Shown here piece after piece: positions 1 through 64,000 of a DNA stretch of 64,000 nt (position 1 is the stretch's first letter; every line of letters begins with the position of its first letter). Below the pieces are notes generated by a model. That model saw only the letters and a program-made list of their open reading frames with translations, made no database searches and was not told the origin of the DNA. The stretch comes from Dyella telluris. Lineage in GTDB: Bacteria; Pseudomonadota; Gammaproteobacteria; Xanthomonadales; Rhodanobacteraceae. The position numbers and the translations under genes are program-made. The DNA lies in contig NZ_CP060412.1 in the NCBI RefSeq assembly GCF_014297575.1, positions 62,001-126,000 of the forward strand, given 5' to 3'.

Positions 1-277
1 CTACACCCATGCACTCGCCGTAAGCGCAGGGCCGGACGTGCGCGCCAACGTGATTCTTCCGGGATGGATCGCCACCGATGCATGGCGCAAGCCAGCCGAG
101 CGCAGCGCAACCAGGCTCAGCCGGCGCGATCACTCGCAACATCCGGCCGGCCGCGTCGGCACACCGGAAGATATCGGCGCCCTCGCCGTCTACCTGTTGT
201 CAGCGCAGTCATCCTTCGTCACCGGCCAGAGCTTCGTGGTGGACGGCGGCATGACCATCAAGATGCAGTACGCGTAA
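1..277 (+). CDS. SDR-family oxidoreductase, C-terminal part (5' end outside window)
   Basis: The reading frame is open from the first bases and ends at TAA 275-277. The visible 91 residues carry typical C-terminal short-chain dehydrogenase features: a [14 protein letters not shown] segment (the 'RVNxIxPGxIxT' block after the active-site helix), [18 protein letters not shown], and the final [12 protein letters not shown]. The nucleotide-binding and catalytic Tyr/Lys segments lie upstream of the window, so substrate cannot be inferred. It is chromosomal, outside the prophage. Family assignment is firm; function is not. Confidence 0.85.
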
Positions 278-288
278 CACGTATGACC

Positions 289-968
289 GTAGCCCGGATG
301 AAGCGAAGCGGGAATCCGGGAACACGCGTGCGACATCCCCGCACTCTTCGCGCCGCCGCATAACCCAGCCCCAAACCTTCGCAAACACCGATTCGTGACG
401 AATCGCTGGATCCCGGATTCTCGCTGCGCTTCATCCGGGCTACGTCGCTGCCGCACACTCACCCGTAGCCCGGATGAAGCGAAGCGGGAATCCGGGAACA
501 CGCGTGCGACATCCCCGCACTCTTCGCGCCGCCGCATAACCCAGCCCCAAACCTTCGCAAACACCGATTCGTGACGAATCGCTGGATCCCGGATTCTCGC
601 TGCGCTTCATCCGGGCTACATCGCCGCCGCACCCACCCGTAGCCCGGATGAAGCGAAGCGGGAATCCGGGAACACGCGTGCGACATCCCCGCATTCTTCG
701 CGCCGCCGCATAATCCAGCCCCAAACCTTCGCAAACACCGATTCATGACGAATCGCTGGATCCCGGATTCTCGCTGCGCTTCATCCGGGCTACATCGCTG
801 CCGCACACACCCGTAGCCCGGATGAAGCGGAGCGGGAATCCGGGAACACGCGTGCGAAAGCTCCGCATCCATCGCGACACCGCACAGCCCTACCCCAAAG
901 TCTTCGCGAAGATTGATTCGTGACGAATCACTGGATCCCGGATTCTCGCTGCGCTTCATCCGGGCTAC
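289..968. repeat. Four tandem copies of a ~155-bp palindrome-ended element, ~174-bp period
   Basis: Copies lie at 289-443, 465-619, 639-793 and 813-968, separated by 19-21 bp. Each begins GTAGCCCGGATGAAGCG and ends with its near inverse (CGCTTCATCCGGGCTAC), so each unit can fold into a long hairpin. Copies 1-3 are nearly identical; copy 4 has diverged in the middle. The end motif is of the interspersed REP/MITE-like kind common in gammaproteobacterial intergenic DNA. The array fills the gap after the SDR gene; no gene is supported inside it. Confidence 0.85.
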
Positions 969-1632
969 GGGTTACGGGCTACGTGGTTGCGCAATCTCCG
1001 GCATGCACGCGGAATACTCGCCACGCCTTGCGCGGGCCACATCCTGACGCCACGCCACTGCAGAATCCCTACAGCGCTTGCACGGCGGCTTGCTAACGTG
1101 TGCAAGCCGCCTGCGGGTGTCTTCGGACGGGGTTTGCAGGTGGCCGCGGCAGCGATGTCGTGAGTAGCGCGGGCCGCATGGGCGTAGGACCCCACGCGAC
1201 CCGCTGACCACCACCAACTTCGAAGGAGTTGATCATGGCTACGCTTGATCTTAAGGCAACTGCACGCCCGCTTTTCAGGCCGTGCAAGCACCTCACGGCA
1301 TTTCCTGACAGTTCGCATAGCGCGAACACGACCTCACCTGCGCACCGCGACGCGTCTTCCGCGTCCATGCCCCGCCTAGCTGACACGCGCCCCGTCCGTC
1401 GACAACGAGGCGTGCCTCTGCGCGCGACGACGCGAGTCGCGTGCAGAGACGGGCGACCACGCATGGGCCACGCGCCCACTCCAGGGCCGCGCGCGTCGCG
1501 CGCAGGCAAGGCGGACAACACGCCGGGATAGTCGGCATTCGTCGACGTGAGCAATGCATCGCTGAAAGATCACCCCCGTGGCGTGACGGCTTCATCGCCG
1601 ACACGCCACACCCGGCATGCCACGTCGCGCCT
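969..1632. other. Intergenic host DNA with a strong hairpin and one doubtful small ORF
   Basis: No recognisable gene. A frame of 98 codons (1235-1531, +) has a good ribosome site (GAAGGAG, 7 bp before ATG 1235), but its product is low-complexity, rich in Arg/Ala/Pro and matches nothing I know, so it may be a decayed gene. A GC-rich hairpin sits at 1416-1448 (12 of 13 bp paired), with no T-tract. Confidence 0.4.
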
Positions 1633-2247
1633 TCAGGCGATCTTCGGCAACTGCCAGCCAAACCGTACCGCGGCCACGCGCAGCGCAAAACACACCACGC
1701 CACCCAGCGTCGCCGCGACCGCCGGCGGGCACCCCAGCCGACGCGCCACCACCAGCACCGCCGCGCCAAGCAAGGCCGCACTCGCATAGATATCCGCCAC
1801 CAACACCATCGGTATGCGCGAAAGCAGCATGTCGCGCACTACACCGCCGCCACAGCCCGTGATGGCGCCCAGCAGCGTGGCCATGAACGGATGGATGCCG
1901 AACTCCAGCGCCTTCTCCGCACCCGCCACGGCGAACAACGCCAGGCCTGCCGCATCCAACGTGCTCAGCAGCAACGCTGGCAGGGCTTCGACCTGCGCAT
2001 GCCAGACAAACGTCACCAGCCCCGCGACAAAGGCGAGTACGGGATAGCGCCAGTCGCGCATTGCACTCGGCGGCGTGTCGCCAAGCAACAGGTCGCGAAC
2101 GATGCCGCCACCCAGCGCCACAATAAACGACAGCACCAGCACGCCCAGCAGATCCAGCCCGGCATGAATGGCGGTCGTAGCACCTTCGATGGCAAACACC
2201 ACCGTGCCTGCGAGGTCAGCCACCAGCACGATGTGTTTGCGGATCAT
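1633..2247 (-). CDS. TRIC/UPF0126 family membrane protein
   Basis: 204 residues with about seven hydrophobic segments and the internal two-fold repeat of the family: GGGIVRDLLLGDTPP in the first half and GGGVVRDMLLSRIP in the second. The glycine-rich GGGxxRD kinks are diagnostic of bacterial trimeric intracellular cation channel (TRIC) homologues (YadS/YicG type). ATG 2247 follows GGGGGAG at good spacing. Inner-membrane cation-channel-like role is inferred from family. Chromosomal gene next to the prophage attachment site. Confidence 0.85.
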   Translation of the reverse strand: MIRKHIVLVADLAGTVVFAIEGATTAIHAGLDLLGVLVLSFIVALGGGIVRDLLLGDTPPSAMRDWRYPVLAFVAGLVTFVWHAQVEALPALLLSTLDAAGLALFAVAGAEKALEFGIHPFMATLLGAITGCGGGVVRDMLLSRIPMVLVADIYASAALLGAAVLVVARRLGCPPAVAATLGGVVCFALRVAAVRFGWQLPKIA

Positions 2248-2459
2248 GCGAACTCCCCCATGGATGACGTCGCACGATGCAACAGCCGCTCGCGCGTCAC
2301 AAGCACCCAGGCACTAAACAGCTGGAACGGAACGAGCGAGGCAGGCCGAAGTCGCGACACCGCCATGATCTCCAAAGTCTTCGGCAAATAAAGCCGAACG
2401 ACTCCGCTTGCATGACGACAAGTAGCGCTGTCGAATGCCTTGAAAATGGGCACAAAGAA

Positions 2460-2489
2460 AAAGGCGCTTAGCTTTCGCTAAGCGCCTTT
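2460..2489 (-). terminator. Terminator of the interrupted tRNA-Lys gene
   Basis: Perfect 13-bp stem with a four-base loop (2460-2472 / 2477-2489), directly downstream of the tRNA 3' end on the minus strand and followed in that direction by a short T-run. It belongs to the original tRNA gene. Confidence 0.8.
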
Positions 2490-2494
2490 CGAGT

Positions 2495-2543
2495 TGGTGG
2501 GCCGTGTAAGATTCGAACTTACGACCAATTGATTAAGAGTCAA
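2495..2543 (-). tRNA. 3' part of tRNA-Lys(CTT), left attachment site (attL)
   Basis: Reading the minus strand: half of the anticodon arm with loop CTCTTAA (anticodon CTT), a T-arm with loop TTCGAAT, and the acceptor 3' strand ending in encoded CCA at 2495-2497. The 5' half (acceptor, D-arm) is missing. Pairing of the anticodon stem holds for four bp and fails at the fifth (base 2544), which marks where chromosomal identity ends and phage DNA starts. An intact tRNA should be rebuilt at the other prophage end, outside the window. This fragment is not a functional tRNA. Confidence 0.85.
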
Positions 2544-2773
2544 AGATTATGTATGTAAGTTCATACACTTATAACCATAGTCTTTGCTAACCCCTTGTTT
2601 TGACGCCCCTCTAGATCCCCTGACATCCTTGACGATCCCTGTAGGTCCATTTTGGACTGTAGCCCCGCTGTAGCCCGGCGTATTTTCTTGTTGATGATTA
2701 TTCGTCAACGGGTTTAATATCCCTTTCCCACCCGAGACGTTAGATCTTGGGGGATTATCGGAGAAGAGAAGAT
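2544..2773. other. Phage attachment-arm and integrase upstream region
   Basis: 230 bp without a gene between the tRNA fragment and the integrase. It carries a GTATG-N6-CATAC operator at 2551-2566 and several short related strings around 2600-2690 (for example CCCTGTAGG, GCTGTAGCCC) that could be integrase arm sites. Arm-site function is conjecture. Confidence 0.5.
2551..2566. promoter_or_regulatory. Phage operator site 1 (GTATGTAAGTTCATAC)
   Basis: Perfect outer half-sites GTATG/CATAC with six bases between. It lies 8 bp inside the phage side of attL, upstream of the integrase gene, and fits the dispersed operator family of this prophage. Confidence 0.7.
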
Positions 2774-4096
2774 ATGCCAAAGATGCGCCTGACTAAGCAG
2801 GCGGTCGATGAGTTGCCGTTCCCTGAAGTATCCGGAACCCGCATCAACTACATCGACAGCGAATGCTCAGCCCTCTACCTGCGTGTTACGACGACCGCAA
2901 AGACCTTCTATTACGTCACCTATAACGCTGCTGCGAAGAAGCGTGAATGGGTGAAGATCGGGCGACCGGATGAGGGTCACACCCCAAACACCGCCCGTGA
3001 GTTCTGCCGGAAGGTAGCCCGTGGAGAGATCAATCTCGCGGAGCCGGCAGTCAACGAAGACGAACCCACTACCCTTTCCCTTGTCCCGGAAACCGACTCG
3101 GGAGCCGCACCTGCGCCGGAAGAGATGACCTGCCGACAGCTGGCGAAAGACTATCTGGAGCAGTACGCCGTCAATAAGAAAGACGGTGGAAAGTCGGATC
3201 GTCGCTTTCTGGAGATCGACTTCCTACCCTCCTTTGGGGATCGGGTCGCGGCTTCTGTGAAGCGTTCGGAGCTTCAGAAGCTCTTTCAGGACAAGGCGAA
3301 CGGTGATCCTGACCTGGGGAAGAAAGCCGCCCCGGTCGCAGCGAACCGTCTTCGTGCCGTCGTTTCCAAGATGTTCTCCTGGGGTATGCCGACCCTCGAT
3401 GACGGTGTTCAGGTCAGTCCGGTCATGGGAACCCATCGTCGGAAAGAGCAAGCTCGCGACCGCGTTCTCTCCCATGATGAGCTTCGCCTCGTGTGGAGAA
3501 AGCTGTCTAGCTTTCAGTCGGACTTGATTCGCAGTGCGGTGAAGATACTGATCATCACCCTTCAGCGTCGTTCCGAGGTAGCTCTCATGGAATGGAAAGA
3601 GATCGACTGGAAGCACCGCATCTGGACTATCCCGAAGGAAAAGTCGAAGAACGGACACTCGCAAACCGTCCCTCTGTCGAAGATGGCAATCCGTGAGCTG
3701 GAATACATGAAGCCCCTAACCGGGCACACGCCATACATCTTCTGGAGCAACAAGAGGAACAACGCGAAGGTGCTGGAAGCAGGAGTTATTCACCCGGACT
3801 GGATCACTCACGCAATCGCGGACTTGCGCGCCCGCGACGAGGAACTGAAGGTCTTGGACCGTTTCACTCCCCACGATTTCCGTCGTACTGCCGCTACCAA
3901 TATCGGTGAGCTGATGGAGAGTCGTGAAGCGGTGAAGCGTCTGTTGAACCACGTCGAAGGTGGTGCGACGTCGATTTATGACCGTGCGACGTACACGGGG
4001 TTGAAGCGCAAAGCCCTCAACCTTTGGGCAGATCGCCTGTCTAAGATCATCCGAGGCGAGCACATTCCCATCGCGGATCTGGACGAAGCCGCATAA
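2774..4096 (+). CDS. int: Tyrosine-type phage integrase (P4-like)
   Basis: 440 residues. The N-terminus is an arm-type DNA-binding domain (about residues 1-90), followed by a core-binding region (about 130-230) and a catalytic domain. Catalytic residues visible: Arg in LQRRSEVALMEW, the HxxR box in HDFRRTAATNIG, His in LLNHVEG and the nucleophile Tyr in IYDRATY. ATG 2774 was chosen because GGAG lies about 11 bp upstream; an in-frame TTG at 2747 has no such site. It catalyses site-specific recombination into the adjoining tRNA-Lys. A terminator follows directly. Confidence 0.93.
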   Translation: MPKMRLTKQAVDELPFPEVSGTRINYIDSECSALYLRVTTTAKTFYYVTYNAAAKKREWVKIGRPDEGHTPNTAREFCRKVARGEINLAEPAVNEDEPTTLSLVPETDSGAAPAPEEMTCRQLAKDYLEQYAVNKKDGGKSDRRFLEIDFLPSFGDRVAASVKRSELQKLFQDKANGDPDLGKKAAPVAANRLRAVVSKMFSWGMPTLDDGVQVSPVMGTHRRKEQARDRVLSHDELRLVWRKLSSFQSDLIRSAVKILIITLQRRSEVALMEWKEIDWKHRIWTIPKEKSKNGHSQTVPLSKMAIRELEYMKPLTGHTPYIFWSNKRNNAKVLEAGVIHPDWITHAIADLRARDEELKVLDRFTPHDFRRTAATNIGELMESREAVKRLLNHVEGGATSIYDRATYTGLKRKALNLWADRLSKIIRGEHIPIADLDEAA

Positions 4097-4099
4097 GCA

Positions 4100-4134
4100 A
4101 AAGGGGCACCCTCATCAGGTGCCCCTCTTTCTTT
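4100..4134. terminator. Bidirectional terminator between integrase and ligase
   Basis: GGGGCACC (4103-4110), seven-base loop, GGTGCCCC (4118-4125), flanked by A-run on the left and T-rich run on the right. It serves both the rightward integrase and the end of the long leftward ligase transcript. Confidence 0.85.
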
Positions 4135-5512
4135 ACCAGCTGATTTCAGCCTTGTCGGTTCGCAGTCGCTTGAAGACCGGGTGTCGGAGCGAGCCTGCCG
4201 GCGTCACCTCCTGATACTGCACCTCGGCCAGCATACCCATCACCTGACGGCCCGCCGTCTTCTCCATGTCGGCATTCAGGGCTTCCCAAAGCTCGCCACG
4301 CTGGGACAGGCTGAAGCCCGAACCCACCTTTACCTGCTCGCCCTTGAAGTCCACGACGATCCCGCCGAGGGTGCCCACCATTGCCCCGGTGCCCTCGAAG
4401 AAGCCGATGATCTGCAGATCCATCGTCTCTTCCGCCTTGATCTTCATCCAGGCGTAATCGCGCTTCTTGCGGTAGAAGGCGTCGGGGTCTTTGATGATCA
4501 GACCCTCCAGGCCGTTGTTGCGAGCTGCCTCGTACATTGCCCAGATTTCGTCTTCGGATGCCGCCCAATAGCTGCCCGGCAACTCCAGGAACTTCGGCTT
4601 GTTCGTTTCCTTGTATGCCTTGAACGCAGCCTCCAGCAGCTTTCGACGCTGACGCTGGGTGCCCATTTCCTCCAGCTGGGCGTCGGACGCCTCCAGAAGG
4701 TTCGTGCCGGGCAGACCCAGAACGTCGAACACATGGAGGGTGCCCTCCTCGATGGGGTCATCCGAACGCAGGGCTGAGACCGACTCGTTGAAGGAGCCCG
4801 ACGTTGCTTCGGCGTCCAGGCAGACGATGCGACCCATCTCCTTCTCGTCCATGACCACACGAACGAAGTCGATGACTTCCATCGTCATCGGGACGAGGCT
4901 CGGGATCGGGTTGCCTGCGCGGGTGTAGAAGTCCACGACCCAATCGACGGTATCGACGACGACCAGGGTGCGCATGCCATCCAGCTTCGGCTCGATCATG
5001 CGGGGCCAGCCGCTGACCTTCTTCACGTTGAAGGGGTGAGCCAGCATGACGCCGAACTCGGACAGCAAGCCGGGGATGACTTTGTTCACGCTCGATGCCT
5101 GAATGCCGATCTTCAGGTTCTTGTCGAGCGCCCACAGGGACCACTTGAGCACCGGCTGCTCGTACTTGGTGCGGATGTCCTCCAGCATCTTGATCCGGCG
5201 ATCCGTCGCACCCGTGCCCGTGGCGAGCTGAATCTCGCGCATGGCGATGAAGTAGTCAGAGTCCAGGTCGTTGCCCTCGGTGACGTGAGCCACCGAGAAG
5301 TCGGTCAGTTGCTTGGGAAGCTGCTTGCTGGTGATGCCGAACTTCACCTGGTCGTCGAACCAGAACTTGAGCAGGCGCTTCAGGTAATCCACCTGGGTTT
5401 CGTCGGCGTCTTTGACGAAGTTCTCCAGCAGCTCCAGCTTGGTCTTGCCCTTCGCTGCCCCGATGGCAACGAGCAAGTCGTGGATTGCGTCAATATTGGG
5501 CGTCGTGCTCAT
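4133..5512 (-). CDS. ATP-dependent DNA ligase
   Basis: 459 residues. The adenylation motif EPKLDGMR (about 174-181, Lys176 nucleophile) is present, as are motif IV (GLEGLIIKD), motif V (WMKIKAEE) and a C-terminal OB-fold. It seals nicks using ATP and belongs to the phage replication module. ATG 5512 is preceded by GAGGA at 8 bp; an upstream in-frame ATG (5569) has no ribosome site and would overlap the previous gene further. The start overlaps the upstream gene by 23 bp, indicating coupled translation. Confidence 0.93.
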   Translation of the reverse strand: MSTTPNIDAIHDLLVAIGAAKGKTKLELLENFVKDADETQVDYLKRLLKFWFDDQVKFGITSKQLPKQLTDFSVAHVTEGNDLDSDYFIAMREIQLATGTGATDRRIKMLEDIRTKYEQPVLKWSLWALDKNLKIGIQASSVNKVIPGLLSEFGVMLAHPFNVKKVSGWPRMIEPKLDGMRTLVVVDTVDWVVDFYTRAGNPIPSLVPMTMEVIDFVRVVMDEKEMGRIVCLDAEATSGSFNESVSALRSDDPIEEGTLHVFDVLGLPGTNLLEASDAQLEEMGTQRQRRKLLEAAFKAYKETNKPKFLELPGSYWAASEDEIWAMYEAARNNGLEGLIIKDPDAFYRKKRDYAWMKIKAEETMDLQIIGFFEGTGAMVGTLGGIVVDFKGEQVKVGSGFSLSQRGELWEALNADMEKTAGRQVMGMLAEVQYQEVTPAGSLRHPVFKRLRTDKAEISW

Positions 5513-6056
5513 TTCCAAGTTCCTCAAGTGCCTGGTTGATCGCTCCCTGGATGATGTTCTGGGAGGCAAGGTCGGTGTCGATGTGACCGTTACGCTTCAC
5601 GGGCGCGGTCACGGGTTCAGCACGCTCGCGCTTGACCTTGATCGGGTCGGCGTCTGCGATGGTGTTGGTGTCGGTCGGGACGAAGCCGCGCTGGGAGTTA
5701 CCCCGGCGATAGCCGATGCCAGCTCGGGCGGCTTCGGACTGTTTCTGGAACTCGGCCAGGGTCTTGTGACGGTCGCGGAAGTACAGGGCGTGACCCACCT
5801 GCATCTCTTCCTTGCGCATCTTGATCGCCGGACAGGTTCGGCTGCAGATGGCGTCCTGGCAGCTCGTGCGCAGGTTCGGGCGCTTCTCCAGCACCGCTTC
5901 GATGGTGTGCAGGCAGACTGCATAGTTCGAACGGCCACTGTACTGGTCACACCAGAAGTAATAGCCGTTGCTGCCCGAGCGAGATTCGCCCATCGGCAGC
6001 TTGTCTTCATTGATGGGGTCGTTCGGGATGTCCCGAAGCTCGATCTTCTCTTCCAC
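5490..6056 (-). CDS. Hypothetical Cys-rich phage protein in replication operon
   Basis: 188 residues from GTG 6056, with AGGAG about 10 bp upstream. The first half has six cysteines between residues 36 and 75 (in YYFWCDQ, YAVCLHT, TSCQDAICSRTCPAIK), suggesting a metal-binding fold; the second half is charged and probably flexible. I do not recognise the family. It is the first gene after the operator-promoter at 6094-6122 and runs into the ligase gene, so it is expressed with DNA replication functions. Confidence 0.75.
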   Translation of the reverse strand: MEEKIELRDIPNDPINEDKLPMGESRSGSNGYYFWCDQYSGRSNYAVCLHTIEAVLEKRPNLRTSCQDAICSRTCPAIKMRKEEMQVGHALYFRDRHKTLAEFQKQSEAARAGIGYRRGNSQRGFVPTDTNTIADADPIKVKRERAEPVTAPVKRNGHIDTDLASQNIIQGAINQALEELGNEHDAQY

Positions 6057-6093
6057 GCTCTTCTCTCCTGTGCGCGCATTTGCGCTTCACGCA

Positions 6094-6122
6094 ATTATAG
6101 TATGTGCATACATACCATTACA
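6094..6122 (-). promoter_or_regulatory. Leftward promoter with phage operator site 2
   Basis: Operator GTATGTGCATACATAC at 6100-6115 fills the spacer between a leftward -10 TATAAT (6094-6099) and a poor -35 (TGTAAT, 6117-6122; 17-bp spacing). It drives the Cys-rich protein and ligase genes. Confidence 0.75.
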
Positions 6123-7242
6123 GCGAAATCGTTAGGGGCTTCTCTGGGTAGCGCTTGGCCACCTCCCCCTTCAGCAGCACGATGTCCACGCCCGTCCTGA
6201 TCCGCTTAGCGTTCTGGATCGCGGACAGGATCTCCACCGGCTTCGCTTCGCCTGGGTCTTTGTCCTTCGGGAGCATCGCCACGTAGCACTCAAACCCCAT
6301 CTTCAGGAGGCTCAGACACGCCTTGGCAGCTGCGAAGGTCGCTTTCGCCTCCCCATCCCAGAGGAAGGTCAGGCGCTTGACGCCCTTACCCCTGAGCTTG
6401 ATGAACTGGCCCAGCTGGTCATTCCCTTCGTTGTTGCCCTCGGACAGGTGCATGCCGAAGGTGCCCACGGCCAGGGTGGTCTCACGCTTGGAGAAGTCCG
6501 TGTCCAGGGCGATCTTTGCCCCGATGACGTCAAACGCACCCTCGCAGATGACCACATGGTCTACCCCAGGCACGACGTTCCACCCGTTGTAGAGGTAGGA
6601 GCCGGTAGACGCGAAGCCAGGCGGGAACAGGTAGCGCTTCTCGTGCTCCCCAGTGCCGTCTCGCCCCTGGAACGTGACCAGCTCACCCTCCAGGTCGAAG
6701 ACCGGGATGATCACGCGCTTGCCGTAGTCCTGCTTCATCTTGCGACCGTCAGGGCTGACGACTTCGAAGGAGCCCTCTTCACACCAGCGGAGCCCGAAGT
6801 ATTCAGCCAGGGCTTTATCCACCCCTCGGCGTGCCAGGTATTCGGGAACCTCCTCCATCTCCGCGACAGGCTTGCTCTCGGGGAGATAGAGGGAATTGAG
6901 GTCCGCGATGGTCAGGACTGACGTTCGCTTGGGCCTCCAGCCCTGCTCCTGAGCCAGTTTCCTGAGCGTCAGAAGCAGCTGGTTGCCAGCTTGGGAGTAC
7001 AGACCCTTGAGGAAAGTCCATTTGGAGAAGGTCTTCTGGGGGCAACCGCCAGAGAAGCAGTTGCCGACGCCAGAATCCGCGTTGACGTAGACACGATAGT
7101 CGTTCGACCCGCAGAACGGGCATGCCCGGACGTTGAGCTGACGACCTGAACGACCGTAACTGTCACGGTGGGACACGCCTTCACGGTCGAGCACCCACTC
7201 CATGTCGATCTGGTCGAGCAGTTCTTTTGCCTCCTCCCACAT
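6118..7242 (-). CDS. DNA primase with zinc ribbon and Toprim domain
   Basis: 374 residues. An N-terminal zinc-binding CHC2-like motif uses Cys41, Cys44, Cys62 and Cys67 (CPFC ... CFSGGC). A Toprim core follows with VVICEGAFDVIGA at about 230-243 and an acidic LWDGEAK further on. It probably makes RNA primers for the phage fork together with the DnaB-type helicase encoded just upstream (5-bp gap). No helicase domain is fused, unlike T7 gp4. Start ATG 7242. Confidence 0.88.
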   Translation of the reverse strand: MWEEAKELLDQIDMEWVLDREGVSHRDSYGRSGRQLNVRACPFCGSNDYRVYVNADSGVGNCFSGGCPQKTFSKWTFLKGLYSQAGNQLLLTLRKLAQEQGWRPKRTSVLTIADLNSLYLPESKPVAEMEEVPEYLARRGVDKALAEYFGLRWCEEGSFEVVSPDGRKMKQDYGKRVIIPVFDLEGELVTFQGRDGTGEHEKRYLFPPGFASTGSYLYNGWNVVPGVDHVVICEGAFDVIGAKIALDTDFSKRETTLAVGTFGMHLSEGNNEGNDQLGQFIKLRGKGVKRLTFLWDGEAKATFAAAKACLSLLKMGFECYVAMLPKDKDPGEAKPVEILSAIQNAKRIRTGVDIVLLKGEVAKRYPEKPLTISL

Positions 7243-7247
7243 GACGC

Positions 7248-8597
7248 CTATGCCTCGATTTCGATGATGGACTCGATCATTCGTGCCTGTTCAAGGTTCG
7301 TCTTGACCCGGACGATGAAGTTGCCCTTCTGGTTACGGGACGCGGCGAAGTAGAGCTTTGCCTCGTTGTTTGCCTTGTCCTCGTCGCTACTGTTGATGGA
7401 GATCAGCAAGTCCACAGTTCGGACCTTGTTGATGTCTTCAGCGACGTGCTCCATCTTGCTGACCGTGGACTTGAAGCCCTCACGGTTGGTCTGGGTCGCA
7501 GACAGAAGCGCGCAGTTGAACTCGTAGGAGATGGCACGCAGGTCGATGTAGATCATGCGGCTGTTCTCGCGCATCTCCGACGACATCTGATCCGGACGCA
7601 TCAGGTCGGCGTAGTCCACCACCACCATGTCGTAGTGATTGCCCTTTGCGGCTTCCCGGTGAAGCAGACGACGGAGGTCGCCAGGGCTGAAGCTGCCCGT
7701 GGGGAAGTCGAACAAGGAGAACTTGCCGGCCTTAGCAGACGCTGCCTTTACCTTGTCGCGAACGGCACCCAGAGCGATCTGGAGATCCTTCATCGCGGTC
7801 TTGGCGATGTTCGCGTCCATACGATCCGCGATGATGCGAGCGGCCACTTCCAGCGAGACGTACAAGACGTTGTAGCCGGCGAGACAGGCATTGACCGCGA
7901 ACGCGATCAGCGACATGGACTTGCCCGCTTTCGCAGCGCCCATGATCACGCTCAGCTCCTTGCGACCCCATCCCTTGTTGTAGAGAACACGGTCCAGCTC
8001 CTTGAAGCCGGTGGTGATCCCGTCATAGGTGATGCGACCCGCCAGAAGCTCCTTGCGGTATTCCGCACGCCCCTCGATCGTTTCGAAGAAGTCGATCTTG
8101 GAGTTGTCCTGGTTCTCGCCCACCATCAAGGCTTGCTTGATGGCCTTTTCGATGGCCGGGAAGTCCCGCTTATCGACCAGCTCTGCAGACTTCAGGATGG
8201 CCTCGGTCATCGCAGAGTGACGAGCGAACTCGGCCACGCGGTCGATGGTGAAGTCCTTGTCGTCCAGCTCGACTGCGTACAGCTGACGCAGCGCCTGCTT
8301 CATGTCCTCAACGAGGTCGCCACGGATGGTCTTGTTCTTGACCGCATCCGTGAAGAGCATCACGAACGCCGTCTTGGACGGGATCATCTTGTACTTGTTG
8401 AAGTAGTCGAGAGCCAGGCTCACGATCTGACCGAGGCTTTCGCTGGTCATGTAGCGCGGCTGGACGAGCCCTTCGGTGCGCTGGTTGAAGTCCGTGTCGC
8501 GAAGCACCCAGGCAGCGATCTGTTCCTGGAAGTTCTCGTCGAACTCATAGGTAACGCCCTCTTCGGTCGCTACCACCTCTTCTTCGACCGCCGACAT
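7248..8597 (-). CDS. DnaB-type replicative DNA helicase
   Basis: 449 residues. Walker A GAAKAGKS at about 220-227, Walker B VVVDYADL near 328, an arginine-finger region and the RecA-like fold with ITTGFKELDRVL just ahead are typical of DnaB-family hexameric helicases; the N-terminal 180 residues match the helical collar only loosely. It follows the Hfq-like gene with no gap and precedes the primase, so the three form one replication unit. Confidence 0.9.
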   Translation of the reverse strand: MSAVEEEVVATEEGVTYEFDENFQEQIAAWVLRDTDFNQRTEGLVQPRYMTSESLGQIVSLALDYFNKYKMIPSKTAFVMLFTDAVKNKTIRGDLVEDMKQALRQLYAVELDDKDFTIDRVAEFARHSAMTEAILKSAELVDKRDFPAIEKAIKQALMVGENQDNSKIDFFETIEGRAEYRKELLAGRITYDGITTGFKELDRVLYNKGWGRKELSVIMGAAKAGKSMSLIAFAVNACLAGYNVLYVSLEVAARIIADRMDANIAKTAMKDLQIALGAVRDKVKAASAKAGKFSLFDFPTGSFSPGDLRRLLHREAAKGNHYDMVVVDYADLMRPDQMSSEMRENSRMIYIDLRAISYEFNCALLSATQTNREGFKSTVSKMEHVAEDINKVRTVDLLISINSSDEDKANNEAKLYFAASRNQKGNFIVRVKTNLEQARMIESIIEIEA

Positions 8598-8909
8598 TTA
8601 AGCCACCTCGGCAACGGTGATCTCTTCGAGGGCGTGCTTGAACAGCAGGCGCTTGACGGCACCGTTGTTGGTGGAGATCAGGATGGTGTAGCGATCAACC
8701 TCCAGGACGTAGCCGTTCAGGACGACATCAGCGCCCAGCACGAATTCCAGCTCGGTCTCGGACTCGCGCATCTCCTGCAGCCACTGGTCATGGCTCCAGG
8801 GCTTCGGCTGGGGCGGGAGGACGATCTTGGTCGGCGGGGTTACTTCGGGACGGCGGGCCTTGCCGTTCAGGTGGAGGGTCTTGCGACGGGGAAAGTTGTG
8901 ATCCTTCAT
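8598..8909 (-). CDS. Hfq-like Sm-fold protein
   Basis: 103 residues. The C-terminal 60 resemble Hfq block by block: WLQEMRESETELEFVL, then VVLNGYVLEVDRYTILI (Hfq: LxGxxxxFDxFxxLL) and LLFKHALEEI (Sm2; Hfq has YKHAISTI). The Lys-His pair of the Hfq Sm2 loop is kept. The N-terminal 40 residues are basic and Pro-rich. It probably forms a ring that binds RNA or single-stranded DNA; whether it is a true RNA chaperone is inference. ATG 8909 was chosen because an earlier in-frame codon lies inside the operator. First gene of the helicase-primase unit. Confidence 0.7.
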   Translation of the reverse strand: MKDHNFPRRKTLHLNGKARRPEVTPPTKIVLPPQPKPWSHDQWLQEMRESETELEFVLGADVVLNGYVLEVDRYTILISTNNGAVKRLLFKHALEEITVAEVA

Positions 8910-8928
8910 TCTCTTCTCTACTGCGTAT

Positions 8929-8950
8929 GTATGTCGATACATACATTGTA
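8929..8950 (-). promoter_or_regulatory. Leftward promoter with phage operator site 3
   Basis: Leftward -10 TACAAT (8945-8950) abuts operator GTATGTCGATACATAC (8929-8944), which covers the transcription start. It controls the Hfq-like, helicase and primase genes. Confidence 0.75.
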
Positions 8951-8962
8951 GCGAGGAAAAAG

Positions 8963-9655
8963 TTACGCGATCAGTTCAGCGGGAAGCAGCTTCTCGGCAG
9001 TCGCTTGGGACAGCACTCCCTGGTCGATCAGACGCAGGGCGACCATCGAGCTGCCCTTGGCACGGATCATCTTGCAGAGCCATTCGTCGAACGCGCCCTT
9101 CCACGGGGCAGTCGAGTCGGCCATGAGGGTCGGGGCGGTGAAGTGCAGCGCTCGGATGGGGAGTTCCTCCTTCCAGCGCATTGCGATGAAGCCGATCAGG
9201 GGCAGGACGCCGGGACGGGCCTTGCCGTAAAGCTGACGGACGTTGGGGAGCCTGCTCCACCCGCGATCCACTGCCTCGTTGATCCCGAGACGGACGAACG
9301 TGTCATAGGGCATCCCGAGAGCGTCAGCGGCCTGTCGTGCCCCGAATGCGTCTTTCATCTGCTGCTCTTTTATAAGAGACGTGAACAGCTTCGACACAGC
9401 GATAGGGGCGCGATAGATGCCGGTGTACTTCTCCTGCGACTCGACGTAGACCTTGTTGCAGAGCTTCCCAAACAAGCGCGTGCGCTTGACGGGGTGCATG
9501 CCCCTGTATTCCCACCAGCAGGCTTTCGCAAGCTTGCGCTCGCGCTCACAGATCGCGTCAAAGTCGTTTGGGAACGAGCGCATCAGCGCTAGATCCATGT
9601 CCCTGGCTTCCATGTCGAAGCCAGGGAACTCGATGGTATGTGTGATGGTCGCCAT
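8963..9655 (-). CDS. Conserved hypothetical phage protein, replication region
   Basis: 230 residues, no family I can name. Notable are a Trp/Arg-rich early segment (CWWEYRGMHPVKRTRL), a helix-rich middle with AADALGMPYDTFVRLG that looks like a helix-turn-helix, and a mixed C-terminal half. ATG 9655 is used although no clear ribosome site precedes it; the earlier in-frame GTG (9679) would sit at the transcription start. Position between PhoH and the Hfq-like gene suggests a DNA-metabolism role. Confidence 0.75.
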   Translation of the reverse strand: MATITHTIEFPGFDMEARDMDLALMRSFPNDFDAICERERKLAKACWWEYRGMHPVKRTRLFGKLCNKVYVESQEKYTGIYRAPIAVSKLFTSLIKEQQMKDAFGARQAADALGMPYDTFVRLGINEAVDRGWSRLPNVRQLYGKARPGVLPLIGFIAMRWKEELPIRALHFTAPTLMADSTAPWKGAFDEWLCKMIRAKGSSMVALRLIDQGVLSQATAEKLLPAELIA

Positions 9656-9681
9656 AGTTAGTGCTTTGTCTCTGAGCACTA

Positions 9682-9700
9682 ATTATATGCGCTCACATAC
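9682..9700 (-). promoter_or_regulatory. Leftward promoter with phage operator site 4
   Basis: Operator ATATGCGCTCACATAC at 9685-9700 overlaps a leftward -10 TATAAT. It drives the 230-aa protein gene. A short inverted repeat (GTGCT/AGCAC) follows in the leader. Confidence 0.7.
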
Positions 9701-10450
9701 TTATTTTGTCGCAGGATCTCGATACCGCCTCAAGATCTCCTTGACCAGGCCCGAGCGCACAACGTCATCCTCGGTGAACTCGATGACCTTCACGCCCTTG
9801 AGACCCTTCAAACGCTCCATGGCGTCCTTCAGGCCGCTTTCGCCAGGGATGTCCTTTTGGGTGATGTCGCCATTGATGACCACGGTCGAGTTTTCACCGA
9901 TGCGGGTCAGGAACAGCTTCATCTGCTCCGGGGTGACGTTCTGGGCTTCGTCCAAGATCACGAAGCAGTTGTCGAAGGTCAGGCCACGGATGTACTCCAG
10001 GGGCTGAATCTCCACCTTTTCGAGGCGCTGGAGGTTCTCCAGATGCCTTGCGCCGAGGACCGAACTCAGGATGTGCCGGAACGGGGCGAAGTACGGTTCG
10101 AACTTCTCGTGGATGGTGCCGGGAAGGAAGCCCAGTCCCTTACCTGCTTCGACTGCCGGACGGGTCACGATGATCTTCTGGATCTTCCGCTGAAGCAGCA
10201 GGTTCGCAGCGTGCGCGGTGCAGACGTAGGTCTTGCCCGTGCCAGCGGGACCGATGCCGAAGGTCAGCTGATTGGATTCCATCGAGATGAGATAGTGACC
10301 CTGCACCTCATTCTTCGGCACGACTTCCTTGACGTAGCCGTAATCCTCTTCCCCACGGTGACGCTCACTACCCACACGCTCCTTGCCAGTGCGTTCCCGG
10401 TTCTCACGTTCCATGCGCTCGTTGCGCTTACGTTCTGCTCGGCGTCCCAC
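9701..10450 (-). CDS. phoH: PhoH-like ATPase
   Basis: 249 residues. Walker A GPAGTGKT, Walker B CFVILDEAQN, the TRPAVEAGKGLGFLPG block and NGDITQKDIP are diagnostic of PhoH, an ATP-dependent RNA/DNA helicase-like protein frequent in large phages. GTG 10450 is preferred because GGAAGGA lies 6 bp upstream; a GTG at 10495 has no proper ribosome site. The N-terminus is strongly charged (Arg/Glu-rich). Confidence 0.9.
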   Translation of the reverse strand: MGRRAERKRNERMERENRERTGKERVGSERHRGEEDYGYVKEVVPKNEVQGHYLISMESNQLTFGIGPAGTGKTYVCTAHAANLLLQRKIQKIIVTRPAVEAGKGLGFLPGTIHEKFEPYFAPFRHILSSVLGARHLENLQRLEKVEIQPLEYIRGLTFDNCFVILDEAQNVTPEQMKLFLTRIGENSTVVINGDITQKDIPGESGLKDAMERLKGLKGVKVIEFTEDDVVRSGLVKEILRRYRDPATK

Positions 10451-10504
10451 GTTTGTCCTTCCTTGGTTGTGAAAAAGGGCGTCCGTCCTAGACACCCTTG
10501 GGGT

Positions 10505-11692
10505 TTAGTGATTCTTGGTGGTGAAGAGCGTCGTTGGTATCCCGGCAAACTCGCTCTTGTCCCGGTAGTAATACTTGCCACCCACCACAGCGAAGTTGGT
10601 GATCGGGAAGTATTCGATGACCGTGGCCTTCGTCAGCGTGTCGATGTGTGCCAGGGCGAAGCCGTTGTGCCACTGCTCACCGTTGCAGTAGCTCGCGGAG
10701 CGCTTGTGACCGCTGCCTAGCTGATGCCATTCGTATGCACCGTAGATCGGGGAGAACATCGGCCACACTTCATGCTTGTGGTGATGACCGTTGACGCCGG
10801 GCAGACCCATGTGGCGCGCATGCGGAAAGTGATGTGCGAGGAAGGCGTCCCAATAGATGCGGTAGTTGTTCTTCACTTCCTTGGTCGTGTCCGACTTCGT
10901 GAACGCCGTCATGTCGGCCTGGGCCACGTAGTTCATTTCGAACTCTTCCAGACCCAGCAGCTTGCTGATCGTCATGCCGTGGAGGTCGGAAAGGACCGCA
11001 CGCAGGGCCGGCGTAGCATCAGCCAGGTGACGCAGGAGGCGGTGCTCGTGGTTGCCTTCGATCAGGTCCATCTGCGTGCCTGGGCAGGCTTCACGGATGG
11101 GAGCGAAGATCTTGGTGTGGGCGAACTTGATGCGACCCACCACGTCCCACTCACGCGGATCCACGCCGTACTTGCCGAACTCGGGCAGATCGAAGATGTC
11201 GCCCACGAAGCTCACCACGTCGGGCTGCACTCGCTTGGCGGTGTCGATGAGGACGCGCAGGAAGAACGGGTCAATCTCGATGTCGTGGAGGTCCGAACAC
11301 AGCAGGATGGTCTTGAAGCGAGCCTTGTTGTCGCGGGTGTACTTGTCGCCCCACTCCCGGCGCTCCTCGTTCATGCGCTTGTAGTGGTCAACCGAGGCGT
11401 GCTTGGCGATGGCCTTCTCCATCGCACCGACCTGACGTGAGCCGGTGATGCCCGCCTGGCGCTTGAACTCGTGGAAGGTGCCGAAGTGCATCGTCCAGAC
11501 GGACTCGGCATAGCGTCCGTGGACGCGGTAGTAGTTGCGGGTGATGAACCGTTCGGGGTCCGCTTCCGCCATCGCACGAATGTCTGCGATGCAGTCTTCG
11601 GCAGTGCCATCCTTCAGCTTGGGGATGATGGTTTCAGAGAGTGGGGCTTCCTTGCCCCGTGCAGCCTTCACTGGCTTCTTACTCGCTTTCAC
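10505..11692 (-). CDS. Calcineurin-like metallophosphoesterase
   Basis: 395 residues. The metal-binding signature is complete: SDLHDIE (DxH), VGDIFDLPE (GDxxD), GNHEHRLLRH (GNHE) and NGHHHKHEV (GHxH). Substrate is unknown; such phage enzymes act on nucleic acids or nucleotides. GTG 11692 overlaps the stop of the Rz1-like gene (GTGA) and has AAGGA upstream. The N-terminal 130 residues form an extra basic domain. It sits between lysis genes and replication genes. Confidence 0.88.
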   Translation of the reverse strand: MKASKKPVKAARGKEAPLSETIIPKLKDGTAEDCIADIRAMAEADPERFITRNYYRVHGRYAESVWTMHFGTFHEFKRQAGITGSRQVGAMEKAIAKHASVDHYKRMNEERREWGDKYTRDNKARFKTILLCSDLHDIEIDPFFLRVLIDTAKRVQPDVVSFVGDIFDLPEFGKYGVDPREWDVVGRIKFAHTKIFAPIREACPGTQMDLIEGNHEHRLLRHLADATPALRAVLSDLHGMTISKLLGLEEFEMNYVAQADMTAFTKSDTTKEVKNNYRIYWDAFLAHHFPHARHMGLPGVNGHHHKHEVWPMFSPIYGAYEWHQLGSGHKRSASYCNGEQWHNGFALAHIDTLTKATVIEYFPITNFAVVGGKYYYRDKSEFAGIPTTLFTTKNH

Positions 11693-11961
11693 TTGCCGAT
11701 TCCTTGTTTTCTGAGCTGTTCCGTCAGCCCATGGTGGCGGTCCTTGCACTCCCAGTAGAGGTGCTGGACTTGTTTGTGGTTGGCTTGAATGGCTTCACGT
11801 TCACCGGATTGAAGCTCCGGCAGCTCTTCAGGGCAGTCCTCAAGGTATTTCGCGTTGAGAAAAATCTGCCCTCTTGTTTCCGAGGTTCCAGAGGCGCAGC
11901 TCGTCAGCATCAAACACAGGCTGATCCACGCTGCGCTCAGAAAGAGCCGGTATGGGTTCAT
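11689..11961 (-). CDS. Rz1-like outer-membrane spanin lipoprotein
   Basis: 90 residues with a lipoprotein signal (hydrophobic LFLSAAWISLCLMLTSC, lipobox LTSC, lipidated Cys22). Its gene starts inside the inner spanin gene in another frame and extends past it, the classical overlapped Rz/Rz1 layout. It spans the periplasm with the i-spanin to disrupt the outer membrane at lysis. AAGGA precedes ATG 11961 by 8 bp. Confidence 0.8.
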   Translation of the reverse strand: MNPYRLFLSAAWISLCLMLTSCASGTSETRGQIFLNAKYLEDCPEELPELQSGEREAIQANHKQVQHLYWECKDRHHGLTEQLRKQGIGK

Positions 11962-12280
11962 GGGTGTCGTCCTTCGGCGGATTCCGTGCCTTGGGTTCAG
12001 TCACGGGGTATCCGGGCTCCTGTGCCCGGCGCTTGTTGTAGAAATCGACAACGGCGGTGTCAGTCCAGGAGAAGAAGCCGTCCCTGGCTACATCCTTCCC
12101 TGTTTGCTCCTCCTGGACTGACATGGCCGCTTGGGCGTTGTCTGCCGTTTCCTTGCTCACCGCAGCGGACTGCTGGGACTTCTCAATGGCGTAGCCACGC
12201 TCAGTCCAGGTGTGGCCTCCGTAGAAGCACAGACCCGACCAGGCCACGACGAGCAAACCAATGAGAAGTCCCTGCTTCAT
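11840..12280 (-). CDS. Rz-like inner-membrane spanin
   Basis: 146 residues from ATG 12280 (AAGGA upstream, start overlapping the lysozyme stop by 4 bp). One N-terminal transmembrane segment (GLLIGLLVVAWSGLCFYGG) is followed by a periplasmic, charged, mostly helical domain with many Ala/Gln/Glu, as expected for an i-spanin. The Rz1-like gene is nested in its 3' part. Confidence 0.78.
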   Translation of the reverse strand: MKQGLLIGLLVVAWSGLCFYGGHTWTERGYAIEKSQQSAAVSKETADNAQAAMSVQEEQTGKDVARDGFFSWTDTAVVDFYNKRRAQEPGYPVTEPKARNPPKDDTHEPIPALSERSVDQPVFDADELRLWNLGNKRADFSQREIP

Positions 12281-13167
12281 GCTGCTTCCTTGAGTTCCTT
12301 GCGTTTCTGCCAAACCACGTAGATCGAGGTGCCGATGCTGACGGCCACCAAGGTCAGAGCGATCACTCGGGTCCACTGCGTCATGCCGGCAGTGTCCGAG
12401 GCGATCTGTTTGATGGCTGCCACCGTGGGAGCGATCTGGCTGTAACCAGCGGTGATCGCGCCTGCGATACCCGTCACGATGGTCGTGATGGATGCCTTGC
12501 CACCCGGCACTTCAGTCACCTTCTGGACGGGTGCCGTGGGCACTTCGTTGGCGGTGTCGATACGGATGGCTTCCTGGATGACAGGAGCTGCCTTCGGCAC
12601 TTCGATACCGGGCAGAGTCATCTGCGGAGCCGGCACGGAGATCTTCCCGATGGGAGCGATGTCCTCGACCGGGAGGCTCCACAGTCGGATTTCCAGGTTG
12701 CGACGGTTCACCAGGCCCGGCAGATCTTCCTTCCAGGTCCGAACCTTGCCGTCAGCAAGCTTCTCGGTCTTGGTGATCTTGACCCACTTGGCCAGCTCAA
12801 TCGGGACAGCCTTGTAGTCGCCCTGGTTGAGCTTGCGCAGCAGCGTGCTGGACGCGAACTGATCCCAGCCCACGTTGAAGGCGAAGGACACCAGTGCGCC
12901 GTACTGATGATCGTTCAGATCAACCAGCACCTTGCTGCACACTACGTCGATTGCTTCGTGGAGATCCTGGTCGAAGATGCGCCAGGCTTCGGCTTCGGTG
13001 ATGACCAGGCCAGAGCGAACCTCGGGACCGGTGTGGCCGATACCGATAGTCCAGACGCCCTTGCTGTCCTTGTAAGCCTTGAGGACGGGTTTACCGTCAG
13101 TGCCAGGAGCGCCCTCGCACACAGCGAGGAACTTGCGGCACTCTTCAGTCAGTGGACGGAAGTTCAC
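12277..13167 (-). CDS. Phage lysozyme (GH24) with C-terminal membrane segments
   Basis: 296 residues. The N-terminal 170 residues are a T4-type lysozyme: catalytic Glu18 in AVCEGAPG, Asp34 and Thr40 in YKDSKGVWTIGIGHTG, and the FNVGWDQFASSTLLRKLN helix. Residues 170-296 are extra: a Pro/Val linker and two hydrophobic segments (ITTIVTGIAGAITAGY; VIALTLVAVSIGTSIYVVW) followed by a KRKELKE tail. This topology would tether the enzyme to the membrane by its C-terminus, or adds a holin-like function. GTG 13167 has GGAGG upstream and overlaps the previous stop (GTGA). Confidence 0.88.
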   Translation of the reverse strand: MNFRPLTEECRKFLAVCEGAPGTDGKPVLKAYKDSKGVWTIGIGHTGPEVRSGLVITEAEAWRIFDQDLHEAIDVVCSKVLVDLNDHQYGALVSFAFNVGWDQFASSTLLRKLNQGDYKAVPIELAKWVKITKTEKLADGKVRTWKEDLPGLVNRRNLEIRLWSLPVEDIAPIGKISVPAPQMTLPGIEVPKAAPVIQEAIRIDTANEVPTAPVQKVTEVPGGKASITTIVTGIAGAITAGYSQIAPTVAAIKQIASDTAGMTQWTRVIALTLVAVSIGTSIYVVWQKRKELKEAA

Positions 13168-13502
13168 GGGGAACCTCCGCTGAGCTTGGGGATGTTGACG
13201 TCCGCTGCCTTGGCAGTCAGATAGATCAGCAGGAGCCAGAGACCGATCTTCGTAGCCCACGCGAATACGTGGCCCATGAAAGAGTCGGTCAGCTTGTCCA
13301 TGCGTCGGTGGAACTGTTCCGTGATACGGATCAGTTCGAGAACCTCTTCGGGCTTTCGGTCCCCGAAGTGGCTGATGAAGCTTTCCCGGACTTCGGATCG
13401 GACGACAGACCGAATTGCCTCAAGCAACTCGGCCTGTCGGCCTTTCTCAATGAGTTCCTTCTCACGTCCGGACATTCCATTGTCCAGGTCTTTCTCGCTC
13501 AC
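13164..13502 (-). CDS. Holin-like single-pass membrane protein of the lysis cassette
   Basis: 112 residues from GTG 13502 (AAGGGA upstream). A charged, helical N-terminal 75 residues precedes one hydrophobic segment (FAWATKIGLWLLLIYLTA). It is the first gene after an operator-promoter and overlaps the lysozyme start, so a role in lysis timing (holin or antiholin) is likely from position; the sequence alone does not prove it. Confidence 0.65.
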   Translation of the reverse strand: MSEKDLDNGMSGREKELIEKGRQAELLEAIRSVVRSEVRESFISHFGDRKPEEVLELIRITEQFHRRMDKLTDSFMGHVFAWATKIGLWLLLIYLTAKAADVNIPKLSGGSP

Positions 13503-13530
13503 CGCTCAGTCCCTTGTAGCCAGTGTGTAT

Positions 13531-13550
13531 GTATGCGCTTACGTATTCTA
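13531..13550 (-). promoter_or_regulatory. Leftward promoter with phage operator site 5 (lysis genes)
   Basis: Leftward -10 TAGAAT (13545-13550) followed by GTATGCGCTTACGTAT (13531-13546) over the start region. It drives the holin-like, lysozyme and spanin genes. Confidence 0.7.
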
Positions 13551-13566
13551 CAAGGGACGGAAAGGG

Positions 13567-13803
13567 TTAGCCACCCTTGGTGGAGTTGCCCTTGCCGGTC
13601 GGCTTCGACTTCAGCTCTTCCAGCTCGCTGGTCAGCTCGGCAATGCGCTGGGCCTGCTCCTGCAGGTTGCCGTGGATGATCTGCACAGCCTGGCGTGCGG
13701 CCTGGACGAACGGACCACGGGCAGCGCCTGCGAGGGTCTGGGTCAGGTCATCGGATGCCTGGGCGAGGAACTGCACGGCTTCCTGGGTTTCCTGCTTGAT
13801 CAC
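13567..13803 (-). CDS. Small coiled-coil phage protein
   Basis: 78 residues from GTG 13803, whose codon overlaps the stop of the upstream gene (GTGA). Mostly helical, with heptads in LQEQAQRIAELTSELEELK and a Lys/Gly-rich tail. No family recognised. Its place between tail-accessory and lysis genes fits a virion-associated or assembly role, by context only. Confidence 0.7.
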   Translation of the reverse strand: MIKQETQEAVQFLAQASDDLTQTLAGAARGPFVQAARQAVQIIHGNLQEQAQRIAELTSELEELKSKPTGKGNSTKGG

Positions 13804-14270
13804 GGGGTTTCTTCCTTGTTGGTTTCAGTGGTGGGTTCGATGATCGTGACGGTTTCGTCCACGACCGGGGGCGGTTCTTCCGAGACGTTCGGAGAGTTGG
13901 GGTTCAGGGTGCTCTGCAGGGTCTCGCTTGCGAAGCCCTTTTCGTTTGCCAGGCGGTCGAACGCGAGCTTGAACATGTTGACGACGCCGGCTCCCGAGAT
14001 GTGCTCCAGCGGAACACCAGTGACGGGATCGAGGTCTTCGGGCTGGGCAAACAGACGCGGGAGCACTTCCATGCCATTGACCCAAAGGGTATCGCGACGA
14101 CCCTGCACGTCCACGTAGGCACCGTCGATGTAGATGTATTCCTGGCACTCGTAGATCAGCTGGATGTTGCCGCTGACCGGATCCCACTTCATGCGGATCT
14201 CCGGGGCGACCATTTCAGCGACGACACCGTTACCCAGCTCCCGGAATCGCTTGTTCACAACATTGGTCAT
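13800..14270 (-). CDS. Hypothetical tail-associated protein
   Basis: 156 residues from ATG 14270 (GGACA upstream). The first 100 residues are beta-rich (IQLIYECQEYIYIDGAYVDV) with a short helical stretch after; the last 40 are Pro/Glu/Thr-rich and probably disordered. Unknown family. It has its own operator-promoter and is coupled to the small coiled-coil gene. Confidence 0.75.
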   Translation of the reverse strand: MTNVVNKRFRELGNGVVAEMVAPEIRMKWDPVSGNIQLIYECQEYIYIDGAYVDVQGRRDTLWVNGMEVLPRLFAQPEDLDPVTGVPLEHISGAGVVNMFKLAFDRLANEKGFASETLQSTLNPNSPNVSEEPPPVVDETVTIIEPTTETNKEETP

Positions 14271-14297
14271 AGGTATGTCCTAAAAGGTGACTATTAC

Positions 14298-14320
14298 ATT
14301 ATACGTATGCAGATACTTAC
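14298..14320 (-). promoter_or_regulatory. Leftward promoter with phage operator site 6
   Basis: Operator GTATGCAGATACTTAC (14305-14320) lies just upstream of leftward -10 TATAAT (14298-14303). It drives the 156-aa and coiled-coil genes. Confidence 0.7.
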
Positions 14321-14366
14321 ACGGTCAGCCCGGCCCTAAGACCGGGTGACATTTCTTCGAATTGCC

Positions 14367-14873
14367 TTACACCGTGTTGAAGTAGTTCATGCTGCAACGT
14401 GCGGTCACGGTCTGGGACGAGACGCCATCAGAGATGTCGCACGCCACATCCACGTAGCTGCCCCCATTGAGCAGAGCCGTACACTGCGCGCTCACCTGGT
14501 TGGTGTTGCTGCCGGCAGTAGCGCCAGATGCGCCACCACCCCACCCGATCACACGCCAGTTGTAGCTGAAGTTGCCCGTGCCACCGGATGCGTATGCGGT
14601 GGCCAAGGTGCTCATCACGCGGGTCGTCGGCGTGGTCTTGTTGCCGAGGTTGAACGAGACCGTCGAGCCGGTTGCAGACGCAGTGAACGGGACGTAGTTG
14701 GTCGCACCCACGAACTGCGCGAGTTCCAGATACCACGAGTTGTCCGAGACGCCGTAGTTCTGCGAGATGTTCGGGACGAGACCACCACCACGGGCATACG
14801 AAAAGAGGTCGCCAGGGCCTCCGAAGACATTCACTAGATCCTGGAGGCTCGGGTTGGCGGGAACGGTAGCCAT
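14367..14873 (-). CDS. Tail fibre-linked virion protein, unknown function
   Basis: 168 residues; ATG 14873 overlaps the tail-fibre stop (TAATG), so translation is coupled. The sequence is rich in Gly/Ser/Thr/Asn with short beta-like repeats (YNWRVIGWGGGASGATAGSN) and two Cys, typical of phage tail surface or decoration proteins. No family assignment. It may be a fibre-associated or receptor-binding accessory protein. Confidence 0.75.
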   Translation of the reverse strand: MATVPANPSLQDLVNVFGGPGDLFSYARGGGLVPNISQNYGVSDNSWYLELAQFVGATNYVPFTASATGSTVSFNLGNKTTPTTRVMSTLATAYASGGTGNFSYNWRVIGWGGGASGATAGSNTNQVSAQCTALLNGGSYVDVACDISDGVSSQTVTARCSMNYFNTV

Positions 14874-17800
14874 TACAGGCCACCGTCCGTCAGACGCTTG
14901 TCCAACATCTGCACCGCTGCGACGAGGGGAGCCAGCAGCTCGGCCACCGACAGGGTGAGCGTGTCGGGACCAGCAGGGCCGTCACCGGAGGTCACCATCG
15001 TCGGATAGTGGTCCTCCATCTCCTGAGCGAAGAACCCGAACTCCCAGTGGCCGTCCTTGAGGTAGGAACGCGGGATCAGCTTCTTGATCTTCTCAAGCTC
15101 CTGGCGGGGGTTGAGCTTCTCCGCGAAGCGCTTCAAGCGCGCGTCGGAGTTGATCTTGAAGTTCGGCGCATACACCCAGGCGGAACAGTAAGCGTCACCG
15201 TTGGATTGAACCTTGAACTCGCCAGCACCGTTATATGGCCCGTTGGGTCGCATATAGATCGTGCCCGCCGTGCCGTTATTGCCGAGAACAAGGTGGCCCT
15301 GGTCGGAGTTGACGTAGCCGTTGCGCGCCTTCAGGGTGTTGCCGCTTGCTTCGCCCCAAATCGTTGCAGAACCGCGTGCGACGAGATCGCCGCGCATATT
15401 GAAGTGGCCGTTACGAACGTCAAACCAATGCGAGTATTCGCCCAAAGGCACAGCCTGTCCGGAAATGGTCGGGGCAAAGCCGATACCGTTCCACGACTTG
15501 ATGGCAAGGTTGTTCGCAGTGATAGAGCAGTTGTCACCGTTACCCGGATAGATGCCGTTGCCGCCACCGTTACCGTTAAACGTGATCTCCTTCATCATTA
15601 CGCCGCCGACGTTCTTGTCTAGCGGGGTGATAAGAGCAGACGTCCAGATGGTGCCGCCTGCGGCGAGGGAGGCGGTAAACCCAGCCTGCTCGTTATAGAA
15701 GCTGAACTGTCCGCCCTGCTTGAAGATGTACGAGTTGGCGTTTCCGAAGTAGACAACGCCATCAGTGGCAGTGCCGTTCCAGCCGGAAGCTCGGAGGGAA
15801 GCGTTGTTCGCGATCACCGTGCCATTAACGGTCGTCGTGCCGTCAGGCGCGACCGTGACCCTGGAGATCAGGGCACCGCGCTTGGCCCCAAAGCTGATGT
15901 TGAGCGCACCGCCCACCGAATAGAGGGCGATGTCATTGTCACCATCAGAGATCGCATAGCCGCCGCCGTAGCTGCCGCCAGCCTGGTATGCCATAGCGCC
16001 GACGCCCTGACCAGGGCCACTCCAGACGTGCGTCGAGACAACGGACTTCGTGACCGTAATCTTGTTCTGAGCCTGGAGCGAAATGTCGGTGCCGTTGATT
16101 GCGATGGGCGCGTACTTCGACGCATCCGAGTTGACGGCATCCAGGGACACGCCATCCGTGCCGAAAGGCATGAAGCGAGAGAGGCCAGTCGTGCCGTTCA
16201 CCGGCTTGAAGTACACGATGTCGGAGAACGTCGGCCCGACAAGGTTCGCCTTGCTATTCGGGTTGAAGTTGCCGTCGTGCCACACATTGCGCCACGGACC
16301 CCAAGTCGTTGCGTTGGTGCCCTTACGGATTGCCAGGCCATCGCCAAAGCTGAGCTGCGATGCGTAGCCGCCCGATCCGCCGATGTCCCAACCCATCATG
16401 GTCAGAATGTGCGCATAGGTGCCGCCGTTGTTGACGGGCGGGTTATTGACCGACGCAATGCGCTTGAAGCTCGCGAATACCTGCTTAGCCCCGAAGTCGC
16501 CCGGAGCATCCACCACGTCGCGGGTGTCCACCACAGCAATCGAGGTTGCGGATGCAGCGGTGGCGGTCTTGTCGAGCTTCGTGGTCGGATCGAAGTTGGC
16601 ACTCGTCCACAGCTTGTTCCAGGTGGCGAACTGCGAGCCATCCGAGGTGCCGCCGACGAAGGAGTCAGAAGAGCCGGCCTGGATCCACAGACCCGCCCAG
16701 CCGCCCGAAACGTCGCGATTGGCGATCTTGTGGAAGTAGCCGTAGTTGTCGTTGGGCGCACCACCTGCAATGCCGATAGTGCTGCTGTTGCCCATATAGC
16801 TGGAGTAGCCCATCGGGAGCGCAGCCCAGGCAGCGGCGGTGTTCGTTACGCCGTCGTAGGTCTGGTTGCCAGTTTTGCCCAGCTTCGTGGCGAGCAGCGG
16901 AAGCAGACCCAGATCATCGGTCACGTCGATGATCGAGACGTCATCAACCGTCAGCGTGCCGACCGTCTGGTTCGCATTCACGGACAGCTGGAGACCGGTC
17001 ACGCCCGGCTGCACGGTGTAATCGCCAGTGACCTGAGTCCAGCTCGTCTTGTTGCTGGAGAACGTCGGGGCGATCAGCAGACCACCGCCCGAGTCACCCA
17101 GGCGCAGCTTGGAGTTGTTGGATGCCCCGTTGTAGTCGGCGCTGGTCTTGTAGTAGCACGAAATGCGGTAGGTGCGGCCCAGCACAACCGGGATCGTCTG
17201 CACCGGCATGCCAAAGCTGACATCACCGCTACCAGGTGCGATCTGAATGGCCGTGCTGCCGCTGCGGGAGTCCGTCACATAGGTCACACGCCCCTGAGCG
17301 CCCGACTGCGTGAGATCCCACAGCTTCTTTTCGAAGTTGCCGTCCGAAACGAGGTTGCGACCAGCCGTGAAGTTGATCAGGTCCAGCGAACGCTGGAGGT
17401 TCGTCACTTCACTGATGGCGTGCGTATGCGCGCTCGGAGTGAACGTGGTCGGCTTGTTCGCCAGGTTCGCCCAGGTGAAAGCAGCAGAGTCGAGCTTGGA
17501 CGACTCCAGGGCGGCAACCGAGGTCAGGTTGCGGACATGCCAATCCGTCGCATACCAGATCGAACCGTAGTCCGGCGAGTTCTGGTTGATCTGGAGGAAC
17601 GGCAGGATCCAGCGAACCGAGCCATTTGCGGGCACGGTATAGCGACCCACCACCTTCACCCAGCCTGCGCTGATGGGCTGGCTCTTGACGTTGGTGTAGG
17701 TGTAGGTGCCTGCGCCACCCGGAGCCCACGGGCTGAACTGCGACTGGCGGACGTAGAGATTGAAGGCATTGGTGCCAGGCGTGCCGACACTCGATGCCAC

Positions 17801-20245
17801 GACAGCCGTCATCTCGATCACATCGCCCGGCTGAACCGGAATGGGATCGAAGTTGGGCGTGTGGTCGCGCACAGCCAGCTTTGCCACATAGGGCTGCGGG
17901 CAGCCAGCCGGGACGTCCGGATCGGTCGAAGCGACGACCGTGAAGCCCATGCGGTCGTAGCGGGTTTCGAACGTCGGGTTCGGGATCAGGTCTTCACCCG
18001 CGTTCAAGGCCGACTTGACCGCGTAGGTCAGCGTATCCAGGTTCGTCTGGAGGCTGCTGATGTCACCGATGCCCAGCGTGACCGCACCAGTGCGACCGGC
18101 AACGCTCGTCACCGTCTGCTGGTTGTCGATGCGATCCCAGCCATTCTTGTCATTGGCAACGATCATGTCGCCAATCTTGTAGCTCACCGAGCTGACGGTG
18201 CCCGCCACGCTGATGATGTAGAAGTCACCCTTCTTCGGGGTGGCCGGCAGCGTGCCCTTGGAAGCGTCCCACGAGCCCATGTAGACCAGGGTGCCCGTCG
18301 ATGCAGCCTGCATCGTTTCCGCCCAGTGGCGAGCGGAGAACTTGCCCGGCTGGACTTCGGTGTTGCGGGGAGCGTCAGCCCACTGCTGAGCCAGGTCGCG
18401 AGCGGTCTCGGCAGCCGTCTTCGCACCGCCTGCAGCCGACGAGGATGCGGCAGCGCTCGTTTCCGAGGACTTCGCGTTGGTCTCGCTCGTTTTGGCGTTG
18501 GTCTCGGAGGTCTTTGCGTTCGTAGCCGAGGTGGCTGCAGCCGTAGCCGATCCAGCAGCTGCCGTCTTCGATGCAGCAGCATTGGTTTCGGACGTAGCAG
18601 CGTTCGTTTCCGAGGTCTTGGAGTTGGTCTCGGAGGTCTTCGCCTTGCTCTGGGAGTCGGCAGCAGCAGCTGCGCTGTCAGAGGCAGCCTGGCTGTCCGT
18701 GATGTCCTCGATGTAGAGCGCCTGCAGCTCGATGGTCGCGCCCGTGCCAGCCGTCGCAATGGCCTGACAGGTGGCATAGGGAGCCGTGCTGCCGCTGGTG
18801 AACTGGAACGAGACCGTCTGCCACGCGCCGTCCTTGGGGAGGTTCGCGTTCGCAGGGATGTTGGCCATGACGGAGGTCGCCATAGCGTCGTTCACGGTCA
18901 GGATCGACAGACCCAGGGTCGAAGTGCCCGCAATGGATCGAGCGACCGCAGTTGCACGATAGGTGCGACCGGACGCATTGCGCAGGTAGCCCTTCGGACG
19001 CGGATACACCGGGCTGGTTGCCGTGGACTTGAAGACCGTGCCAGAGCCCGCTTCAACGACGAAGTTGGCATCCGGGATGTCAGTCGATCCCGGACCCACC
19101 GAGTTGGTCAGGGTGAAGAACTTACCCTTCTGCGAGAACTCGCGGGGCATGGCGAACATTGCACCGGCAGTCGCAGCGGTCGCACTGTTGGCAGCGTTCG
19201 TTTCACTGGTCGCAGCAGCGGTCTTCGACGCAGCAGCAGCGTTTTCCGATGCCTTGGCATTGGTTTCGCTGGTCTTTGCATTCGTCTCGGAGGTTGCAGC
19301 AGCCGTTTTGCTGGCAGCAGCAGCATTCTCGGAAGCCTTCGCGTTGGTTTCCGAGGTGCCGGCAGCGGTCTTGCTCGCAGCAGCAGCCGTCGCGGAGCCA
19401 GCAGCGTTCGTTTCGCTGGTTTTCGCGTTCGTTTCGGAGGTCTTGGCGTTGGTTTCCGACGTCTTTGCGTTCGTTTCGGAGGTCTTCGCCTTCCCTTCCG
19501 ACGTGGAAGCATTGGTGGCCGACGTAGCAGCAGCCGTAGCGGAGCCGGCAGCAGCGGTCTTGCTGGAAGCAGCGTTCGTTTCGCTCGTGGCCGCAGCCGT
19601 CTTGCTCGCAGCAGCGTTGGTTTCCGAGGTCTTGGAGTTGGACTCGGAGATCTTTGCGTTCTGCTCGCTCGTGCGGGCAGCTGCAGCCGAAGCCGCCGCA
19701 TTGGTCTCGCTGGTCTTGGCAGCGTCACGCGATGCGTTCGACTTGGCCAGGTTGTCGCGAGTCTGGGCAATCGCACCGCCCAGCTCATCAGCCATCTTGG
19801 TGCCGCTGTCCAGGATCTGTGGCAGCGAGTAGACCTCCATCGCCACGCCGTCGAAGCTGGTGATCGTGACCTTGGTCGGATACACCGGGTCATCGGATGC
19901 CGGCTTCGTCGCCCAATCGGTCAGCTGACGCTCGCGCAGGAGCGACTTGCTGATGAGCTGGAGCTGGGCAGCAACAAGCTCGGCACCGGGAAGCACCGAG
20001 AAGTTGCGGATGACCGCGTAGGTCGTGGTAGCCAGGCTCGCGCCCTTGTAAGGGGACGCGAGCACCAGGGTATCGGCACCAGTGACGTCCGCGATCTCGT
20101 AGAACGCAGCGCCGTCGATGGTGAAGAGATCACCAGGGCGGATCGGGTTGCCAACATTCCAGAACGTCGAGGTTCCGGAGATGTTGGCCGAGTCCTTGGT
20201 TACTTTGACAGTGCCGGCTCGATACCAGCGGCTGTAGTCCGTCAT
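14873..20245 (-). CDS. Long tail fibre with S74 intramolecular chaperone
   Basis: 1790 residues. After a beta-rich N-terminal attachment part (about 1-165), two blocks of KTSETNA/AAASKTAA repeats (about 168-365 and 535-615) resemble the side-tail-fibre repeats of lambda Stf and predict a trimeric coiled or helical shaft. Long beta-rich regions follow, with duplicated carbohydrate-binding-like segments (VVLGRTYRISCYYKT and similar). The last 90 residues are a peptidase S74 chaperone domain (SDARLKRFAE at its start, Ser-Lys cleavage pair), which autoprocesses after folding. It is probably the receptor-binding fibre. The gene has its own operator-promoter. Confidence 0.9.
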   Translation of the reverse strand: MTDYSRWYRAGTVKVTKDSANISGTSTFWNVGNPIRPGDLFTIDGAAFYEIADVTGADTLVLASPYKGASLATTTYAVIRNFSVLPGAELVAAQLQLISKSLLRERQLTDWATKPASDDPVYPTKVTITSFDGVAMEVYSLPQILDSGTKMADELGGAIAQTRDNLAKSNASRDAAKTSETNAAASAAAARTSEQNAKISESNSKTSETNAAASKTAAATSETNAASSKTAAAGSATAAATSATNASTSEGKAKTSETNAKTSETNAKTSETNAKTSETNAAGSATAAAASKTAAGTSETNAKASENAAAASKTAAATSETNAKTSETNAKASENAAAASKTAAATSETNAANSATAATAGAMFAMPREFSQKGKFFTLTNSVGPGSTDIPDANFVVEAGSGTVFKSTATSPVYPRPKGYLRNASGRTYRATAVARSIAGTSTLGLSILTVNDAMATSVMANIPANANLPKDGAWQTVSFQFTSGSTAPYATCQAIATAGTGATIELQALYIEDITDSQAASDSAAAAADSQSKAKTSETNSKTSETNAATSETNAAASKTAAAGSATAAATSATNAKTSETNAKTSETNAKSSETSAAASSSAAGGAKTAAETARDLAQQWADAPRNTEVQPGKFSARHWAETMQAASTGTLVYMGSWDASKGTLPATPKKGDFYIISVAGTVSSVSYKIGDMIVANDKNGWDRIDNQQTVTSVAGRTGAVTLGIGDISSLQTNLDTLTYAVKSALNAGEDLIPNPTFETRYDRMGFTVVASTDPDVPAGCPQPYVAKLAVRDHTPNFDPIPVQPGDVIEMTAVVASSVGTPGTNAFNLYVRQSQFSPWAPGGAGTYTYTNVKSQPISAGWVKVVGRYTVPANGSVRWILPFLQINQNSPDYGSIWYATDWHVRNLTSVAALESSKLDSAAFTWANLANKPTTFTPSAHTHAISEVTNLQRSLDLINFTAGRNLVSDGNFEKKLWDLTQSGAQGRVTYVTDSRSGSTAIQIAPGSGDVSFGMPVQTIPVVLGRTYRISCYYKTSADYNGASNNSKLRLGDSGGGLLIAPTFSSNKTSWTQVTGDYTVQPGVTGLQLSVNANQTVGTLTVDDVSIIDVTDDLGLLPLLATKLGKTGNQTYDGVTNTAAAWAALPMGYSSYMGNSSTIGIAGGAPNDNYGYFHKIANRDVSGGWAGLWIQAGSSDSFVGGTSDGSQFATWNKLWTSANFDPTTKLDKTATAASATSIAVVDTRDVVDAPGDFGAKQVFASFKRIASVNNPPVNNGGTYAHILTMMGWDIGGSGGYASQLSFGDGLAIRKGTNATTWGPWRNVWHDGNFNPNSKANLVGPTFSDIVYFKPVNGTTGLSRFMPFGTDGVSLDAVNSDASKYAPIAINGTDISLQAQNKITVTKSVVSTHVWSGPGQGVGAMAYQAGGSYGGGYAISDGDNDIALYSVGGALNISFGAKRGALISRVTVAPDGTTTVNGTVIANNASLRASGWNGTATDGVVYFGNANSYIFKQGGQFSFYNEQAGFTASLAAGGTIWTSALITPLDKNVGGVMMKEITFNGNGGGNGIYPGNGDNCSITANNLAIKSWNGIGFAPTISGQAVPLGEYSHWFDVRNGHFNMRGDLVARGSATIWGEASGNTLKARNGYVNSDQGHLVLGNNGTAGTIYMRPNGPYNGAGEFKVQSNGDAYCSAWVYAPNFKINSDARLKRFAEKLNPRQELEKIKKLIPRSYLKDGHWEFGFFAQEMEDHYPTMVTSGDGPAGPDTLTLSVAELLAPLVAAVQMLDKRLTDGGL

Positions 20246-20272
20246 TCGATCATCCTTGATCTATGGAGGTAT

Positions 20273-20292
20273 GTATGTGCCTACATAGTATA
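20273..20292 (-). promoter_or_regulatory. Leftward promoter with phage operator site 7 (tail fibre)
   Basis: Leftward -10 TATACT (20287-20292) adjoins GTATGTGCCTACATAG (20273-20288). It drives the tail-fibre gene. Confidence 0.7.
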
Positions 20293-20296
20293 GCAA

Positions 20297-23200
20297 TCAA
20301 CGAAGACCAAAGATGTAGCCCTGCACGAGGTTCACATGGAAGTTGCCATCACGGTTGCCGCCCGAGGTGGTGTGGACTCGGTAGGCTCGCGACCCGTTGA
20401 TCATGTCGTCCGGGATCAGGAACGTGTTGACCGCACTGTTGCGGGAGCCCAGGTAGATGTTCACCTGGCGCATGGGCACCCACGAGCTGCCCACCAGCTT
20501 CTCAATCGTCACCGTGCCGTTACAGGGGTCACTGCCGCTGTTGTACGAGTTCACTTCCATCATCACGACCGGACGGTGCCATTCACCCGAACGAACCGGG
20601 TTGTCCAGCCAGAAGGCGTCAGTCGCACCACCGGACGCAGTGATGTCGCCCGACCAGCTGATGATGTTCGACGCCTGGAACTTGCCCGTGATCGAGCCAG
20701 CCGTCAGGTCGCCTCGGATGATGGCGTTGTTGAAGATGGCCGTGCCGTCCTTGCGGATCTGCCAACCATTGTTGCCGTCGTAGTTCCACGACTGGATCGT
20801 GTCACCGATCTTGGCGTTGGTAATCGTTCCGTCACGGATATAGGCGGCATCCATCCACACGCCACGGTAGTCACCCGAGGTGATCACCTGGAATGGGAAG
20901 ACGTTGGCGATACCCGGCGCACCCACGAGGAACTGGTCCGCACGGACGATGAACTGCGAAGTCGGGCCTGCACCCGGCTTGCTAGTCACACCCAGGCCGA
21001 AACCTGCCACGTAGCCATTGACGTCGATACGCAGGCTGTACTGGCTCTGGAAGTCCGAGATCGACAGGCGCTGTTCGATAGCCTGGCGCACGGTGCCGCC
21101 CGCGTTGTAGGTGTCGTAGCTGAGCTGGTTGACCTGGCTCACCAGGTTGCCCGAGCCGGTGAACACGATGGATTCCAGGTTCGTGATCTTGGCCTGAGCC
21201 TTGCCAGCTTCAGAGGTCGAGTCCGCGAACATCTGGCGTGCCCACTCCGTCACGAACTTGCCGTTCTGGAGGTCCGACACAGAGGTCTGGAGCGAACCAA
21301 GGTAGCTGGAGTTCGTGATGGTCGCGCCATCCTTGGTGCCCGTCACCTTCAGCGACAGCTGCTCCTGGCTCGTGATGGTCGCGTAGTTGTCCTTGACGAG
21401 CGCCTGGATGGTCTTGTCATAGGCGGCGACCGACGAGGACACCTTCTGACCAATGGTCGAGTCGTCGGTGACAGCGGAGCCGTCAGCCTTACCCACGATC
21501 TTGGCGATGATGTTGTTGCGGGAGGTCGCTTCAGCGCTGTCACCATCCGAGCGCGCCTTCTGCTCGTTCGTGATCGCGGTTTCAGCCGCACCCATGCGGG
21601 TAGCCAGCTTGCCCACGTCCGACGAGATCGCCCCGTCAGCGTCCACACGAGCCTGCTTCTCGGACGAGATGCCCGCAGCCAGGTCGTCCGCCATCTTGGC
21701 AGCCAGCGTCGTGCGGGCAGTCGCTTCTGCAGAGTCAGCGTCAGCGCGAGCCTTCGACTCGGAAGCGATTCCAGCCTCAGCCTGCCCCATGCGCACAGCC
21801 ATCGCGTCCATCGACTTGGCGAAGGCTTCGTCAGCAGCAGCGCGAGCCGTGCGCTCTTCCACGATGCCGGCAGCGATGTTCTCGTTCAGCTCGGCATAGA
21901 ACGTGGTGATGCGCTGAGCCAGAGCCTCGTCTTCGCTCTGGCGCACATTCTCTTCCACGCTGATGCGCGTCTGGTGGTTGTCAGCCAGCGTCAGGAGACG
22001 CCAGGTCTCAGCGATGGTATCGACGAAGGTGGTCATATCCACCTTGCCGTTGAGGTCGCTGCCAGCCAGCAGATCGAACAGCTGCGGGATCTGGTCGATG
22101 TTGGTGCGCAGCTCCTTGTCCAGCATGCCGGCGCTGACCTTCTCGCCGTTCTCCTCCATGATCTGCTGGATGGAGGTCTGGGCAGTGCCGATCACACCGT
22201 CCTTCGGGAACGGGTCGCCCTTGTTGCCAGCCGTGTCCTTCAGGCGGATCCAGTAACGGAACTGCCCTTCCCCACGGTTCGTATGGGTGAACGAGAACGC
22301 GCTGACGGTATCCGCAAGGGTAGCGTCTGCGAAGCTCTTAGACGGCTCCTGGTCGATTCCGAGCGTGTAGTAGATCTCGGTCTGCGCGACTCGCGTGGCG
22401 TCGCTCACAGCCCAGCTGAGACGACATGCGAACGGGAGCGTCGTGACATTCAGGTCGAGCGGGGTCACAGCTGCCGTGATAGCAGCCTTCACCTCGACCG
22501 TGACGGTCGGAGCCTTGGAGAACGGCGCACGGTTGCCCACGCGGTCGATAGCGACCACGCGCAGGCTGAAGACGTCATCCTTCTCCGCTTCGAACGAATA
22601 GATGGTGTAGCCGGCAGTGACCTTGCCCACCGACTTCCACTCGTCGGCGTTCGGGTCCAGGCGGAACAGCTCAGCACCGTCGTAGTCGCCAGTCTTCGGG
22701 CGCTCCCAATGCACGTCCACGTAGAAGCGAGCCTTGATGTCGTCGTAGCTCACGTTCGGGGACGCGACCAGGTTCTCCACCTGACCGATGTAGAGGGGCA
22801 CGCCGTCACCAGGCGGCTTGGGCGCGATCAAACCACTGGTGCTGTAGACCTCAGCGTTGTACTCCAGGGCCGTGATGCTGGCCGTTTCAGCGGTCGGACC
22901 ACCATTGATGCCCGTCACACGGTAGAGGCGCTTCACAGCCTCCAGCGTGCCGAACAGGAAGTGGGTGCGGATCGGGGCGGACTGCAGCAGCTGGCTGAAA
23001 TTGCCGTCCAGGTCCACGTAGTCCTGAACACCAGTCTTGGCGGGAGCCTTGACCGGCAGCTCCACCACTACGTCACCCGCCACGAGCTGCACGAAGGCGC
23101 TCGTGTTGACGTCAGAGGTGGACCAGGGGTCAACCCAAGCCAGTGCGGTGCCGTCGTCCTGCTCTTCCCACTGGTTGACGCGCATTTCCTTGTAGGACTT

Positions 23201-25669
23201 GCCGTCAGCACTGCGGACGCGGAGGAACTGGGCCGTCAACGGGCTCACCAGGCCACCCTTGAGCGCCTTGAAGCCGGACACGCGGATCCAGCCACCTGCC
23301 GGCGAGTAGGAACCCACTGCGCACGCGGAGCTGAACTGGTTCACTTCCCAGCTGGCTGCGAACAGCAGCACGGTCTGCTTGAGGCCCGCCTGGACAGTCA
23401 CGTCCTGGTCGAGCAGCAGGTGGTTTGCCGTCGCATCAGCGATCAGGCGACCCGAGGCGACCGTCTTCTGGGCCAGGTGCTTGACCACGATGACGCTTCC
23501 CAGAGCACAGCCCAGAGAGTCGTATGCCGCACTGAACTCCACGGTGCGGGTGATCAGGCGGTTCATGTTGAGCTGGAGGTTCAGATCCTCCATCGCACGC
23601 TGACGGCTGGTGACGCCGATCATGTCGATGGACGCAACCACCTCACGGAACGGGACGCCGGCGATGTCGTCGGAGATCTTGATCGTGGACTTCTTGAAGT
23701 CGTCGTCGCGATCCCAGAAGGTGCCCTCGACTGCGTTCGCGCGGTCGGCAGTGCTGAGCCAGCTGACCTTGAGGCTGTCCTTCACGATGTTCGCTTCGGA
23801 GAACATCATCACGGGCTCATCAGCGCGCTCGATGACGACCGTGTAGCGCGTGCCCGTGCGGATAACCTGCGCATGACCGCAGCGGGAGACCAGCTTGAGC
23901 GCTTCCCAGATGTTGCTGGCACTGTCGATGACGCCGTTGAACTCCAGGGGAGCCGGTGCCAGCGTGTCGCAGTAGTGCGCCCAATCCTTGAACGACTCCA
24001 GGTCGAGATCGTCAGCGGACACATCTGCGCCCAGGCGGTCGTCCAGGAGCATGTCCAAGCAGACCCACGCCGGGTTGCTGCTCGCACCGATCATCCACTG
24101 CTTCGTCGCACGATCCCAATAACGGATGCGGCGACCCTTGTTCAGGTAGGTGATGTTCGGGAGACCATTCAACTGGTCGGACAGCTGCACACGCACAGCC
24201 ACCAGGGCCGTGTTGTTGTAGGCGACCGATGCCGAGGTGATCTCACCGATGGCCTCGAAGTTCACTGCGTCGATGCCCTTGTCATCGGCCAGCTTCGGGT
24301 TGGTGCGGCAGACAGCGACCTTGTAGTAGCCAGGCTTGAGCGGAGGCGTGTAGTAGCTGATGCGAGTCGGGTAGCGCGTGTTGGACGAGAACGTGACCTT
24401 GCCGTCCTGCGACTTCTGCGTGTAGACCGGATCCTGGATCACCTGGCCAACGATGTTGCCCTGGCTGTCCAGAATGTCATCGCCGTCGATGGTCGAGTTT
24501 GCACGGAGCTTCTCGGCAATCTCGGCCTTCAGGGCATTGGAGATCTTCAGCCCAGTGTCGGGGGCAAAGGTCAGCTTGTCCCAGTAGTAGAACTTGTTCG
24601 TGTAGCCGGCGATCTCGTAGGTGCCGATGGTGTATTCCCACGCAGCGCCTGGTGCCGGGCTTCCGTCCGCATTGACGCGCATGTAGGCGATACGCAGGTC
24701 CACATTGGCCCACTGCGTCTTGCCCTTCTTGTCCACCGTCATCAGGCCCGTGGGTGCGGACATGTCGATGCGCAGACGGTCCACCGTGCCGCTCGTGAAG
24801 CGGACAAGGGGGCTCGTGCTCGGGTCGGCGTTGTAGACCGGAACTTCCGGGTTGCCGGTGTCGGTCGCCAGCTCGTTCGTCGAGAACCAGGGGATTACAG
24901 CCTGGTCTTCGTCGCCAAGGCGGATCTCCGTCTGGACGTTCTTGAAGGAATCGAGCGGCTGATCGTTGATGCGGATGTCTTCGATGCCCGCGACCGGGCC
25001 TTCACCCGCGTTCACGAGCATGTAGACGATCTGGGTCTTCTGCTGGTTTTCGGTGTGCAGGCCGATGATGTTGCCAGCCATGCGGAACTGGCCGTAACAA
25101 ACGGGGATCGGCATGTCCTCGTTGGACGTGTTCACCGGACCCGACAGGCCATACGTGCTGCTCTCATCCGAGCCACCACCCAGCTTTGCCGTGGGCAGCG
25201 GGATCAGGGCGTTCACGAGCATCGAGCCTGCAATCACGATACCCGCTGCGAACGCGCCTGCGTAAGCACTGGAGCCCATGATCGTGGTGGACAGGGACGC
25301 ACCCCAGCCAGCCGAGAAATACGTGATGACAGCCAGCGCAATGATGCGCAGGGCCATCTTGCCACCGTTGCCACCGTGCATGACCGGGACGATCACCACG
25401 CTGTCGCCAGGGTTCAGCGAATAGCTGTCCCACAGCTCATCAGGCACAGCAGAACCGTTGACGCCCGCAACGAAGCGGCCATCAGGAATGAAGTCAGCGA
25501 TTACCGCGCCTTCGCGGAACTCTTCCCAGCGCGCCTCTTTGATCTCAGGGGCGAGAGGGTTCCGAATTTCGATGACGCGAATGTGGGTGTCGAACTTGTC
25601 AACCGACGAAATCGACGAACCCAGCGATACGGTGTTCCCAATCCCGGAACTTTTCCGAAGCAACTCCAA
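20297..25669 (-). CDS. J: Tail tip host-specificity protein, gpI-gpJ fusion
   Basis: About 1790 residues. The N-terminal 160 residues look like lambda gpI (IRVIEIRNPLAPE ubiquitin-like part, then hydrophobic RIIALAVITYFSAGWG and AGIVIAGSMLVNALIP segments). The gpJ core follows (PIPVCYGQFRMAGNIIGLHT), a fibronectin-III-like domain (about 975-1060), an alanine-rich coiled coil (about 1260-1400) and a DUF1983-like C-terminus. It forms the central tip and contacts the receptor. The start is uncertain: TTG 25669 has GGAG upstream and limits overlap with the NlpC gene; ATG 25723 is the alternative. Confidence 0.9.
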   Translation of the reverse strand: MELLRKSSGIGNTVSLGSSISSVDKFDTHIRVIEIRNPLAPEIKEARWEEFREGAVIADFIPDGRFVAGVNGSAVPDELWDSYSLNPGDSVVIVPVMHGGNGGKMALRIIALAVITYFSAGWGASLSTTIMGSSAYAGAFAAGIVIAGSMLVNALIPLPTAKLGGGSDESSTYGLSGPVNTSNEDMPIPVCYGQFRMAGNIIGLHTENQQKTQIVYMLVNAGEGPVAGIEDIRINDQPLDSFKNVQTEIRLGDEDQAVIPWFSTNELATDTGNPEVPVYNADPSTSPLVRFTSGTVDRLRIDMSAPTGLMTVDKKGKTQWANVDLRIAYMRVNADGSPAPGAAWEYTIGTYEIAGYTNKFYYWDKLTFAPDTGLKISNALKAEIAEKLRANSTIDGDDILDSQGNIVGQVIQDPVYTQKSQDGKVTFSSNTRYPTRISYYTPPLKPGYYKVAVCRTNPKLADDKGIDAVNFEAIGEITSASVAYNNTALVAVRVQLSDQLNGLPNITYLNKGRRIRYWDRATKQWMIGASSNPAWVCLDMLLDDRLGADVSADDLDLESFKDWAHYCDTLAPAPLEFNGVIDSASNIWEALKLVSRCGHAQVIRTGTRYTVVIERADEPVMMFSEANIVKDSLKVSWLSTADRANAVEGTFWDRDDDFKKSTIKISDDIAGVPFREVVASIDMIGVTSRQRAMEDLNLQLNMNRLITRTVEFSAAYDSLGCALGSVIVVKHLAQKTVASGRLIADATANHLLLDQDVTVQAGLKQTVLLFAASWEVNQFSSACAVGSYSPAGGWIRVSGFKALKGGLVSPLTAQFLRVRSADGKSYKEMRVNQWEEQDDGTALAWVDPWSTSDVNTSAFVQLVAGDVVVELPVKAPAKTGVQDYVDLDGNFSQLLQSAPIRTHFLFGTLEAVKRLYRVTGINGGPTAETASITALEYNAEVYSTSGLIAPKPPGDGVPLYIGQVENLVASPNVSYDDIKARFYVDVHWERPKTGDYDGAELFRLDPNADEWKSVGKVTAGYTIYSFEAEKDDVFSLRVVAIDRVGNRAPFSKAPTVTVEVKAAITAAVTPLDLNVTTLPFACRLSWAVSDATRVAQTEIYYTLGIDQEPSKSFADATLADTVSAFSFTHTNRGEGQFRYWIRLKDTAGNKGDPFPKDGVIGTAQTSIQQIMEENGEKVSAGMLDKELRTNIDQIPQLFDLLAGSDLNGKVDMTTFVDTIAETWRLLTLADNHQTRISVEENVRQSEDEALAQRITTFYAELNENIAAGIVEERTARAAADEAFAKSMDAMAVRMGQAEAGIASESKARADADSAEATARTTLAAKMADDLAAGISSEKQARVDADGAISSDVGKLATRMGAAETAITNEQKARSDGDSAEATSRNNIIAKIVGKADGSAVTDDSTIGQKVSSSVAAYDKTIQALVKDNYATITSQEQLSLKVTGTKDGATITNSSYLGSLQTSVSDLQNGKFVTEWARQMFADSTSEAGKAQAKITNLESIVFTGSGNLVSQVNQLSYDTYNAGGTVRQAIEQRLSISDFQSQYSLRIDVNGYVAGFGLGVTSKPGAGPTSQFIVRADQFLVGAPGIANVFPFQVITSGDYRGVWMDAAYIRDGTITNAKIGDTIQSWNYDGNNGWQIRKDGTAIFNNAIIRGDLTAGSITGKFQASNIISWSGDITASGGATDAFWLDNPVRSGEWHRPVVMMEVNSYNSGSDPCNGTVTIEKLVGSSWVPMRQVNIYLGSRNSAVNTFLIPDDMINGSRAYRVHTTSGGNRDGNFHVNLVQGYIFGLR

Positions 25670-25973
25670 GGCCGTTCTCCATTGTGTGTACGAAGCGATC
25701 TTCCGTGATCGCAAAACCGACATGACAAACGTATCGGCCCATGCGGAATAGTACAGCAACGTGTGGCTGCCTCTCCACGGATTTCCACACCGAATCCCGC
25801 TGAATCAGCAGGTTCGATTCGTTTAGAAGTCCATTTGTGGAGCTGGTTACGTCCGGGATGATCACGCCCTTGCGTCGATACATCTCCATCAGCAAACCGT
25901 AGCAATCCATTCCGTTGTGGTCCCGCCCACCGTAGGCGAACGGGACGTCCAACAGATCGGCATACGCGATCAT
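25599..25973 (-). CDS. K: NlpC/P60 peptidase, gpK-like tail tip protein
   Basis: 124 residues with the NlpC/P60 core: Cys in GMDCYGLLMEMYRR and His in RYVCHVGFAI. Lambda gpK has an additional JAB domain, which is missing here, so this is the short single-domain form. It cleaves peptidoglycan cross-bridges during tail-tip penetration or assembly. It overlaps the L-like gene by 4 bp and the J gene downstream. Confidence 0.85.
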   Translation of the reverse strand: MIAYADLLDVPFAYGGRDHNGMDCYGLLMEMYRRKGVIIPDVTSSTNGLLNESNLLIQRDSVWKSVERQPHVAVLFRMGRYVCHVGFAITEDRFVHTMENGLGVASEKFRDWEHRIAGFVDFVG

Positions 25974-26647
25974 CGGGTGCCTCGCGGCTTGATGCCTGGG
26001 AAGCCTCCGAAGTTGAGGTTGTTGTTATGCGCCTGGCAGCCGTTCGGGCCGACCAGGGTGTAGTCGCAGCTCGGCATGGTGCCGGCGTAGCGACAATACT
26101 TGTCCCTGTACTTGTGACCGCAGAAGTCCTTGCGCTGCTTGCGACGCGGGAACTCCATCGCGAGCATGTTGTTCGCGCCCAGGGTCCAGGAGATGTTGCG
26201 ACCGTCCACCGAAGCGCCCGTGACGATGAACTTCTCCGTGGCTTCGAAGTTGGAGCCTTCGCCGTCCAGGATCACGTACATCGTCACCAGGAAGCCCACA
26301 CCACCCTGGAACTGGTCCAGCTGGTCGCGCACGAGTCCGGTGATGTCAGTGATGGTCAGCGTCACAGCCGACACGTCGCCCTGGCTTTCCTTCACGGATA
26401 GGTCGAACCAGGCGGGCTGGTAATACTCGCCCCGGAAGGTCACGCCACCCGTCTGCAGGATGTCGTCATTGCCCGAGTCGTCCGACACGAGCTTGGTCGT
26501 GTGGACGATGCGGATCACGTCACCGCTCTGCTGCTGGGTGAAGCGGTCAACCGGCGTGACAGCCAGGAGCACCTGATAGACGCGCTCGCTGTCCAGCTGC
26601 GCGTTGTCGATCATCGCGGTTAGCGAGATGGTCTTCCCTACACGCAT
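25970..26647 (-). CDS. L: Minor tail protein L-like (Fe-S cysteine motif)
   Basis: 225 residues. The C-terminal CGHKYRDKYCRYAGTMPSC region plus a fourth Cys in GPNGCQAH matches the four-cysteine iron-sulphur site of lambda gpL. The N-terminal domain is beta-rich (LDGEGSNFEATEKFIVTG). It joins the tube to the tip complex. ATG 26647 overlaps the previous stop (TGATG) and GGAGGAA lies upstream. Confidence 0.85.
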   Translation of the reverse strand: MRVGKTISLTAMIDNAQLDSERVYQVLLAVTPVDRFTQQQSGDVIRIVHTTKLVSDDSGNDDILQTGGVTFRGEYYQPAWFDLSVKESQGDVSAVTLTITDITGLVRDQLDQFQGGVGFLVTMYVILDGEGSNFEATEKFIVTGASVDGRNISWTLGANNMLAMEFPRRKQRKDFCGHKYRDKYCRYAGTMPSCDYTLVGPNGCQAHNNNLNFGGFPGIKPRGTR

Positions 26648-27093
26648 CACACTTCCTCCAACGTGATGCCCTGGACATCCCAGCGCAGGTTGGAGCCGAA
26701 GCCGACAGGCGTGAACTTCATCTGCTCGCCCGACTTGAAGCGCACGTACATCCGATACGGGGCCTTATCGACCGTCGCTTTCGGGTTCGTCTTCTGCGCG
26801 TTCCAGAGCGCGGCCTCGTACTTGTGCTTGTCGAGATAGATGAAGATCAGGGAACCGCCCCTGACGTCGTTCCAGAGCGTCTGGAGCGCATCTGCATCAC
26901 TCGGAGACAAGTCAGTGAACCCCGTCGAGATCGTGCGACGGAGTTGCTTGCGGGCATGGCGAGGACGGCTAGCAACGTAGCCGCCCTCGAACTCAGTGGA
27001 CTTACTCGGATCTTCGACCGTCACCGAGTAATACTTCCGGTCCTCGCGCTCGGCAAATGCCGTTACGCGGTCTTCCCAACGAATCGTGGCCAT
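26647..27093 (-). CDS. Minor tail protein, gpM-like position
   Basis: 148 residues, beta-rich, with SGEQMKFTPVGFGSNLRWDVQGITLEEV at the end resembling distal-tail/gpM-type proteins of lambda-like phages. Placed exactly where gpM sits (after the tape measure, before L). It probably forms part of the distal tail ring; assignment rests mainly on synteny. Confidence 0.72.
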   Translation of the reverse strand: MATIRWEDRVTAFAEREDRKYYSVTVEDPSKSTEFEGGYVASRPRHARKQLRRTISTGFTDLSPSDADALQTLWNDVRGGSLIFIYLDKHKYEAALWNAQKTNPKATVDKAPYRMYVRFKSGEQMKFTPVGFGSNLRWDVQGITLEEV

Positions 27094-27095
27094 CC

Positions 27096-30000
27096 TTACC
27101 TCACTGCGTTCCGCATTCCTTCGCGGAACGAACCTGCGCTGTTCATGGCTTCCAGAACCACGTCGAGCACCATCTGTTTACCGTCGAAGCGACGGCTGCT
27201 TTCCTTTGCCTGCACCTGCTGGCCGGACTGGTTGATGACGTTCACCTGGACGTTCATCTCGGGCTGGGCGCTTCCTGCGCTACCGCCCTTCATCGTCACA
27301 GGGATCGTCCTGCCATCCGGAAGCGGGACATACGCTTCAGGGAGGCGACCTTCGCCATACAGAGCCAGCTGCGGCTTGTTGGCGATGCCACCCATCGAAT
27401 ACTTCTTCAGCGGGATCGAACCCTTCGGGCCGAACACGCCACCGTTCGCATGCTTCACGACGCCGCTGTTGGCATCGGCTGCGAAGTCGAACGAGTAGCT
27501 GCCACCACCGTTGCCCGAACCCTGGACAGCCGTGGTCTTGCCCATCGTCATAAACGACTCAGCGATGCCGGCGATTGCCTTCTGAAGCTGGATGCGAGCG
27601 ATCTGCTTCAGGATGTCCGTCGCGAAGCTCTTGAACTGGAACTTGCCGGTCTCGACGAACGTCAGGGTGGCTTCCACGCCCGAGTTCATGGCATTGCCCC
27701 AGACATCAGCCATGCGCTCAGCCAAGTTCTGCCAGTCGTCCAGCTGTCGCTTCCACGACGCACGGGTGTCGAACTCGTAGCGGTCGTTGATCGAGCGGAT
27801 CGCCTCGTTGGACTTTTCCTCCAGGCGCACGCGCTCATCACCCGTCAGCTGGGTCGCGCTGACGCGCTCACGCAGGAGACGGATCTCCTCGTCAGCCTCG
27901 GCACGCTTGCGAGCGTTCGGGTTGGCGTTCATTGCCGCGCCGTTCTGGTTGATCGTCTTGACCAGATCCAGCTGCAGCTTGTTGGAGTCGATCTGAGCCT
28001 GGACCTGGCGCAAGTTGTCGAACTTGGCAGCCAGCTCGTCGGTCCACTTACCGTTGTTGCGGAGGGTCTGCTCCAGAACAGCCAGCTGACGATTGAGACC
28101 AACAGCGCCGGCAGCCTGACGACCGTAGAGATCGCCCGACAGCTGGTCCTTGCTGGCATCGAGGTCAGAGTTCAGACGCGCCTGGATGTCGTCGAGCTGG
28201 CCCGTAGCCTTCTCAACTTCAGCCAGCGACTTCTTCTGTGCCTTGAGCTTGACCTGGAGGTCTTCCAGCTGAGCGATGCCGGCTTCCATCTGCTGAACCC
28301 AGCCAGCCGTCTCGCCGCGCTTCTTGCCTGCTTCCAGCTCAGCCTTGAACTTGGCCAGCTCACCCTGCCCGCCCTTCAACTCGTCGGTCAGCTCCGCGAT
28401 CTTGCCCTTCAGGGTCGCGAGTTCGTCCGCACGAGCGGGGCCGGTCTTCTTTTCCTTCTTGTAGGCGTCGAGCTTGCCCTGGTAGTCGGCCAGATCGTCG
28501 AATGCCTTCGACTGCTCCTGGAACTCCTTGTTGGTCGCCAGCTCGGACAGGAGAACCTTCTTCTCCTTGCCAGCAGCCTGGGCGAGACCCTCGATCCACT
28601 TTTCCTTGCGGTTGAGAGTCTTCTGGCGGGCATCCATGTCCCGCTCTTCCCACTTACGCTGGGCGTCGCTGCGCTCCTGCTCGACGTTGCCACCTTCCTT
28701 GTTGGCCTGGGCGGTTCCGGCAGAACGCAGGTTGAAGGTGTCCTTGAAGGCGTCGCCCAGCCCAAACAGGCCGCTTGCAGCCTGCTTCAGACCTTCCAGG
28801 CCCGACTTCGCACTGTTCGCCTTGTCGTAGATCCCGGACAGGTATTCCTGGATGCCGCCCTTACCCGACCAGGTGGTGCTCAGCACGAGACCCGAGTTGC
28901 GACCGATCTCCTGGTTGAGCTTCTCCAGTTCCGGCGTGAGCTTCTCGACCTTTTCCTTGGCCGCATCGTAGGTGCCAGTCATCTTGGCCCACTCAGCGCG
29001 CAGGCCCTGGAAGCCGTTCATCGCCTCAGCGCCGAGCATGCGGCTCATACCGCCGTACTGGCTCTCCTTGAGGGACGCCTCACCAGCGTTCCACTTGTTG
29101 ATCTGCTCCTGGAGATCGGAAACCTCCTTGAGGCGGTCCTGAAGCTCCTTGGTTGCAGACGCACCCTTCTCGGCAGCGTCATTCACCGACATGCTGGTGG
29201 TCGCGCGCTGGAATTCCTTGTTTGCGGCTACCAGCTGCTCGCGCATGTCCTTGATCGACTGAACGGAGCCGGCGATCTCCTCCTTCATGGCCTTCGCCTT
29301 GGAGCGAGCATCCATGAACGCGAAGCCGACCGTGGTGACAGCCGTGATCAAGAGACCGATCGGTCCACCCACCAGACCCAGCGCGGTCGTGCCGATAGCC
29401 TTGATGCCCGTGCCGATCAGCTTGAACGCGCTCGATGCCTTGGCAGCTGCATTTGCAGCGGCGTTGGCAGCCAGCGAGGTCTCACGATGGTTCAGCTCGA
29501 TACCCTTGAGGGCTCCTGCAGCCGCTCGGGTGCGAACGATTTCCTTCTCGGTGATCAGCAGCGTGCGAGCGGAGTTGAGGCGCTGAGCCTCCATCTCCTT
29601 CTCGATAGCCCACTGGTCGAGCAGCTTCTGGTTGTTGGCGATGCGACGCAGTGCGTCCTTCTCCGCACGAGCAGAGCCGGCAGCACGGGCAGCCTGGAGA
29701 TCCATCTCAGCCTTGAGCTGGTCGCGATTGATCTCCTTGGTGATCCGGCCAATCTTCATCAGCTGGACGCTGGCCTGGTTGTACTCCTGCTGGATGCCTG
29801 CGGTGTTGCCACCGAAGATCGCGGAGAACTTGTCCACGCCTGCGTTCTTGGCCTGCTCGCGGGCGAGCTGCTGCTTCGCCTGGAGATCAGCCAGAGTCGC
29901 CTCAGCGGAGCGACGGTGAGCCGTTGCGATGTCAGCGGTCTGCTTCAACTCGACGGCGTTTGCACGCGCCTGGTCAGCGTTGTCGCGAGCCTGGCGTGCC

Positions 30001-31076
30001 TTGTCGATGTAGCTGTTCAGACCACCGGAGTAGTTGCCGTCAGAGCCGCGCTTGCCCACGACCAGGCCCGCACCGAAGCGAGCCAGCGAGATGGCAGCGA
30101 TTGCCGTGGCGACGTTTGCCAGGCGCTCCAGGTTGTTGGTCATCAGGCGGATCGAGCCGATAGCCATGTCCGAGAACAGGCCATTGCTCATGTCCACCTT
30201 CAGCTTCAGCCAGGCGTTGCTCAGGCGGTTCAGCTCGGCGTTCATGCCGTGCGACGCCTCTTCCCAGCCGTTGCCAGCTTCGGAGATCGCCTGAATCAGG
30301 GCCGGCAGCACGTCAGCGGTGACGAGCTTGCCCTGCTGCATGAGCTTGTCGAAGGACTTGCCTGCGTCCTCGGTGCCTTCCTTCATCTTGAGGACGGCAT
30401 GCTCGAAGCGAGGCACGATACCGGGAATGGCCTGACCCAACTGCAGACGCAGTTCCTGAGCCTGGACCTTACCCTTGGAGAACATCTGCTCCAGCGCGAG
30501 CAGTGCGCGGGAGGACTGGTCAGCGCTCAGGTGCATCACGGTCGATGCCTGACCTAGCGCGGTGAACAGTTCCTGCTGCTTGCTCATGGCGATGCCATTG
30601 GCGGTTGCAGCAGCGGACAGCTGAGCGAAGCCCTGGCCTGCGGAGGCAAGGTTCAAGCCCAGCTTGTCGGAAGTCTTGACCACGAAGTCGAACGCCTGCG
30701 CAGCCTGGCTGAGCGAACCCAGCGCGCCGACAAGCGTGTATTTGATCGACTGCATCGCCACCTGAGCGTCGATCAGGGAGGTCACGCCCTCTTTGATAGC
30801 AGTGAAGCCGACGAAGCCCACCATGAGCTTCTTCAGGTCATCCATTGCCTTGAAGGTGGACTTGCTCTGACGCTCCAGCTGTTGCATGGAACGGGTAGTC
30901 AGGCCGAACGACGCAGAAGCCCCGACCGTTGCGCGGTCGAGGCCACTCATCTTTGCTGCGATCTCTTCGGTGGTCTTACCGAAGATGGTCAGCAATTCGC
31001 CTGCACGTTTGATCTTGGCGGAGAACTGACCACTGTCGAGGTCGAGTTCTACTTCCATCGCAGCAATGTCGGTCAC
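27096..31076 (-). CDS. Tail tape measure protein
   Basis: 1326 residues, by far helical, with long Ala/Lys/Glu/Gln coiled-coil stretches (about 300-500 and 640-1150), a hydrophobic central segment (LGLVGGPIGLLITAVTTVGFAF, about 570) and a C-terminal region with FKSFATDILKQIARIQLQKAI as in lambda gpH-type proteins. It sets tail length and enters the host membrane. Follows the frameshifted chaperone pair, as in lambda. GTG 31076 start with AAGGA upstream. Confidence 0.92.
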   Translation of the reverse strand: MTDIAAMEVELDLDSGQFSAKIKRAGELLTIFGKTTEEIAAKMSGLDRATVGASASFGLTTRSMQQLERQSKSTFKAMDDLKKLMVGFVGFTAIKEGVTSLIDAQVAMQSIKYTLVGALGSLSQAAQAFDFVVKTSDKLGLNLASAGQGFAQLSAAATANGIAMSKQQELFTALGQASTVMHLSADQSSRALLALEQMFSKGKVQAQELRLQLGQAIPGIVPRFEHAVLKMKEGTEDAGKSFDKLMQQGKLVTADVLPALIQAISEAGNGWEEASHGMNAELNRLSNAWLKLKVDMSNGLFSDMAIGSIRLMTNNLERLANVATAIAAISLARFGAGLVVGKRGSDGNYSGGLNSYIDKARQARDNADQARANAVELKQTADIATAHRRSAEATLADLQAKQQLAREQAKNAGVDKFSAIFGGNTAGIQQEYNQASVQLMKIGRITKEINRDQLKAEMDLQAARAAGSARAEKDALRRIANNQKLLDQWAIEKEMEAQRLNSARTLLITEKEIVRTRAAAGALKGIELNHRETSLAANAAANAAAKASSAFKLIGTGIKAIGTTALGLVGGPIGLLITAVTTVGFAFMDARSKAKAMKEEIAGSVQSIKDMREQLVAANKEFQRATTSMSVNDAAEKGASATKELQDRLKEVSDLQEQINKWNAGEASLKESQYGGMSRMLGAEAMNGFQGLRAEWAKMTGTYDAAKEKVEKLTPELEKLNQEIGRNSGLVLSTTWSGKGGIQEYLSGIYDKANSAKSGLEGLKQAASGLFGLGDAFKDTFNLRSAGTAQANKEGGNVEQERSDAQRKWEERDMDARQKTLNRKEKWIEGLAQAAGKEKKVLLSELATNKEFQEQSKAFDDLADYQGKLDAYKKEKKTGPARADELATLKGKIAELTDELKGGQGELAKFKAELEAGKKRGETAGWVQQMEAGIAQLEDLQVKLKAQKKSLAEVEKATGQLDDIQARLNSDLDASKDQLSGDLYGRQAAGAVGLNRQLAVLEQTLRNNGKWTDELAAKFDNLRQVQAQIDSNKLQLDLVKTINQNGAAMNANPNARKRAEADEEIRLLRERVSATQLTGDERVRLEEKSNEAIRSINDRYEFDTRASWKRQLDDWQNLAERMADVWGNAMNSGVEATLTFVETGKFQFKSFATDILKQIARIQLQKAIAGIAESFMTMGKTTAVQGSGNGGGSYSFDFAADANSGVVKHANGGVFGPKGSIPLKKYSMGGIANKPQLALYGEGRLPEAYVPLPDGRTIPVTMKGGSAGSAQPEMNVQVNVINQSGQQVQAKESSRRFDGKQMVLDVVLEAMNSAGSFREGMRNAVR

Positions 31077-31094
31077 TCACATCATCCTTGATGT

Positions 31095-31352
31095 TTAGCC
31101 GGCGAGTCCTTTGAGCTTGTTCCAGCCCTGGCTATCGAAACGCGGCTTCTCTACAACAACGACACCGATGCTGTCCTCCAGCTCGGATACGTATTCCCTG
31201 CGGGTGTCAGCCTCCGCGTGCTCCATGCTTGCCAGCCTGAAAGCGGAAAGGCGTTCCGTCGCCTTATGCCGATTCATCTGCCGGTAGCAGGTCCAAAATG
31301 CGTGGATTGGCGTGGACATGGTTTGTTGCCACGTCCACGAGTAGAACCGCAT
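31095..31352 (-). CDS. Tail assembly chaperone, frameshift-fused C-terminal part (gpT-like)
   Basis: This 85-codon region is the -1 frame extension of the upstream chaperone gene. After slipping at 31454-31460, the -1 frame is open through the short gene's stop and into this frame (…FPFLVTEVMRFYSWTW…), giving a gpGT-type fusion ending at 31095. The fusion binds the tape measure and recruits tail protein. Independent initiation at 31352 is not needed; no ribosome site is seen there. Confidence 0.8.
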   Translation of the reverse strand: MRFYSWTWQQTMSTPIHAFWTCYRQMNRHKATERLSAFRLASMEHAEADTRREYVSELEDSIGVVVVEKPRFDSQGWNKLKGLAG

Positions 31353-31396
31353 GACCTCAGTTACGAGGAACGGAAAATCGACTGACTCGATTTCCC

Positions 31397-31765
31397 TTAC
31401 GGAGTCGGCTCCGCTTGCTGCGTCGGTTCGGCTTCCGCTGCCGGAGCTGCGTCGTTTCCCTTGTCACCTTCGTCGCTGGGGAAAGCGTCGAAGATCAGGT
31501 TCACGACGGCGTACATCTGGCGCATGGTCAGCTTGCCGACGAGTTCACCGGGCATGTCCGGCAGCGCGTTGCTGATGATGACCTTGGCAAGGCGTGCGAC
31601 CTTGGCGTTGTCACCGACTTCCTGCGCTTCGAACAGCTCATCGGCTTTCGCCTGGATGTCCACGAACGACTCAAGGTCGAATTCCTGGATCTCGTATTCC
31701 GTCCCCTTGAGAGTCACGACGCGGCGGGGAGCTGCCAGTTCGTCGAGGTTGATCAGTCGCGTCAT
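31397..31765 (-). CDS. Tail assembly chaperone, short form (gpG-like)
   Basis: 122 residues in the zero frame, with IQEFDLESFVDIQAKADEL and KLTMRQMYAVVNLIFDAF, typical helical tail chaperones, ending in a Pro/Ala/Glu-rich tail. The slippery heptamer G-GGA-AAC lies in correct phase near its 3' end. A strong hairpin (31784-31806) lies between the major tail protein gene and this one. Confidence 0.83.
   Translation of the reverse strand: MTRLINLDELAAPRRVVTLKGTEYEIQEFDLESFVDIQAKADELFEAQEVGDNAKVARLAKVIISNALPDMPGELVGKLTMRQMYAVVNLIFDAFPSDEGDKGNDAAPAAEAEPTQQAEPTP
31454..31460 (-). other. Programmed -1 frameshift site GGGAAAC
   Basis: In the minus strand the zero frame reads AAG GGA AAC, i.e. X-XXY-YYZ with GGGAAAC. 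Lambda uses GGGAAAG at the same place between G and T. The -1 frame is open for 120 codons afterwards, into the downstream frame. Confidence 0.82.
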
Positions 31766-31783
31766 TTCTTCAATCCATGAAGA

Positions 31784-31806
31784 GAGGCGGGGAGGTTTCC
31801 CTCCCC
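31784..31806 (-). terminator. GC-rich hairpin between major tail and chaperone genes
   Basis: Perfect GCGGGGAGG/CCTCCCCGC stem with a short loop. There is no long T-run, so it may reduce rather than stop transcription, lowering chaperone relative to tube protein. Confidence 0.55.
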
Positions 31807-31816
31807 GCGTGGTTGG

Positions 31817-32359
31817 TTACGGCGTCGGGAGATCCGGGCCGATGGTGAACAGCACCTTGGTTGCCGGGTCCGGGTAGCCGTTGAACACGGCATTGAACAC
31901 GCGCTCGTCGTCCACCTTGTAGGCGAACTTCAGAGCGCCGGCAGTGGCTGCCAGCGGGATCACCAAGTCTTCCGACTGGTCGGCGTCGTCCAGGCCGATG
32001 GGATGCAGAACCAGCTTCTTGGCCTGGTTCAGGAGGTTGATGCCAGTGCCCACCTGCACGAGCGCCTGCTTCTTGGCAGTCGGACCCGTGCCCTCGGTCA
32101 CGACGGTCGTGCCGGGCATGATGAGCTTGAGGTTTTCGACCGTGGTCTCGGCCAGCGGGCACGTCACGGAGATCTTGCGACCCATGATGTACTCGGAGAT
32201 CGGCGTGTTGCCGAACTGGTCCACGTTCACGGCATGGGTGTCCGTGGTGACTTCGACGTCCACACCGCCCTTGGTATAACCCAGGTCAGTGCCATCCAGA
32301 GTCACTTTGCACACGCCAATCTTGACGTTCTGAGTGCTGCTAGTGCTAGGCGTTGCCAT
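31817..32359 (-). CDS. Major tail tube protein
   Basis: 180 residues, beta-rich, with the tail-tube pattern DLGYTKGGVDVEV near the N-terminus, a FGNTPISEYIMG segment and LVIPLAATAGALKFAYKVDDERVF. Size, composition and place directly before the frameshifted chaperones identify it as the tube subunit. It has a private operator-promoter upstream, in keeping with high expression. Confidence 0.85.
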   Translation of the reverse strand: MATPSTSSTQNVKIGVCKVTLDGTDLGYTKGGVDVEVTTDTHAVNVDQFGNTPISEYIMGRKISVTCPLAETTVENLKLIMPGTTVVTEGTGPTAKKQALVQVGTGINLLNQAKKLVLHPIGLDDADQSEDLVIPLAATAGALKFAYKVDDERVFNAVFNGYPDPATKVLFTIGPDLPTP

Positions 32360-32413
32360 TTTGCTTCCTTGCCTCTTCGGTTATCTGCGGCTTCCTGCCC
32401 CAGGGCGATACGT

Positions 32414-32435
32414 CTATGTATCTACATACATACTA
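32414..32435 (-). promoter_or_regulatory. Leftward promoter with phage operator site 8 (major tail protein)
   Basis: Leftward -10 TAGTAT (32430-32435) followed by CTATGTATCTACATAC (32414-32429). Confidence 0.68.
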
Positions 32436-32453
32436 CCACAGGCGAAAACAACC

Positions 32454-32843
32454 TCAACGGTTGATGGGTGCCCAGGTAGCCTGCAGGTTGATGAGCATTT
32501 CGATCATGTCGCCCGGCGTGTCAGGAAAGGTGATCGGATCGTGGGTCGCACGCATGCGCTTGATCTCCAGCTGATCCGGGATGATTCGGCGGTGAATGTC
32601 CAGTTCCCGCACGATGGCCTCAGCACGCTTCACGCACGCCGAGTAGTCGGTATCACGCACCACCACCTTGAAGGGCGTGCGCTTGAGGTCCGGGATGTCG
32701 TCGTCACGTTCGGTGCCCATCAGGTCGTCCATGATGAGAACGCCAGTTCGGATCTTCTCCGGCATGTTGTGGATGAACAGCGTCTTGGTCGGGATGCCGT
32801 GCTTCTTCTCGGTGAGAATCGCGGCTACTGCTTCAAGGATCAT
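32454..32843 (-). CDS. Tail terminator-like protein
   Basis: 129 residues, alpha/beta, in the syntenic place of the tail terminator/minor capsid protein between a gp10-like protein and the tube protein. FKVVVRDTDYSACVKRAEAIVREL and the C-terminal GDMIEMLINLQATW fit that family loosely. ATG 32843 overlaps the preceding stop (ATGA). Confidence 0.65.
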   Translation of the reverse strand: MILEAVAAILTEKKHGIPTKTLFIHNMPEKIRTGVLIMDDLMGTERDDDIPDLKRTPFKVVVRDTDYSACVKRAEAIVRELDIHRRIIPDQLEIKRMRATHDPITFPDTPGDMIEMLINLQATWAPINR

Positions 32844-33298
32844 TTGCGCCTCTTGTTGCTGATCTGGGTGATGGTGTCTTTGAGCCCGTCCTTCACGCGC
32901 TGGGCGATACGGGGTTTCAGCTCTCGATAGGCGCGCTCCAGATACTTCGGACCCACCTTCTTCCCGTTGAGCAGCGCTTTGGCTAGGCTCAACCGTCCGA
33001 GGCGATACTCACCGGCATGCTTCTGGTTCCAGATGAAGCCTTCATGCAGCTGCCAGGCGTACTTCGCTGCCCTACCCTGCACGCCGATCTTGTAGGTGAA
33101 GCTGGACGAGTTGCTGTCACGACGGGCACGAATGCCCATCTCCAGGTCGCCCTTCTTGAACGGAGCGTAGGAACGAGCAAGGGCGCTCATCTCCTGAGCA
33201 CCCTCTCGCACTGCTTGCTTGGCGGCGTCCGTGCATCGACGGTCCACTTCCCTGAAGGTCGAGACCGTGGATTGGAGCCCTTTAAGCTTGAGCCCCAT
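32840..33298 (-). CDS. HK97 gp10-like head-tail joining protein
   Basis: 152 residues with the gp10-like signature: an N-terminal helix (AAKQAVREGAQEMSALARSY), APFKKGDLEMGIR, and the GRAAKYAWQLHEGF motif that is characteristic of HK97-gp10/tail-completion proteins. It overlaps the neighbour upstream by 17 bp. Confidence 0.82.
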   Translation of the reverse strand: MGLKLKGLQSTVSTFREVDRRCTDAAKQAVREGAQEMSALARSYAPFKKGDLEMGIRARRDSNSSSFTYKIGVQGRAAKYAWQLHEGFIWNQKHAGEYRLGRLSLAKALLNGKKVGPKYLERAYRELKPRIAQRVKDGLKDTITQISNKRRK

Positions 33299-33644
33299 CC
33301 GCCTTCTCCGTGGTGATCAGGTCCACCTGCCAGTGATCCAGCTTGCCGGGCACGTTGTAGCGAGGGAAAACCCCGCTGATGCGCATCCGGAAGTCCATGA
33401 ACTCCACCAGGTCGCCTGCCTTGGGCGTGAAGGTCTTCGGGAACAGCATGCGTGCCTTGGTGATGGCCTCGTGAGCCGCACTGTGCGACGCGGAGCTGTC
33501 CGTTCGCACGCTGGTCGTGTCCTCGGACTGGATCAGGGTGACGATGGCGCAGCGGATCTTCTGGGCGGGTCCGAACTGCTGCATGCCGTAGAGGTTCGCC
33601 CCAACCAGGCGACGAACCTTGCAAGTCGTGTTGGGGATGAACAT
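33282..33644 (-). CDS. Head-closure/head-tail connector protein
   Basis: 120 residues, beta-rich (KAGDLVEFMDFRMRISGVF, WQVDLITTEK), the size and position of head-completion (stopper) proteins in siphoviruses. No precise family assignment. Its start abuts the stop of the upstream gene (33644). Confidence 0.62.
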   Translation of the reverse strand: MFIPNTTCKVRRLVGANLYGMQQFGPAQKIRCAIVTLIQSEDTTSVRTDSSASHSAAHEAITKARMLFPKTFTPKAGDLVEFMDFRMRISGVFPRYNVPGKLDHWQVDLITTEKADGAQA

Positions 33645-34351
33645 CAGACAGCTCCCACCACGGCGGTCGAACGCGGGTGGAACACCTCGTCCGCGAGATC
33701 CAGGTAGGTCGGCAGCTCCAGACCATCCACCAGGGCGATCTGACGACCGTTGTTCTCGCTGTCCGCGCTCAGGGTGACGATCTGGGCGGTCTCGTGACCA
33801 TCCAGACGCAGCAGGTTCATCTGCACCTCGTTGAACAGGTCCAGGGCAGCCTTGCGCATGGTCAGGTAGACGAAGTTCTGACTGGTCATCGACTGGCCGG
33901 CACGGTTGAGCGTGCGCAGATCGGTGGACAGCGGGACAGCCGTGCCCTGACGCGAGGCGACCATGTAGCGGAACTTCCGCTGGTAGATCTGTGCGACCTG
34001 GCCGAAGTGATGCTGGATGCTGTTGCCGACCAGGGGAACGCTCTCTGCCAGCGGCTGACGAGTCGCCTGCCCTGCCAGAGCGTCATCACCCTTTGCAGCG
34101 CTCAGGAACTCGACCATCTGGCTGCCGAAGTGCATCAGGCTCGATTCCGCCATGATGCGGGCAGACGTCAGCACGGACGGGAGCACGTTCTGGAACGCAC
34201 GGTATCCCAGCAGCGACGGGCTGCGATGAAAGTGCGTCTCCAGCGCCCCGTCGAGCGTCATAGTGTGCATCTCAGACGCTTGAGCAGCACGGGTAGCAGT
34301 TTCATCGAGAAGCGCCCAGATCGACGCATAGAGCGACTTACGAGCGTCCAA
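33644..34351 (-). CDS. Structural protein of unknown function, connector region
   Basis: 235 residues, mainly helical with a beta end (ETAQIVTLSADSENNG). TTG 34351 follows GGGAGGTGA at short spacing and overlaps the preceding gene by 14 bp. By position between capsid and head-tail joining genes it is a virion or assembly protein. Not recognised. Confidence 0.68.
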   Translation of the reverse strand: MDARKSLYASIWALLDETATRAAQASEMHTMTLDGALETHFHRSPSLLGYRAFQNVLPSVLTSARIMAESSLMHFGSQMVEFLSAAKGDDALAGQATRQPLAESVPLVGNSIQHHFGQVAQIYQRKFRYMVASRQGTAVPLSTDLRTLNRAGQSMTSQNFVYLTMRKAALDLFNEVQMNLLRLDGHETAQIVTLSADSENNGRQIALVDGLELPTYLDLADEVFHPRSTAVVGAV

Positions 34352-35123
34352 GGTTCACCTCCCAGATGACGTAGCCGCGCAGCAGATCCATGGTCCGGCG
34401 ATTGACCGGCATGAGCAGCGCCTTCTCGGGGCGGAAGAACATGGTGCTCTCGCCAATCGACTCGGACAGGAGACCCTGCTGTCGCTTGTAGGCGATGCTG
34501 TTGGTGTCGAGCAGCTCGTTCGCTTCGGCAACCTGTGCCAGGCGCAGCGAGTCCACGAACTGCTTGGGAAGGTCGAGGTAGTCCTCAGCCTTCAGATTCA
34601 GGAGACCAGTCAGGCGCAGGCGCTCGTAGCCACCATTGGCCGTTGGCTTGGTGACAGAGAACGTCAGGCGCGAGATCTGCTGGTAGGCGGTGGACAGAGC
34701 CACGACCTTGTTGCGACGGTCTGCCTCGTTGAACGCTTCCACGTTGGCCATGGAGGCACCGTTGACGATGGCCTGGCCGTAGGTCTGGAAGCTGTTCGTG
34801 CCAGTCTCCAGAGCGTTGGTCGATTCGATCACATACTCGGAGGTCAGAAGGTAGGTTGCGCCATCCTTCGTGACCTCGGCTTTGATCATGCGGAATCCAC
34901 GTACAGCGCCGGCAGCAAGCGTGTTCGCTTCTGCGGAGACGCGCACGAACATCTCCAGCTCACCCTCGACGGGGAGCGGGTCCATGTTCTCGGTATGAAT
35001 CTCGCCACCATTCTCGTCCAGGACGGTAATGACGACGGCTTCGGGTGCAGTCAGATCCAGGCCCGAGTCGTCCTGCAGCTGAAATGCGACCGTTACCGGA
35101 CTGCCGGCGAAGTACGTGTCCAC
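34338..35123 (-). CDS. Head-tail region structural protein, unknown family
   Basis: 261 residues from GTG 35123. N-terminal 100 residues form an Ig-like beta domain (VAFQLQDDSGLDLTAPEAV ... TYLLTSEYVIES), the rest is helical. Such a layout is seen in phage adaptor or decoration proteins. Identity not established. Confidence 0.68.
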   Translation of the reverse strand: MDTYFAGSPVTVAFQLQDDSGLDLTAPEAVVITVLDENGGEIHTENMDPLPVEGELEMFVRVSAEANTLAAGAVRGFRMIKAEVTKDGATYLLTSEYVIESTNALETGTNSFQTYGQAIVNGASMANVEAFNEADRRNKVVALSTAYQQISRLTFSVTKPTANGGYERLRLTGLLNLKAEDYLDLPKQFVDSLRLAQVAEANELLDTNSIAYKRQQGLLSESIGESTMFFRPEKALLMPVNRRTMDLLRGYVIWEVNLGRS

Positions 35124-35125
35124 GA

Positions 35126-35557
35126 TTAGCCCGCCTTCGCCAGGATGGCTTCGATCAGCTCGGCAATGCTGCGACCACGGACGCCGAGGGTGTCAGCGAT
35201 CTCGCGAACGCCGGCAATGCCACGCTGGTCAGCAACCTTCTCCAGGTCTTCGCGGGTGTACTGGGCCGCTTCCTCGACCTTCTGGTGTTCCTTGGTCGCT
35301 TCGTTGGCGGTTTCCACGTCGATCAGGGTCGATTCCACCTTGGCCGGCGTGTCCTTGTTCGCGAGGTAGTCGCTGTTGCTGGTGATCTGCGCTTCCGAGT
35401 CGCACAGTTCGATGCGGACCAGGGAGCCCAGCTGACGGGCGACGGAGGGAGCCACGGCTTCGACCGAGAGGCTGTTGAGGAACTCGACGCCACCGAAGGT
35501 GCCGTTGAAATTACCCCAGCCCTTCTCGACGATCTTGATGCGCTGTGCAGAATTCAT
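35126..35557 (-). CDS. Hypothetical capsid-adjacent protein with SAP-like C-terminus
   Basis: 143 residues. The C-terminal 45 (YTREDLEKVADQRGIAG onward, ending RSIAELIEAILAKAG) form a helix-extended loop-helix like the SAP/Rho-N fold found near phage head genes. The N-terminal part (KGWGNFNGTFGGVEF) is beta-rich. Probable head decoration or connector role from position. Confidence 0.65.
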   Translation of the reverse strand: MNSAQRIKIVEKGWGNFNGTFGGVEFLNSLSVEAVAPSVARQLGSLVRIELCDSEAQITSNSDYLANKDTPAKVESTLIDVETANEATKEHQKVEEAAQYTREDLEKVADQRGIAGVREIADTLGVRGRSIAELIEAILAKAG

Positions 35558-35577
35558 GCTTTGTCCTTGTGCAAAAG

Positions 35578-35610
35578 AAAAAGGGACGGGCGATAAGCCC
35601 GCCCCTTTCG
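35578..35610 (-). terminator. Terminator after major capsid gene
   Basis: Stem formed by GGGACGGGC and GCCCGCCCC around GATAA, flanked by an A-run and T-run. Lies between the capsid stop (35631) and the next gene, so part of the abundant capsid transcript should end here. Confidence 0.75.
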
Positions 35611-35630
35611 GGTTGCTCTAAGCCGATGGC

Positions 35631-36539
35631 TTAGACGTTGGTGATGCCCTTCAGGCGAGCCATCGAGCGCGTGGACTTGAGGGCCAGGCCCACATACCAC
35701 TTCAGGCGGTAGCGCCAGGCGTCCTTGTTCTGGACGGTGCCGAGAGCTTCCAGGCGGATGCCCGCAGCTTCGCCACCGTGCAGACCGTGCAGGCCGTCGT
35801 CTTCGTTCAGACGCAGCGCGTACACGCTGGTCGTGGCATCGGCGGAACCCTGGGCTTCCGTGCCGATGTAGTCGTTGACGATGATCGGCATGCCGTTGTG
35901 GCACAGCATGGGGCGACCGAAGTTCGGCAGGATCAGCTCGGACGGCGAGGTGCCACCAGCTGCGCGGAGCAGCGCACGGTATGCGCGGACGGTGCCCGAA
36001 CGCATCACGAGGCAGTCAGCGCCGTTCGGCACCATGTCCACCAGCTCGTCGAGCATGGAGAGGGTCAGCGCGGAACCGTTGGCACCCACGACCTGCACCT
36101 GGCTCGAACCCAGACCGTTGGAGATCGCGGCGATACCATCGAATTCCTTCGAATGGACCGAGCGGTCGCCGTTGATGAGGGTCTTCTGGAACTTGGTGCG
36201 CAGACCCTTCGCCTTCGCGGCGATCTGCAGGGCCACCTGGTCGTTCACATCGCTCTCGGACGAGGCGAGGAACTTGTCGATGTCCACGTCATGCGCCAGG
36301 ACGCGGAGCGCCGTGGTGACTTCGGTGAACTTCGCAGCACCTTCCGGCACTTCCTCGTTCGGATCCAGGAACTCGGCTTCGACCACACCGTTCTCACGGT
36401 TGTAGACGTAAGCCTTACCATCGGTTCGGGTGAACGGCAGCACGGCGAACAGGTCGTCGCGGTCGATCACCTCTTCGATCACGCCACGGACGAGATCGTT
36501 GTTCGAAAGCTTGTCAGCTTCCACTTTCAGCAACGGCAT
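35631..36539 (-). CDS. Major capsid protein (HK97-like fold)
   Basis: 302 residues. FRGV-type N-terminal arm and E-loop region (YNRENGVVEAEFLDPNEEVP), a helical spine (DVNDQVALQIAAKAKGLR), then TLINGDRSVHSKEFDGI and the late beta-rich P-domain (AWRYRLKWYVGLALKSTRSMARLKGI) as in short HK97-fold capsids. Synteny (scaffold, capsid, connector) supports it. Own operator-promoter upstream, terminator downstream. Confidence 0.88.
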   Translation of the reverse strand: MPLLKVEADKLSNNDLVRGVIEEVIDRDDLFAVLPFTRTDGKAYVYNRENGVVEAEFLDPNEEVPEGAAKFTEVTTALRVLAHDVDIDKFLASSESDVNDQVALQIAAKAKGLRTKFQKTLINGDRSVHSKEFDGIAAISNGLGSSQVQVVGANGSALTLSMLDELVDMVPNGADCLVMRSGTVRAYRALLRAAGGTSPSELILPNFGRPMLCHNGMPIIVNDYIGTEAQGSADATTSVYALRLNEDDGLHGLHGGEAAGIRLEALGTVQNKDAWRYRLKWYVGLALKSTRSMARLKGITNV

Positions 36540-36568
36540 TTAAGACACTCCTTGTCTTGTTTCGGTAT

Positions 36569-36589
36569 GTATGTGGTTACGTACTTGTA
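36569..36589 (-). promoter_or_regulatory. Leftward promoter with phage operator site 9 (capsid)
   Basis: GTATGTGGTTACGTAC (36569-36584) adjoining a weak leftward -10 (TACAAG, 36584-36589). It precedes the major capsid gene. Confidence 0.6.
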
Positions 36590-36632
36590 TTGCTACAACC
36601 GAACCCGCCAGTTCCCTTTGGCGTGAACTCAG

Positions 36633-37451
36633 TTAGAAGCCGCTCGACGGGAGCTTGATGGCACCCGCGTTGACGGCAGCTCGGATGCGATCACGGCCCG
36701 AGCCCACGTCCACATCAGCCTTGGCACCGTCCTGGTTCTTGGAACCGGAGCCGGCGCGCATCTGCGAGCGGAGCATGTGGTCACGGTCGGGATCGCCATT
36801 GACGATCTTCTCCAGCGCCTTTTCGAATTGCAGCGGCGAACCGTTGCCATCGACCAGGACGGAGCGACCAGCGGCACCGACCGGCTTGTCATAGCCGACG
36901 ACGTTGCCGTCCTTCACTTCGAAATGTCCGCCGTACACCGTGCGAGCCTTGGCCGGGGTCAGCGTGAGCTGATCGCGGACGAAGGACGAGTCACCGAACG
37001 AACGGCCAATCGTCAGCTCGATGATCTGGGCACGCGAGGCTTCCAGTTCCGCCGACATCGAGGTGAGCTTCGTGCTCGTCTCGTTGGTCAGCGCTTCCAG
37101 CGCCTTGTTGTGCTCGTCGATCATCTGGGTCTTGACGCTTTCGAACTCACCGCGCTTTTCAGCTTCGGTGCGTTGGCGTTCGGCTTCCAGGCGGTCGCTT
37201 TCTGCCTTGTCCTTGAGCAGCTGCTTCACTGCCTCGGGATCAATGCCTTCGAACTTCTTCTGGTGTTCGGTCAGGGACTCTTCCAACTCGCGGATGCGGG
37301 TCTTCTTGTCCATGACTTCCTTCAGGAGCTTGGCTTCGGCGTCGGACGGGGTGTTCTTGCCACCCTCATTGCCCGGACCACCTGCGCCCTTGCCCTGATC
37401 TTCCTTACCAGCCTCGTCCATCAGGCGGCGATTGCGAAACTTGTTGAACAT
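36633..37451 (-). CDS. Capsid scaffolding protein
   Basis: 272 residues from ATG 37451 (AAGGA upstream). Acidic, almost fully helical centre with coiled coil (KEVMDKKTRIRELEESLTEH; residues about 45-130) and a C-terminal, more ordered part (FEKALEKIVNGDPDRDHML). This is the pattern of phage scaffolds, and the gene lies between portal and capsid. Confidence 0.8.
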   Translation of the reverse strand: MFNKFRNRRLMDEAGKEDQGKGAGGPGNEGGKNTPSDAEAKLLKEVMDKKTRIRELEESLTEHQKKFEGIDPEAVKQLLKDKAESDRLEAERQRTEAEKRGEFESVKTQMIDEHNKALEALTNETSTKLTSMSAELEASRAQIIELTIGRSFGDSSFVRDQLTLTPAKARTVYGGHFEVKDGNVVGYDKPVGAAGRSVLVDGNGSPLQFEKALEKIVNGDPDRDHMLRSQMRAGSGSKNQDGAKADVDVGSGRDRIRAAVNAGAIKLPSSGF

Positions 37452-37507
37452 TCCGTGTTTTCCTTGATGCCATTCACTTGGCAATCTCTTGGCCAGTCAC
37501 TTGGCCG

Positions 37508-39109
37508 TTAGTTGTTCCCTGGAGTGGGCTTGCCGCCGCTGTTGTCTTTCGACGAGACGGCACCCTGGTTCGAATCCTTCGAACCGTCCTGGGCTGGTGT
37601 ATGTATGTTCATACCTACACCATTAAGCGAAGTGTAGGCACTGTCGTCCCAGGAATCAATAGCCTTCTGCAATTCCTGTTTCTTCTCTTCTGCCAGCATC
37701 GGCCAGATCTTCTCCACGATGCCGGTCATCAGTGCGCGACGCACCTCGATGGGAGCTGCGAGCAAACTCATGCCCTGCGCAATCGCCATGTCGTCGGACA
37801 GACCGCGCACGTCGAAGCTCGTGCTGTACTTCACCGTGTTGGTTTCGGGATCGAGCAGGCTGGTCTTCTCGCCGTTCCAGATGCGCACCAGGGTTTCCAT
37901 GCGGTTGGAGAACTGCTCCATCGCATTGGCCTTGGCCGAGAGCAGCGCGTTCACACGTTCGAAGTCGTATGCCTTTGCTACGCCCGAGCTGTTGTCGATG
38001 CCGACCGAGTTGTCCTGCTTGGTGCGCTCACCGGCAAGACCGACCGTGTGGTAGATCTCGTTGATGATCTGGCGGATCGCCGTGATGATCAGGGATGCTT
38101 GGCGCGGATCGGGGCTGATGTAGGTGGGGGCTGCGCCGTGCTCACCGTCGAACAGAAGCACCTGGGAAGTGCCCATCTTCATCAGGTTGCGCTTGGCTTC
38201 GTCCTCTTCCTTCGCACTGTCTTCCGGCGACAGACCCACGCCCGGCAGCACACCCTGAGCCGGCATGACGAGCTGGCTGAAGGTCTGGTCGTTGATGATC
38301 TGGTCCAGGCACGACAGGTAGTTCGCGGTGCCACGGTCCATGTAGGCGATGTCTTCGATCAGCCCAGGGTTGTGGTAGCGAGCGTCCGACTCGACGTGAT
38401 CGGCCTTGATGACCGGCACGACGCCCAGGTTGTGATCGCCCTTATCGACGAACTCGATCTTGTCCCTGACGGTCTGCTTGAAGACGAACCACTGGGTCTT
38501 GGTCCACAGGCGGAAGCGGGACAGCACGCGGCCCGAGCCCGAGAACGGGTTGTCGTCGTCGCGGTAGACCTCTTCGATCAGGATCCACTCCAGCTGGCCG
38601 AAGTCGTCGTAGCCCATGTCCAGGACATGCTTGGGGGTGACGATGTACGAGTAGAGGCGCACCGCACCATTCTTCTCGTCGGCAATCGACGCGATCTCGG
38701 AGTTGCTGCGCTTGTTGTTGTCCACCACGACCCAGACGCGACCATAGATCGACGTCTTGCGGGCGACCTCGCGTTCGAACTGGGACAGCGTGAGGCCCGT
38801 CAGGGTGGCTCGCTCGCGGAAACGCAGCACCTGGTCGGGGACGTCCGGCTTACGCACGGGTGCCACCTTGAACAGATACTTGTTCACCAGGTCCACTACC
38901 TCGCGGGTGTGGTTGAAGCGGTAGGCGCGCTCCACACGCTTGGCGTAGGTCGTGTCACCCTCTCGCGTGAAGCGGAAGATGTTCTTCTTGAACCAGGACC
39001 GCTCGCTCTTGTAGGTCTCTTCCAAGAACTCCCAGTGTTCCAGCTTCTCCCGGTAGTCCGGGTGACGGCGCTGGGTGAGCGCCGCCATTTCCTTTGGCTT
39101 GTAAGTCAT
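37508..39109 (-). CDS. Portal protein (DUF4055-like)
   Basis: 533 residues. Features of dodecameric portals are visible: an N-terminal wing with YRFNHTREVVDLVNKYLF, SIYGRVWVVVDNN, a stem/crown region with GTANYLSCLDQIINDQTFSQLVMP, and GVAKAYDFERVNALLSAKANAMEQFSNRMETLVRIW. Follows terminase and precedes scaffold. The 3' end encodes an embedded copy of the phage operator (37599-37614). Confidence 0.88.
   Translation of the reverse strand: MTYKPKEMAALTQRRHPDYREKLEHWEFLEETYKSERSWFKKNIFRFTREGDTTYAKRVERAYRFNHTREVVDLVNKYLFKVAPVRKPDVPDQVLRFRERATLTGLTLSQFEREVARKTSIYGRVWVVVDNNKRSNSEIASIADEKNGAVRLYSYIVTPKHVLDMGYDDFGQLEWILIEEVYRDDDNPFSGSGRVLSRFRLWTKTQWFVFKQTVRDKIEFVDKGDHNLGVVPVIKADHVESDARYHNPGLIEDIAYMDRGTANYLSCLDQIINDQTFSQLVMPAQGVLPGVGLSPEDSAKEEDEAKRNLMKMGTSQVLLFDGEHGAAPTYISPDPRQASLIITAIRQIINEIYHTVGLAGERTKQDNSVGIDNSSGVAKAYDFERVNALLSAKANAMEQFSNRMETLVRIWNGEKTSLLDPETNTVKYSTSFDVRGLSDDMAIAQGMSLLAAPIEVRRALMTGIVEKIWPMLAEEKKQELQKAIDSWDDSAYTSLNGVGMNIHTPAQDGSKDSNQGAVSSKDNSGGKPTPGNN
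37599..37614. promoter_or_regulatory. Phage operator site 10, inside the portal coding region
   Basis: GTATGTATGTTCATAC, a full match to the family, encodes GMNIHT in the portal C-terminus. It lies about 150 bp upstream of the scaffold start and may control a promoter for scaffold. Confidence 0.65.
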
Positions 39110-39130
39110 CAGACGTCCTTGTCTAGTGTA

Positions 39131-39159
39131 TGTATATGGTTACATACATCTTTGGTCAA
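39131..39159 (-). promoter_or_regulatory. Leftward promoter with phage operator site 11 (portal)
   Basis: Good sigma-70 promoter: -35 TTGACC (39154-39159), 17-bp spacer, -10 TATACA (39131-39136). Operator GTATATGGTTACATAC (39132-39147) covers the -10 and most of the spacer. Confidence 0.8.
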
Positions 39160-40406
39160 AAGCTAACACCCAGGACCGGCGTCTTGCGGGTCGGGAAGTT
39201 GTACTCGATGGCGTAGCCGATACCGTCCGCGATGTGCTCCTTGTTGAGCGACTTGTCGATCTCGGTCGTGCCCTCGCGATACGTCACCTGTTCGAAGGCT
39301 TCGATGGTCGCCCTGCACTTCTCGTTGACCTTCAGTCGCACCTGGTTGCTGGCACTGCGGAGCAAGGCGTTCACCGAGTTCACGCGGTCCTGCACGAACG
39401 GATGCTTCTTGTGATACATGATCCGCTTGAAGCCTCGGCTGCGGAAAATGTCCAGGGCCGATTCACCACGGGCATGCGAGCGCGAACCACCTGCCGGGTC
39501 AGGGAAGATGGTGATCTGGCTCATGTTGCGCCAGTAGCGCTTCTCCAGCTCGTCGCAGACCTCGGTCACGTTGGAGTTGAAGAGCACGATCTCATCGACC
39601 ACCCACAGCTCGCCGTTCGGCTGAGGCTGAAGCACAGCAGCCGACATCGGGGAGATGTTGAAGTCCTGCCCGATCCAGATCGGCAGCTTCGGGTTGAATG
39701 GGTAGTTGCCCACATGCCGGCTGCGTTCGAACGGGTAGTAGACGCGGCCCGACATGGTTTCGAAGCTCGCCTCGTACTCCTGACGGAACGTGCGCGGATC
39801 CAGGTCGCTGCGTGCCTGCTCGATCTCTCGCATGGGCACGAACGGGGACGCGATGGTCGGGAACTGCCAGCTCGCCCACTCGGGGTTCTTGCGGTTGCGC
39901 TGACGGACGCCCTTGGCGTAGTTCTCGTACAGAAGGTTGTGGGACTTGGGCGTGCCGATGAAGAGCGCCCTGCCCTCCGTCGTCGCCAGGGTCGGACGGA
40001 GCACCTGCTCCCAGACCTCGGTGCGCATATCCTGGTATTCGTCGAGCACCACGAAGTTCAGACCCACACCGCGCAGGGTGTCAGGTCGGTCGGCACCCTT
40101 CAGGGAGATCAGCGCGCCGTTGACCAGGCGCAACTGCAGGAGCGTTTCGTTGTACTTGTCCACCCAATCCGGAGGCGTGGTCGCCTTCAGATCGTTCCAC
40201 ATGATCTCTCGGGCCATGCCGTAGGTCGGGGCCACATACCAGATCTTGTCGCCGGGATTGGCACGCGCACCTTCGCGACGAAGCTCGGACAGTGCGAGCG
40301 TCGTCTTGCCAAAGCGTCGGCCTGCAACCAGGGTGCGGAAACGCGCAGGATTGCGATACACCTCCATCTGGGCACGATGGAGGCGCGTGCGTGCTACCTC
40401 GCTCAT
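39156..40406 (-). CDS. terL: Terminase large subunit
   Basis: 416 residues. ATPase: Walker A AGRRFGKTT (28-36), Walker B FVVLDEYQD (118-126), coupling motif IGTPKSHN. Nuclease (RNase H-like): GQDFNISPMSA, EVCDELEK, and IADGIGYAIEY with the final acidic residue. It packages phage DNA and cuts concatemers. Its start overlaps the small terminase stop (ATGA). Confidence 0.93.
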   Translation of the reverse strand: MSEVARTRLHRAQMEVYRNPARFRTLVAGRRFGKTTLALSELRREGARANPGDKIWYVAPTYGMAREIMWNDLKATTPPDWVDKYNETLLQLRLVNGALISLKGADRPDTLRGVGLNFVVLDEYQDMRTEVWEQVLRPTLATTEGRALFIGTPKSHNLLYENYAKGVRQRNRKNPEWASWQFPTIASPFVPMREIEQARSDLDPRTFRQEYEASFETMSGRVYYPFERSRHVGNYPFNPKLPIWIGQDFNISPMSAAVLQPQPNGELWVVDEIVLFNSNVTEVCDELEKRYWRNMSQITIFPDPAGGSRSHARGESALDIFRSRGFKRIMYHKKHPFVQDRVNSVNALLRSASNQVRLKVNEKCRATIEAFEQVTYREGTTEIDKSLNKEHIADGIGYAIEYNFPTRKTPVLGVSF

Positions 40407-41050
40407 TCTGCTTCCTCTTCCTCGGACTCCGTGTCCGGTTCCGGGAAGGACTCAGCTGCGGCTTCGATCTCTTCGATGGTGGGCGCGGGTGCCTCTTCGT
40501 CGGTTTCCTCACCGAACGAGGACGTGCGGTTGCGGAGCGCTGCCTCTTCCTCGGCAGTCATCTCTTCCACGACGATCTTGGTCTTCTCGCCCGTGCCGGC
40601 GTCCGGGTTGATCTCCAACAGGCAATACAGCTCTTCGCGGGCGAGCTTCAGTGAAGCGACCGATTCGCGCAGGGCTTTGGCAGTTGCCTGGAGGGACGCA
40701 AGCGAATGGCCACCCTCACGGATGACCTTGAACTCGCGACCGAAGGCTTGCAGGAGGTTGAGCTGGATGCCGGCGAGCTGTTCCTTCGCGTAGATCGAAC
40801 GGAATGCCATCTTCTCGGCGTATTCGCGCTCCATCGCAGCGATCTTCGCCAGGTTCTCTTCACGAACCTTGTCCAGCTTCTCGCCGCCCTTGATCTTGGC
40901 AGCGGTCATGTGTCGGGAGACGGTTTCGATGCGGATGCCGAACTTTTCAGCCACCTCTTTCTGGGTGTGGCCGTTGGCATACATCTCTTCGGCCTTCGCC
41001 CACTCCTTCGGAGTCAGACGGCGACCGGCGCTTGCAGCTTTTGCACTCAT
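40403..41050 (-). CDS. terS: Terminase small subunit
   Basis: 215 residues. N-terminal helix-turn-helix (AEEMYANGHTQKEVAEKFGI RIETVSRH in two pieces) for DNA recognition, a central coiled region and an acidic C-terminus (ending in a Glu-rich run). Translation-coupled to the large subunit. The leader is unusual: a 14-bp hairpin and a copy of its loop at the ribosome site. Confidence 0.83.
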   Translation of the reverse strand: MSAKAASAGRRLTPKEWAKAEEMYANGHTQKEVAEKFGIRIETVSRHMTAAKIKGGEKLDKVREENLAKIAAMEREYAEKMAFRSIYAKEQLAGIQLNLLQAFGREFKVIREGGHSLASLQATAKALRESVASLKLAREELYCLLEINPDAGTGEKTKIVVEEMTAEEEAALRNRTSSFGEETDEEAPAPTIEEIEAAAESFPEPDTESEEEEAE

Positions 41051-41077
41051 TACAACTCCATCCTTGGAGATATGAAG

Positions 41078-41123
41078 ACGGGATCTACAGCGCGTCCCAT
41101 CCTTGGGGGCTGTAGATCCCGTC
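41078..41123 (-). promoter_or_regulatory. Leader hairpin of terminase operon
   Basis: ACGGGATCTACAGC and its exact complement form a 14-bp stem; the loop contains CCAAGGATGG, and the same decamer recurs at the terS ribosome site (around 41054-41066). A translational operator or a transcription attenuator are both possible. Confidence 0.6.
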
Positions 41124-41202
41124 TGTTAGAAAATCCCGGCTCGGTCCATCGGAGGAGAGAAGAGATGGTCTTTGGCGACCGCTGCCGGGGTGTCCTTTGT
41201 AT

Positions 41203-41222
41203 GTATGTGCTTACCTATTATA
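41203..41222 (-). promoter_or_regulatory. Leftward promoter with phage operator site 12 (terminase)
   Basis: Consensus leftward -10 TATAAT (41217-41222) followed by GTATGTGCTTACCTAT (41203-41218). Confidence 0.75.
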
Positions 41223-41388
41223 CCGGGCACAACACTAAATTTCACACCTAGCTTCAACTTTCTTCCTATTTCGAGCCGGGTCTTCATTCCGGGATCAACG
41301 TAACTCTGAGCCGGGTATAATTCTCTACAGTAGCCCTTTAGTTATTAGTCCTGTAGAAACTAAAGAACTACGGTAAATAGAGGGAAAT

Positions 41389-41670
41389 TCACGCCGGCTC
41401 CAGCGGTTCGATTCCCATAAGACGGAACCCTAGATCAGTGGGTTTCAGCAGTGACCGGCTCCGGCTCCTGCGTATCTCCTTCCCATCCCGGATCACGTAG
41501 CCCTCTTCCAGCATGGGACGCAGCGTGCAGTGCATGCTCGCCTTCGACGTGACCCAGCCGTACTGCACGACCAGGCTCTCAAGCAGCTGGTCGATGTCCA
41601 GGACGCTCCCATCGGGATTACCCCGGCACAGAAGCGTCATCACCTGTAGCTGCCGATTCGTCATCTTCAT
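41389..41670 (-). CDS. Small winged-helix protein
   Basis: 93 residues from ATG 41670, overlapping the upstream stop (ATGA), GGAG upstream. MTNRQLQVMTLLCRG, SKASMHCTLRPMLEEGYVIRDG form a winged helix-turn-helix. Last gene of the ParB/ABC/GNAT operon; it may regulate it or act as DNA-binding partner. Confidence 0.72.
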   Translation of the reverse strand: MKMTNRQLQVMTLLCRGNPDGSVLDIDQLLESLVVQYGWVTSKASMHCTLRPMLEEGYVIRDGKEIRRSRSRSLLKPTDLGFRLMGIEPLEPA

Positions 41671-42536
41671 GGCAGGTTCTCCAATTTCAGCGGTTCGTCC
41701 GGACGCTGCCAATCGAAGGCTGCCAGAGGCAACCTGGTCGGGATCTCGCGTCCGTGATCAGGGTTTAGGTAGAAGCCATACATGGGCTGGGAGAACGCCA
41801 ACTGGTTGAGGTTCTTCAGCAGCTCACGCGCCGGCATTGCGTCCACACGGGTCGTGCCGTTCTCGCGGTTCTTGCCGGTCTTCTCCAGGCTGGAATGCTT
41901 GAAGTAGAACGTGCGCAGGTCGCTCAGGGCACGCTCCCTGTACGCTTCTGGCATCTTCTCCAGCTCTTCGAGCAGTGCGACTTGATCGACAGGGTTGGAA
42001 TCGAACCAGCGCGCATACAGACGCGATGCGGGGTCTTTCAGCTTCGGGGGTTCGGGCTCGACGAACTGGAACCCAGCTCGATGAGCAAACTGGTTGAACT
42101 TCGACATGGACGACTGGATCTCGCACACACGCCGGCCATCAATGCGGGCAGCCAGGTTGAGCATGCGGTATCCCACGCCCACGCCTCGGAACATGGTGTC
42201 GTTGACCGTGCGAGCGTTCAGCCCGAAGGTCCGGTTCAACCACTTGTAGCGGTAGGTGTTGGTGAGCTTGGTGTCCTGACCATCCGGTTTGATGTTCGGG
42301 AACGCCTTGTGACGGTCCCTGAGCAGCCCGCGTGGGTAGCACATGACGCACACACCCACCAGGCGCGAGCCGATGCTCACGCGGTAGTAGCGAGCGCCCA
42401 TGACGTGCCCTTCCGACTTGTAGTGGAACTCGTGCAGCTGAGCCCAGTCCTCGGCGGTGCCTGGCTCGATCACCATCTCGTGCAGCATCGGGAACGCGGG
42501 GCGTGCCGTGTCGTCGCGGGTTGCAATCCAGGTCAT
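41667..42536 (-). CDS. GNAT-fold (Mom/COG2401-type) acyltransferase-like protein
   Basis: 289 residues from ATG 42536, overlapping the ABC ATPase stop (ATGA). The GNAT cofactor loop is clear (MFRGVGVGYRMLNLAAR; RxxGxG) and is followed by SSMSKFNQFAHRAGFQFV, the GNAT closing strands. The last 110 residues are extra and include PLAAFDWQRPDEP. In COG2401 a GNAT domain is fused to an ABC ATPase; here they are separate neighbours. Phage Mu Mom, which modifies adenine in DNA, has the same fold, so DNA modification is possible. Substrate unknown. Confidence 0.72.
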   Translation of the reverse strand: MTWIATRDDTARPAFPMLHEMVIEPGTAEDWAQLHEFHYKSEGHVMGARYYRVSIGSRLVGVCVMCYPRGLLRDRHKAFPNIKPDGQDTKLTNTYRYKWLNRTFGLNARTVNDTMFRGVGVGYRMLNLAARIDGRRVCEIQSSMSKFNQFAHRAGFQFVEPEPPKLKDPASRLYARWFDSNPVDQVALLEELEKMPEAYRERALSDLRTFYFKHSSLEKTGKNRENGTTRVDAMPARELLKNLNQLAFSQPMYGFYLNPDHGREIPTRLPLAAFDWQRPDEPLKLENLP

Positions 42537-43180
42537 GCCGGCAGCCACTCGTACTTGGTCAGGTCCACACGCTCGCCGTAGAGCTTCTCCACGGTGAGGG
42601 TCGGCCCGAGATACTTGGTCAGGTCCGTGTGCGTCGTCGCCACGACCAGGGTTGCACCACGGGTGCGGGCAGCCTTGGAGATGTTGAACGCCACGATCTT
42701 GGCGGTCTCGCGGTCCAGCACGGCTGCGAACTCGTCAGCCACCCAGACATTCGCGCCCGACTCCAGCACTTTGGCTAGGCGGAAGCGGTAACGCTGACCA
42801 TCGGACAGCTCAGAAGGCTTTCGCACCCATACGTAGGCGTCGTTCAAGCCGGCCTGGCTCATCAGCTCCAGTGCCTCGCGGGTGTCCGAGCCGATCTGAT
42901 CAACCAGCGGGACATCCAGGAGGGGCACCTCGTCGATGGAGATGACGTTCTTGCCACCCTCGCGCAGCTGCTGGGCCACGTCGCGGAGCAACAGGGACTT
43001 GCCCGAGCCGGACTGGCCCGTGATGTAGAGGATGTCGCCGTCGTTGACCTCGATCTCCAGGTCTTCGTAGATCACAAAGCGCTTGTCGGAAAGACCGAGC
43101 CCAAAGGACTCGGCCACTTCCAACACGCGGCTGGATTTCTCAACGCGGGTGTCGAAGGACTTGTTAACCCGCAGCAGCAT
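42533..43180 (-). CDS. COG2401-type ABC ATPase
   Basis: 215 residues. Walker A GQSGSGKS (55-62), signature ELSDGQRYR (LSGGQ variant), Walker B VWVADEFAAVLD and H-loop VVATTHTDL. No membrane partner is encoded nearby, so it is a soluble ABC ATPase. The N-terminus (RVLEVAESFGLGL) is typical of the ABC-ATPase/acetyltransferase family COG2401. Its start overlaps the parB gene by 17 bp. Confidence 0.85.
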   Translation of the reverse strand: MLLRVNKSFDTRVEKSSRVLEVAESFGLGLSDKRFVIYEDLEIEVNDGDILYITGQSGSGKSLLLRDVAQQLREGGKNVISIDEVPLLDVPLVDQIGSDTREALELMSQAGLNDAYVWVRKPSELSDGQRYRFRLAKVLESGANVWVADEFAAVLDRETAKIVAFNISKAARTRGATLVVATTHTDLTKYLGPTLTVEKLYGERVDLTKYEWLPA

Positions 43181-43859
43181 GGCCAGCCTCGATGTCCAGC
43201 ATCAGCTCCTGGACGAACGCACCGAACGCTTCCCCACCCTTCTTGCCGGTCTTCATCTCGGCCTGGCCCTGGAATCGCGCCAGAGCACGCTCAAACGCGA
43301 CAGGAAGCGCGCTGAAGCCCAGCACATGATTCACTGCGATGAACTGCGAGCGCTCTTCTGCGGGCTTCTCAGACGTGATGGTGACGGACGTGGTGCGGGC
43401 AGCTTCGATAGCGCCCACGAGGGACGAGGTATCGACTTCAGCCAGGTCGGTGAACAGGAACTCCAGCTCCTTGTCGTCGAAGCCGATGGTCTCCAGTTCG
43501 AAGCCTTCGTCCTTCAGCGAGTGCAGTTCGCTGTTGATCATGTCCACGTCGAAGTCACCGAGGGCGACACGGTTGTCCGAGAGGCGCGCAGCCTTGGTCT
43601 GTGCCGGGGTCAGGTCACTGCGGACGATGACCGGGACTTCCTTCAGACCCAGATGGATCGAAGCCAGGCGACGACCGTGGCCCTTGATGATCACGCCATC
43701 GGCGTCCACCACGATGGGCACGTCAAAGCCCTGGGTCTGGATGACCTTCGCCAGCGCCTCGACCTGGGCCGAGGTGTGGATCTTGGGGTTCTTGTCGTAG
43801 GGCTTGATGCGATCAATGGCCCACGATTCGATAGTTGGTTTGTACGGCTTCCCTGCCAT
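43164..43859 (-). CDS. ParB-like nuclease-fold protein 1
   Basis: 231 residues from ATG 43859 (AGGAG upstream). WAIDRIKPYDKNPKIHTS, a GVIIKGHGRRLASIHLG box (G60-H-G-R-R64) and ARLSDNRVAL are hallmarks of phage/methyltransferase-linked ParB domains. The C-terminal 100 residues are variable. With its neighbour it forms a ParB pair feeding an ABC/GNAT operon. Confidence 0.83.
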   Translation of the reverse strand: MAGKPYKPTIESWAIDRIKPYDKNPKIHTSAQVEALAKVIQTQGFDVPIVVDADGVIIKGHGRRLASIHLGLKEVPVIVRSDLTPAQTKAARLSDNRVALGDFDVDMINSELHSLKDEGFELETIGFDDKELEFLFTDLAEVDTSSLVGAIEAARTTSVTITSEKPAEERSQFIAVNHVLGFSALPVAFERALARFQGQAEMKTGKKGGEAFGAFVQELMLDIEAGHAAAG

Positions 43860-43872
43860 AACAGCTCCTGAG

Positions 43873-44532
43873 TTAATCCTTCTGGCTCCAGTTGGAGCAG
43901 AGATAGACGAGTGCGTCGCCGGCATTGGCCAGGGAGTCCTGTCCCGTAAAGCCCTGCCGCTTCATCACCGCCTCCATGATTCGGGTCACACGATCCGCGT
44001 CTTCGAGGGGAACCTTGAAGCGCATCATCTGGTGCGTCTGAGGTGCCGACGTCACCTCATCCATCGGGCTGGGCTCCTCGGGTTTGGAGAAGCTCAGATC
44101 GAGTTCCAGGTCCAGCGAGTCCAGGTCGATGGAATCGCTCTGGAAGATCTCTTTGAGGTCGTTGTCGCTGAAGGGCATGAACTCGGTCACGTCGCCTTCG
44201 ATGTCCTTGAGCAGGCTCGACAGCTTCAGCGTGTCTTCCAGCCCGTAGTGACGGTTATCGACAACGGCAATCTCCTTCGCACGCTTGTCGTCAATCGGAC
44301 CAAGGTTGTAGACGTCGATCTGGTCGTAGCCGATGGCAATCGCTGCGCGGGTCGTGTGCTCGCCGGCAATGACTTCCAGCTCGCCTGTCGGTAGCTCGCG
44401 CACAACGACGGGGCGGAACAGACCATTGCGGCGAATGCTCTCTTCCAGTCGTCGCTGGTTGTCCGGGGAGACGTGATTCGCGTTCCACGGACTGAATTGC
44501 AGATTTTTTGGATCAACGCACTGCGTTTTCAC
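43873..44532 (-). CDS. ParB-like nuclease-fold protein 2
   Basis: 219 residues from GTG 44532 (GGACG about 8 bp upstream). NLQFSPWNANHVSPDN, LFRPVVVREL, VIAGEHTTRAAIAIG (box II variant GEHxxRAA) and VVDNRHYG identify the ParB fold. The C-terminal half is acidic then helical. First gene of the leftward operon, starting at a divergent operator-promoter shared with the rightward helicase gene. Confidence 0.83.
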   Translation of the reverse strand: MKTQCVDPKNLQFSPWNANHVSPDNQRRLEESIRRNGLFRPVVVRELPTGELEVIAGEHTTRAAIAIGYDQIDVYNLGPIDDKRAKEIAVVDNRHYGLEDTLKLSSLLKDIEGDVTEFMPFSDNDLKEIFQSDSIDLDSLDLELDLSFSKPEEPSPMDEVTSAPQTHQMMRFKVPLEDADRVTRIMEAVMKRQGFTGQDSLANAGDALVYLCSNWSQKD

Positions 44533-44544
44533 TCAAACGTCCTG

Positions 44545-44573
44545 TATAATATGTATGTCCATACATAGTCTAA
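44545..44573. promoter_or_regulatory. Divergent promoters sharing phage operator site 13
   Basis: Rightward -10 TATAAT (44545-44550) for the helicase gene; leftward -35 TTAGAC (44568-44573), 16-bp spacer, -10 TATTAT (44546-44551) for the ParB operon. Operator GTATGTCCATACATAG (44553-44568) covers both. Confidence 0.75.
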
Positions 44574-44602
44574 GGCTTATAGGGAAGCGCCACAAGGCAA
44601 AC

Positions 44603-46108
44603 ATGAACGTCAAGATCGCAATGAATGCGGTCGTCGCCAAGCTGATCACGGATGATCGCGAACTGAAGCTGGCTGTATCCGACCTCCTCTCCTACAACGT
44701 CGCGGGCGCTGAGCACTCTCAGTCGTTCCAGACGGGCGGTTGGTCGGGTCGTTCCACTCTCTTCAGCTATGGCACTTCGACCTTCCCTGCTGGCCTGGTC
44801 AGCATGGTCTACACCTGGCTGAAGCAGAAGGGCTACAACCCGCAGCTCATCCGGAAGCCTGCCCCTGAACCTCTGGGCAAGCCCGAACCCATCGTCAACG
44901 AGTTCGGCAAGTCCGAGGCATACGACTACCAGTACGAGGCTGTCCGGCAGCTCATCCGTCACCGCGCCATCATCGCCCAGGTCGCAACGGGCGGTGGTAA
45001 GTCGAACATCGCCTCCATCGCGGTGGGCTGGATCAAGCGCCCGACCCTCTTCCTGACGACGCGCAAGGTGCTCATGCACCAGATGAAGCGCACGTTCCAG
45101 AAGTCGCTGAAGTGGCGCGCTCGCAACGGTGAGCCCGAGATGGCCGGCGTGAAGGTCGGTGTCATGGGCGACAGCGAGTTCAACCCTCGCAAGCACATCA
45201 ACGTCGGCATGGTGCAGACCATCATGGCCAAGCTGACGTCGGACGACCCGAAGGTGGTCGCCCAGATGAAGGCAATCCTCGCCATGTTCGAATTCGTGAT
45301 CCTCGAAGAGGCCCACGAGTCCAGCGGTGGCGGCTACTACGAGATCATGGGCAACTGCACCAACGCCCACTATCGCCTGGCGCTGACGGCTACCCCGTTC
45401 ATGCGTGAGGACGAAGAAGCGAACATGCGCTTGATGGCGTGTTCGGGACCGATCGCCATCCACATCACGGAGAAGATGCTGATCGACCGTGGCGTGCTTG
45501 CCCGGCCCGAGTTCAAGTTCATCACGCCTCCGCAGAGCCAGAAGGTCCGTCGCAACAGCGACTGGCAGCGCTCCTACAACTACGGGATCGTCAACAACGA
45601 GGCTCGCAACGGGATCATCATCGCGGAATCGACGCGAGCTGCCCGTAACAGCCTGTCCGTGATGATTCTGGTGCAGCGCCAGGAGCACGGCAACAACCTG
45701 GAAGCCCAGCTCAAGGAAGCCGGTGTCCGCGCCCGCTTCATCTTCGGTAAGTCCGAGCAGGACGAGCGCGACGAAGCCCTCGCCTCCCTGATGTCCGGTG
45801 AGCTTCAGGTGCTGATCGGCTCGACCATCCTCGACGTGGGTGTGGACGTGCCGGCAGTGGGCATGGTGATCCTCGCAGGCGGTGGCAAGGCGGAAGTCGC
45901 CCTTCGTCAGCGCATCGGTCGAGGACTGCGAAAGAAGCCTGCTGGCATGCCGAACGTCGCCTACATCATCGACTTCATGGATGCCATCAACAAACACCTG
46001 GTCGGTCATGCCGCCCAGCGTCGTCAGATCATCGAATCCACCCCTGGATTCGCGGAAAACATCCTGCCTTCTGGCAGGGACTTCAGCTTTACCTACAAAC
46101 TCAAGTGA
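44603..46108 (+). CDS. SF2 DNA helicase, UvsW-like
   Basis: 501 residues from ATG 44603 (AAGG upstream). Motif I ATGGGKSN (128-135), motif II ILEEAHE, motif III LTATPF, motif V GVDVPAVGMVILAGGGKA and VI QRIGRGLRKK. The N-terminal 100 residues resemble the UvsW substrate domain. In T4, UvsW unwinds branched DNA and R-loops and controls origin use; the same role is inferred here. Confidence 0.88.
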   Translation: MNVKIAMNAVVAKLITDDRELKLAVSDLLSYNVAGAEHSQSFQTGGWSGRSTLFSYGTSTFPAGLVSMVYTWLKQKGYNPQLIRKPAPEPLGKPEPIVNEFGKSEAYDYQYEAVRQLIRHRAIIAQVATGGGKSNIASIAVGWIKRPTLFLTTRKVLMHQMKRTFQKSLKWRARNGEPEMAGVKVGVMGDSEFNPRKHINVGMVQTIMAKLTSDDPKVVAQMKAILAMFEFVILEEAHESSGGGYYEIMGNCTNAHYRLALTATPFMREDEEANMRLMACSGPIAIHITEKMLIDRGVLARPEFKFITPPQSQKVRRNSDWQRSYNYGIVNNEARNGIIIAESTRAARNSLSVMILVQRQEHGNNLEAQLKEAGVRARFIFGKSEQDERDEALASLMSGELQVLIGSTILDVGVDVPAVGMVILAGGGKAEVALRQRIGRGLRKKPAGMPNVAYIIDFMDAINKHLVGHAAQRRQIIESTPGFAENILPSGRDFSFTYKLK

Positions 46109-46116
46109 GGAAGAAC

Positions 46117-46428
46117 ATGGAACAGAAGATCGAGACCCAGAGCGAGCGCAAGACCCTGATGGTGGACGAGAAGACCTACGACAAGGTGTCGGCGGCTGCC
46201 AAGCGTGGCGGTTCCGGTGTCACCCGTGGTGTCGTGGTCGCCGCCCTGATCGACCTGGTGGGTCAGGACCAGCTGGATCGCAAGCTGGCCGAAATCGCTG
46301 CCGAGGCGAAGGCTGCCCGCGAGAAGAAGTCCGAGCAGCGCTCCAAGCTGTCGGAGCTGGCCGAGGTGCTGAGCCCGGCTGAGATCGAAGCCCTGCTGCG
46401 CCAGGCGCGTCAGCGTCAGGGCAGTTAA
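46117..46428 (+). CDS. Small RHH/helical DNA-binding-like protein
   Basis: 103 residues from ATG 46117 (AGGA 6 bp upstream), 8 bp after the helicase stop. ERKTLMVDEKTYDKVSAAAKR resembles a ribbon-helix-helix N-terminus, followed by a charged helix and LSPAEIEALLRQARQ. Function unknown; perhaps a DNA-binding partner of the helicase. Confidence 0.68.
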   Translation: MEQKIETQSERKTLMVDEKTYDKVSAAAKRGGSGVTRGVVVAALIDLVGQDQLDRKLAEIAAEAKAAREKKSEQRSKLSELAEVLSPAEIEALLRQARQRQGS

Positions 46429-46460
46429 CGTCTCTTGAACTTGGGGTTTTGCGCGTGCTG

Positions 46461-46480
46461 TATAATATGTATGCGCATAC
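46461..46480 (+). promoter_or_regulatory. Rightward promoter with phage operator site 14
   Basis: -10 TATAAT (46461-46466) directly followed by ATATGTATGCGCATAC (46465-46480). The whole is bracketed by GCGCGTG/CACGCGC, giving an extended inverted repeat. Confidence 0.75.
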
Positions 46481-46519
46481 ATCACGCGCATCACCCCAAG
46501 CAACAAGAGGCAATATGTT

Positions 46520-47002
46520 TTGGTATCTACACTCTCTTTCCTTCTACGGACTGCCGTAGCGCTCACCTCCCTCAATCCCCAACCTACGCAGGCTGAAATG
46601 CACTGCATGTCCGTCACCGCATACGCTGAAGCTCGCGGTGAAGGTGTTGAAGGGATGGCCCTGGTGGTCGAATCCCTCCTCCAACGAAAGCAGATGACCG
46701 GGCAGGACGCCTGCTCCATCGCCAATCGCTACTACGACGGCTTCAAACTGATGAAGCGTCGCCCCTCTCCAGCCAAAACGGATACCGAGAACTGGATCCG
46801 TGCAAGCGCAGTCACCGCGCTCACCGTCAATGGCGCCATCAACCTGGGCAGCTGCTCGGGCGCAACCCACTTCTATCGCAAGCTTCCAGGTCGCCGGGCA
46901 CCCTACTGGGCCAAGCCGGAGCATCGCGTGTGCAAGTTGGGCAACCACATCGCCTATCGCTACGTCATGCGCCCCGCTGTGCAAGGTCAGGTTGCAGGGT
47001 GA
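46520..47002 (+). CDS. SleB-type cell-wall hydrolase
   Basis: 160 residues. A short signal-like N-terminus (LSFLLRTAVALTSL) precedes a Hydrolase_2/SleB core: AYAEARGEGVEGMALVVESLLQRK (catalytic Glu) and ATHFYRKLPGRRAPYWAKPEH. TTG 46520 is used since the near ATG (46515) is in another frame and stops after 14 codons. It probably cleaves peptidoglycan, in addition to the lysozyme at 12-13 kb, and may be virion-related or used at entry or lysis. Confidence 0.8.
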   Translation: MVSTLSFLLRTAVALTSLNPQPTQAEMHCMSVTAYAEARGEGVEGMALVVESLLQRKQMTGQDACSIANRYYDGFKLMKRRPSPAKTDTENWIRASAVTALTVNGAINLGSCSGATHFYRKLPGRRAPYWAKPEHRVCKLGNHIAYRYVMRPAVQGQVAG

Positions 47003-47065
47003 ACGCATAGGGAGGGGTAACACCCCTTCCTAGACTGCGCTTACCACAACAACGGAGACACCCAG

Positions 47066-47560
47066 ATGCCAAGGAAGGCTAAGGGCAACAAGAAAGACCA
47101 GGCACCACCCAAGCCTGTCAGCATCATCACGCTCCGGTCGAGCAGTCGCGGGTATCACACCGAGGCTTTGCTGTGGGCCAGCCAGGAAGACATGATCCGC
47201 GCCCTCAGTGTCTACAGTGCAACGCCGGCCAACGTCGGGGCTGCGTTCGTAGGCTTCTCGCGCAAGGAGAAGAAGGCCAAGTGGGGCAAGCTGCCCTCCA
47301 GCGCTCTCCTGGGCGAGTTCCACTTCTACGTGGGCGGCTGGGACATCGAAATCGTTTCGCACGAAGTCACCCATTCCGCCATCCATCGCATGCGTGTGCT
47401 CGACCCCGATGGTGAGGATGTCCTGGACGATGGCGTTGCTGCTGACGGGGAGCCCCTGGAAGAAGTGATCGCCTACGAGTCGGGCTTCTGGACGAGCGAC
47501 ATCCATCGCTGGCTGTCTACGACTGATCCAACTGAACGCCCGGTTGATCACGGGCGCTAA
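47066..47560 (+). CDS. Phage protein with HExxH motif
   Basis: 164 residues from ATG 47066 (CGGAG 9 bp upstream). A basic start (PRKAKGNKKD) is followed by EIVSHEVTHSAIHRM, a zinc-metalloprotease-like HEVTH, and later EEVIAYESGFW, where a Glu could be the third ligand. Putative small metallopeptidase; the motif alone is weak proof. Same strand as the hydrolase, 63 bp downstream. Confidence 0.7.
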   Translation: MPRKAKGNKKDQAPPKPVSIITLRSSSRGYHTEALLWASQEDMIRALSVYSATPANVGAAFVGFSRKEKKAKWGKLPSSALLGEFHFYVGGWDIEIVSHEVTHSAIHRMRVLDPDGEDVLDDGVAADGEPLEEVIAYESGFWTSDIHRWLSTTDPTERPVDHGR

Positions 47561-47561
47561 C

Positions 47562-47584
47562 GTAAGTATCCACATACGTATAAT
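47562..47584 (+). promoter_or_regulatory. Rightward promoter with phage operator site 15
   Basis: GTAAGTATCCACATAC (47562-47577) just upstream of -10 TATAAT (47579-47584). Serves the 127-aa membrane protein gene. Confidence 0.7.
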
Positions 47585-47614
47585 GTAAAGACACCAACAA
47601 GGAGCAACACCGCA

Positions 47615-47998
47615 ATGGAACTGCAGCATTACATCGGCGTCGCGATCTTCCTGATCGTGCTCATCCTCATCTTCCGTCCGAAGGTGGGCAAGCACGAAGA
47701 GAAGATCACCGTCGCCACCTACGACATCGCTGTGCCCGACGTCCCGGCATACGCCGACTTCGAACAGTTCGCCTACGGTCGCAAGGCCGGCGAGTCCGAG
47801 AACCTGGGCGAAGTGGCCAGCATGTTCATCAACCTGATCGAGGAAGATCTGCCGGCACGTCCGTCGCAGGACAACCCGATCCGCGTCCTGATCCGTCGCC
47901 ACGGTGAAGACGTGAGTCCCGTGGAGCTGTTCATTGCTCCCACCCCGATGGGCGTGGGCGGTGGCATCGGTTTCCATCCGGTGAAGCAGATCCGCTAA
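47615..47998 (+). CDS. Small membrane-anchored phage protein
   Basis: 127 residues from ATG 47615 (AAGGAG upstream). One N-terminal transmembrane segment (YIGVAIFLIVLILIF) then a soluble alpha/beta domain (NPIRVLIRRHGEDVSPVELFI). No family recognised. Has its own operator-promoter and a terminator, so it is a single-gene unit; possibly expressed to alter the host envelope. Confidence 0.72.
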   Translation: MELQHYIGVAIFLIVLILIFRPKVGKHEEKITVATYDIAVPDVPAYADFEQFAYGRKAGESENLGEVASMFINLIEEDLPARPSQDNPIRVLIRRHGEDVSPVELFIAPTPMGVGGGIGFHPVKQIR

Positions 47999-48021
47999 GC
48001 GTCAACCAAGACGCTCTATAG

Positions 48022-48050
48022 AAAAGGCCGGGAAATTCCCCGGCCTTTTT
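48022..48050. terminator. Bidirectional terminator
   Basis: AAGGCCGGG/CCCGGCCTT stem, five-base loop, T6 run to the right and A4 to the left, between the converging 127-aa and lipoprotein genes. Confidence 0.85.
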
Positions 48051-48056
48051 TGTGGC

Positions 48057-48419
48057 TCACAGACAGGCTTCTGCTTCGCCTCGTCGCTTGGAGAAGGAGC
48101 TGATCGAGGGAAGCGTGCGCATCGCAACCTCCGTGCCCGTAGCCGACTTCGTGGCAGAGAGCGTGCTCAGCACCTGGCCCTGCGCACCCGTGCCGGGATT
48201 GGGCATCACCAGCGTCCGGTCGTCACCGTTGGGCACGATATGCGCGAACGTGTTCTCTTCCATCCACTTGGGCTGGACGCACTCAAGATAGGTCTGGGGC
48301 GACTTGTCCGTGTGCGCAGTGAACAACGGCTTGCGCTGCTGGATCTCTCCGTAGGACACGCAACCCGTCAGCAGGCTACCGATCACAGCGAACGCCACCA
48401 ATCCCATCTTCAGCTTCAT
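48057..48419 (-). CDS. Predicted lipoprotein
   Basis: 120 residues from ATG 48419 (AGGAG 5 bp upstream). Signal MGLVAFAVIGSLLTGC with lipobox LTGC at its end. The mature part is short, without known domain (PNPGTGAQGQVLSTLSATKS). A lipoprotein expressed alone from a prophage could act in superinfection exclusion or lysogenic conversion; this is a guess from type and position. Confidence 0.75.
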   Translation of the reverse strand: MKLKMGLVAFAVIGSLLTGCVSYGEIQQRKPLFTAHTDKSPQTYLECVQPKWMEENTFAHIVPNGDDRTLVMPNPGTGAQGQVLSTLSATKSATGTEVAMRTLPSISSFSKRRGEAEACL

Positions 48420-48494
48420 CACCACTCCTGAGTTCTGTTCTATGTAGTTCTATTTTATCGACGCGGTGCATTGCCACCGGGTCGTTCCGTCTGT

Positions 48495-48517
48495 GTATGT
48501 ACGCGCATACGTATAAT
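48495..48517 (+). promoter_or_regulatory. Rightward promoter with phage operator site 16 (XRE regulator)
   Basis: GTATGTACGCGCATAC (48495-48510) next to -10 TATAAT (48512-48517), with an extra half-site TACATAC (48521-48527) after it. Confidence 0.75.
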
Positions 48518-48545
48518 CAATACATACGAACGCACAGAGAGAGCC

Positions 48546-48917
48546 ATGACGGAAGAAGCCCCTACCCCGCGAAACAGCAAAGCCGATCAGGAGGCAGTAG
48601 CTGACGCCCTGGTCGATCAGCTGCACAACACGATTCGCACCCAGATCGCTCGACGCAAGATCCGAGTAGCCGACATCGCAAGAAATTATGGCTGCTCACA
48701 GGTCTATATCTTCAACCTGTTGAAGAACAAGGAAAACGTATCCCTGCGCGTCTTGGGCAAGCTCGCCCTGGCGATGGGACTGCAGGTGACGCTCGCCTTT
48801 GCACCCATCGAAGGCTGGGAAGACCGCGACAACGACATCCCCGGCACGTCGGGCCGAGACCTCGACTCCATCGACCTGGACAACGAGATCCAGGAACTGC
48901 TCAGGAACTTCGCATGA
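48546..48917 (+). CDS. XRE-type helix-turn-helix regulator, candidate phage repressor
   Basis: 123 residues. RKIRVADIARNYGCSQVYIF then LLKNKENVSLRVLGKLALAMG is a standard XRE HTH (about 37-77). The remainder is short and acidic, so it lacks a cleavable (S24) domain of lambda-type repressors. It sits on its own operator with an extra half-site, as an autoregulated repressor would. Stop overlaps DHFR start (ATGA). Whether it binds the GTATG-N6-CATAC family is inference. Confidence 0.8.
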   Translation: MTEEAPTPRNSKADQEAVADALVDQLHNTIRTQIARRKIRVADIARNYGCSQVYIFNLLKNKENVSLRVLGKLALAMGLQVTLAFAPIEGWEDRDNDIPGTSGRDLDSIDLDNEIQELLRNFA

Positions 48918-49495
48918 TCACGCACATCACCATCGTCGTCGCCGTAGATCGCAAGATGGGCATCGGGAAGGACAACGCCCTGCCCTGGCCCCGTCTGTCC
49001 AACGACATGAAGCGATTCCGGGCTATCACGCAGGAGATCGGCACGGTCGTCATGGGCAAGAACACTGCCCTGTCGCTGGGCAAGCCTCTGGACGGTCGCA
49101 TCAACTACGTCCTCTCGCGCACGAACCCCGAGCTGCCCGAGGGCTTCATCGTGGTCGAGTCGGTGGACGAGCTGGACGAGCTGCACCAGGGTCCGATTGC
49201 AGTGATCGGCGGCGCTCAGGTCTATGACGAGTTCTTGCCCGTTGCGGACGAGCTGAAGATCACCTGGGTCCACGAGGAGTTCGACTGCGACACACGCCTG
49301 CACCTAGCTCCCGAGTTCCTGGAGCGCTTCCACATGACGGAGCAGGATCACCGGCCACCGAATCCGGGTTCGACGATCCAGCTGACCTTCGAGAGCTACC
49401 GCTACGCCACCTCCCCCAATGCTGAGGGCGAGTTCGTGGATATGGGACCGCTCTCCGGAGATCCGGTCGAGTTGCTCAAGTCCTGGGCAGCATAG
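48914..49495 (+). CDS. folA: Dihydrofolate reductase
   Basis: 193 residues. ITIVVAVDRKMGIGKDNALPWP, NDMKRF, VVMGKNTALSLGKPLDGR, VIGGAQVYDEFLP and the closing FESYRYA are complete DHFR motifs. It regenerates tetrahydrofolate for nucleotide synthesis. No thymidylate synthase is seen in the window. About 30 residues follow the usual end; this part overlaps the converging zinc-protein gene by 94 bp. Translation coupled to the XRE gene. Confidence 0.92.
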   Translation: MITHITIVVAVDRKMGIGKDNALPWPRLSNDMKRFRAITQEIGTVVMGKNTALSLGKPLDGRINYVLSRTNPELPEGFIVVESVDELDELHQGPIAVIGGAQVYDEFLPVADELKITWVHEEFDCDTRLHLAPEFLERFHMTEQDHRPPNPGSTIQLTFESYRYATSPNAEGEFVDMGPLSGDPVELLKSWAA

Positions 49496-49833
49496 TCATC
49501 AGCGAGGTCTACCAGCTCCCGGACAAGCGCCGGGACTGGTGCCCTCTTGTAACGCTCTGGAAGCTCACGCCAGGTCCGTAGAAGCTCTCCGAGATCCAGA
49601 TCCTCCCTAGGGAACACCAGCATCCCCCGACCGTCACAGACGGCGCACCGTCCGCCCTGCTCACCGTGGCATGGTCCACACGGGATGCACACCCAGAACC
49701 GTCTCCCGATGAAGACGCCCTTCCCACAGTGGAAGCACACGGCCCCTTCCTGATCCATCGAGACACACCGCCCATAGCAGTTGTCGCAGAAGGCAGGTGG
49801 CCCCAGCAGGTAGTAGTTCACTCTCCGTCCCAT
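49402..49833 (-). CDS. Cys-rich zinc-binding protein (DnaJ-like cysteine repeats)
   Basis: 143 residues. CDNCYGRC, CFHCGKG, CIPCGPCHG and CAVCDGRG resemble CxxCxGxG repeats of DnaJ-type zinc fingers (about residues 16-70); no J domain. The C-terminal half is helical then disordered. ATG 49833 lacks a strong ribosome site. Converges on and overlaps DHFR. Confidence 0.65.
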   Translation of the reverse strand: MGRRVNYYLLGPPAFCDNCYGRCVSMDQEGAVCFHCGKGVFIGRRFWVCIPCGPCHGEQGGRCAVCDGRGMLVFPREDLDLGELLRTWRELPERYKRAPVPALVRELVDLADDYAAQDLSNSTGSPESGPISTNSPSALGEVA

Positions 49834-49882
49834 GTGCGAAGGGTAAGCCTGCCCTGTCTCAATCTGCGAGCGTCACCTGGTC

Positions 49883-50006
49883 GCCTGTATAAGGACAGCC
49901 TGGTCGGTGGTCGCCAGCGGTAGGTCAGCCGGTCAATGGGTCGGTTGGTCTCCGGTCGCCTGTATAAGGACTGCCGGGAACCTGGTGCCGGGGTGCCTGT
50001 ATAAGG
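49883..50006. repeat. Three copies of GCCTGTATAAGG
   Basis: Direct repeats at 49883, 49958 and 49995 (spacings 75 and 37 bp; the first two extend to GGTCGCCTGTATAAGGAC). They fill the 298-bp gap between the zinc-protein gene and the next terminator. Each contains a TATAAG that could be a -10, or they are protein-binding iterons. No gene here. Confidence 0.6.
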
Positions 50007-50083
50007 TTACGTGGAAATCGTCGCACTTCGGAGGCATCCGGCTGGCGATGTTGCGCGATTTCTAGGACTTCGAAAACGAAAAA

Positions 50084-50107
50084 GTGAGCTAGATTTCTCT
50101 AGCTCAC
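50084..50107 (-). terminator. Terminator of the 196-aa protein gene
   Basis: Perfect GTGAGCTAGA/TCTAGCTCAC stem with TTTC loop, directly downstream of the leftward gene. Confidence 0.8.
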
Positions 50108-50131
50108 TCTCTCATTGTTTGCTTTGTTCGC

Positions 50132-50722
50132 TTACGCTTCCAGTGCGAAGCGCTCCCATTCTGCGCGCTTGCTGTCAAGCAAAGCGAAAGACTTGTCAGA
50201 CACGTCAGAGCTGATCCAGTTGAGCGCACGCAGCGCCTTGAGACTGCTAGAGGCTTGCGTGGGAGCGGTCGAGCTGCCAATGGGGAGTTTCTTCAAAAGC
50301 GCATTGGTCACGCCTTTGGTCTGCAATTCGCCAGCATCACGCAGAATGCTGATCGAAGCGTAAAGCGTCACATTGGGCTTCTCACGCTGCAACACTTCGC
50401 GCCAATGGCAACCCTTGCCGAGTGCAGTCACGACAGCTTGCAGCTTGTCCTGCGCGTAGATAGCGGCGCGCATGGCGTAGGAGTGGTCAACGTGCGCAGT
50501 GTAGGCGGCGAGAATCTTCTCATCCTTCAGCATGCCGACCCACTTATCAGCGCGACGCTTTGCGTTCTTTGCGCTTGTCACTTCGTCGCTGCTCTTATTC
50601 TTGTCTGCAATGATCGCAGCAAGCTTGTCAGACTGCGCAGCGTAGTCTGCGCGGAAGTCGATAGCGTCAGCGACAGTAGCAGCGGCGACGGTCTTAGCAG
50701 CGGTCTTAGCGGTCTTAGCCAT
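50132..50722 (-). CDS. Hypothetical early protein with Ala/Lys-rich start
   Basis: 196 residues from ATG 50722 (AAAGGGA 9 bp upstream). Starts MAKTAKTAAKTVAAATVA, then a helix-rich body (KLAAIIADKNKSSDEVTSAK, WVGMLKDEKILAAYTAHVDH) and LLKKLPIGSSTAPTQASSSL. Lower GC codon use than the virion genes. Family unknown. Expressed from a good promoter under operator site 17; a terminator follows, so it is monocistronic. Confidence 0.75.
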   Translation of the reverse strand: MAKTAKTAAKTVAAATVADAIDFRADYAAQSDKLAAIIADKNKSSDEVTSAKNAKRRADKWVGMLKDEKILAAYTAHVDHSYAMRAAIYAQDKLQAVVTALGKGCHWREVLQREKPNVTLYASISILRDAGELQTKGVTNALLKKLPIGSSTAPTQASSSLKALRALNWISSDVSDKSFALLDSKRAEWERFALEA

Positions 50723-50779
50723 TTTAGTATTCCCTTTGGTTTGGTTTGGGTTAGTGCGGTCTTGCCCGACCGCACAAAC

Positions 50780-50808
50780 ATAGTATGCGCATACATACTT
50801 CCCGTCAA
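50780..50808 (-). promoter_or_regulatory. Leftward promoter with phage operator site 17
   Basis: -35 TTGACG (50803-50808), 17-bp spacer, -10 TACTAT (50780-50785), with a perfect palindrome GTATGCGCATACATAC (50783-50798) in the spacer. Confidence 0.82.
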
Positions 50809-50846
50809 CAGATTTATTCAACTTTTTTTGATGGAAAAAACATGGT

Positions 50847-50862
50847 GTATGTATTGACATAC
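50847..50862. promoter_or_regulatory. Phage operator site 18
   Basis: GTATGTATTGACATAC, full match, 50 bp upstream of the leftward promoter of the 196-aa gene. It contains TTGACA reading rightward. Confidence 0.65.
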
Positions 50863-51235
50863 TATGCAAGTGCATGTTAGTCGCGTGCGCGCTTTCATTC
50901 TCTCTCAGTGCATGCTTTTTGCTGCGCTGCATATAGACGTCTATACGTCTGTGTGATAGTCGCGCACTCCTACGTGCGATGCTCCTATGCGACGCGCACG
51001 AGCAATCCATGGTTTTCCCACCGAGCACCGGTTTAACCAACGTCTTTCCACCGGGAGCAGGAAAGCCCTGGTGGCCGCCAAACCTAGAGGGAAACCTATG
51101 GGACGCCAACTTACCTATAGGGGCACCCATAGCCGGGTAATCCATGGGTCAACCTGCCCTATGCCCAAAAGAAAGCCCAGAGGTGATCTGGGCTTGCTGA
51201 CTACGGTGGACAGGGCAACTGCAGGAGATTGAGAT
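50863..51235. other. Gene-free regulatory region
   Basis: No gene supported. It holds the perfect palindrome TATAGACGTCTATA (50932-50945), CCATGG at 51007 and 51142, related CCTAGAGG/CCTATGGG/CCTATAGG strings (51083-51121), and the terminator hairpin of the next leftward gene (51173-51195). Confidence 0.6.
51173..51195 (-). terminator. Terminator of the 53-aa gene
   Basis: AAGCCCAGA/TCTGGGCTT perfect 9-bp stem, five-base loop, preceded by an A-run (T-run leftward). Confidence 0.72.
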
Positions 51236-51397
51236 TTAGCATGGGCTAAGGACGCTCTTTCGCTTCATGGTGCGTTGGGCGCGACGATCCAGGTTTCGGG
51301 CTTTCTCACGCTGTCGATGGCGGTGATGCGCTTCGACAAGTTCCAACGCAGAGTAGTTGGTCGTGTAACCACCATTGAATCGTTTGCTAGCTTTCAT
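51236..51397 (-). CDS. Small basic early protein
   Basis: 53 residues from ATG 51397, with GGAGATGGAG just upstream. Very basic, His/Arg-rich (ELVEAHHRHRQREKARNLDR). Unknown. A longer frame upstream runs into the promoter box and is rejected. Promoter: TTCTCG at -35 (51503-51508), 17 bp, CAAAAT at -10. Confidence 0.6.
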   Translation of the reverse strand: MKASKRFNGGYTTNYSALELVEAHHRHRQREKARNLDRRAQRTMKRKSVLSPC

Positions 51398-51768
51398 GCT
51401 ATCTCTCCATCTCCATGTGTCTCTTATGTCGGGTGTCATCGCAGCTGTGAACTCGTTCAAAGTTCTTTGCGATGTGTGAATTTTGCGCTTATGCGCTATT
51501 TCCGAGAACAAATGGAACTAGGTAGAAGTCGATTTCCAGGAGAGACCCTATCAACGTAACTCTAGGGCGAATGCCTGTCTGAAACGCCCTGTATCGAGCC
51601 CTAAGCGCCTCCTAGGGTTTCTCTATATCTGCGTCGCTCTGTAGGGCTGCGTGCGCTGTGTGACGCTGTAGGCCGCGTTTAGGAAGACCGTCCTAGGCCA
51701 GGTGTAGGAGAACCCATGGGTTAGCCGGCGACACAGTAGAAGAGCGCCCATAGGACGCTCTGTATCGC
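51398..51768. other. Leader, promoter and phased hexamer array
   Basis: Long leader of the 53-aa gene, its -35 box at 51502-51509 (CCGAGAAC), several CTAGGG strings, and CCTAGG 51692, TGTAGG 51703, CCATGG 51714, CCGGCG 51725, all at 11-bp steps. The terminator of the next gene is at 51741-51761. No gene. Confidence 0.6.
51741..51761 (-). terminator. Terminator of the 114-aa gene
   Basis: AGAGCG/CGCTCT stem with GC-rich loop immediately after the stop at 51769. Confidence 0.6.
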
Positions 51769-52113
51769 TCAGTATTGAACGCGCTGCAATGACAGCATCA
51801 GTTCACTGATTCGCTGCGCGAGCGCGTCGCGTGACTCGTACATCTCGCATGCAACGCGCTCTTTTTCGATGTCGTCGCTATTGCAGTAAGCGTGCAGATC
51901 ACGAGTGTCGAGAAGTCCATCGGGTGATTTCTCACTCATCGAGTCGTAGACGTTCAGCGTATACATCGTTTCGTCGCTGTCGATCCACTGGTCATCAATC
52001 ATCGTGTGCTGTGCTGCGATCACATGCACGACATAGCGTTCTTGAATCAGCATGAACGCGAAATTGTAAAAATCATCATGGTCTTGCACGTTTGCGACAG
52101 TGAAAGCTTTCAT
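51769..52113 (-). CDS. Hypothetical early protein
   Basis: 114 residues from ATG 52113. VANVQDHDDFYNFAFMLIQERYVVHVIAAQHT then a DxxxxTLNVYDSMSEKSPDG strand region and a C-terminal helix; unknown small alpha/beta protein, acidic. A frame starting earlier (52197) covers the promoter box and is rejected. The leader has CTCACTCACA about 19 bp before ATG instead of a purine-rich ribosome site. Confidence 0.68.
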   Translation of the reverse strand: MKAFTVANVQDHDDFYNFAFMLIQERYVVHVIAAQHTMIDDQWIDSDETMYTLNVYDSMSEKSPDGLLDTRDLHAYCNSDDIEKERVACEMYESRDALAQRISELMLSLQRVQY

Positions 52114-52168
52114 AGTTGCATGCTCTTGCGTTGTGAGTGAGCAAGCAGTGTCGCGTTGGATGCGAAAC

Positions 52169-52182
52169 CCGACTATCGGCAC
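52169..52182 (-). promoter_or_regulatory. Early-promoter box (GTGCCGATAGTCGG)
   Basis: Leftward -35 TAGTCG inside the box, 17-bp spacer, -10 GACACT. CCATGG (52208) lies about 26 bp upstream. Confidence 0.65.
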
Positions 52183-52233
52183 GTTGAAGGTTGTCATGCC
52201 GGAGTAACCATGGGTGATCTGCAGACAAGAGAA

Positions 52234-52252
52234 AGCGCCTACAAGAGGCGCT
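52234..52252 (-). terminator. Terminator of the 91-aa gene
   Basis: AGCGCCT/AGGCGCT stem with ACAAG loop after the stop at 52260; flanked by GAGA/TCTC. Confidence 0.62.
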
Positions 52253-52259
52253 CTCGCTA

Positions 52260-52535
52260 TCAGACGTCGAGGTCGATCTCAAAGTCAGACCATGAATCGC
52301 GCTTGTCGAACTCAGCGTAAGCCTGCATGAGGGCGCTCGATGCTTGCACGACATTCAGACCCAGCTGTAGGCATGCGTTGCGACTGATCTGCACGTCGTA
52401 GAACAGGTCATTGAGGTCGTCATCTTCACGAACGAGGTCAAGCGTCGCGAAGCGAACACCATCGCTCGTGACTTGAAAGGTCGTCGTATCGTTCGCTTCG
52501 TCGATGATGATTTCGAAAAGAACCTTGATCTGCAT
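52260..52535 (-). CDS. Hypothetical acidic early protein
   Basis: 91 residues from ATG 52535. KVLFEIIIDEANDTTTFQV then FATLDLVREDDDLNDLFYDV and ACLQLGLNVVQASSALMQAY; acidic, alpha/beta, unknown. Leader has CTCACTCACA 13 bp before ATG. Neighbours are organised the same way, with private promoter and terminator. Confidence 0.68.
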   Translation of the reverse strand: MQIKVLFEIIIDEANDTTTFQVTSDGVRFATLDLVREDDDLNDLFYDVQISRNACLQLGLNVVQASSALMQAYAEFDKRDSWSDFEIDLDV

Positions 52536-52588
52536 AGCGTTTTGCTCTGTGAGTGAGTGTGTAAGCATCATCTGTGAGGTCGCAACGC

Positions 52589-52602
52589 CCGAGAATCGGC
52601 AC
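52589..52602 (-). promoter_or_regulatory. Early-promoter box (GTGCCGATTCTCGG)
   Basis: -35 TTCTCG, 17-bp spacer, -10 GATGAT. CCATGG at 52616 and CCATGC at 52627 lie upstream, 11 bp apart. Confidence 0.65.
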
Positions 52603-52645
52603 GATGCCGGTGATTCCATGGGTTATCCATGCGCTCGATGCGAGA

Positions 52646-52666
52646 AGAGCGACGCTAGGTCGCTCT
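52646..52666 (-). terminator. Terminator of the 108-aa gene (52673)
   Basis: AGAGCGAC/GTCGCTCT perfect 8-bp stem, loop GCTAG. Same stem as at 53136-53156. Confidence 0.7.
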
Positions 52667-52672
52667 GTAGGT

Positions 52673-52999
52673 TCAGTCGTTCTCGCGATCAATAACCATG
52701 CGTTCGACGACGTGTTCCATCGCTGCTGCGATGCTGTCGTGCGTCTCATCGAGGAGCACGCAGTTGACTTGAGAGAACACGTCAACACCTTGGTCGAACG
52801 AGAGCACGCGATACTGTCGCGTTTCGAGGTTCTGAAGGAGGAAATAGTGATTTCCTTCATAGATCTTCGCTTGCACGCTGTAGGTTGTGTCAGCGTCATC
52901 GACGACCTCAGCGTTGAAATCTTGCGCGAGCAAGTAGCGAACCAGCGCGATGTGATTCGTGTCGATGTCGTTCGTGTCAATCTTCGCTGCAATCTTCAT
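52673..52999 (-). CDS. Hypothetical early protein
   Basis: 108 residues from ATG 52999. AAKIDTNDIDTNHIALVRYLLAQ, AEVVDDADTTYSVQAKIYEG, FLLQNLETRQYRVLSFDQ; alpha/beta, acidic, ends with EHVVERMVIDREND. Unknown family. CACTCACATG-containing leader. Possibly related in fold to the other small early proteins here, which are similar in size and acidity. Confidence 0.68.
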   Translation of the reverse strand: MKIAAKIDTNDIDTNHIALVRYLLAQDFNAEVVDDADTTYSVQAKIYEGNHYFLLQNLETRQYRVLSFDQGVDVFSQVNCVLLDETHDSIAAAMEHVVERMVIDREND

Positions 53000-53067
53000 A
53001 CGTAGGTCTCATGTGAGTGTGCGTCGCTGCATTGCGACGAGACACATGATCGAGTTGGACGCGAGTT

Positions 53068-53081
53068 CCGAGAATCGGTGT
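53068..53081 (-). promoter_or_regulatory. Early-promoter box (ACACCGATTCTCGG)
   Basis: -35 TTCTCG, 17-bp spacer (ending CGTCCAACTC), -10 GATCAT. CCATGG at 53106 and CCAGGA at 53117 upstream. Confidence 0.65.
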
Positions 53082-53135
53082 GTTTGAGGACTCATGCCGG
53101 CGAATCCATGGGTTGCCCAGGAGGTGCGCATGAGA

Positions 53136-53156
53136 AGAGCGACACGAGGTCGCTCT
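53136..53156 (-). terminator. Terminator of the 93-aa gene (53164)
   Basis: AGAGCGAC/GTCGCTCT stem with ACGAG loop, almost identical to the one at 52646-52666. Confidence 0.7.
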
Positions 53157-53163
53157 ATAGGAC

Positions 53164-53445
53164 TCAGAGGGCTTCGAGCACGTCTTCGTCAACACCAGCT
53201 TCGCAACAGTTGAACTCGAAAACACCAGCTGCGAGAGACTTCATGTGCTCACGAGCGCGCTGTGCAAGTTCCAGCTGCTGCTCTTTAGGACGTTCTGCGA
53301 TTGCTTCGCTGAGGTGATAGCTCAAGCGCACGAAGAGGTCATACTGCTCGCCCTCACTCTCTTGAAACGCGAAGAGCGCGAGGTCGTAATCGACGTAGAC
53401 GAGAGTGTTGTTGAGGAACTTTTCGACGTACTGCTGAGCGTTCAT
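53164..53445 (-). CDS. Hypothetical early protein
   Basis: 93 residues from ATG 53445. NAQQYVEKFLNNTLVYVDYD, QYDLFVRLSYHLSEAIAERP, LELAQRAREHMKSLAAGVFEF; helical, ends CCEAGVDEDVLEAL. Unknown. The earlier in-frame start at 53490 would include the leader. CTCACTCACAGAG lies about 14 bp upstream. Confidence 0.68.
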   Translation of the reverse strand: MNAQQYVEKFLNNTLVYVDYDLALFAFQESEGEQYDLFVRLSYHLSEAIAERPKEQQLELAQRAREHMKSLAAGVFEFNCCEAGVDEDVLEAL

Positions 53446-53510
53446 AGGTCTATTTCTCTGTGAGTGAGTCGCTATCTGCGACACACGCATGATCGTGTTG
53501 GATCTGATTT

Positions 53511-53524
53511 CCGACTATCGGCAC
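53511..53524 (-). promoter_or_regulatory. Early-promoter box (GTGCCGATAGTCGG)
   Basis: -35 TAGTCG, 17-bp spacer with ATCCAACAC, -10 GATCAT. CCATGG at 53543 and 53554 upstream, exactly 11 bp apart. Confidence 0.68.
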
Positions 53525-53585
53525 TCTTGAGGCCAGGATCACCCATGGTCTATCCATGGCTTGCCCTGACTCTCACCCAAAACAA

Positions 53586-53665
53586 AGGCCCGATGGCACT
53601 CACTCCATCGAGCCTCTGTCCCAGCTGACTTGTCTCCCCTACTGAGTCCTGGTCATTCTCAGTAG
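53586..53665 (-). terminator. Double terminator after the 151-aa gene
   Basis: Two hairpins: 53586-53614 (AGGCCCGATGG/CCATCGAGCCT) and 53639-53665 (CTACTGAG/CTCAGTAG), both downstream of the leftward gene ending at 53711. Confidence 0.65.
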
Positions 53666-53710
53666 GGCACAACTAATAAGGTGGTCATGTCCTTGTGGTC
53701 CCTTGGCCGC

Positions 53711-54166
53711 TTACAGGGCGACTGCGTGGATGCCGGCTTCACCGTTCATGGCGCGCTTCATCAGCTCAGCCACGAGTTCTTCGGTCGTCAGGGCGCTGAC
53801 ACTGGTGGTCGCTTCCACTGCCGGACCCTGGTTCGCATGGTCGTCGAAGGTCTCCAGGACATCGAGGATCTCCTCCGCGATACCGTCGATGCGGGGCGTC
53901 ACCAGGTCGTTCGGACGCTTGCTGGGCTGACCCATCACGATGGGACGCAGCAGATCCTGCAGCAGTGCCAGCTGGACGTTGCCTTCCTCGTCACCCTTGG
54001 CCTTGCGGAACTTGGCGAGCATCCCGGCGACCTGGTGGAGATACGCACCGTGCATCAGCACTTCCTCGGCGTGATGAGCCAGCTCCTGACGCAGCTCGTT
54101 CTCGGTCATGTTGCGGACCATCTCACCGTGCATCAACAACTGGTCTTTCTTCTGCTGCTCGTTCAT
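53711..54166 (-). CDS. Hypothetical early protein, helical
   Basis: 151 residues from ATG 54166 (CAGAG upstream). Helical, Glu/Gln-rich: QQKKDQLLMHGEMVRNMTEN, HHAEEVLMHGAYLHQVAGML, EEGNVQLALLQDLLRP. Unknown. Its promoter is a strong sigma-70 type under operator 19, unlike the box promoters of its neighbours. The earlier in-frame start (54457) is rejected since it spans promoter and leader. Confidence 0.72.
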   Translation of the reverse strand: MNEQQKKDQLLMHGEMVRNMTENELRQELAHHAEEVLMHGAYLHQVAGMLAKFRKAKGDEEGNVQLALLQDLLRPIVMGQPSKRPNDLVTPRIDGIAEEILDVLETFDDHANQGPAVEATTSVSALTTEELVAELMKRAMNGEAGIHAVAL

Positions 54167-54212
54167 GGCTCTGTTTCTCTCTGTGCGCTGCGCGCTTTGT
54201 GTTTGTGTGCTT

Positions 54213-54241
54213 AGTGTATGTATGCGCTCACATATCGTCAA
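54213..54241 (-). promoter_or_regulatory. Leftward promoter with phage operator site 19
   Basis: -35 TTGACG (54236-54241), 17-bp spacer, -10 TACACT (54213-54218); operator GTATGCGCTCACATAT (54220-54235) fills the spacer. Confidence 0.82.
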
Positions 54242-54258
54242 GCGCATACGTATGGGAT

Positions 54259-54552
54259 CTACTTGGCAGTGCGTGACTCGTGGCGGTGCATGAAGACGAT
54301 CAGGCCGATCCACATGACCAGGCCAATCACCCCACCCACGGCCATCATTGCATCGACCTCGCTGGTGTTCATCAGGACACAGAGGGCCAAGATGAGATAG
54401 AGGCTCAGCAGCACCACGTCCAACAGGTTGGCACCTCCCTTCTTGGCCGGCTTCCAACCCTGTGCCATGCGGTAGACATCACCTGTGGCCTGAAAACGGG
54501 TCATGCCTGCCTCGATAGGAATGCCGGCGTACTGGTGTGCAATCACGTTCAT
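54259..54552 (-). CDS. Small two-pass membrane protein
   Basis: 97 residues from ATG 54552. Two transmembrane segments (LLDVVLLSLYLILALCVLM and MMAVGGVIGLVMWIGLIVFM) follow a cytoplasmic or periplasmic 50-residue start (GMTRFQATGDVYRMAQGWKP). Unknown; inner-membrane early phage proteins of this kind often interfere with host functions or superinfection. Confidence 0.7.
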   Translation of the reverse strand: MNVIAHQYAGIPIEAGMTRFQATGDVYRMAQGWKPAKKGGANLLDVVLLSLYLILALCVLMNTSEVDAMMAVGGVIGLVMWIGLIVFMHRHESRTAK

Positions 54553-54575
54553 AGCGTTTGCTCGCTGCGTTGTGT

Positions 54576-54622
54576 GTATGTGCATACATAGTAGCGCATC
54601 AGCAACAACCGACAATCGGCAC
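54576..54622 (-). promoter_or_regulatory. Early promoter carrying both the box and phage operator site 20
   Basis: Box GTGCCGATTGTCGG (54609-54622) with -35 TTGTCG (54610-54615), 16-bp spacer, -10 TACTAT (54588-54593); operator GTATGTGCATACATAG (54576-54591) directly after. Upstream CCATGG 54647, CCATGG 54658, CCTAGG 54669 at 11-bp steps. Confidence 0.75.
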
Positions 54623-54693
54623 GTCATAGGACTATTGGCGGCCCCTCCATGGGTTATCCATGGCTCACCCTAGGGCGGCTCCACCCAAAAAAG

Positions 54694-54723
54694 TGCCCCT
54701 GCGAGCGGGCAAGCTCCAGGGGC
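54694..54723 (-). terminator. Terminator of the 153-aa gene
   Basis: GCCCCTG/CAGGGGC stem with a 16-base loop, followed (leftward) by a T6 run. Confidence 0.62.
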
Positions 54724-54809
54724 GTGGTCGAACAATAATCAGAGCCCAAAGGGAGGCCGAGGACGGGAGTCTTTGGCCCACCTACCCTGTTACTGCAGAC
54801 AGGGTGATT

Positions 54810-55271
54810 TTAGTCGGTTTCGCGGAAGGGGGCCACCTTGTACTGGTCGTGGATCTGGACGAACCAGGTCTCGGTGATGAAATCGAGGATGCTATGCACC
54901 AGGCGCAGGTCAAGCGTCCCCTGGTCCTCGTCCGTGGTCTCCTGGTGAATGCCCATCCAGTCGTTCCGGAAGGACAGAGGAAACAGGACTTTGGTGCCAT
55001 TGATGGTCAGCTCCATCAGGACAATATCCGGGTCACGCATCAGATCACCATTGGACTCGCCGTAGCTGGCAATGGAGTACGTGGGCTGGCCATAGTGGTT
55101 GCTGATGACCTCGACCAACACATCCATCATGCCCTGGGACTTGAACCGCGTATTCCGGCGATGACCTTCCATCAGCAGATCGAACTGCTCATAGGCCCAG
55201 GTCATACGGCCAAAGGTTCTGTCTTGTGTGGCCAGCTGCTCGATGGCAGTGATCACTTTATGGTCCGTCAT
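54810..55271 (-). CDS. Hypothetical early protein
   Basis: 153 residues from ATG 55271 (ACGGAG 8 bp upstream). KVITAIEQLATQDRTFGRMTW, YEQFDLLMEGHRR, MDVLVEVISNHYGQP, then a beta region VLMELTINGTKVLFPLSF and a final helix. Unknown. Promoter: degenerate box at 55328-55339, 17-bp spacer, -10 CATCAT, with a CCTAGG/CCATGG/CCATGG triplet upstream. Confidence 0.7.
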   Translation of the reverse strand: MTDHKVITAIEQLATQDRTFGRMTWAYEQFDLLMEGHRRNTRFKSQGMMDVLVEVISNHYGQPTYSIASYGESNGDLMRDPDIVLMELTINGTKVLFPLSFRNDWMGIHQETTDEDQGTLDLRLVHSILDFITETWFVQIHDQYKVAPFRETD

Positions 55272-57269
55272 GCTGTGCTCCGTTGTCAGTTGCTGCGATG
55301 AGCAAATGATGATTGTGGCGCATGACCCCGACTATCTGGGAGAGATCAGATACCTGCCCTAGGCTGGGCCATGGTTGTGCCATGGGCTCACCTGCGGTCT
55401 ATCCATGGTCTGCTGATGGTTGGCCCACCGGCCCTATGGTTTGTGGCTGCTCTACGTGTATAGAGAGATAGAGATATGCACGCTTGTCCCTAGAGCCTAT
55501 GGGAAAACCTATGGTCGGCCATCCATCAACCTATGGCACCTTGGCTGCTGGTCCACCCTAGTCCCAGTGATCATGTCCCTAGTTTTGATTAGTTATAGGG
55601 AAATATAGAACCCGTAGGCCGCCTATTTCCCAAGAATCACTGCTCAATAAACCTATTTGTTATGGCCGTCTAAATAGATACGTTTACTTTTGGCCATCCA
55701 GAACATGCTCAAAACAGCCAAAAACCATGTTGACGTACTGTTTGAGGGGTTAATGACTAATTTCCCTATGCTAATAAACATGAGGGAATGGCCAACCAGT
55801 GTGCCTAGTGCCAAGGCCAACCGCTCCCATGGTTCAACCATGGATAGACCTAGGGGAGAGTGACGGTTGGCTCATGGGATGGCCGGCTATGGGAGAGCCA
55901 TGGTTGAGCAGAGGAGGTGCCAATACAGGGGAAACCATGGATAGACCATGGGCAAGCCTAGGGCCGGGTTGGCACCACTATCCCTATAGGGAACCAGGTC
56001 ATCTGGAGCCGGGAGTATCTCTTTCTCTATGGAAGTGCCTATCTGATGCCGGAGCTATCTGACTGACCTAGTACATGTGCTACGTAGGCCAGGATTAGGA
56101 AGACCGTGTTTGCTCCGGATGAGCGACAGCTCGGAAACTAGGCAATCTGAGAACTCAGGATATGACGCCCCCTACCCCGTGACGATGCACTGAGTAGGGA
56201 CACATCCCGGCCTTCAGACTGCCTTGGGGAGTTTGACTCCCTCCCGGTGGTGATCCACAGGGGCAACCTTCAACCTCATGCCATTGCGACAGTCACTGTT
56301 GTTCCTCGGTGCGCATGAGCCTGGGCAAGCCAGAACAGGTAACACCGTGTCACTCACCCGCCTCGCTGTCGCACCTATCGGTGACGCCCGAGTCCTGTCT
56401 GCGGGAAATCCTTCATCAGGGTCATTGCTACAAGAGCTGCCAGTGGCCGAACGTATGGGTGCCGATAAACCGCTAGCTGACCTGAGTATGTTAGCGCGTA
56501 CATACCGTGGCGGGCAATGCTGGATAGAGCATGGGTCGGCCGGACTTGGGAGCGCCTGGACATGGAGGGGCCATGGGAAACCCTTGCAATATATGTGGCG
56601 CGGGCCGGCACCGTCATTTGCCCTTCCCTTCCACAGGCACCTCGGCTCTCCCATCCCTCTATACCCCGGCCTGTCTCTTCCCATACCCCTATGCGTAGGC
56701 CATCCCTACTGCTACTCCCCATAGCTCTCTCCCCTAGGGTGTGTGTGCTCCTCTATCCCTTCTTCCCTATACCCACAAGTCTTCTCCTGCATCCCTATAG
56801 CCGGACACAATACCGACCTCGACCTGGTGCGATTCGTGTGTGTCTGTGTCGTTCTCTATGCGTGGGATGAGCGCTCGTTCTTTGTATCGTTCGTGCTGCT
56901 TATCTCTATGCGAGAAACGCGCTAGATCGACGCGAGAGACATTTCCCTTATGCGAGCGCTGTGCTGCTACTCGTTCTATGCGGGGAACGTCACAGTGATC
57001 GTTTTAGCGTTCGACGATGTTGACGATATGGGTGTGTTTCTCATGCGGGAGTGTTGATTTCGCGGAAAGCGTGTCAAGTTCCCTTTACATGTGTTGGCGA
57101 TCGAGGCGTTTGCGAATTTAAGTTATTGATCCGGCAGGTTTATTTGGAATTTTGGTGGGTTCGATACAAATAATTTCTGTAACGGAGGGACTTAACAGAT
57201 TCGTTGAGTGACCGCTTTGCAGGAATTGACCAACTTGCGCCCTTACATCAACACCTATAAGGCTTAAAC
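55272..57269. other. 2-kb gene-poor control region with phased CCWWGG arrays
   Basis: No convincing gene. It contains hexamer triplets at 11-bp steps (55358/55369/55380; 55827/55838/55849; 55935/55946/55957), a related series CCTATGG/CCATCC/CCTATGG at 55508/55519/55530, an AT-rich stretch (55570-55780), a hairpin GGGAGTTTGACTCCC near 56226-56240, a degenerate phage operator (56488-56503) and a T-rich half (56700-57260). A replication origin or a master early control region would fit. Confidence 0.6.
56488..56503. promoter_or_regulatory. Degenerate phage operator site 21
   Basis: GTTAGCGCGTACATAC: one perfect and one 3/5 half-site. Confidence 0.45.
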
Positions 57270-57644
57270 ATGAATCAACATTTCAGTAGTAACGACCCGA
57301 ACCACCGCATCCAGATGGCACACGTCAAGGAGCTGTCCACCGACAAGCTCAGTGGCGAGTCCTTCAAGTACACCTTCCATGACGTGAAGAAGCTCTGGGA
57401 GGGACACTATGGCGGTCCATCGGGCTGGGCACAGAAGACCGCCAAGGAGCGCGACGATTACCTTCAGGGATTGAAGGACTGTGCCAACGCAGTGAAGAAG
57501 ATCGCGGAGATGGAGCCGGACATGGGACACAAGCGCAGCATGCTTGCTTGTTACCACGGGACCATCTGGATCTATGCCTGGATCAGCCACCTGACCGTCG
57601 ACGGTCAGTTCTGCGATGACCTCTTGGACGCAGTTGGCTCCTAA
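57270..57644 (+). CDS. Hypothetical protein, only rightward gene of the early region
   Basis: 124 residues from ATG 57270 (AAGG about 10 bp upstream). HFSSNDPNHRIQMAHVKELS, HDVKKLWEGHYGGPSGWAQK, DYLQGLKDCANAVKKIAEME; helical, unknown. It converges on the leftward operon and is separated by a bidirectional terminator. TATAAG at 57256-57261 could be part of its promoter. Confidence 0.72.
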   Translation: MNQHFSSNDPNHRIQMAHVKELSTDKLSGESFKYTFHDVKKLWEGHYGGPSGWAQKTAKERDDYLQGLKDCANAVKKIAEMEPDMGHKRSMLACYHGTIWIYAWISHLTVDGQFCDDLLDAVGS

Positions 57645-57650
57645 CCAAAA

Positions 57651-57674
57651 GAAAGCCCGGTCATGTGCCGGGCT
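57651..57674. terminator. Bidirectional terminator
   Basis: AAGCCCGG/CCGGGCTT stem with seven-base loop between converging genes. Confidence 0.78.
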
Positions 57675-57695
57675 TCTCTGTGTAAGGGTGGATGG

Positions 57696-58019
57696 TCAGT
57701 CGTAGTCTTGAACCTCGCACTGGATCGCCCTGTCGAGGATCAGTCGCATCTTGTCGCCTTCATCCCGCTCGCGGTCAGTGCCACCCTGTAGACGCTGGGA
57801 GATCAGCTTGAGCTTGTCGAAGTCCTCAGCCTCGATGCAGTAGTCGATGTAGATCCTGGTGGGTTCCCCGATTGTTGGCTCGGGTGCATCGAGTATCCGG
57901 CGAATGTCCTCGTTCGGGTCTGTCGAAAGCTCGCCCACCTTCAATAGTGCTGGGTCATCCCAAACGCCTTGAATCCTCGCCCTGATGGCTTGAAGCTTCT
58001 CGTCCTGGCTCAGCGTCAC
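57696..58019 (-). CDS. Hypothetical helical early protein
   Basis: 107 residues from GTG 58019, overlapping the upstream stop (GTGA), GGAG upstream. KLQAIRARIQGVWDDPALLK, DPNEDIRRILDAPEP, DYCIEAEDFDKLKLISQRLQ; acidic, helical. Unknown. Last gene of a five-gene overlapping chain. Confidence 0.7.
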   Translation of the reverse strand: MTLSQDEKLQAIRARIQGVWDDPALLKVGELSTDPNEDIRRILDAPEPTIGEPTRIYIDYCIEAEDFDKLKLISQRLQGGTDRERDEGDKMRLILDRAIQCEVQDYD

Positions 58020-58255
58020 TTGATGCTCCTTAGCTGCCCCTGTGTAAGGCATTCCATGTGCCCGCTCTTCCAGCCAGGCACTCCCTCTTTGTCTGCGTAG
58101 ACCCGTTCGGTCCCCAGGTAGCCGTCGAACCGGACCCAGGGTGCTTCAGAGGTGCTCTGCACGACGGTTCCACACATGCCAGGTTCGATCCACTTGGGAT
58201 CGTCCCGGTCGATGGACGCTACACAGACGCGATCACCTGCTTTGAACTTTACCAT
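58016..58255 (-). CDS. Small SH3-like protein
   Basis: 79 residues from ATG 58255. FKAGDRVCVASIDRDDPKWI and MCGTVVQSTSEAPWVRFDGY read as an SH3-like barrel (as in KOW-type folds), then SGHMECLTQGQLRSIK. Its ribosome site lies within the end of the upstream gene (…GEGRW). Confidence 0.65.
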   Translation of the reverse strand: MVKFKAGDRVCVASIDRDDPKWIEPGMCGTVVQSTSEAPWVRFDGYLGTERVYADKEGVPGWKSGHMECLTQGQLRSIK

Positions 58256-58560
58256 CGCCCCTCCCCTGCCGCTGGCTTGAGCTTGGGAACACTGTCAGCG
58301 TCGCCATAGCTGACGTTGAGGTTCCTGACGATCTGCTCCACCACGCTGCGCTTGACCTCATGGCCGTTGGTTTTGTTGAACTCGCTGATGACCCGCTGGA
58401 CGATCCAGTCGAGGTTCAACTCATGGGTCGTCTGACGAGCACGCTCCTGCACCGCCTCCTTGATCCACTCCTTCACCTCGGCCTTCGTGATGCCCAGGTC
58501 AGCAATGTGTTGGCGCAGGGCGAGCGTGATCTCCCGGCGTCCTACCTCGTCAGCCTTCAT
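58249..58560 (-). CDS. Hypothetical helical protein ending GEGRW
   Basis: 103 residues from ATG 58560 (ATGA overlap). REITLALRQHIADLGITKAE, VKEWIKEAVQERARQ, LDWIVQRVISEFNKTNGHEV; helical. The C-terminal GEGRW codons double as the next gene's ribosome site. Confidence 0.68.
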   Translation of the reverse strand: MKADEVGRREITLALRQHIADLGITKAEVKEWIKEAVQERARQTTHELNLDWIVQRVISEFNKTNGHEVKRSVVEQIVRNLNVSYGDADSVPKLKPAAGEGRW

Positions 58561-58793
58561 GCGTTCAGCGCCTTCTTGATTGCTGTCTGCACCTCACGAC
58601 GGCCACGGTAGCTCGCCTCCCTGGCGATCTCCTTGAACAGTTCGGAGGCAGTGGGTGCCTTGAAGAACGTGTGGAACAGATCGTTCTCGTGCTTCCACCA
58701 CGGTTCGGTGGGATTACCAGCTGGCCAGGTCTCCTTGAAACCGAGAGCCTTCATCACTTCCGGGCTGAGCTTGGGTTCGTTGGACTCACTCAT
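58557..58793 (-). CDS. Hypothetical small protein
   Basis: 78 residues from ATG 58793, overlapping the upstream gene by 8 bp. PEVMKALGFKETWPAGNPTE, ENDLFHTFFKAPTASELFKE, YRGRREVQTAIKKALNA. No family known. Confidence 0.68.
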   Translation of the reverse strand: MSESNEPKLSPEVMKALGFKETWPAGNPTEPWWKHENDLFHTFFKAPTASELFKEIAREASYRGRREVQTAIKKALNA

Positions 58794-59526
58794 GCTCGAT
58801 CACCTGGTCATCATCGACGCGCTTGAGGATCTCGATCTTGGGCATCTCGACGGGATCGTAGGTCAGCGCGGTGTTCTTCAGCGCTTCCATGCCGGCACGT
58901 TGGATCGTCTGCACAACGTAGGCATCGACTTCCGATTTTGCGCTTTCGACCGTTTTCTCCATGTGTTCGTCGAACATGTCCGCGACGAACTTCATGTTGC
59001 CCGTCATCTGGGCGCGTGCAGTGGACGCCTTCAGCTGTAGGGCTGCCTTCTGTTTGATGGGCAGCTTCAGCTCACCCAGCATCTTGTGCAGCTCATCCAC
59101 CTCGCTGAGTGCGGTCTCCAGGCGCTTTCTGACCTCGCCCGCGAACTGCTTGGTTCGGGACTGTGGCGGTGCCAGCTCCGGGACATAGCCATTACCACCA
59201 GGCTCGCGATAGCGGAGCGTGCATTGGCTACCCATGCCTACGTTGGGGCTGGACACGAAATGCGCCCACTGGGCTTCGCTCAGATCCACCTCGATGTAGG
59301 GCTTGGTCGCTGCATGCACCCAATCGGTAGACAGGTCACGACGAATGGAGCTGCTCGCGATCCGAATACGGATGAAGTGCTGATGGTTGAAGTCCGACCC
59401 GTACAGATTGGTCATCCCACTGATGCGAGACGCTCCGATCTGCGCGTAGGCCGGGTGTTCGTAGATCAGCCCACCCATCGGGCCAGCCTCTTCACGAACG
59501 GTCGGTTCCAGGAAAATGCGCTTCAT
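58786..59526 (-). CDS. Conserved hypothetical phage protein
   Basis: 246 residues from ATG 59526. N-terminal 120 residues beta-rich with conserved-looking GSDFNHQHFIRIRIASSSIR and WAHFVSSPNVGMGSQCTLRY; C-terminal half a long helix (FAGEVRKRLETALSEVDELH ...). I cannot name the family. First gene of the chain running down to 57.7 kb. Confidence 0.72.
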   Translation of the reverse strand: MKRIFLEPTVREEAGPMGGLIYEHPAYAQIGASRISGMTNLYGSDFNHQHFIRIRIASSSIRRDLSTDWVHAATKPYIEVDLSEAQWAHFVSSPNVGMGSQCTLRYREPGGNGYVPELAPPQSRTKQFAGEVRKRLETALSEVDELHKMLGELKLPIKQKAALQLKASTARAQMTGNMKFVADMFDEHMEKTVESAKSEVDAYVVQTIQRAGMEALKNTALTYDPVEMPKIEILKRVDDDQVIEHE

Positions 59527-59529
59527 GGC

Positions 59530-59826
59530 TTATGCCTCTTTGCCATTGGTTTCGTTGTACTTCGCGACACGCCAATTGACGTGCTCGGGCTGGATTTCGT
59601 CGGGGTTGGATCCGCACAGGTAGACCTGGGCCGGCTCAACCTCATTCAGGGCTTTGCCACGCTGATGAACCAGGGTGATTTCGCTGGGCGGGAGATCCTC
59701 CACCACGTCGTCGTCGTAGTTGACGACCAGGACATCCATTGCTTCAGAGGTGGCGACAAACTGGACGACTCCAGCTTGGATCGTGACCACCACGGCGGGC
59801 AGCTTCTTCTCAGTGTCGGCGGGCAT
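59530..59826 (-). CDS. Hypothetical small beta-rich protein
   Basis: 98 residues from ATG 59826 (GAAGGA 7 bp upstream). VVVTIQAGVVQFVATSEAMD, VLVVNYDDDVVEDLPPSEIT; acidic. Three bp separate its stop from the next start region. Confidence 0.68.
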   Translation of the reverse strand: MPADTEKKLPAVVVTIQAGVVQFVATSEAMDVLVVNYDDDVVEDLPPSEITLVHQRGKALNEVEPAQVYLCGSNPDEIQPEHVNWRVAKYNETNGKEA

Positions 59827-60031
59827 TCCAGTTCCTTCGTTGTTTCCCGCGATGCGGGTGCTTGTGTTGGTCGTTGAAATGGATCTTGGGCAGGCTGATG
59901 ACCGAGTAGTCCGGCTTGCGAGGGACGACTTTGGAGAACTCGACGATCTCCACAGCTGCCTTGGCCATCGCTTCAGCAAGCCCCTTCATGGACCCGCTCA
60001 GGTCGTCGATGATCAGGATGCGGTGCTTCAC
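59810..60031 (-). CDS. Hypothetical small basic protein
   Basis: 73 residues from GTG 60031, overlapping the previous stop (GTGA). KHRILIIDDLSGSMKGLAEA, VEIVEFSKVVPRKPDYSVIS; C-terminus very basic (HKHPHRGKQRRNWNARRH). Unknown. Confidence 0.62.
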   Translation of the reverse strand: MKHRILIIDDLSGSMKGLAEAMAKAAVEIVEFSKVVPRKPDYSVISLPKIHFNDQHKHPHRGKQRRNWNARRH

Positions 60032-60210
60032 TGCTCACCCCACTGCTTCTGCGGGCCGGCTTCGTCCCAGCGCATCACGAAGTTCTCCAGCCAGTCGCGC
60101 TGCTCCGAGGTCAGGTAGTCGAGCCACAGAAGCTCGTCAGCGCTGACCCAGGGGAGGCCCTGCTCCTCGCACCAGGCTTTGAACTCGTCGTAGAGGGATT
60201 GCCCGTCCAT
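60028..60210 (-). CDS. Hypothetical small acidic protein
   Basis: 60 residues from ATG 60210, overlapping the upstream stop (TGATG). Trp-rich and acidic: YDEFKAWCEEQGLPWVSADE, WLDYLTSEQRDWLENFVMRW. Confidence 0.65.
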   Translation of the reverse strand: MDGQSLYDEFKAWCEEQGLPWVSADELLWLDYLTSEQRDWLENFVMRWDEAGPQKQWGEQ

Positions 60211-60488
60211 CAGTGAACCCTCACGAACTCGAAGGACTCACGGGCCGGGTTCAGCGGGCGACCCACGCGGTCATCGAAGCCATCGCAGTAGATGCGGTAG
60301 CACAGCTCACCCCGATAGTCCTTCTGGAACTCCCGGACGGTGAAGGTGAAGTCGCGGGCGATGGTGCCCATCTTCGGTTCCCAGTTCAGGTAGCGAAGCT
60401 TGCGACCTACGTTGTGCTTCATCTCCTCGGGCACGTCGTTCGGATCCACGTACAGCCCGAGATCCTTCATCAGGGACTTGACGTTCAC
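60210..60488 (-). CDS. Hypothetical protein
   Basis: 92 residues from GTG 60488, which overlaps the stop of the 38-aa gene (GTGA). NVKSLMKDLGLYVDPNDVPE, FTFTVREFQKDYRGELCYRI, GFDDRVGRPLNPARESFEFV; alpha/beta. A longer frame upstream would read through the 38-aa gene and is rejected. Confidence 0.66.
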   Translation of the reverse strand: MNVKSLMKDLGLYVDPNDVPEEMKHNVGRKLRYLNWEPKMGTIARDFTFTVREFQKDYRGELCYRIYCDGFDDRVGRPLNPARESFEFVRVH

Positions 60489-60601
60489 GACATGAACCTC
60501 TGGGCGACGATGTTGATGGACGCGGCGATCACGAGAGCGCTCGCGGAGTACAGGAGCACGCACAGGGCGCGGACCAGGCGGGTTTCGTTCTGCTGGGACA
60601 T
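60485..60601 (-). CDS. 38-aa single-pass membrane microprotein
   Basis: ATG 60601, stop TGA 60485-60487. MSQQNETRLVRALCVLL then YSASALVIAASINIVAQRFM: one hydrophobic helix with a polar N-terminus. AGGAGG lies 9-11 bp upstream and both ends are coupled to neighbours (2 bp after the previous stop; GTGA overlap with the next start), which supports translation. Confidence 0.62.
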   Translation of the reverse strand: MSQQNETRLVRALCVLLYSASALVIAASINIVAQRFMS

Positions 60602-60602
60602 G

Positions 60603-61031
60603 TCAATGAGCCTCCTGGGCGTTCGTGCGGTCTCGATAGAACTTCAGCAAGCTGTCCACGACGTCCTCCACGTCACTCTCGGACACCTGCGGGCGCATGG
60701 ATTCCACGACTTGCTCCAGCGCTTCGCGGAAGCCCTTGTCGTAGTTGTAGGCTTCGATGGGTTCGTCCAGGTCGTCGTAGAGCGTCAGATCGAGGGGAAT
60801 GGCGTCCTTGATCGCCTGCATGCAGTCGCGGGTCGTCTCGCCCTTCAGAATCGCCTGGATGTAGTCGCAGTCTTCCTTCTCAGCGTCGCTGAGGAGATCC
60901 CATGCCACGCGCTCCCAGCTTTGATGGTTCACGGATCCATCCTTGAGCAAGGGAGTGACCATCAGGGACTCTCCTTCATTGCTCGGACCCATCGCGTAAA
61001 CCTTGCCTTCGGTGCGATAGAGGTTCTTCAT
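60603..61031 (-). CDS. Hypothetical acidic protein
   Basis: 142 residues from ATG 61031 (GGAGG 5 bp upstream, ATGA overlap). MKNLYRTEGKVYAMGPSNEG, WERVAWDLLSDAEKEDCDYI, QAILKGETTRDCMQAIKDAI, then acidic helices to NAQEAH. Unknown. Confidence 0.7.
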   Translation of the reverse strand: MKNLYRTEGKVYAMGPSNEGESLMVTPLLKDGSVNHQSWERVAWDLLSDAEKEDCDYIQAILKGETTRDCMQAIKDAIPLDLTLYDDLDEPIEAYNYDKGFREALEQVVESMRPQVSESDVEDVVDSLLKFYRDRTNAQEAH

Positions 61032-61747
61032 GCAACCTCCGGAACAAGCTTCGGACGAGCTGCGATGCGAGCTTCCTCGGCAGTGATCATTTCCATGCTC
61101 GGGGGTGCGGGGAAGCCAACGATGTCGTCCTGGAACACGCGACAGGCGATGCACGCGAGATTGGGATACTTCTCAAGCGTGGCGCGATCCTCGAAGGTGG
61201 AACGGCTGTAGACGTTCTCGATGGATTCGACTTCGCTGATCTGGTTCTTGGTCTTGAGGAAGAACGCAGAGCTACCCAGGTGGACTTCGTACTCACAGGT
61301 CTCGTCGTCGTAACCCACGATGCAGAGCTGCTGACCATTGGGAAGATCGGCGCGGACTTCGTAATCCACGACACGAGCCGGGTTGCTGTCGATGAACGAG
61401 TAGGACTTCAGCATTTCTTCCCACTGGGCATCAGTGAGAGGCGCGAACTTGGGATCCAGCAGGAACAGGAGGTCGCGGTCGAAGATCTCCTGAAGGTCGT
61501 CCTCGCAGATACCCCAGTCACGGATGTCCTGGCGGGTGTCGGCACCCTGGATGTTGAACATGTCATCAACGTCTTCCGGAGCATCGACGGGCACGCAGTA
61601 GAGCTTCTGCTCGCCATCCACGGAGACGAGGAAGTAGTTGTAGCTCAGGCCCACGGTGCGGTAGCGGTCGGGCATCTCGACAAGGATGGCTTTGATCTTC
61701 ATCGCTTGCTCGTGGACTTCTTTCACTGCTCGCTCGTACTTGGTCAT
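61028..61747 (-). CDS. Hypothetical protein heading the right-hand early operon
   Basis: 239 residues from ATG 61747 (GAGAGAAGAG upstream). KYERAVKEVHEQAMKIKAIL, YFLVSVDGEQKLYCVPVDAP, DDLQEIFDRDLLFLLDPKFA, QQLCIVGYDDETCEYEVHLG; alpha/beta, acidic. First gene behind the box promoter at 61812, with at least ten genes coupled behind it. Confidence 0.7.
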   Translation of the reverse strand: MTKYERAVKEVHEQAMKIKAILVEMPDRYRTVGLSYNYFLVSVDGEQKLYCVPVDAPEDVDDMFNIQGADTRQDIRDWGICEDDLQEIFDRDLLFLLDPKFAPLTDAQWEEMLKSYSFIDSNPARVVDYEVRADLPNGQQLCIVGYDDETCEYEVHLGSSAFFLKTKNQISEVESIENVYSRSTFEDRATLEKYPNLACIACRVFQDDIVGFPAPPSMEMITAEEARIAARPKLVPEVA

Positions 61748-61811
61748 GTCTCTTCTCTCGTTGCGCGTCGTGCGCTTCTCAGTGCGAGCAGATTAAGAAC
61801 GGCTCACACAC

Positions 61812-61825
61812 CCGACTATCGGCAC
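61812..61825 (-). promoter_or_regulatory. Early-promoter box (GTGCCGATAGTCGG)
   Basis: -35 TAGTCG, 17-bp spacer, -10 TAATCT, about 65 bp upstream of ATG 61747. No CCATGG upstream here. Confidence 0.68.
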
Positions 61826-62012
61826 GTAATAGGCGCACGACGCTCTCTGTCTCGCTCTGCGCGTCGCGTGACGCTCAAGCTAGACAGTGATGTGATTTCT
61901 AGGGGAAGCGCTTAGCGCTCGTTCTACGCAGTCACAGACATCGCCCTGAAAGACGTGTCGCGCTGCGTCTCTTCTCTACCTGGTGAACCCAAGGCTGAAC
62001 TGATCAGCCAAT

Positions 62013-62034
62013 GTCACGTCATGGAAAACGTGAC
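62013..62034 (-). terminator. Terminator-like hairpin after the duplicated-domain gene
   Basis: GTCACGT/ACGTGAC stem, eight-base loop, right after the stop at 62043. Confidence 0.55.
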
Positions 62035-62042
62035 AAGTTGGC

Positions 62043-62714
62043 TTACCAGAGACCCTGCAGTGGGTTGACGATCACTTCGACCACCTCGGGCTCATTGAGG
62101 TAGCCAGGCCATGCCTTCCCACCCATGCTGTAGACCCGTTGGAGCACTGCTCGGGCGTCGCCATACCCAGTTGGGTTGCTCTCGACTTGCTTCATCAGTT
62201 TCTTGTTGTGGATCTGACGGGTCTCAAACTTGATGACGGGTGCCTCTACCACCGTGCAGAACGCAATGTCCTGGCCCGTGTGGTAATGCCGGTAGACCAT
62301 CAGCCCACCGCCAGGGCTCGTGTAGACCGTATCGAACCCTCGACCGCGAATGTACTTCTCCAGGTTCAGCCACTTCGCCTCACCGAACTGGATCGTCACG
62401 TCGTCCGGCCTGGCCTTTGGGGCTCGGAGGAACGCTGGCATCGTCTGCCTGCCCAACTGGTAGACGCGAGCAAGCACAACACGGATGTCGTCGTGCTTCT
62501 CCGGGTCTCGCTCGATCAGGGACATGGTGTTCCCGTTGGCGACATCCCGGTGGTCGAACTTCATCAGCGGGAAGTCGATCTTGAACCTGATCGCGAGACC
62601 CAGCTCAAGGTGACGATAGACGTTGGAGTCAATCGTCACTCCTTCCAGGGCGAACCCTTTCGCGGCAAGGAGCTTCTCGATCAGTGCCCACTCATCTTGG
62701 CCCAGGTGCAGCAT
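62043..62714 (-). CDS. Hypothetical protein with internal duplication, ending NPLQGLW
   Basis: About 223 residues from ATG 62714 (GTG 62717 possible). Two halves align: each has W-x2-[IL]E-[KL] … GF, later Y-x6-[AG], an I.F/IKF strand, and D[DA]xR[VA]VLxRVY followed by P[AG][FY]L. So it is a tandem duplication of a ~100-residue unit also seen singly in the next gene upstream. Function unknown. Confidence 0.7.
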   Translation of the reverse strand: MLHLGQDEWALIEKLLAAKGFALEGVTIDSNVYRHLELGLAIRFKIDFPLMKFDHRDVANGNTMSLIERDPEKHDDIRVVLARVYQLGRQTMPAFLRAPKARPDDVTIQFGEAKWLNLEKYIRGRGFDTVYTSPGGGLMVYRHYHTGQDIAFCTVVEAPVIKFETRQIHNKKLMKQVESNPTGYGDARAVLQRVYSMGGKAWPGYLNEPEVVEVIVNPLQGLW

Positions 62715-63199
62715 CACCAGCGCCCCTCGCTCGGGTTGTCGGTCGGCTTGGGCTTCTTGAAGACGATCCTCTGGTTCTGCTCGCGATACATCCGACGTTT
62801 GTAGCGCTCCGCTTCCGTCAGCTTGGACTTGGGCTCATAGAGCGGCAGGAAGACATTCGGGTCAGCCTCCAGGAACTCCGGAATGGGCAGCTCAGCCTTG
62901 CCATACACCCAGCGCAAGGCAGCCTTGGGGTAAAGGAGCGTCTGCAGGCCGTGGGCGTCGTAGACAGCCTCAATAGCCTTGCCATTGGGACCGCCACTGG
63001 TGTCGAAGTAGACCGCGATTGAGTCCGCTGCGTCGATGCGGATCGACTTCAGCTGGATCGTGATGTTGTCGTCCTCGTGAAAGTAGTCCTCGACCACCGA
63101 CATGTTCGGGTGGATCTTGCTCTTCTTCAGGGCGAAGCCGTACTCAGCCAACTTCTCTGCGAGCTGCACCCAGTCGGCGCACATGAACTTGATTACCAT
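62714..63199 (-). CDS. Hypothetical protein, paralogue of 62043-62714, ending NPSEGRW
   Basis: 161 residues from ATG 63199. IKFMCADWVQLAEKLAEYGF, HPNMSVVEDYFHEDDNITIQ, ALRWVYGKAELPIPEFLEAD match one unit of the neighbouring duplicated protein. C-terminal tail is basic. The GEGRW codons (GAGGGGCGCTGG) contain the ribosome site of the next gene. Confidence 0.7.
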   Translation of the reverse strand: MVIKFMCADWVQLAEKLAEYGFALKKSKIHPNMSVVEDYFHEDDNITIQLKSIRIDAADSIAVYFDTSGGPNGKAIEAVYDAHGLQTLLYPKAALRWVYGKAELPIPEFLEADPNVFLPLYEPKSKLTEAERYKRRMYREQNQRIVFKKPKPTDNPSEGRW

Positions 63200-63600
63200 T
63201 GCCCCTCCAGAGGGTTCGTCTCGACAGCCATCGACATCGTTGCGGTGGCGAATTTCATATCGGGTCCATCATCGAGACTGGACTCCCAGGTAGCTTCAAA
63301 GGCCAGGCGACGGACGACTTCAAAGAAGTCCTGGGCGAACTTGTCGTAGGTGTCGCGCTGCTGCGGGAACAGGAGCGTCAGATCGTGCCCGTTGATGCCA
63401 TCGTTGTTGACGACCCGATGTATGACCTCAGCCGTCAGCGACACGCCTTTGAAGCTGCCGTGCTCACGCCGGAAGCTGATCGTTCCAGGCCAATCGGGGC
63501 TGGGCGCGCTCTTGAGGATCGCGAAGTGCGTGTCCTTGCAAGCAGCCTCCAGGTTCTTCCCGTTGATGCGGACTTGGAGCTTCTTGTACTTGATCACCAC
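63193..63600 (-). CDS. Hypothetical protein ending NPLEGQW
   Basis: 135 residues from GTG 63600 (or 63597). IKYKKLQVRINGKNLEAACK, TISFRREHGSFKGVSLTAEV, TYDKFAQDFFEVVRRLAFEA; alpha/beta. The gene overlaps the next start by a few bp; stop-proximal CTGGAGGGG is the next ribosome site. Confidence 0.7.
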   Translation of the reverse strand: MVIKYKKLQVRINGKNLEAACKDTHFAILKSAPSPDWPGTISFRREHGSFKGVSLTAEVIHRVVNNDGINGHDLTLLFPQQRDTYDKFAQDFFEVVRRLAFEATWESSLDDGPDMKFATATMSMAVETNPLEGQW

Positions 63601-64000
63601 TGACCCTCCAGCGGGTTCGTCGGGCGTGCTGGTTCAGCAGGCTTCGCGAAGCCATAGCGCTCGCTGAACCGCTTGACCATTTCAGGGTTACGCTCCATCT
63701 GGTCCAGGCGGGCTTTCAGCTCCTCGACCTCGATCTTCTTCCTCAAGTCTTTCTCGTAAGCCGCCTTCTTGACCGCCTCAATCGAGCCCTCCTCGATCTC
63801 TCCGAACTCGTCGAAGATCATCGAGATACCCTTCATTCCACGGATCTCCGACTTCTTGCTCGGAAGGCCAATGGCTTTCGCAGCCTCTGCCAGCTCGTCG
63901 TAGATCTCCTTGGCCGGCTTGGGCTTGGGCAGATGGGTGGTCTCGTCCTTACCAGGCGAAGCCAGGCCCATCAGCTCGTGAATGCTCTTGCGCTTAGGCA
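63594..64000 (-). CDS. Hypothetical protein ending NPLEGQW (5' end likely outside window)
   Basis: The frame is open to the window edge (PKRKSIHEL before the first visible ATG at 63971), so the true start may lie beyond. LAEAAKAIGLPSKKSEIRGM, FDEFGEIEEGSIEAVKKAAY, EVEELKARLDQMERNPEMVK; helical, charged. Same C-terminal motif as its neighbours. Confidence 0.65.
   Translation of the reverse strand, partial: PKRKSIHELMGLASPGKDETTHLPKPKPAKEIYDELAEAAKAIGLPSKKSEIRGMKGISMIFDEFGEIEEGSIEAVKKAAYEKDLRKKIEVEELKARLDQMERNPEMVKRFSERYGFAKPAEPARPTNPLEGQW

Follow-up and report, generated by a model that had tools for sequence, protein, structure and literature searches.

Helix-phased CC(AT/TA)GG arrays in a Dyella telluris prophage as probable binding sites of a phage regulator

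The window considered here, a stretch of 64,000 nucleotides from Dyella telluris, is part of a 103-kb integrated prophage. Its most relevant features are six small genes, the gene of a protein of the family here called TA-x-TQ, a Cro/C1-type HTH gene, and several arrays of short palindromes (Table 1). The last of the six small array genes (54810-55271) matches Pfam DUF6908, and beyond it lies a long non-coding stretch, 55272-57269. Two Rfam matches, both below the gathering score, were noted at 48000-48051 and 49964-50124. Terminase and helicase searches in genomes of the family and order brought up no closely related prophage: 233 genomes gave a single distant terminase (39%), and 398 genomes gave nothing outside the genome itself.

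Table 1. Coordinates in the window of the arrays, neighboring genes and putative promoter elements
Feature	Position	Strand	Context
Cro/C1-type HTH gene	48546..48917	+	own palindrome copy at 48495-48510 = GTATGTATGCGCATAC
Candidate array-binding protein, 196 aa, TA-x-TQ family	50132..50722	-	
Sigma-70-like promoter of candidate gene, TTGACG-17-TACTAT	50780..50808	-	holds palindrome GTATGTATGCGCATAC at 50783-50798
CCATGG at 51007 and 51142	51007..51147		upstream of candidate gene 50132-50722
CCTAGG and CCATGG, 22 bp apart	51692..51719		
Six small genes with arrays upstream	51769-52113, 52260-52535, 52673-52999, 53164-53445, 54259-54552, 54810-55271	-	own gene calls
Five CCGANNNTCGG elements (52169, 52589, 53068, 53511, 54609)	52169..54619	-	between arrays and genes
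Lone CCATGG	52208..52213		upstream of gene 51769-52113
CCATGG and degenerate neighbor at 11 bp	52616..52621		upstream of gene 52260-52535
CCATGG	53106..53111		upstream of gene 52673-52999
Pair CCATGG-N5-CCATGG	53543..53559		upstream of gene 53164-53445
Triplet CCATGG-N5-CCATGG-N5-CCTAGG	54647..54674	+	upstream of gene 54259-54552; nearest site 95 bp from start codon
Triplet CCATGG-CCATGG-CCTAGG read on -, plus CCATGG at 55403	55358..55408	-	upstream of gene 54810-55271
Triplet	55827..55854	+	within long non-coding stretch 55272-57269
Triplet	55935..55962	+	within long non-coding stretch 55272-57269

The earlier note had described four triplets and one pair of the hexamer CCWWGG at steps of 11 bp, all of which lie exactly at the positions claimed. 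Nine CCWWGG-N5-CCWWGG pairs occur in the window, between 53543 and 55962, against a mean of 0.06 and a largest value of 1 in 100 shuffles; the remaining 4.99-Mb chromosome holds 7 more, scattered. The palindromes are real, but the word CCWWGG is too broad: neither CCTTGG nor CCAAGG is found among the nine 11-bp pairs, and the true word is CC(AT/TA)GG. Within the prophage, 27 of 32 sites fall in 49.6-56.8 kb, and the two hexamers are mixed at 19 to 8. All 26 CC(AT/TA)GG sites of 50723-57269 are outside our own gene calls, and their random placement in the non-coding DNA of that interval (20,000 draws) gave a mean of 0.15 pairs at 11 bp and a maximum of 3, compared with the 9 observed. The four triplets share the order CCATGG-CCATGG-CCTAGG, three of them read on the forward strand and the one at 55358 on the reverse. 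The spacers, previously described as varying, are different in all triplets but not wholly free, as ATARM (ATAGA or ATAAC, or the complement) recurs at 53543, 54647, 55838 and 55935, between 52616 and its degenerate neighbor, and beside 55403. Tandem duplication of an array unit was rejected because the spacers are unlike in all triplets and the geometry is also present without ATARM; this recurrent spacer apart, duplication explains little of the spacing. Degenerate phased runs do exist, since CC..GG matches around the exact sites peak at +11 and -11 (10 and 12 being nearly as high), but the proposed members at 55508 and 55530 are 7-mers, CCTATGG.

Relatives were gathered through the helicase gene, with the motif left unused. 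The first pattern scans of public collections had returned, among the matches listed, mostly unrelated 11-bp tandem or inverted repeats, and therefore bare pattern matches are not counted as evidence (of 21 viral stretches from a pattern scan, L124 is this prophage and L137 is part of the relative L238). The hexamer cluster is present in 26 of the 54 helicase-drawn loci of at least 10 kb, about half of these relatives being without a cluster of this hexamer. A brief look at array-poor loci noted other words, namely CCAAGG in L227 and TCCACAG at 11 bp in L202. Across 28 helicase-drawn loci, pairs spaced 10-11 bp are enriched (38 against 6.7), pairs spaced 6-9 bp are absent, and a further excess appears at 20-25 bp; a jitter null reveals deficits at 15-19 and 26-29 bp. 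The same phasing appears in 19 loci gathered through a different protein. The spacing floor, the two excesses and the deficits, seen in relatives chosen independently of the motif, support the proposed geometry of binding on one DNA face, and the outcome of hexamers without phasing in related phages was not encountered. The exact step of 11 bp holds for this phage, but relatives follow a looser rule of about one turn, often with 10 bp and in some cases with 12-13, and many of their clusters contain few tight pairs. Over 34 loci, CCTAGG is the most enriched of all 64 palindromic hexamers in the array stretch, and CCATGG the third most. Elsewhere in these loci CCTAGG is indeed rare, as had been stated for such palindromes: their first 13.4 kb contain 10 copies and their array stretch 144. 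One hexamer accounts for at least 80% of the sites in 31 of the 34 loci. Repeats of this kind could also form hairpins in RNA or single-stranded DNA, with a 6-bp stem and a loop of 4-5 bases: a spacing of 10-11 bp would suit such loops, and where a phage has a single hexamer each site could pair with every other. However, hairpins do not account for the excess at 20-25 bp or for the two deficits, and 4 of the 9 pairs here combine CCATGG with CCTAGG, for which full pairing is impossible, so that this explanation is extremely improbable.

In 25 cluster loci, 342 of the 347 sites are intergenic by the gene calls. They peak 40-80 bp past gene ends, and the last 60 bp before start codons are free of sites. 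The gaps between some convergent genes also contain sites, as do some annotated genes of RHEph10 and Y2_11. In the Dyella prophage, five of the nine copies of CCGANNNTCGG are found in the gaps between array and gene, where they possibly represent the -35 region of promoters. The nearest CC(AT/TA)GG stands 39, 27, 38, 32, 38, and 30 bp from these elements (or from their counterpart at 55328); as the distances differ, there is no single fixed phase. A sigma-70 scan was at chance level overall (4 matches against 4.3), and a terminator scan above it (12 against 6.3).

Taken from the sequence, the arrays are probably same-face sites of a phage regulator, itself probably the TA-x-TQ protein, upstream of the promoters of the small genes. 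A phage-encoded DNA-binding protein that reads the palindrome would pack along one face of the helix on hexamers about one turn apart, located after the end of one small gene but ahead of the next gene's promoter. Since the sites are in the gap before that promoter, the protein would act from upstream of it, most likely activating a set of monocistronic accessory genes or relieving their silencing. Alternatively, a phage protein on these sites might be a repressor that nucleates upstream and spreads, and so keeps the small genes off in the lysogen. Cooperative repressors are well suited to phased multi-site arrays, and the prophage here is a lysogen; however, classical operators overlap the promoter core, which is at odds with the empty 60 bp before the start codons, and a different palindrome, GTATGTATGCGCATAC, already marks the C1-type gene as well as other promoters. 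Repression is for these reasons unlikely.

The likeliest binder would be the product of 50132-50722. A Pfam search with this protein gave no match at E 1, the Ogr/Delta family included. The TA-x-TQ family is present in 25 of 25 array-rich loci and in 6 of 12 array-poor ones. In a first set, residue x is Ser or Thr in 19 of 19 users of CCTAGG against 2 of 18 users of CCATGG (the Ser loci L187 and L238), L237 being taken as a CCATGG user (8:4 in the whole locus, 8:3 around the array); second TA-x-TQ copies with Ser are found in the CCATGG phages L212, L234, L235, and L237. In an independent set, Pro or Gly at x goes with CCATGG in 14 of 14 cases, while CCATGG is used in 4 of 8 Ser loci, among them L287 (4+1 sites), and the association of residue with hexamer has p = 70/7315 = 0.0096 with these four loci. 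Protein identity and hexamer use are weakly correlated (Mantel r -0.21, p 0.0004). The binder could also be another phage protein, for example one of the ParB-like proteins or one encoded beyond the surveyed stretch, with the TA-x-TQ gene as a mere member of the regulon. ParB-like genes are present in all array-rich loci, and the survey reached about 10 kb to each side of the helicase; nonetheless, ParB-like and helicase genes are equally frequent in array-poor loci, and residue x tracks the hexamer, which makes another binder rather unlikely. If the TA-x-TQ protein is the regulator, its own control may be part of a cascade: its putative promoter shares GTATGTATGCGCATAC with the C1-type gene, so that the lysogen may repress it and induction may switch it on, which would bring the array genes on too. 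We infer all three elements of this scheme, that is, the protein as binder, activation, and the repressor cascade.

Two further functions were considered for the arrays. A replication origin with iterons, the neighboring gene encoding the initiator, would suit the non-coding, AT-richer part 55601-55800 beside the triplets and the presence of a conserved gene at the array. It is quite unlikely, though, given that sites are upstream of six separate genes, that GC skew does not turn at the array, and that DnaA-box matches in the window are no more frequent than by chance, with one near the array at 56251 (the last two being weak tests). A centromere of the parS/parC type, inherited from a phage-plasmid ancestor, would agree with the phage-plasmids (SSU5-type) among the relatives of this phage group and with the 11-bp direct repeats of ParR-type centromeres. 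Against it, the prophage is integrated, no clear ribbon-helix-helix protein was found in 63 small proteins (one chance-level PF02697 match, E 0.019), gene names, the only feature looked at, reveal no ParA beside the array, and Rhizobium relatives have a separate ParA-like gene adjoining a different small gene; this reading is very improbable. Origin, centromere, and hairpins are all less likely than a phage regulator. Among the roles suggested in the earlier note (activator, silencer, or partition-like protein), a regulator upstream of promoters fits best and the partition-like one is not supported.

As a general kind, the arrays resemble the sites of cooperative, upstream-acting phage regulators, with repeats of one turn located outside genes and upstream of putative promoters, with exceptions. 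The Ogr and Delta proteins are zinc-binding proteins with sites upstream of late promoters. In P2 Ogr/P4 Delta, several promoters of one phage likewise have dyad-symmetric sites upstream of them for a phage-encoded regulator, but site and spacing differ from those of the CC(AT/TA)GG arrays. ParR-type centromeres also have one-turn repeats, bound by a multimer, whereas here gene names and Pfam matches give no sign of a partition gene pair beside the array, and sites are upstream of several genes. The array of GTTCAGC/CTGAACC in BUCTxx99 and ANB28 has a similar setting, with DHFR on one side and small genes on the other, upstream of a 199-aa MAK... protein, and also has 11-bp pairs, with orientation switching mid-array; its word is different and non-palindromic, and the neighboring protein is likened to the candidate by position alone. 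Mycobacteriophage stoperators are likewise short sites that occur many times between the genes of a single phage and are bound by a protein of that phage. They are spread over the phage genome (PMC9283540); the present arrays differ in being concentrated in one stretch, palindromic, and helix-phased. Among the entries listed by literature searches, no description of such arrays was found, which does not prove that none exists.

More tentatively, the TA-x-TQ proteins might constitute an undescribed class of regulators acting on helix-phased palindromes, each phage lineage having its own word (CCATGG or CCTAGG, in some relatives perhaps another). Residue x would contribute to the choice of the two central base pairs, and changes of word could reflect selection to keep the regulation of different phages separate when they share a cell. 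If this is true, a regulatory system common to a large group of phages of roughly 100-120 kb has been missed by annotation, and a family without assigned function, its binding sites, and the genes it controls could be read together from sequence. The natural variants with either hexamer would then be a ready set for learning how a protein family shifts its DNA specificity.

The array of CC(AT|TA)GG hexamers (CCATGG or CCTAGG) at window positions 50723-57269 lies in an integrated prophage of the D. telluris chromosome, a single contig of 4,991,029 bases of which the window covers 62001-126000. The prophage is flanked by a 22-base repeat (2522-2543 and 105656-105677), the right copy of which sits within tRNA-Lys(CTT). 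The gene at 2774-4096 is read as the integrase; Phage_integrase has one match among the 102 proteins scanned. Terminase, portal, tape measure, DnaB and a ParB-like gene are also recognised, and in the tail region two 1790-aa genes stand side by side (14873-20245 and 20297-25669). By terminase, the closest named phages are the Stenotrophomonas phages BUCTxx99 and ANB28 (69.5%), followed by Rhizobium, P. syringae and SSU5-type phages. BUCTxx99 matches 58 called proteins, none of them among those at 50132-59826. The prophage contains 32 CC(AT|TA)GG sites against 65 expected from base composition, and 27 of the 32 are found at 49.6-56.8 kb.

CCWWGG occurs 88 times in the window (58 expected). The exact 11-bp spacing described in the earlier note is borne out, since CCWWGG-N5-CCWWGG is found nine times, always within 53543-55962, against 0.06 expected; the repeated word is CCATGG or CCTAGG, the other CCWWGG forms being absent from the nine pairs. 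With the 26 sites of the array placed at random within its non-coding DNA, 20,000 draws gave a mean of 0.15 pairs at 11 bp and a maximum of 3, against nine observed. All 26 sites lie outside the genes called by a codon-usage script, which leave 63% of this region free (5e-6 if independent). Each of six small genes has one to four sites a short way upstream, with 81-107 bp between the start codon and the nearest of them, and terminator-like hairpins close some of the upstream genes ahead of the sites. In five of the six, CCGANNNTCGG (five of its nine prophage copies) stands between site and gene, and the right half of this element may serve as a -35, a GATCAT-like -10 following after 17 bp. The element's distances to the nearest site are 39, 27, 38, 32 and 38 bp (30 bp for the counterpart at 55328), so the site-to-promoter phase is not constant. 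No sites accompany a seventh gene (53711-54166), whose sigma-70-like promoter carries a different palindrome.

Features of the array region and of a dispersed palindrome (window positions)
Feature	Positions	Strand	Remark
Six small genes with sites upstream	starts 52113, 52535, 52999, 53445, 54552, 55271	-	own gene calls
Further triplets	55827, 55935		long non-coding stretch adjoining AT-richer part
GTATGTAYGCGCATAC palindrome	48495, 50783, 54216, 54572, 46465, 13527, 6100 and 13 further places		

Relatives were drawn without the motif, through a helicase alignment that gave 80 IMG/VR loci (the best 80 of 308), including this prophage as L160. Of the others among these best 80, 54 loci reach 10 kb or more, and 26 of the 54 have five or more CC(AT|TA)GG sites within 3 kb, mostly beyond the helicase, as in the window, with few sites elsewhere; the remaining 28 lack such a cluster, in some cases because the locus ends before the array place. 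The 64 palindromic hexamers were ranked by how enriched they are at 13.4-19.5 kb relative to the first 13.4 kb, a boundary chosen after the site clusters had been located. The ranking used 34 loci with a length of 17 kb or more, some of them array-poor. CCTAGG ranked first (144 vs 10, density ratio 31), CTATAG second (25 vs 11, 5.1) and CCATGG third (120 vs 56, 5.0).

In 25 relatives (26 loci with at least seven sites in 4 kb, minus L176, a duplicate of L174), 342 of 347 sites lie outside called genes, the non-coding share being 37-87%. Throughout these comparisons, related phages are counted separately once near-duplicates have been removed. Within 60 bp upstream of start codons, the 4,531 gap positions of 25 loci contain no site, and density is highest 40-80 bp past gene 3′ ends, where two 20-bp bins contain 40 and 23 sites. 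By public annotation, all 31 sites in the examined stretches of the Rhizobium phages X66, B1VFA and V1VFA-S are intergenic. In RHEph10, N1_15 and Y2_11, also Rhizobium phages, 15 of 37 sites fall within annotated genes, including groups of three in RHEph10 (6528-6581) and Y2_11 (4062-4115); at a comparable place, N1_15 has four sites that are intergenic. Some sites are flanked by convergent genes, for which a pure promoter model would need unannotated transcripts.

Spacing was compared in 28 loci (set 1: 25 IMG/VR loci and three Rhizobium phages) and in 19 loci found later through the TA-x-TQ protein described below (set 2). These 19 are the non-duplicates with enough sites among 39; L279, L283 and L287 were omitted, having 5-6 sites. 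Neither set has any distance of 6-9 bp (about 13 expected in set 1 under random placement). The same null gives set 1 6.7 distances of 10-11 bp (maximum 18 in 2000) against 38 observed, 16.5 of 15-19 bp against 13, and 19.4 of 20-25 bp against 47. Under a jitter null, in which each site is moved by up to 30 bp and spacings below 10 bp are mostly forbidden, set 1 retains excesses at 10-11 bp (38 vs 12.8) and 20-25 bp (47 vs 31.9) and shows deficits at 15-19 bp (13 vs 27.5) and 26-29 bp (12 vs 21.2). Set 2 behaves likewise (19 vs 5.9 and 23 vs 15.2; 6 vs 13.1 and 3 vs 10.1). These between-turn deficits favour the proposal that all sites occupy one DNA face, and argue against reading the arrays as hairpins. 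Set 1 fits best with a period of 11.25-11.5 bp and set 2 with one of 10-10.5 bp. A fixed spacing of 11 bp is this prophage's form of a more general one-turn rule. BUCTxx99 and ANB28 carry another 11-bp word at a comparable place, which either extends this rule or belongs to a separate system: GTTCAGC/CTGAACC pairs 11 bp apart occur in Stenotrophomonas phages (L147, i.e. BUCTxx99, at 24178-24400, and L154, L157 and L161). Interspersed inverted repeats with 11-bp units such as TCCATGGTTTG, arranged around a central stem, were also seen in Prolixibacteraceae McBI.27 (L021, L051, L068 and others).

Most phages use a single word: in 31 of 34 loci with four or more sites, one hexamer makes up 80% or more (CCTAGG in 16, CCATGG in 15), X66, B1VFA and V1VFA-S using CCTAGG and RHEph10, N1_15 and Y2_11 CCATGG. 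The mixed users are this prophage (19 CCATGG, 8 CCTAGG), L228 and L237. Such a pattern is what a sequence-specific protein differing between phages would leave. In a survey of about 10 kb either side of the helicase, plain clustering was screened for families occurring in 17 or more of the 25 array-rich loci and in no more than 5 of the 17 array-poor ones. Only one qualified (17 and 4), that of the 196-aa product of gene 50132-50722 (-), the candidate binder. Others came to 14 and 5, or 11 and 2, and both kinds of loci have the ParB-like family, the helicase family and further conserved ones. An iterated profile of this family took in 57 frames, and the family is present in 25/25 array-rich loci (L174 and L176 as one phage) and 6/12 array-poor ones. 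Its hallmark is STA-x-TQASSTR; L152, a member in the hallmark alignment, belongs to a related, more widespread family. The candidate has no Pfam match at E 1, and the protein collection contains, besides the candidate, a single close homologue (93%). Family members match Pfam only weakly, a profile of 40 relatives gave one chance-level PDB match (E 0.071), and PHROGs 9272 and 4202 (no function given) match 23/40 and 22/40 members. In L241 (6790-7680, RHEph10 gp142) the annotated frame differs from that of the overlapping TA-x-TQ match. Separately, one of the 29 small proteins of alignment A2 matches Pfam Hfq (E 2.2e-8).

When the columns of the alignment are scored against hexamer type, position 154 (x) comes second. 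Ser or Thr is found at x in 19/19 CCTAGG users and 2/18 CCATGG users (L187, L238), the others having Pro, Asp, Gly, Asn, Ala or Leu (p 1e-8 on the assumption of independence, which does not hold for these related loci). This first set took one main copy per locus, at least three sites and a clear majority hexamer, with L237 (8:4) counted as CCATGG; L176 (duplicate), L241 (frame mismatch), the window and L228 (mixed), L194 (1:2) and, with fewer than three sites, L152, L172, L191, L215, L217, L227 and L233 were excluded. Residue and hexamer differ together between L195 (Ser, CCTAGG) and L229 (Asp, CCATGG), 51% identical, and between the related X66-type (Ser) and L234-type (Pro) proteins. Second family copies with Ser occur in the CCATGG phages L212, L234, L235 and L237. 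For an independent check, three scans yielded 68 loci, of which 39 were on new contigs; part of the segment was fixed in the patterns of two of these scans, which makes the sample non-neutral. Removing seven whose protein shares 90% identity or more with the first set, two unreadable and eight with fewer than five sites left 22. Pro or Gly goes with CCATGG in 14/14, and Ser with CCTAGG in four and CCATGG in four (L283, L287, L293, L299; p 0.0096). L288, dropped for few sites (3 CCATGG, 0 CCTAGG), has a segment identical to that of the CCTAGG phage X66. Every CCTAGG user seen thus has Ser or Thr at x; Ser does not dictate CCTAGG, because it is also found with CCATGG.

The candidate gene has a putative sigma-70-like promoter (TTGACG-17-TACTAT, 50808-50780), whose spacer and first -10 bases are covered by the palindrome GTATGTATGCGCATAC, which recurs ahead of the C1-type HTH gene 48546-48917. 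Allowing three mismatches at most, this palindrome (GTATGTAYGCGCATAC) occurs at 20 window places (30 strand matches vs 0.39 expected), which look like dispersed operators of that C1-type protein; we infer that a repressor would control the candidate in the lysogen. Judging from sequence, the candidate protein most likely binds each palindrome, neighbouring bound proteins most likely touch along one helix face, and the protein so bound upstream of the promoters would most likely control the small genes jointly, activation being the favoured mode because of the position of the sites.
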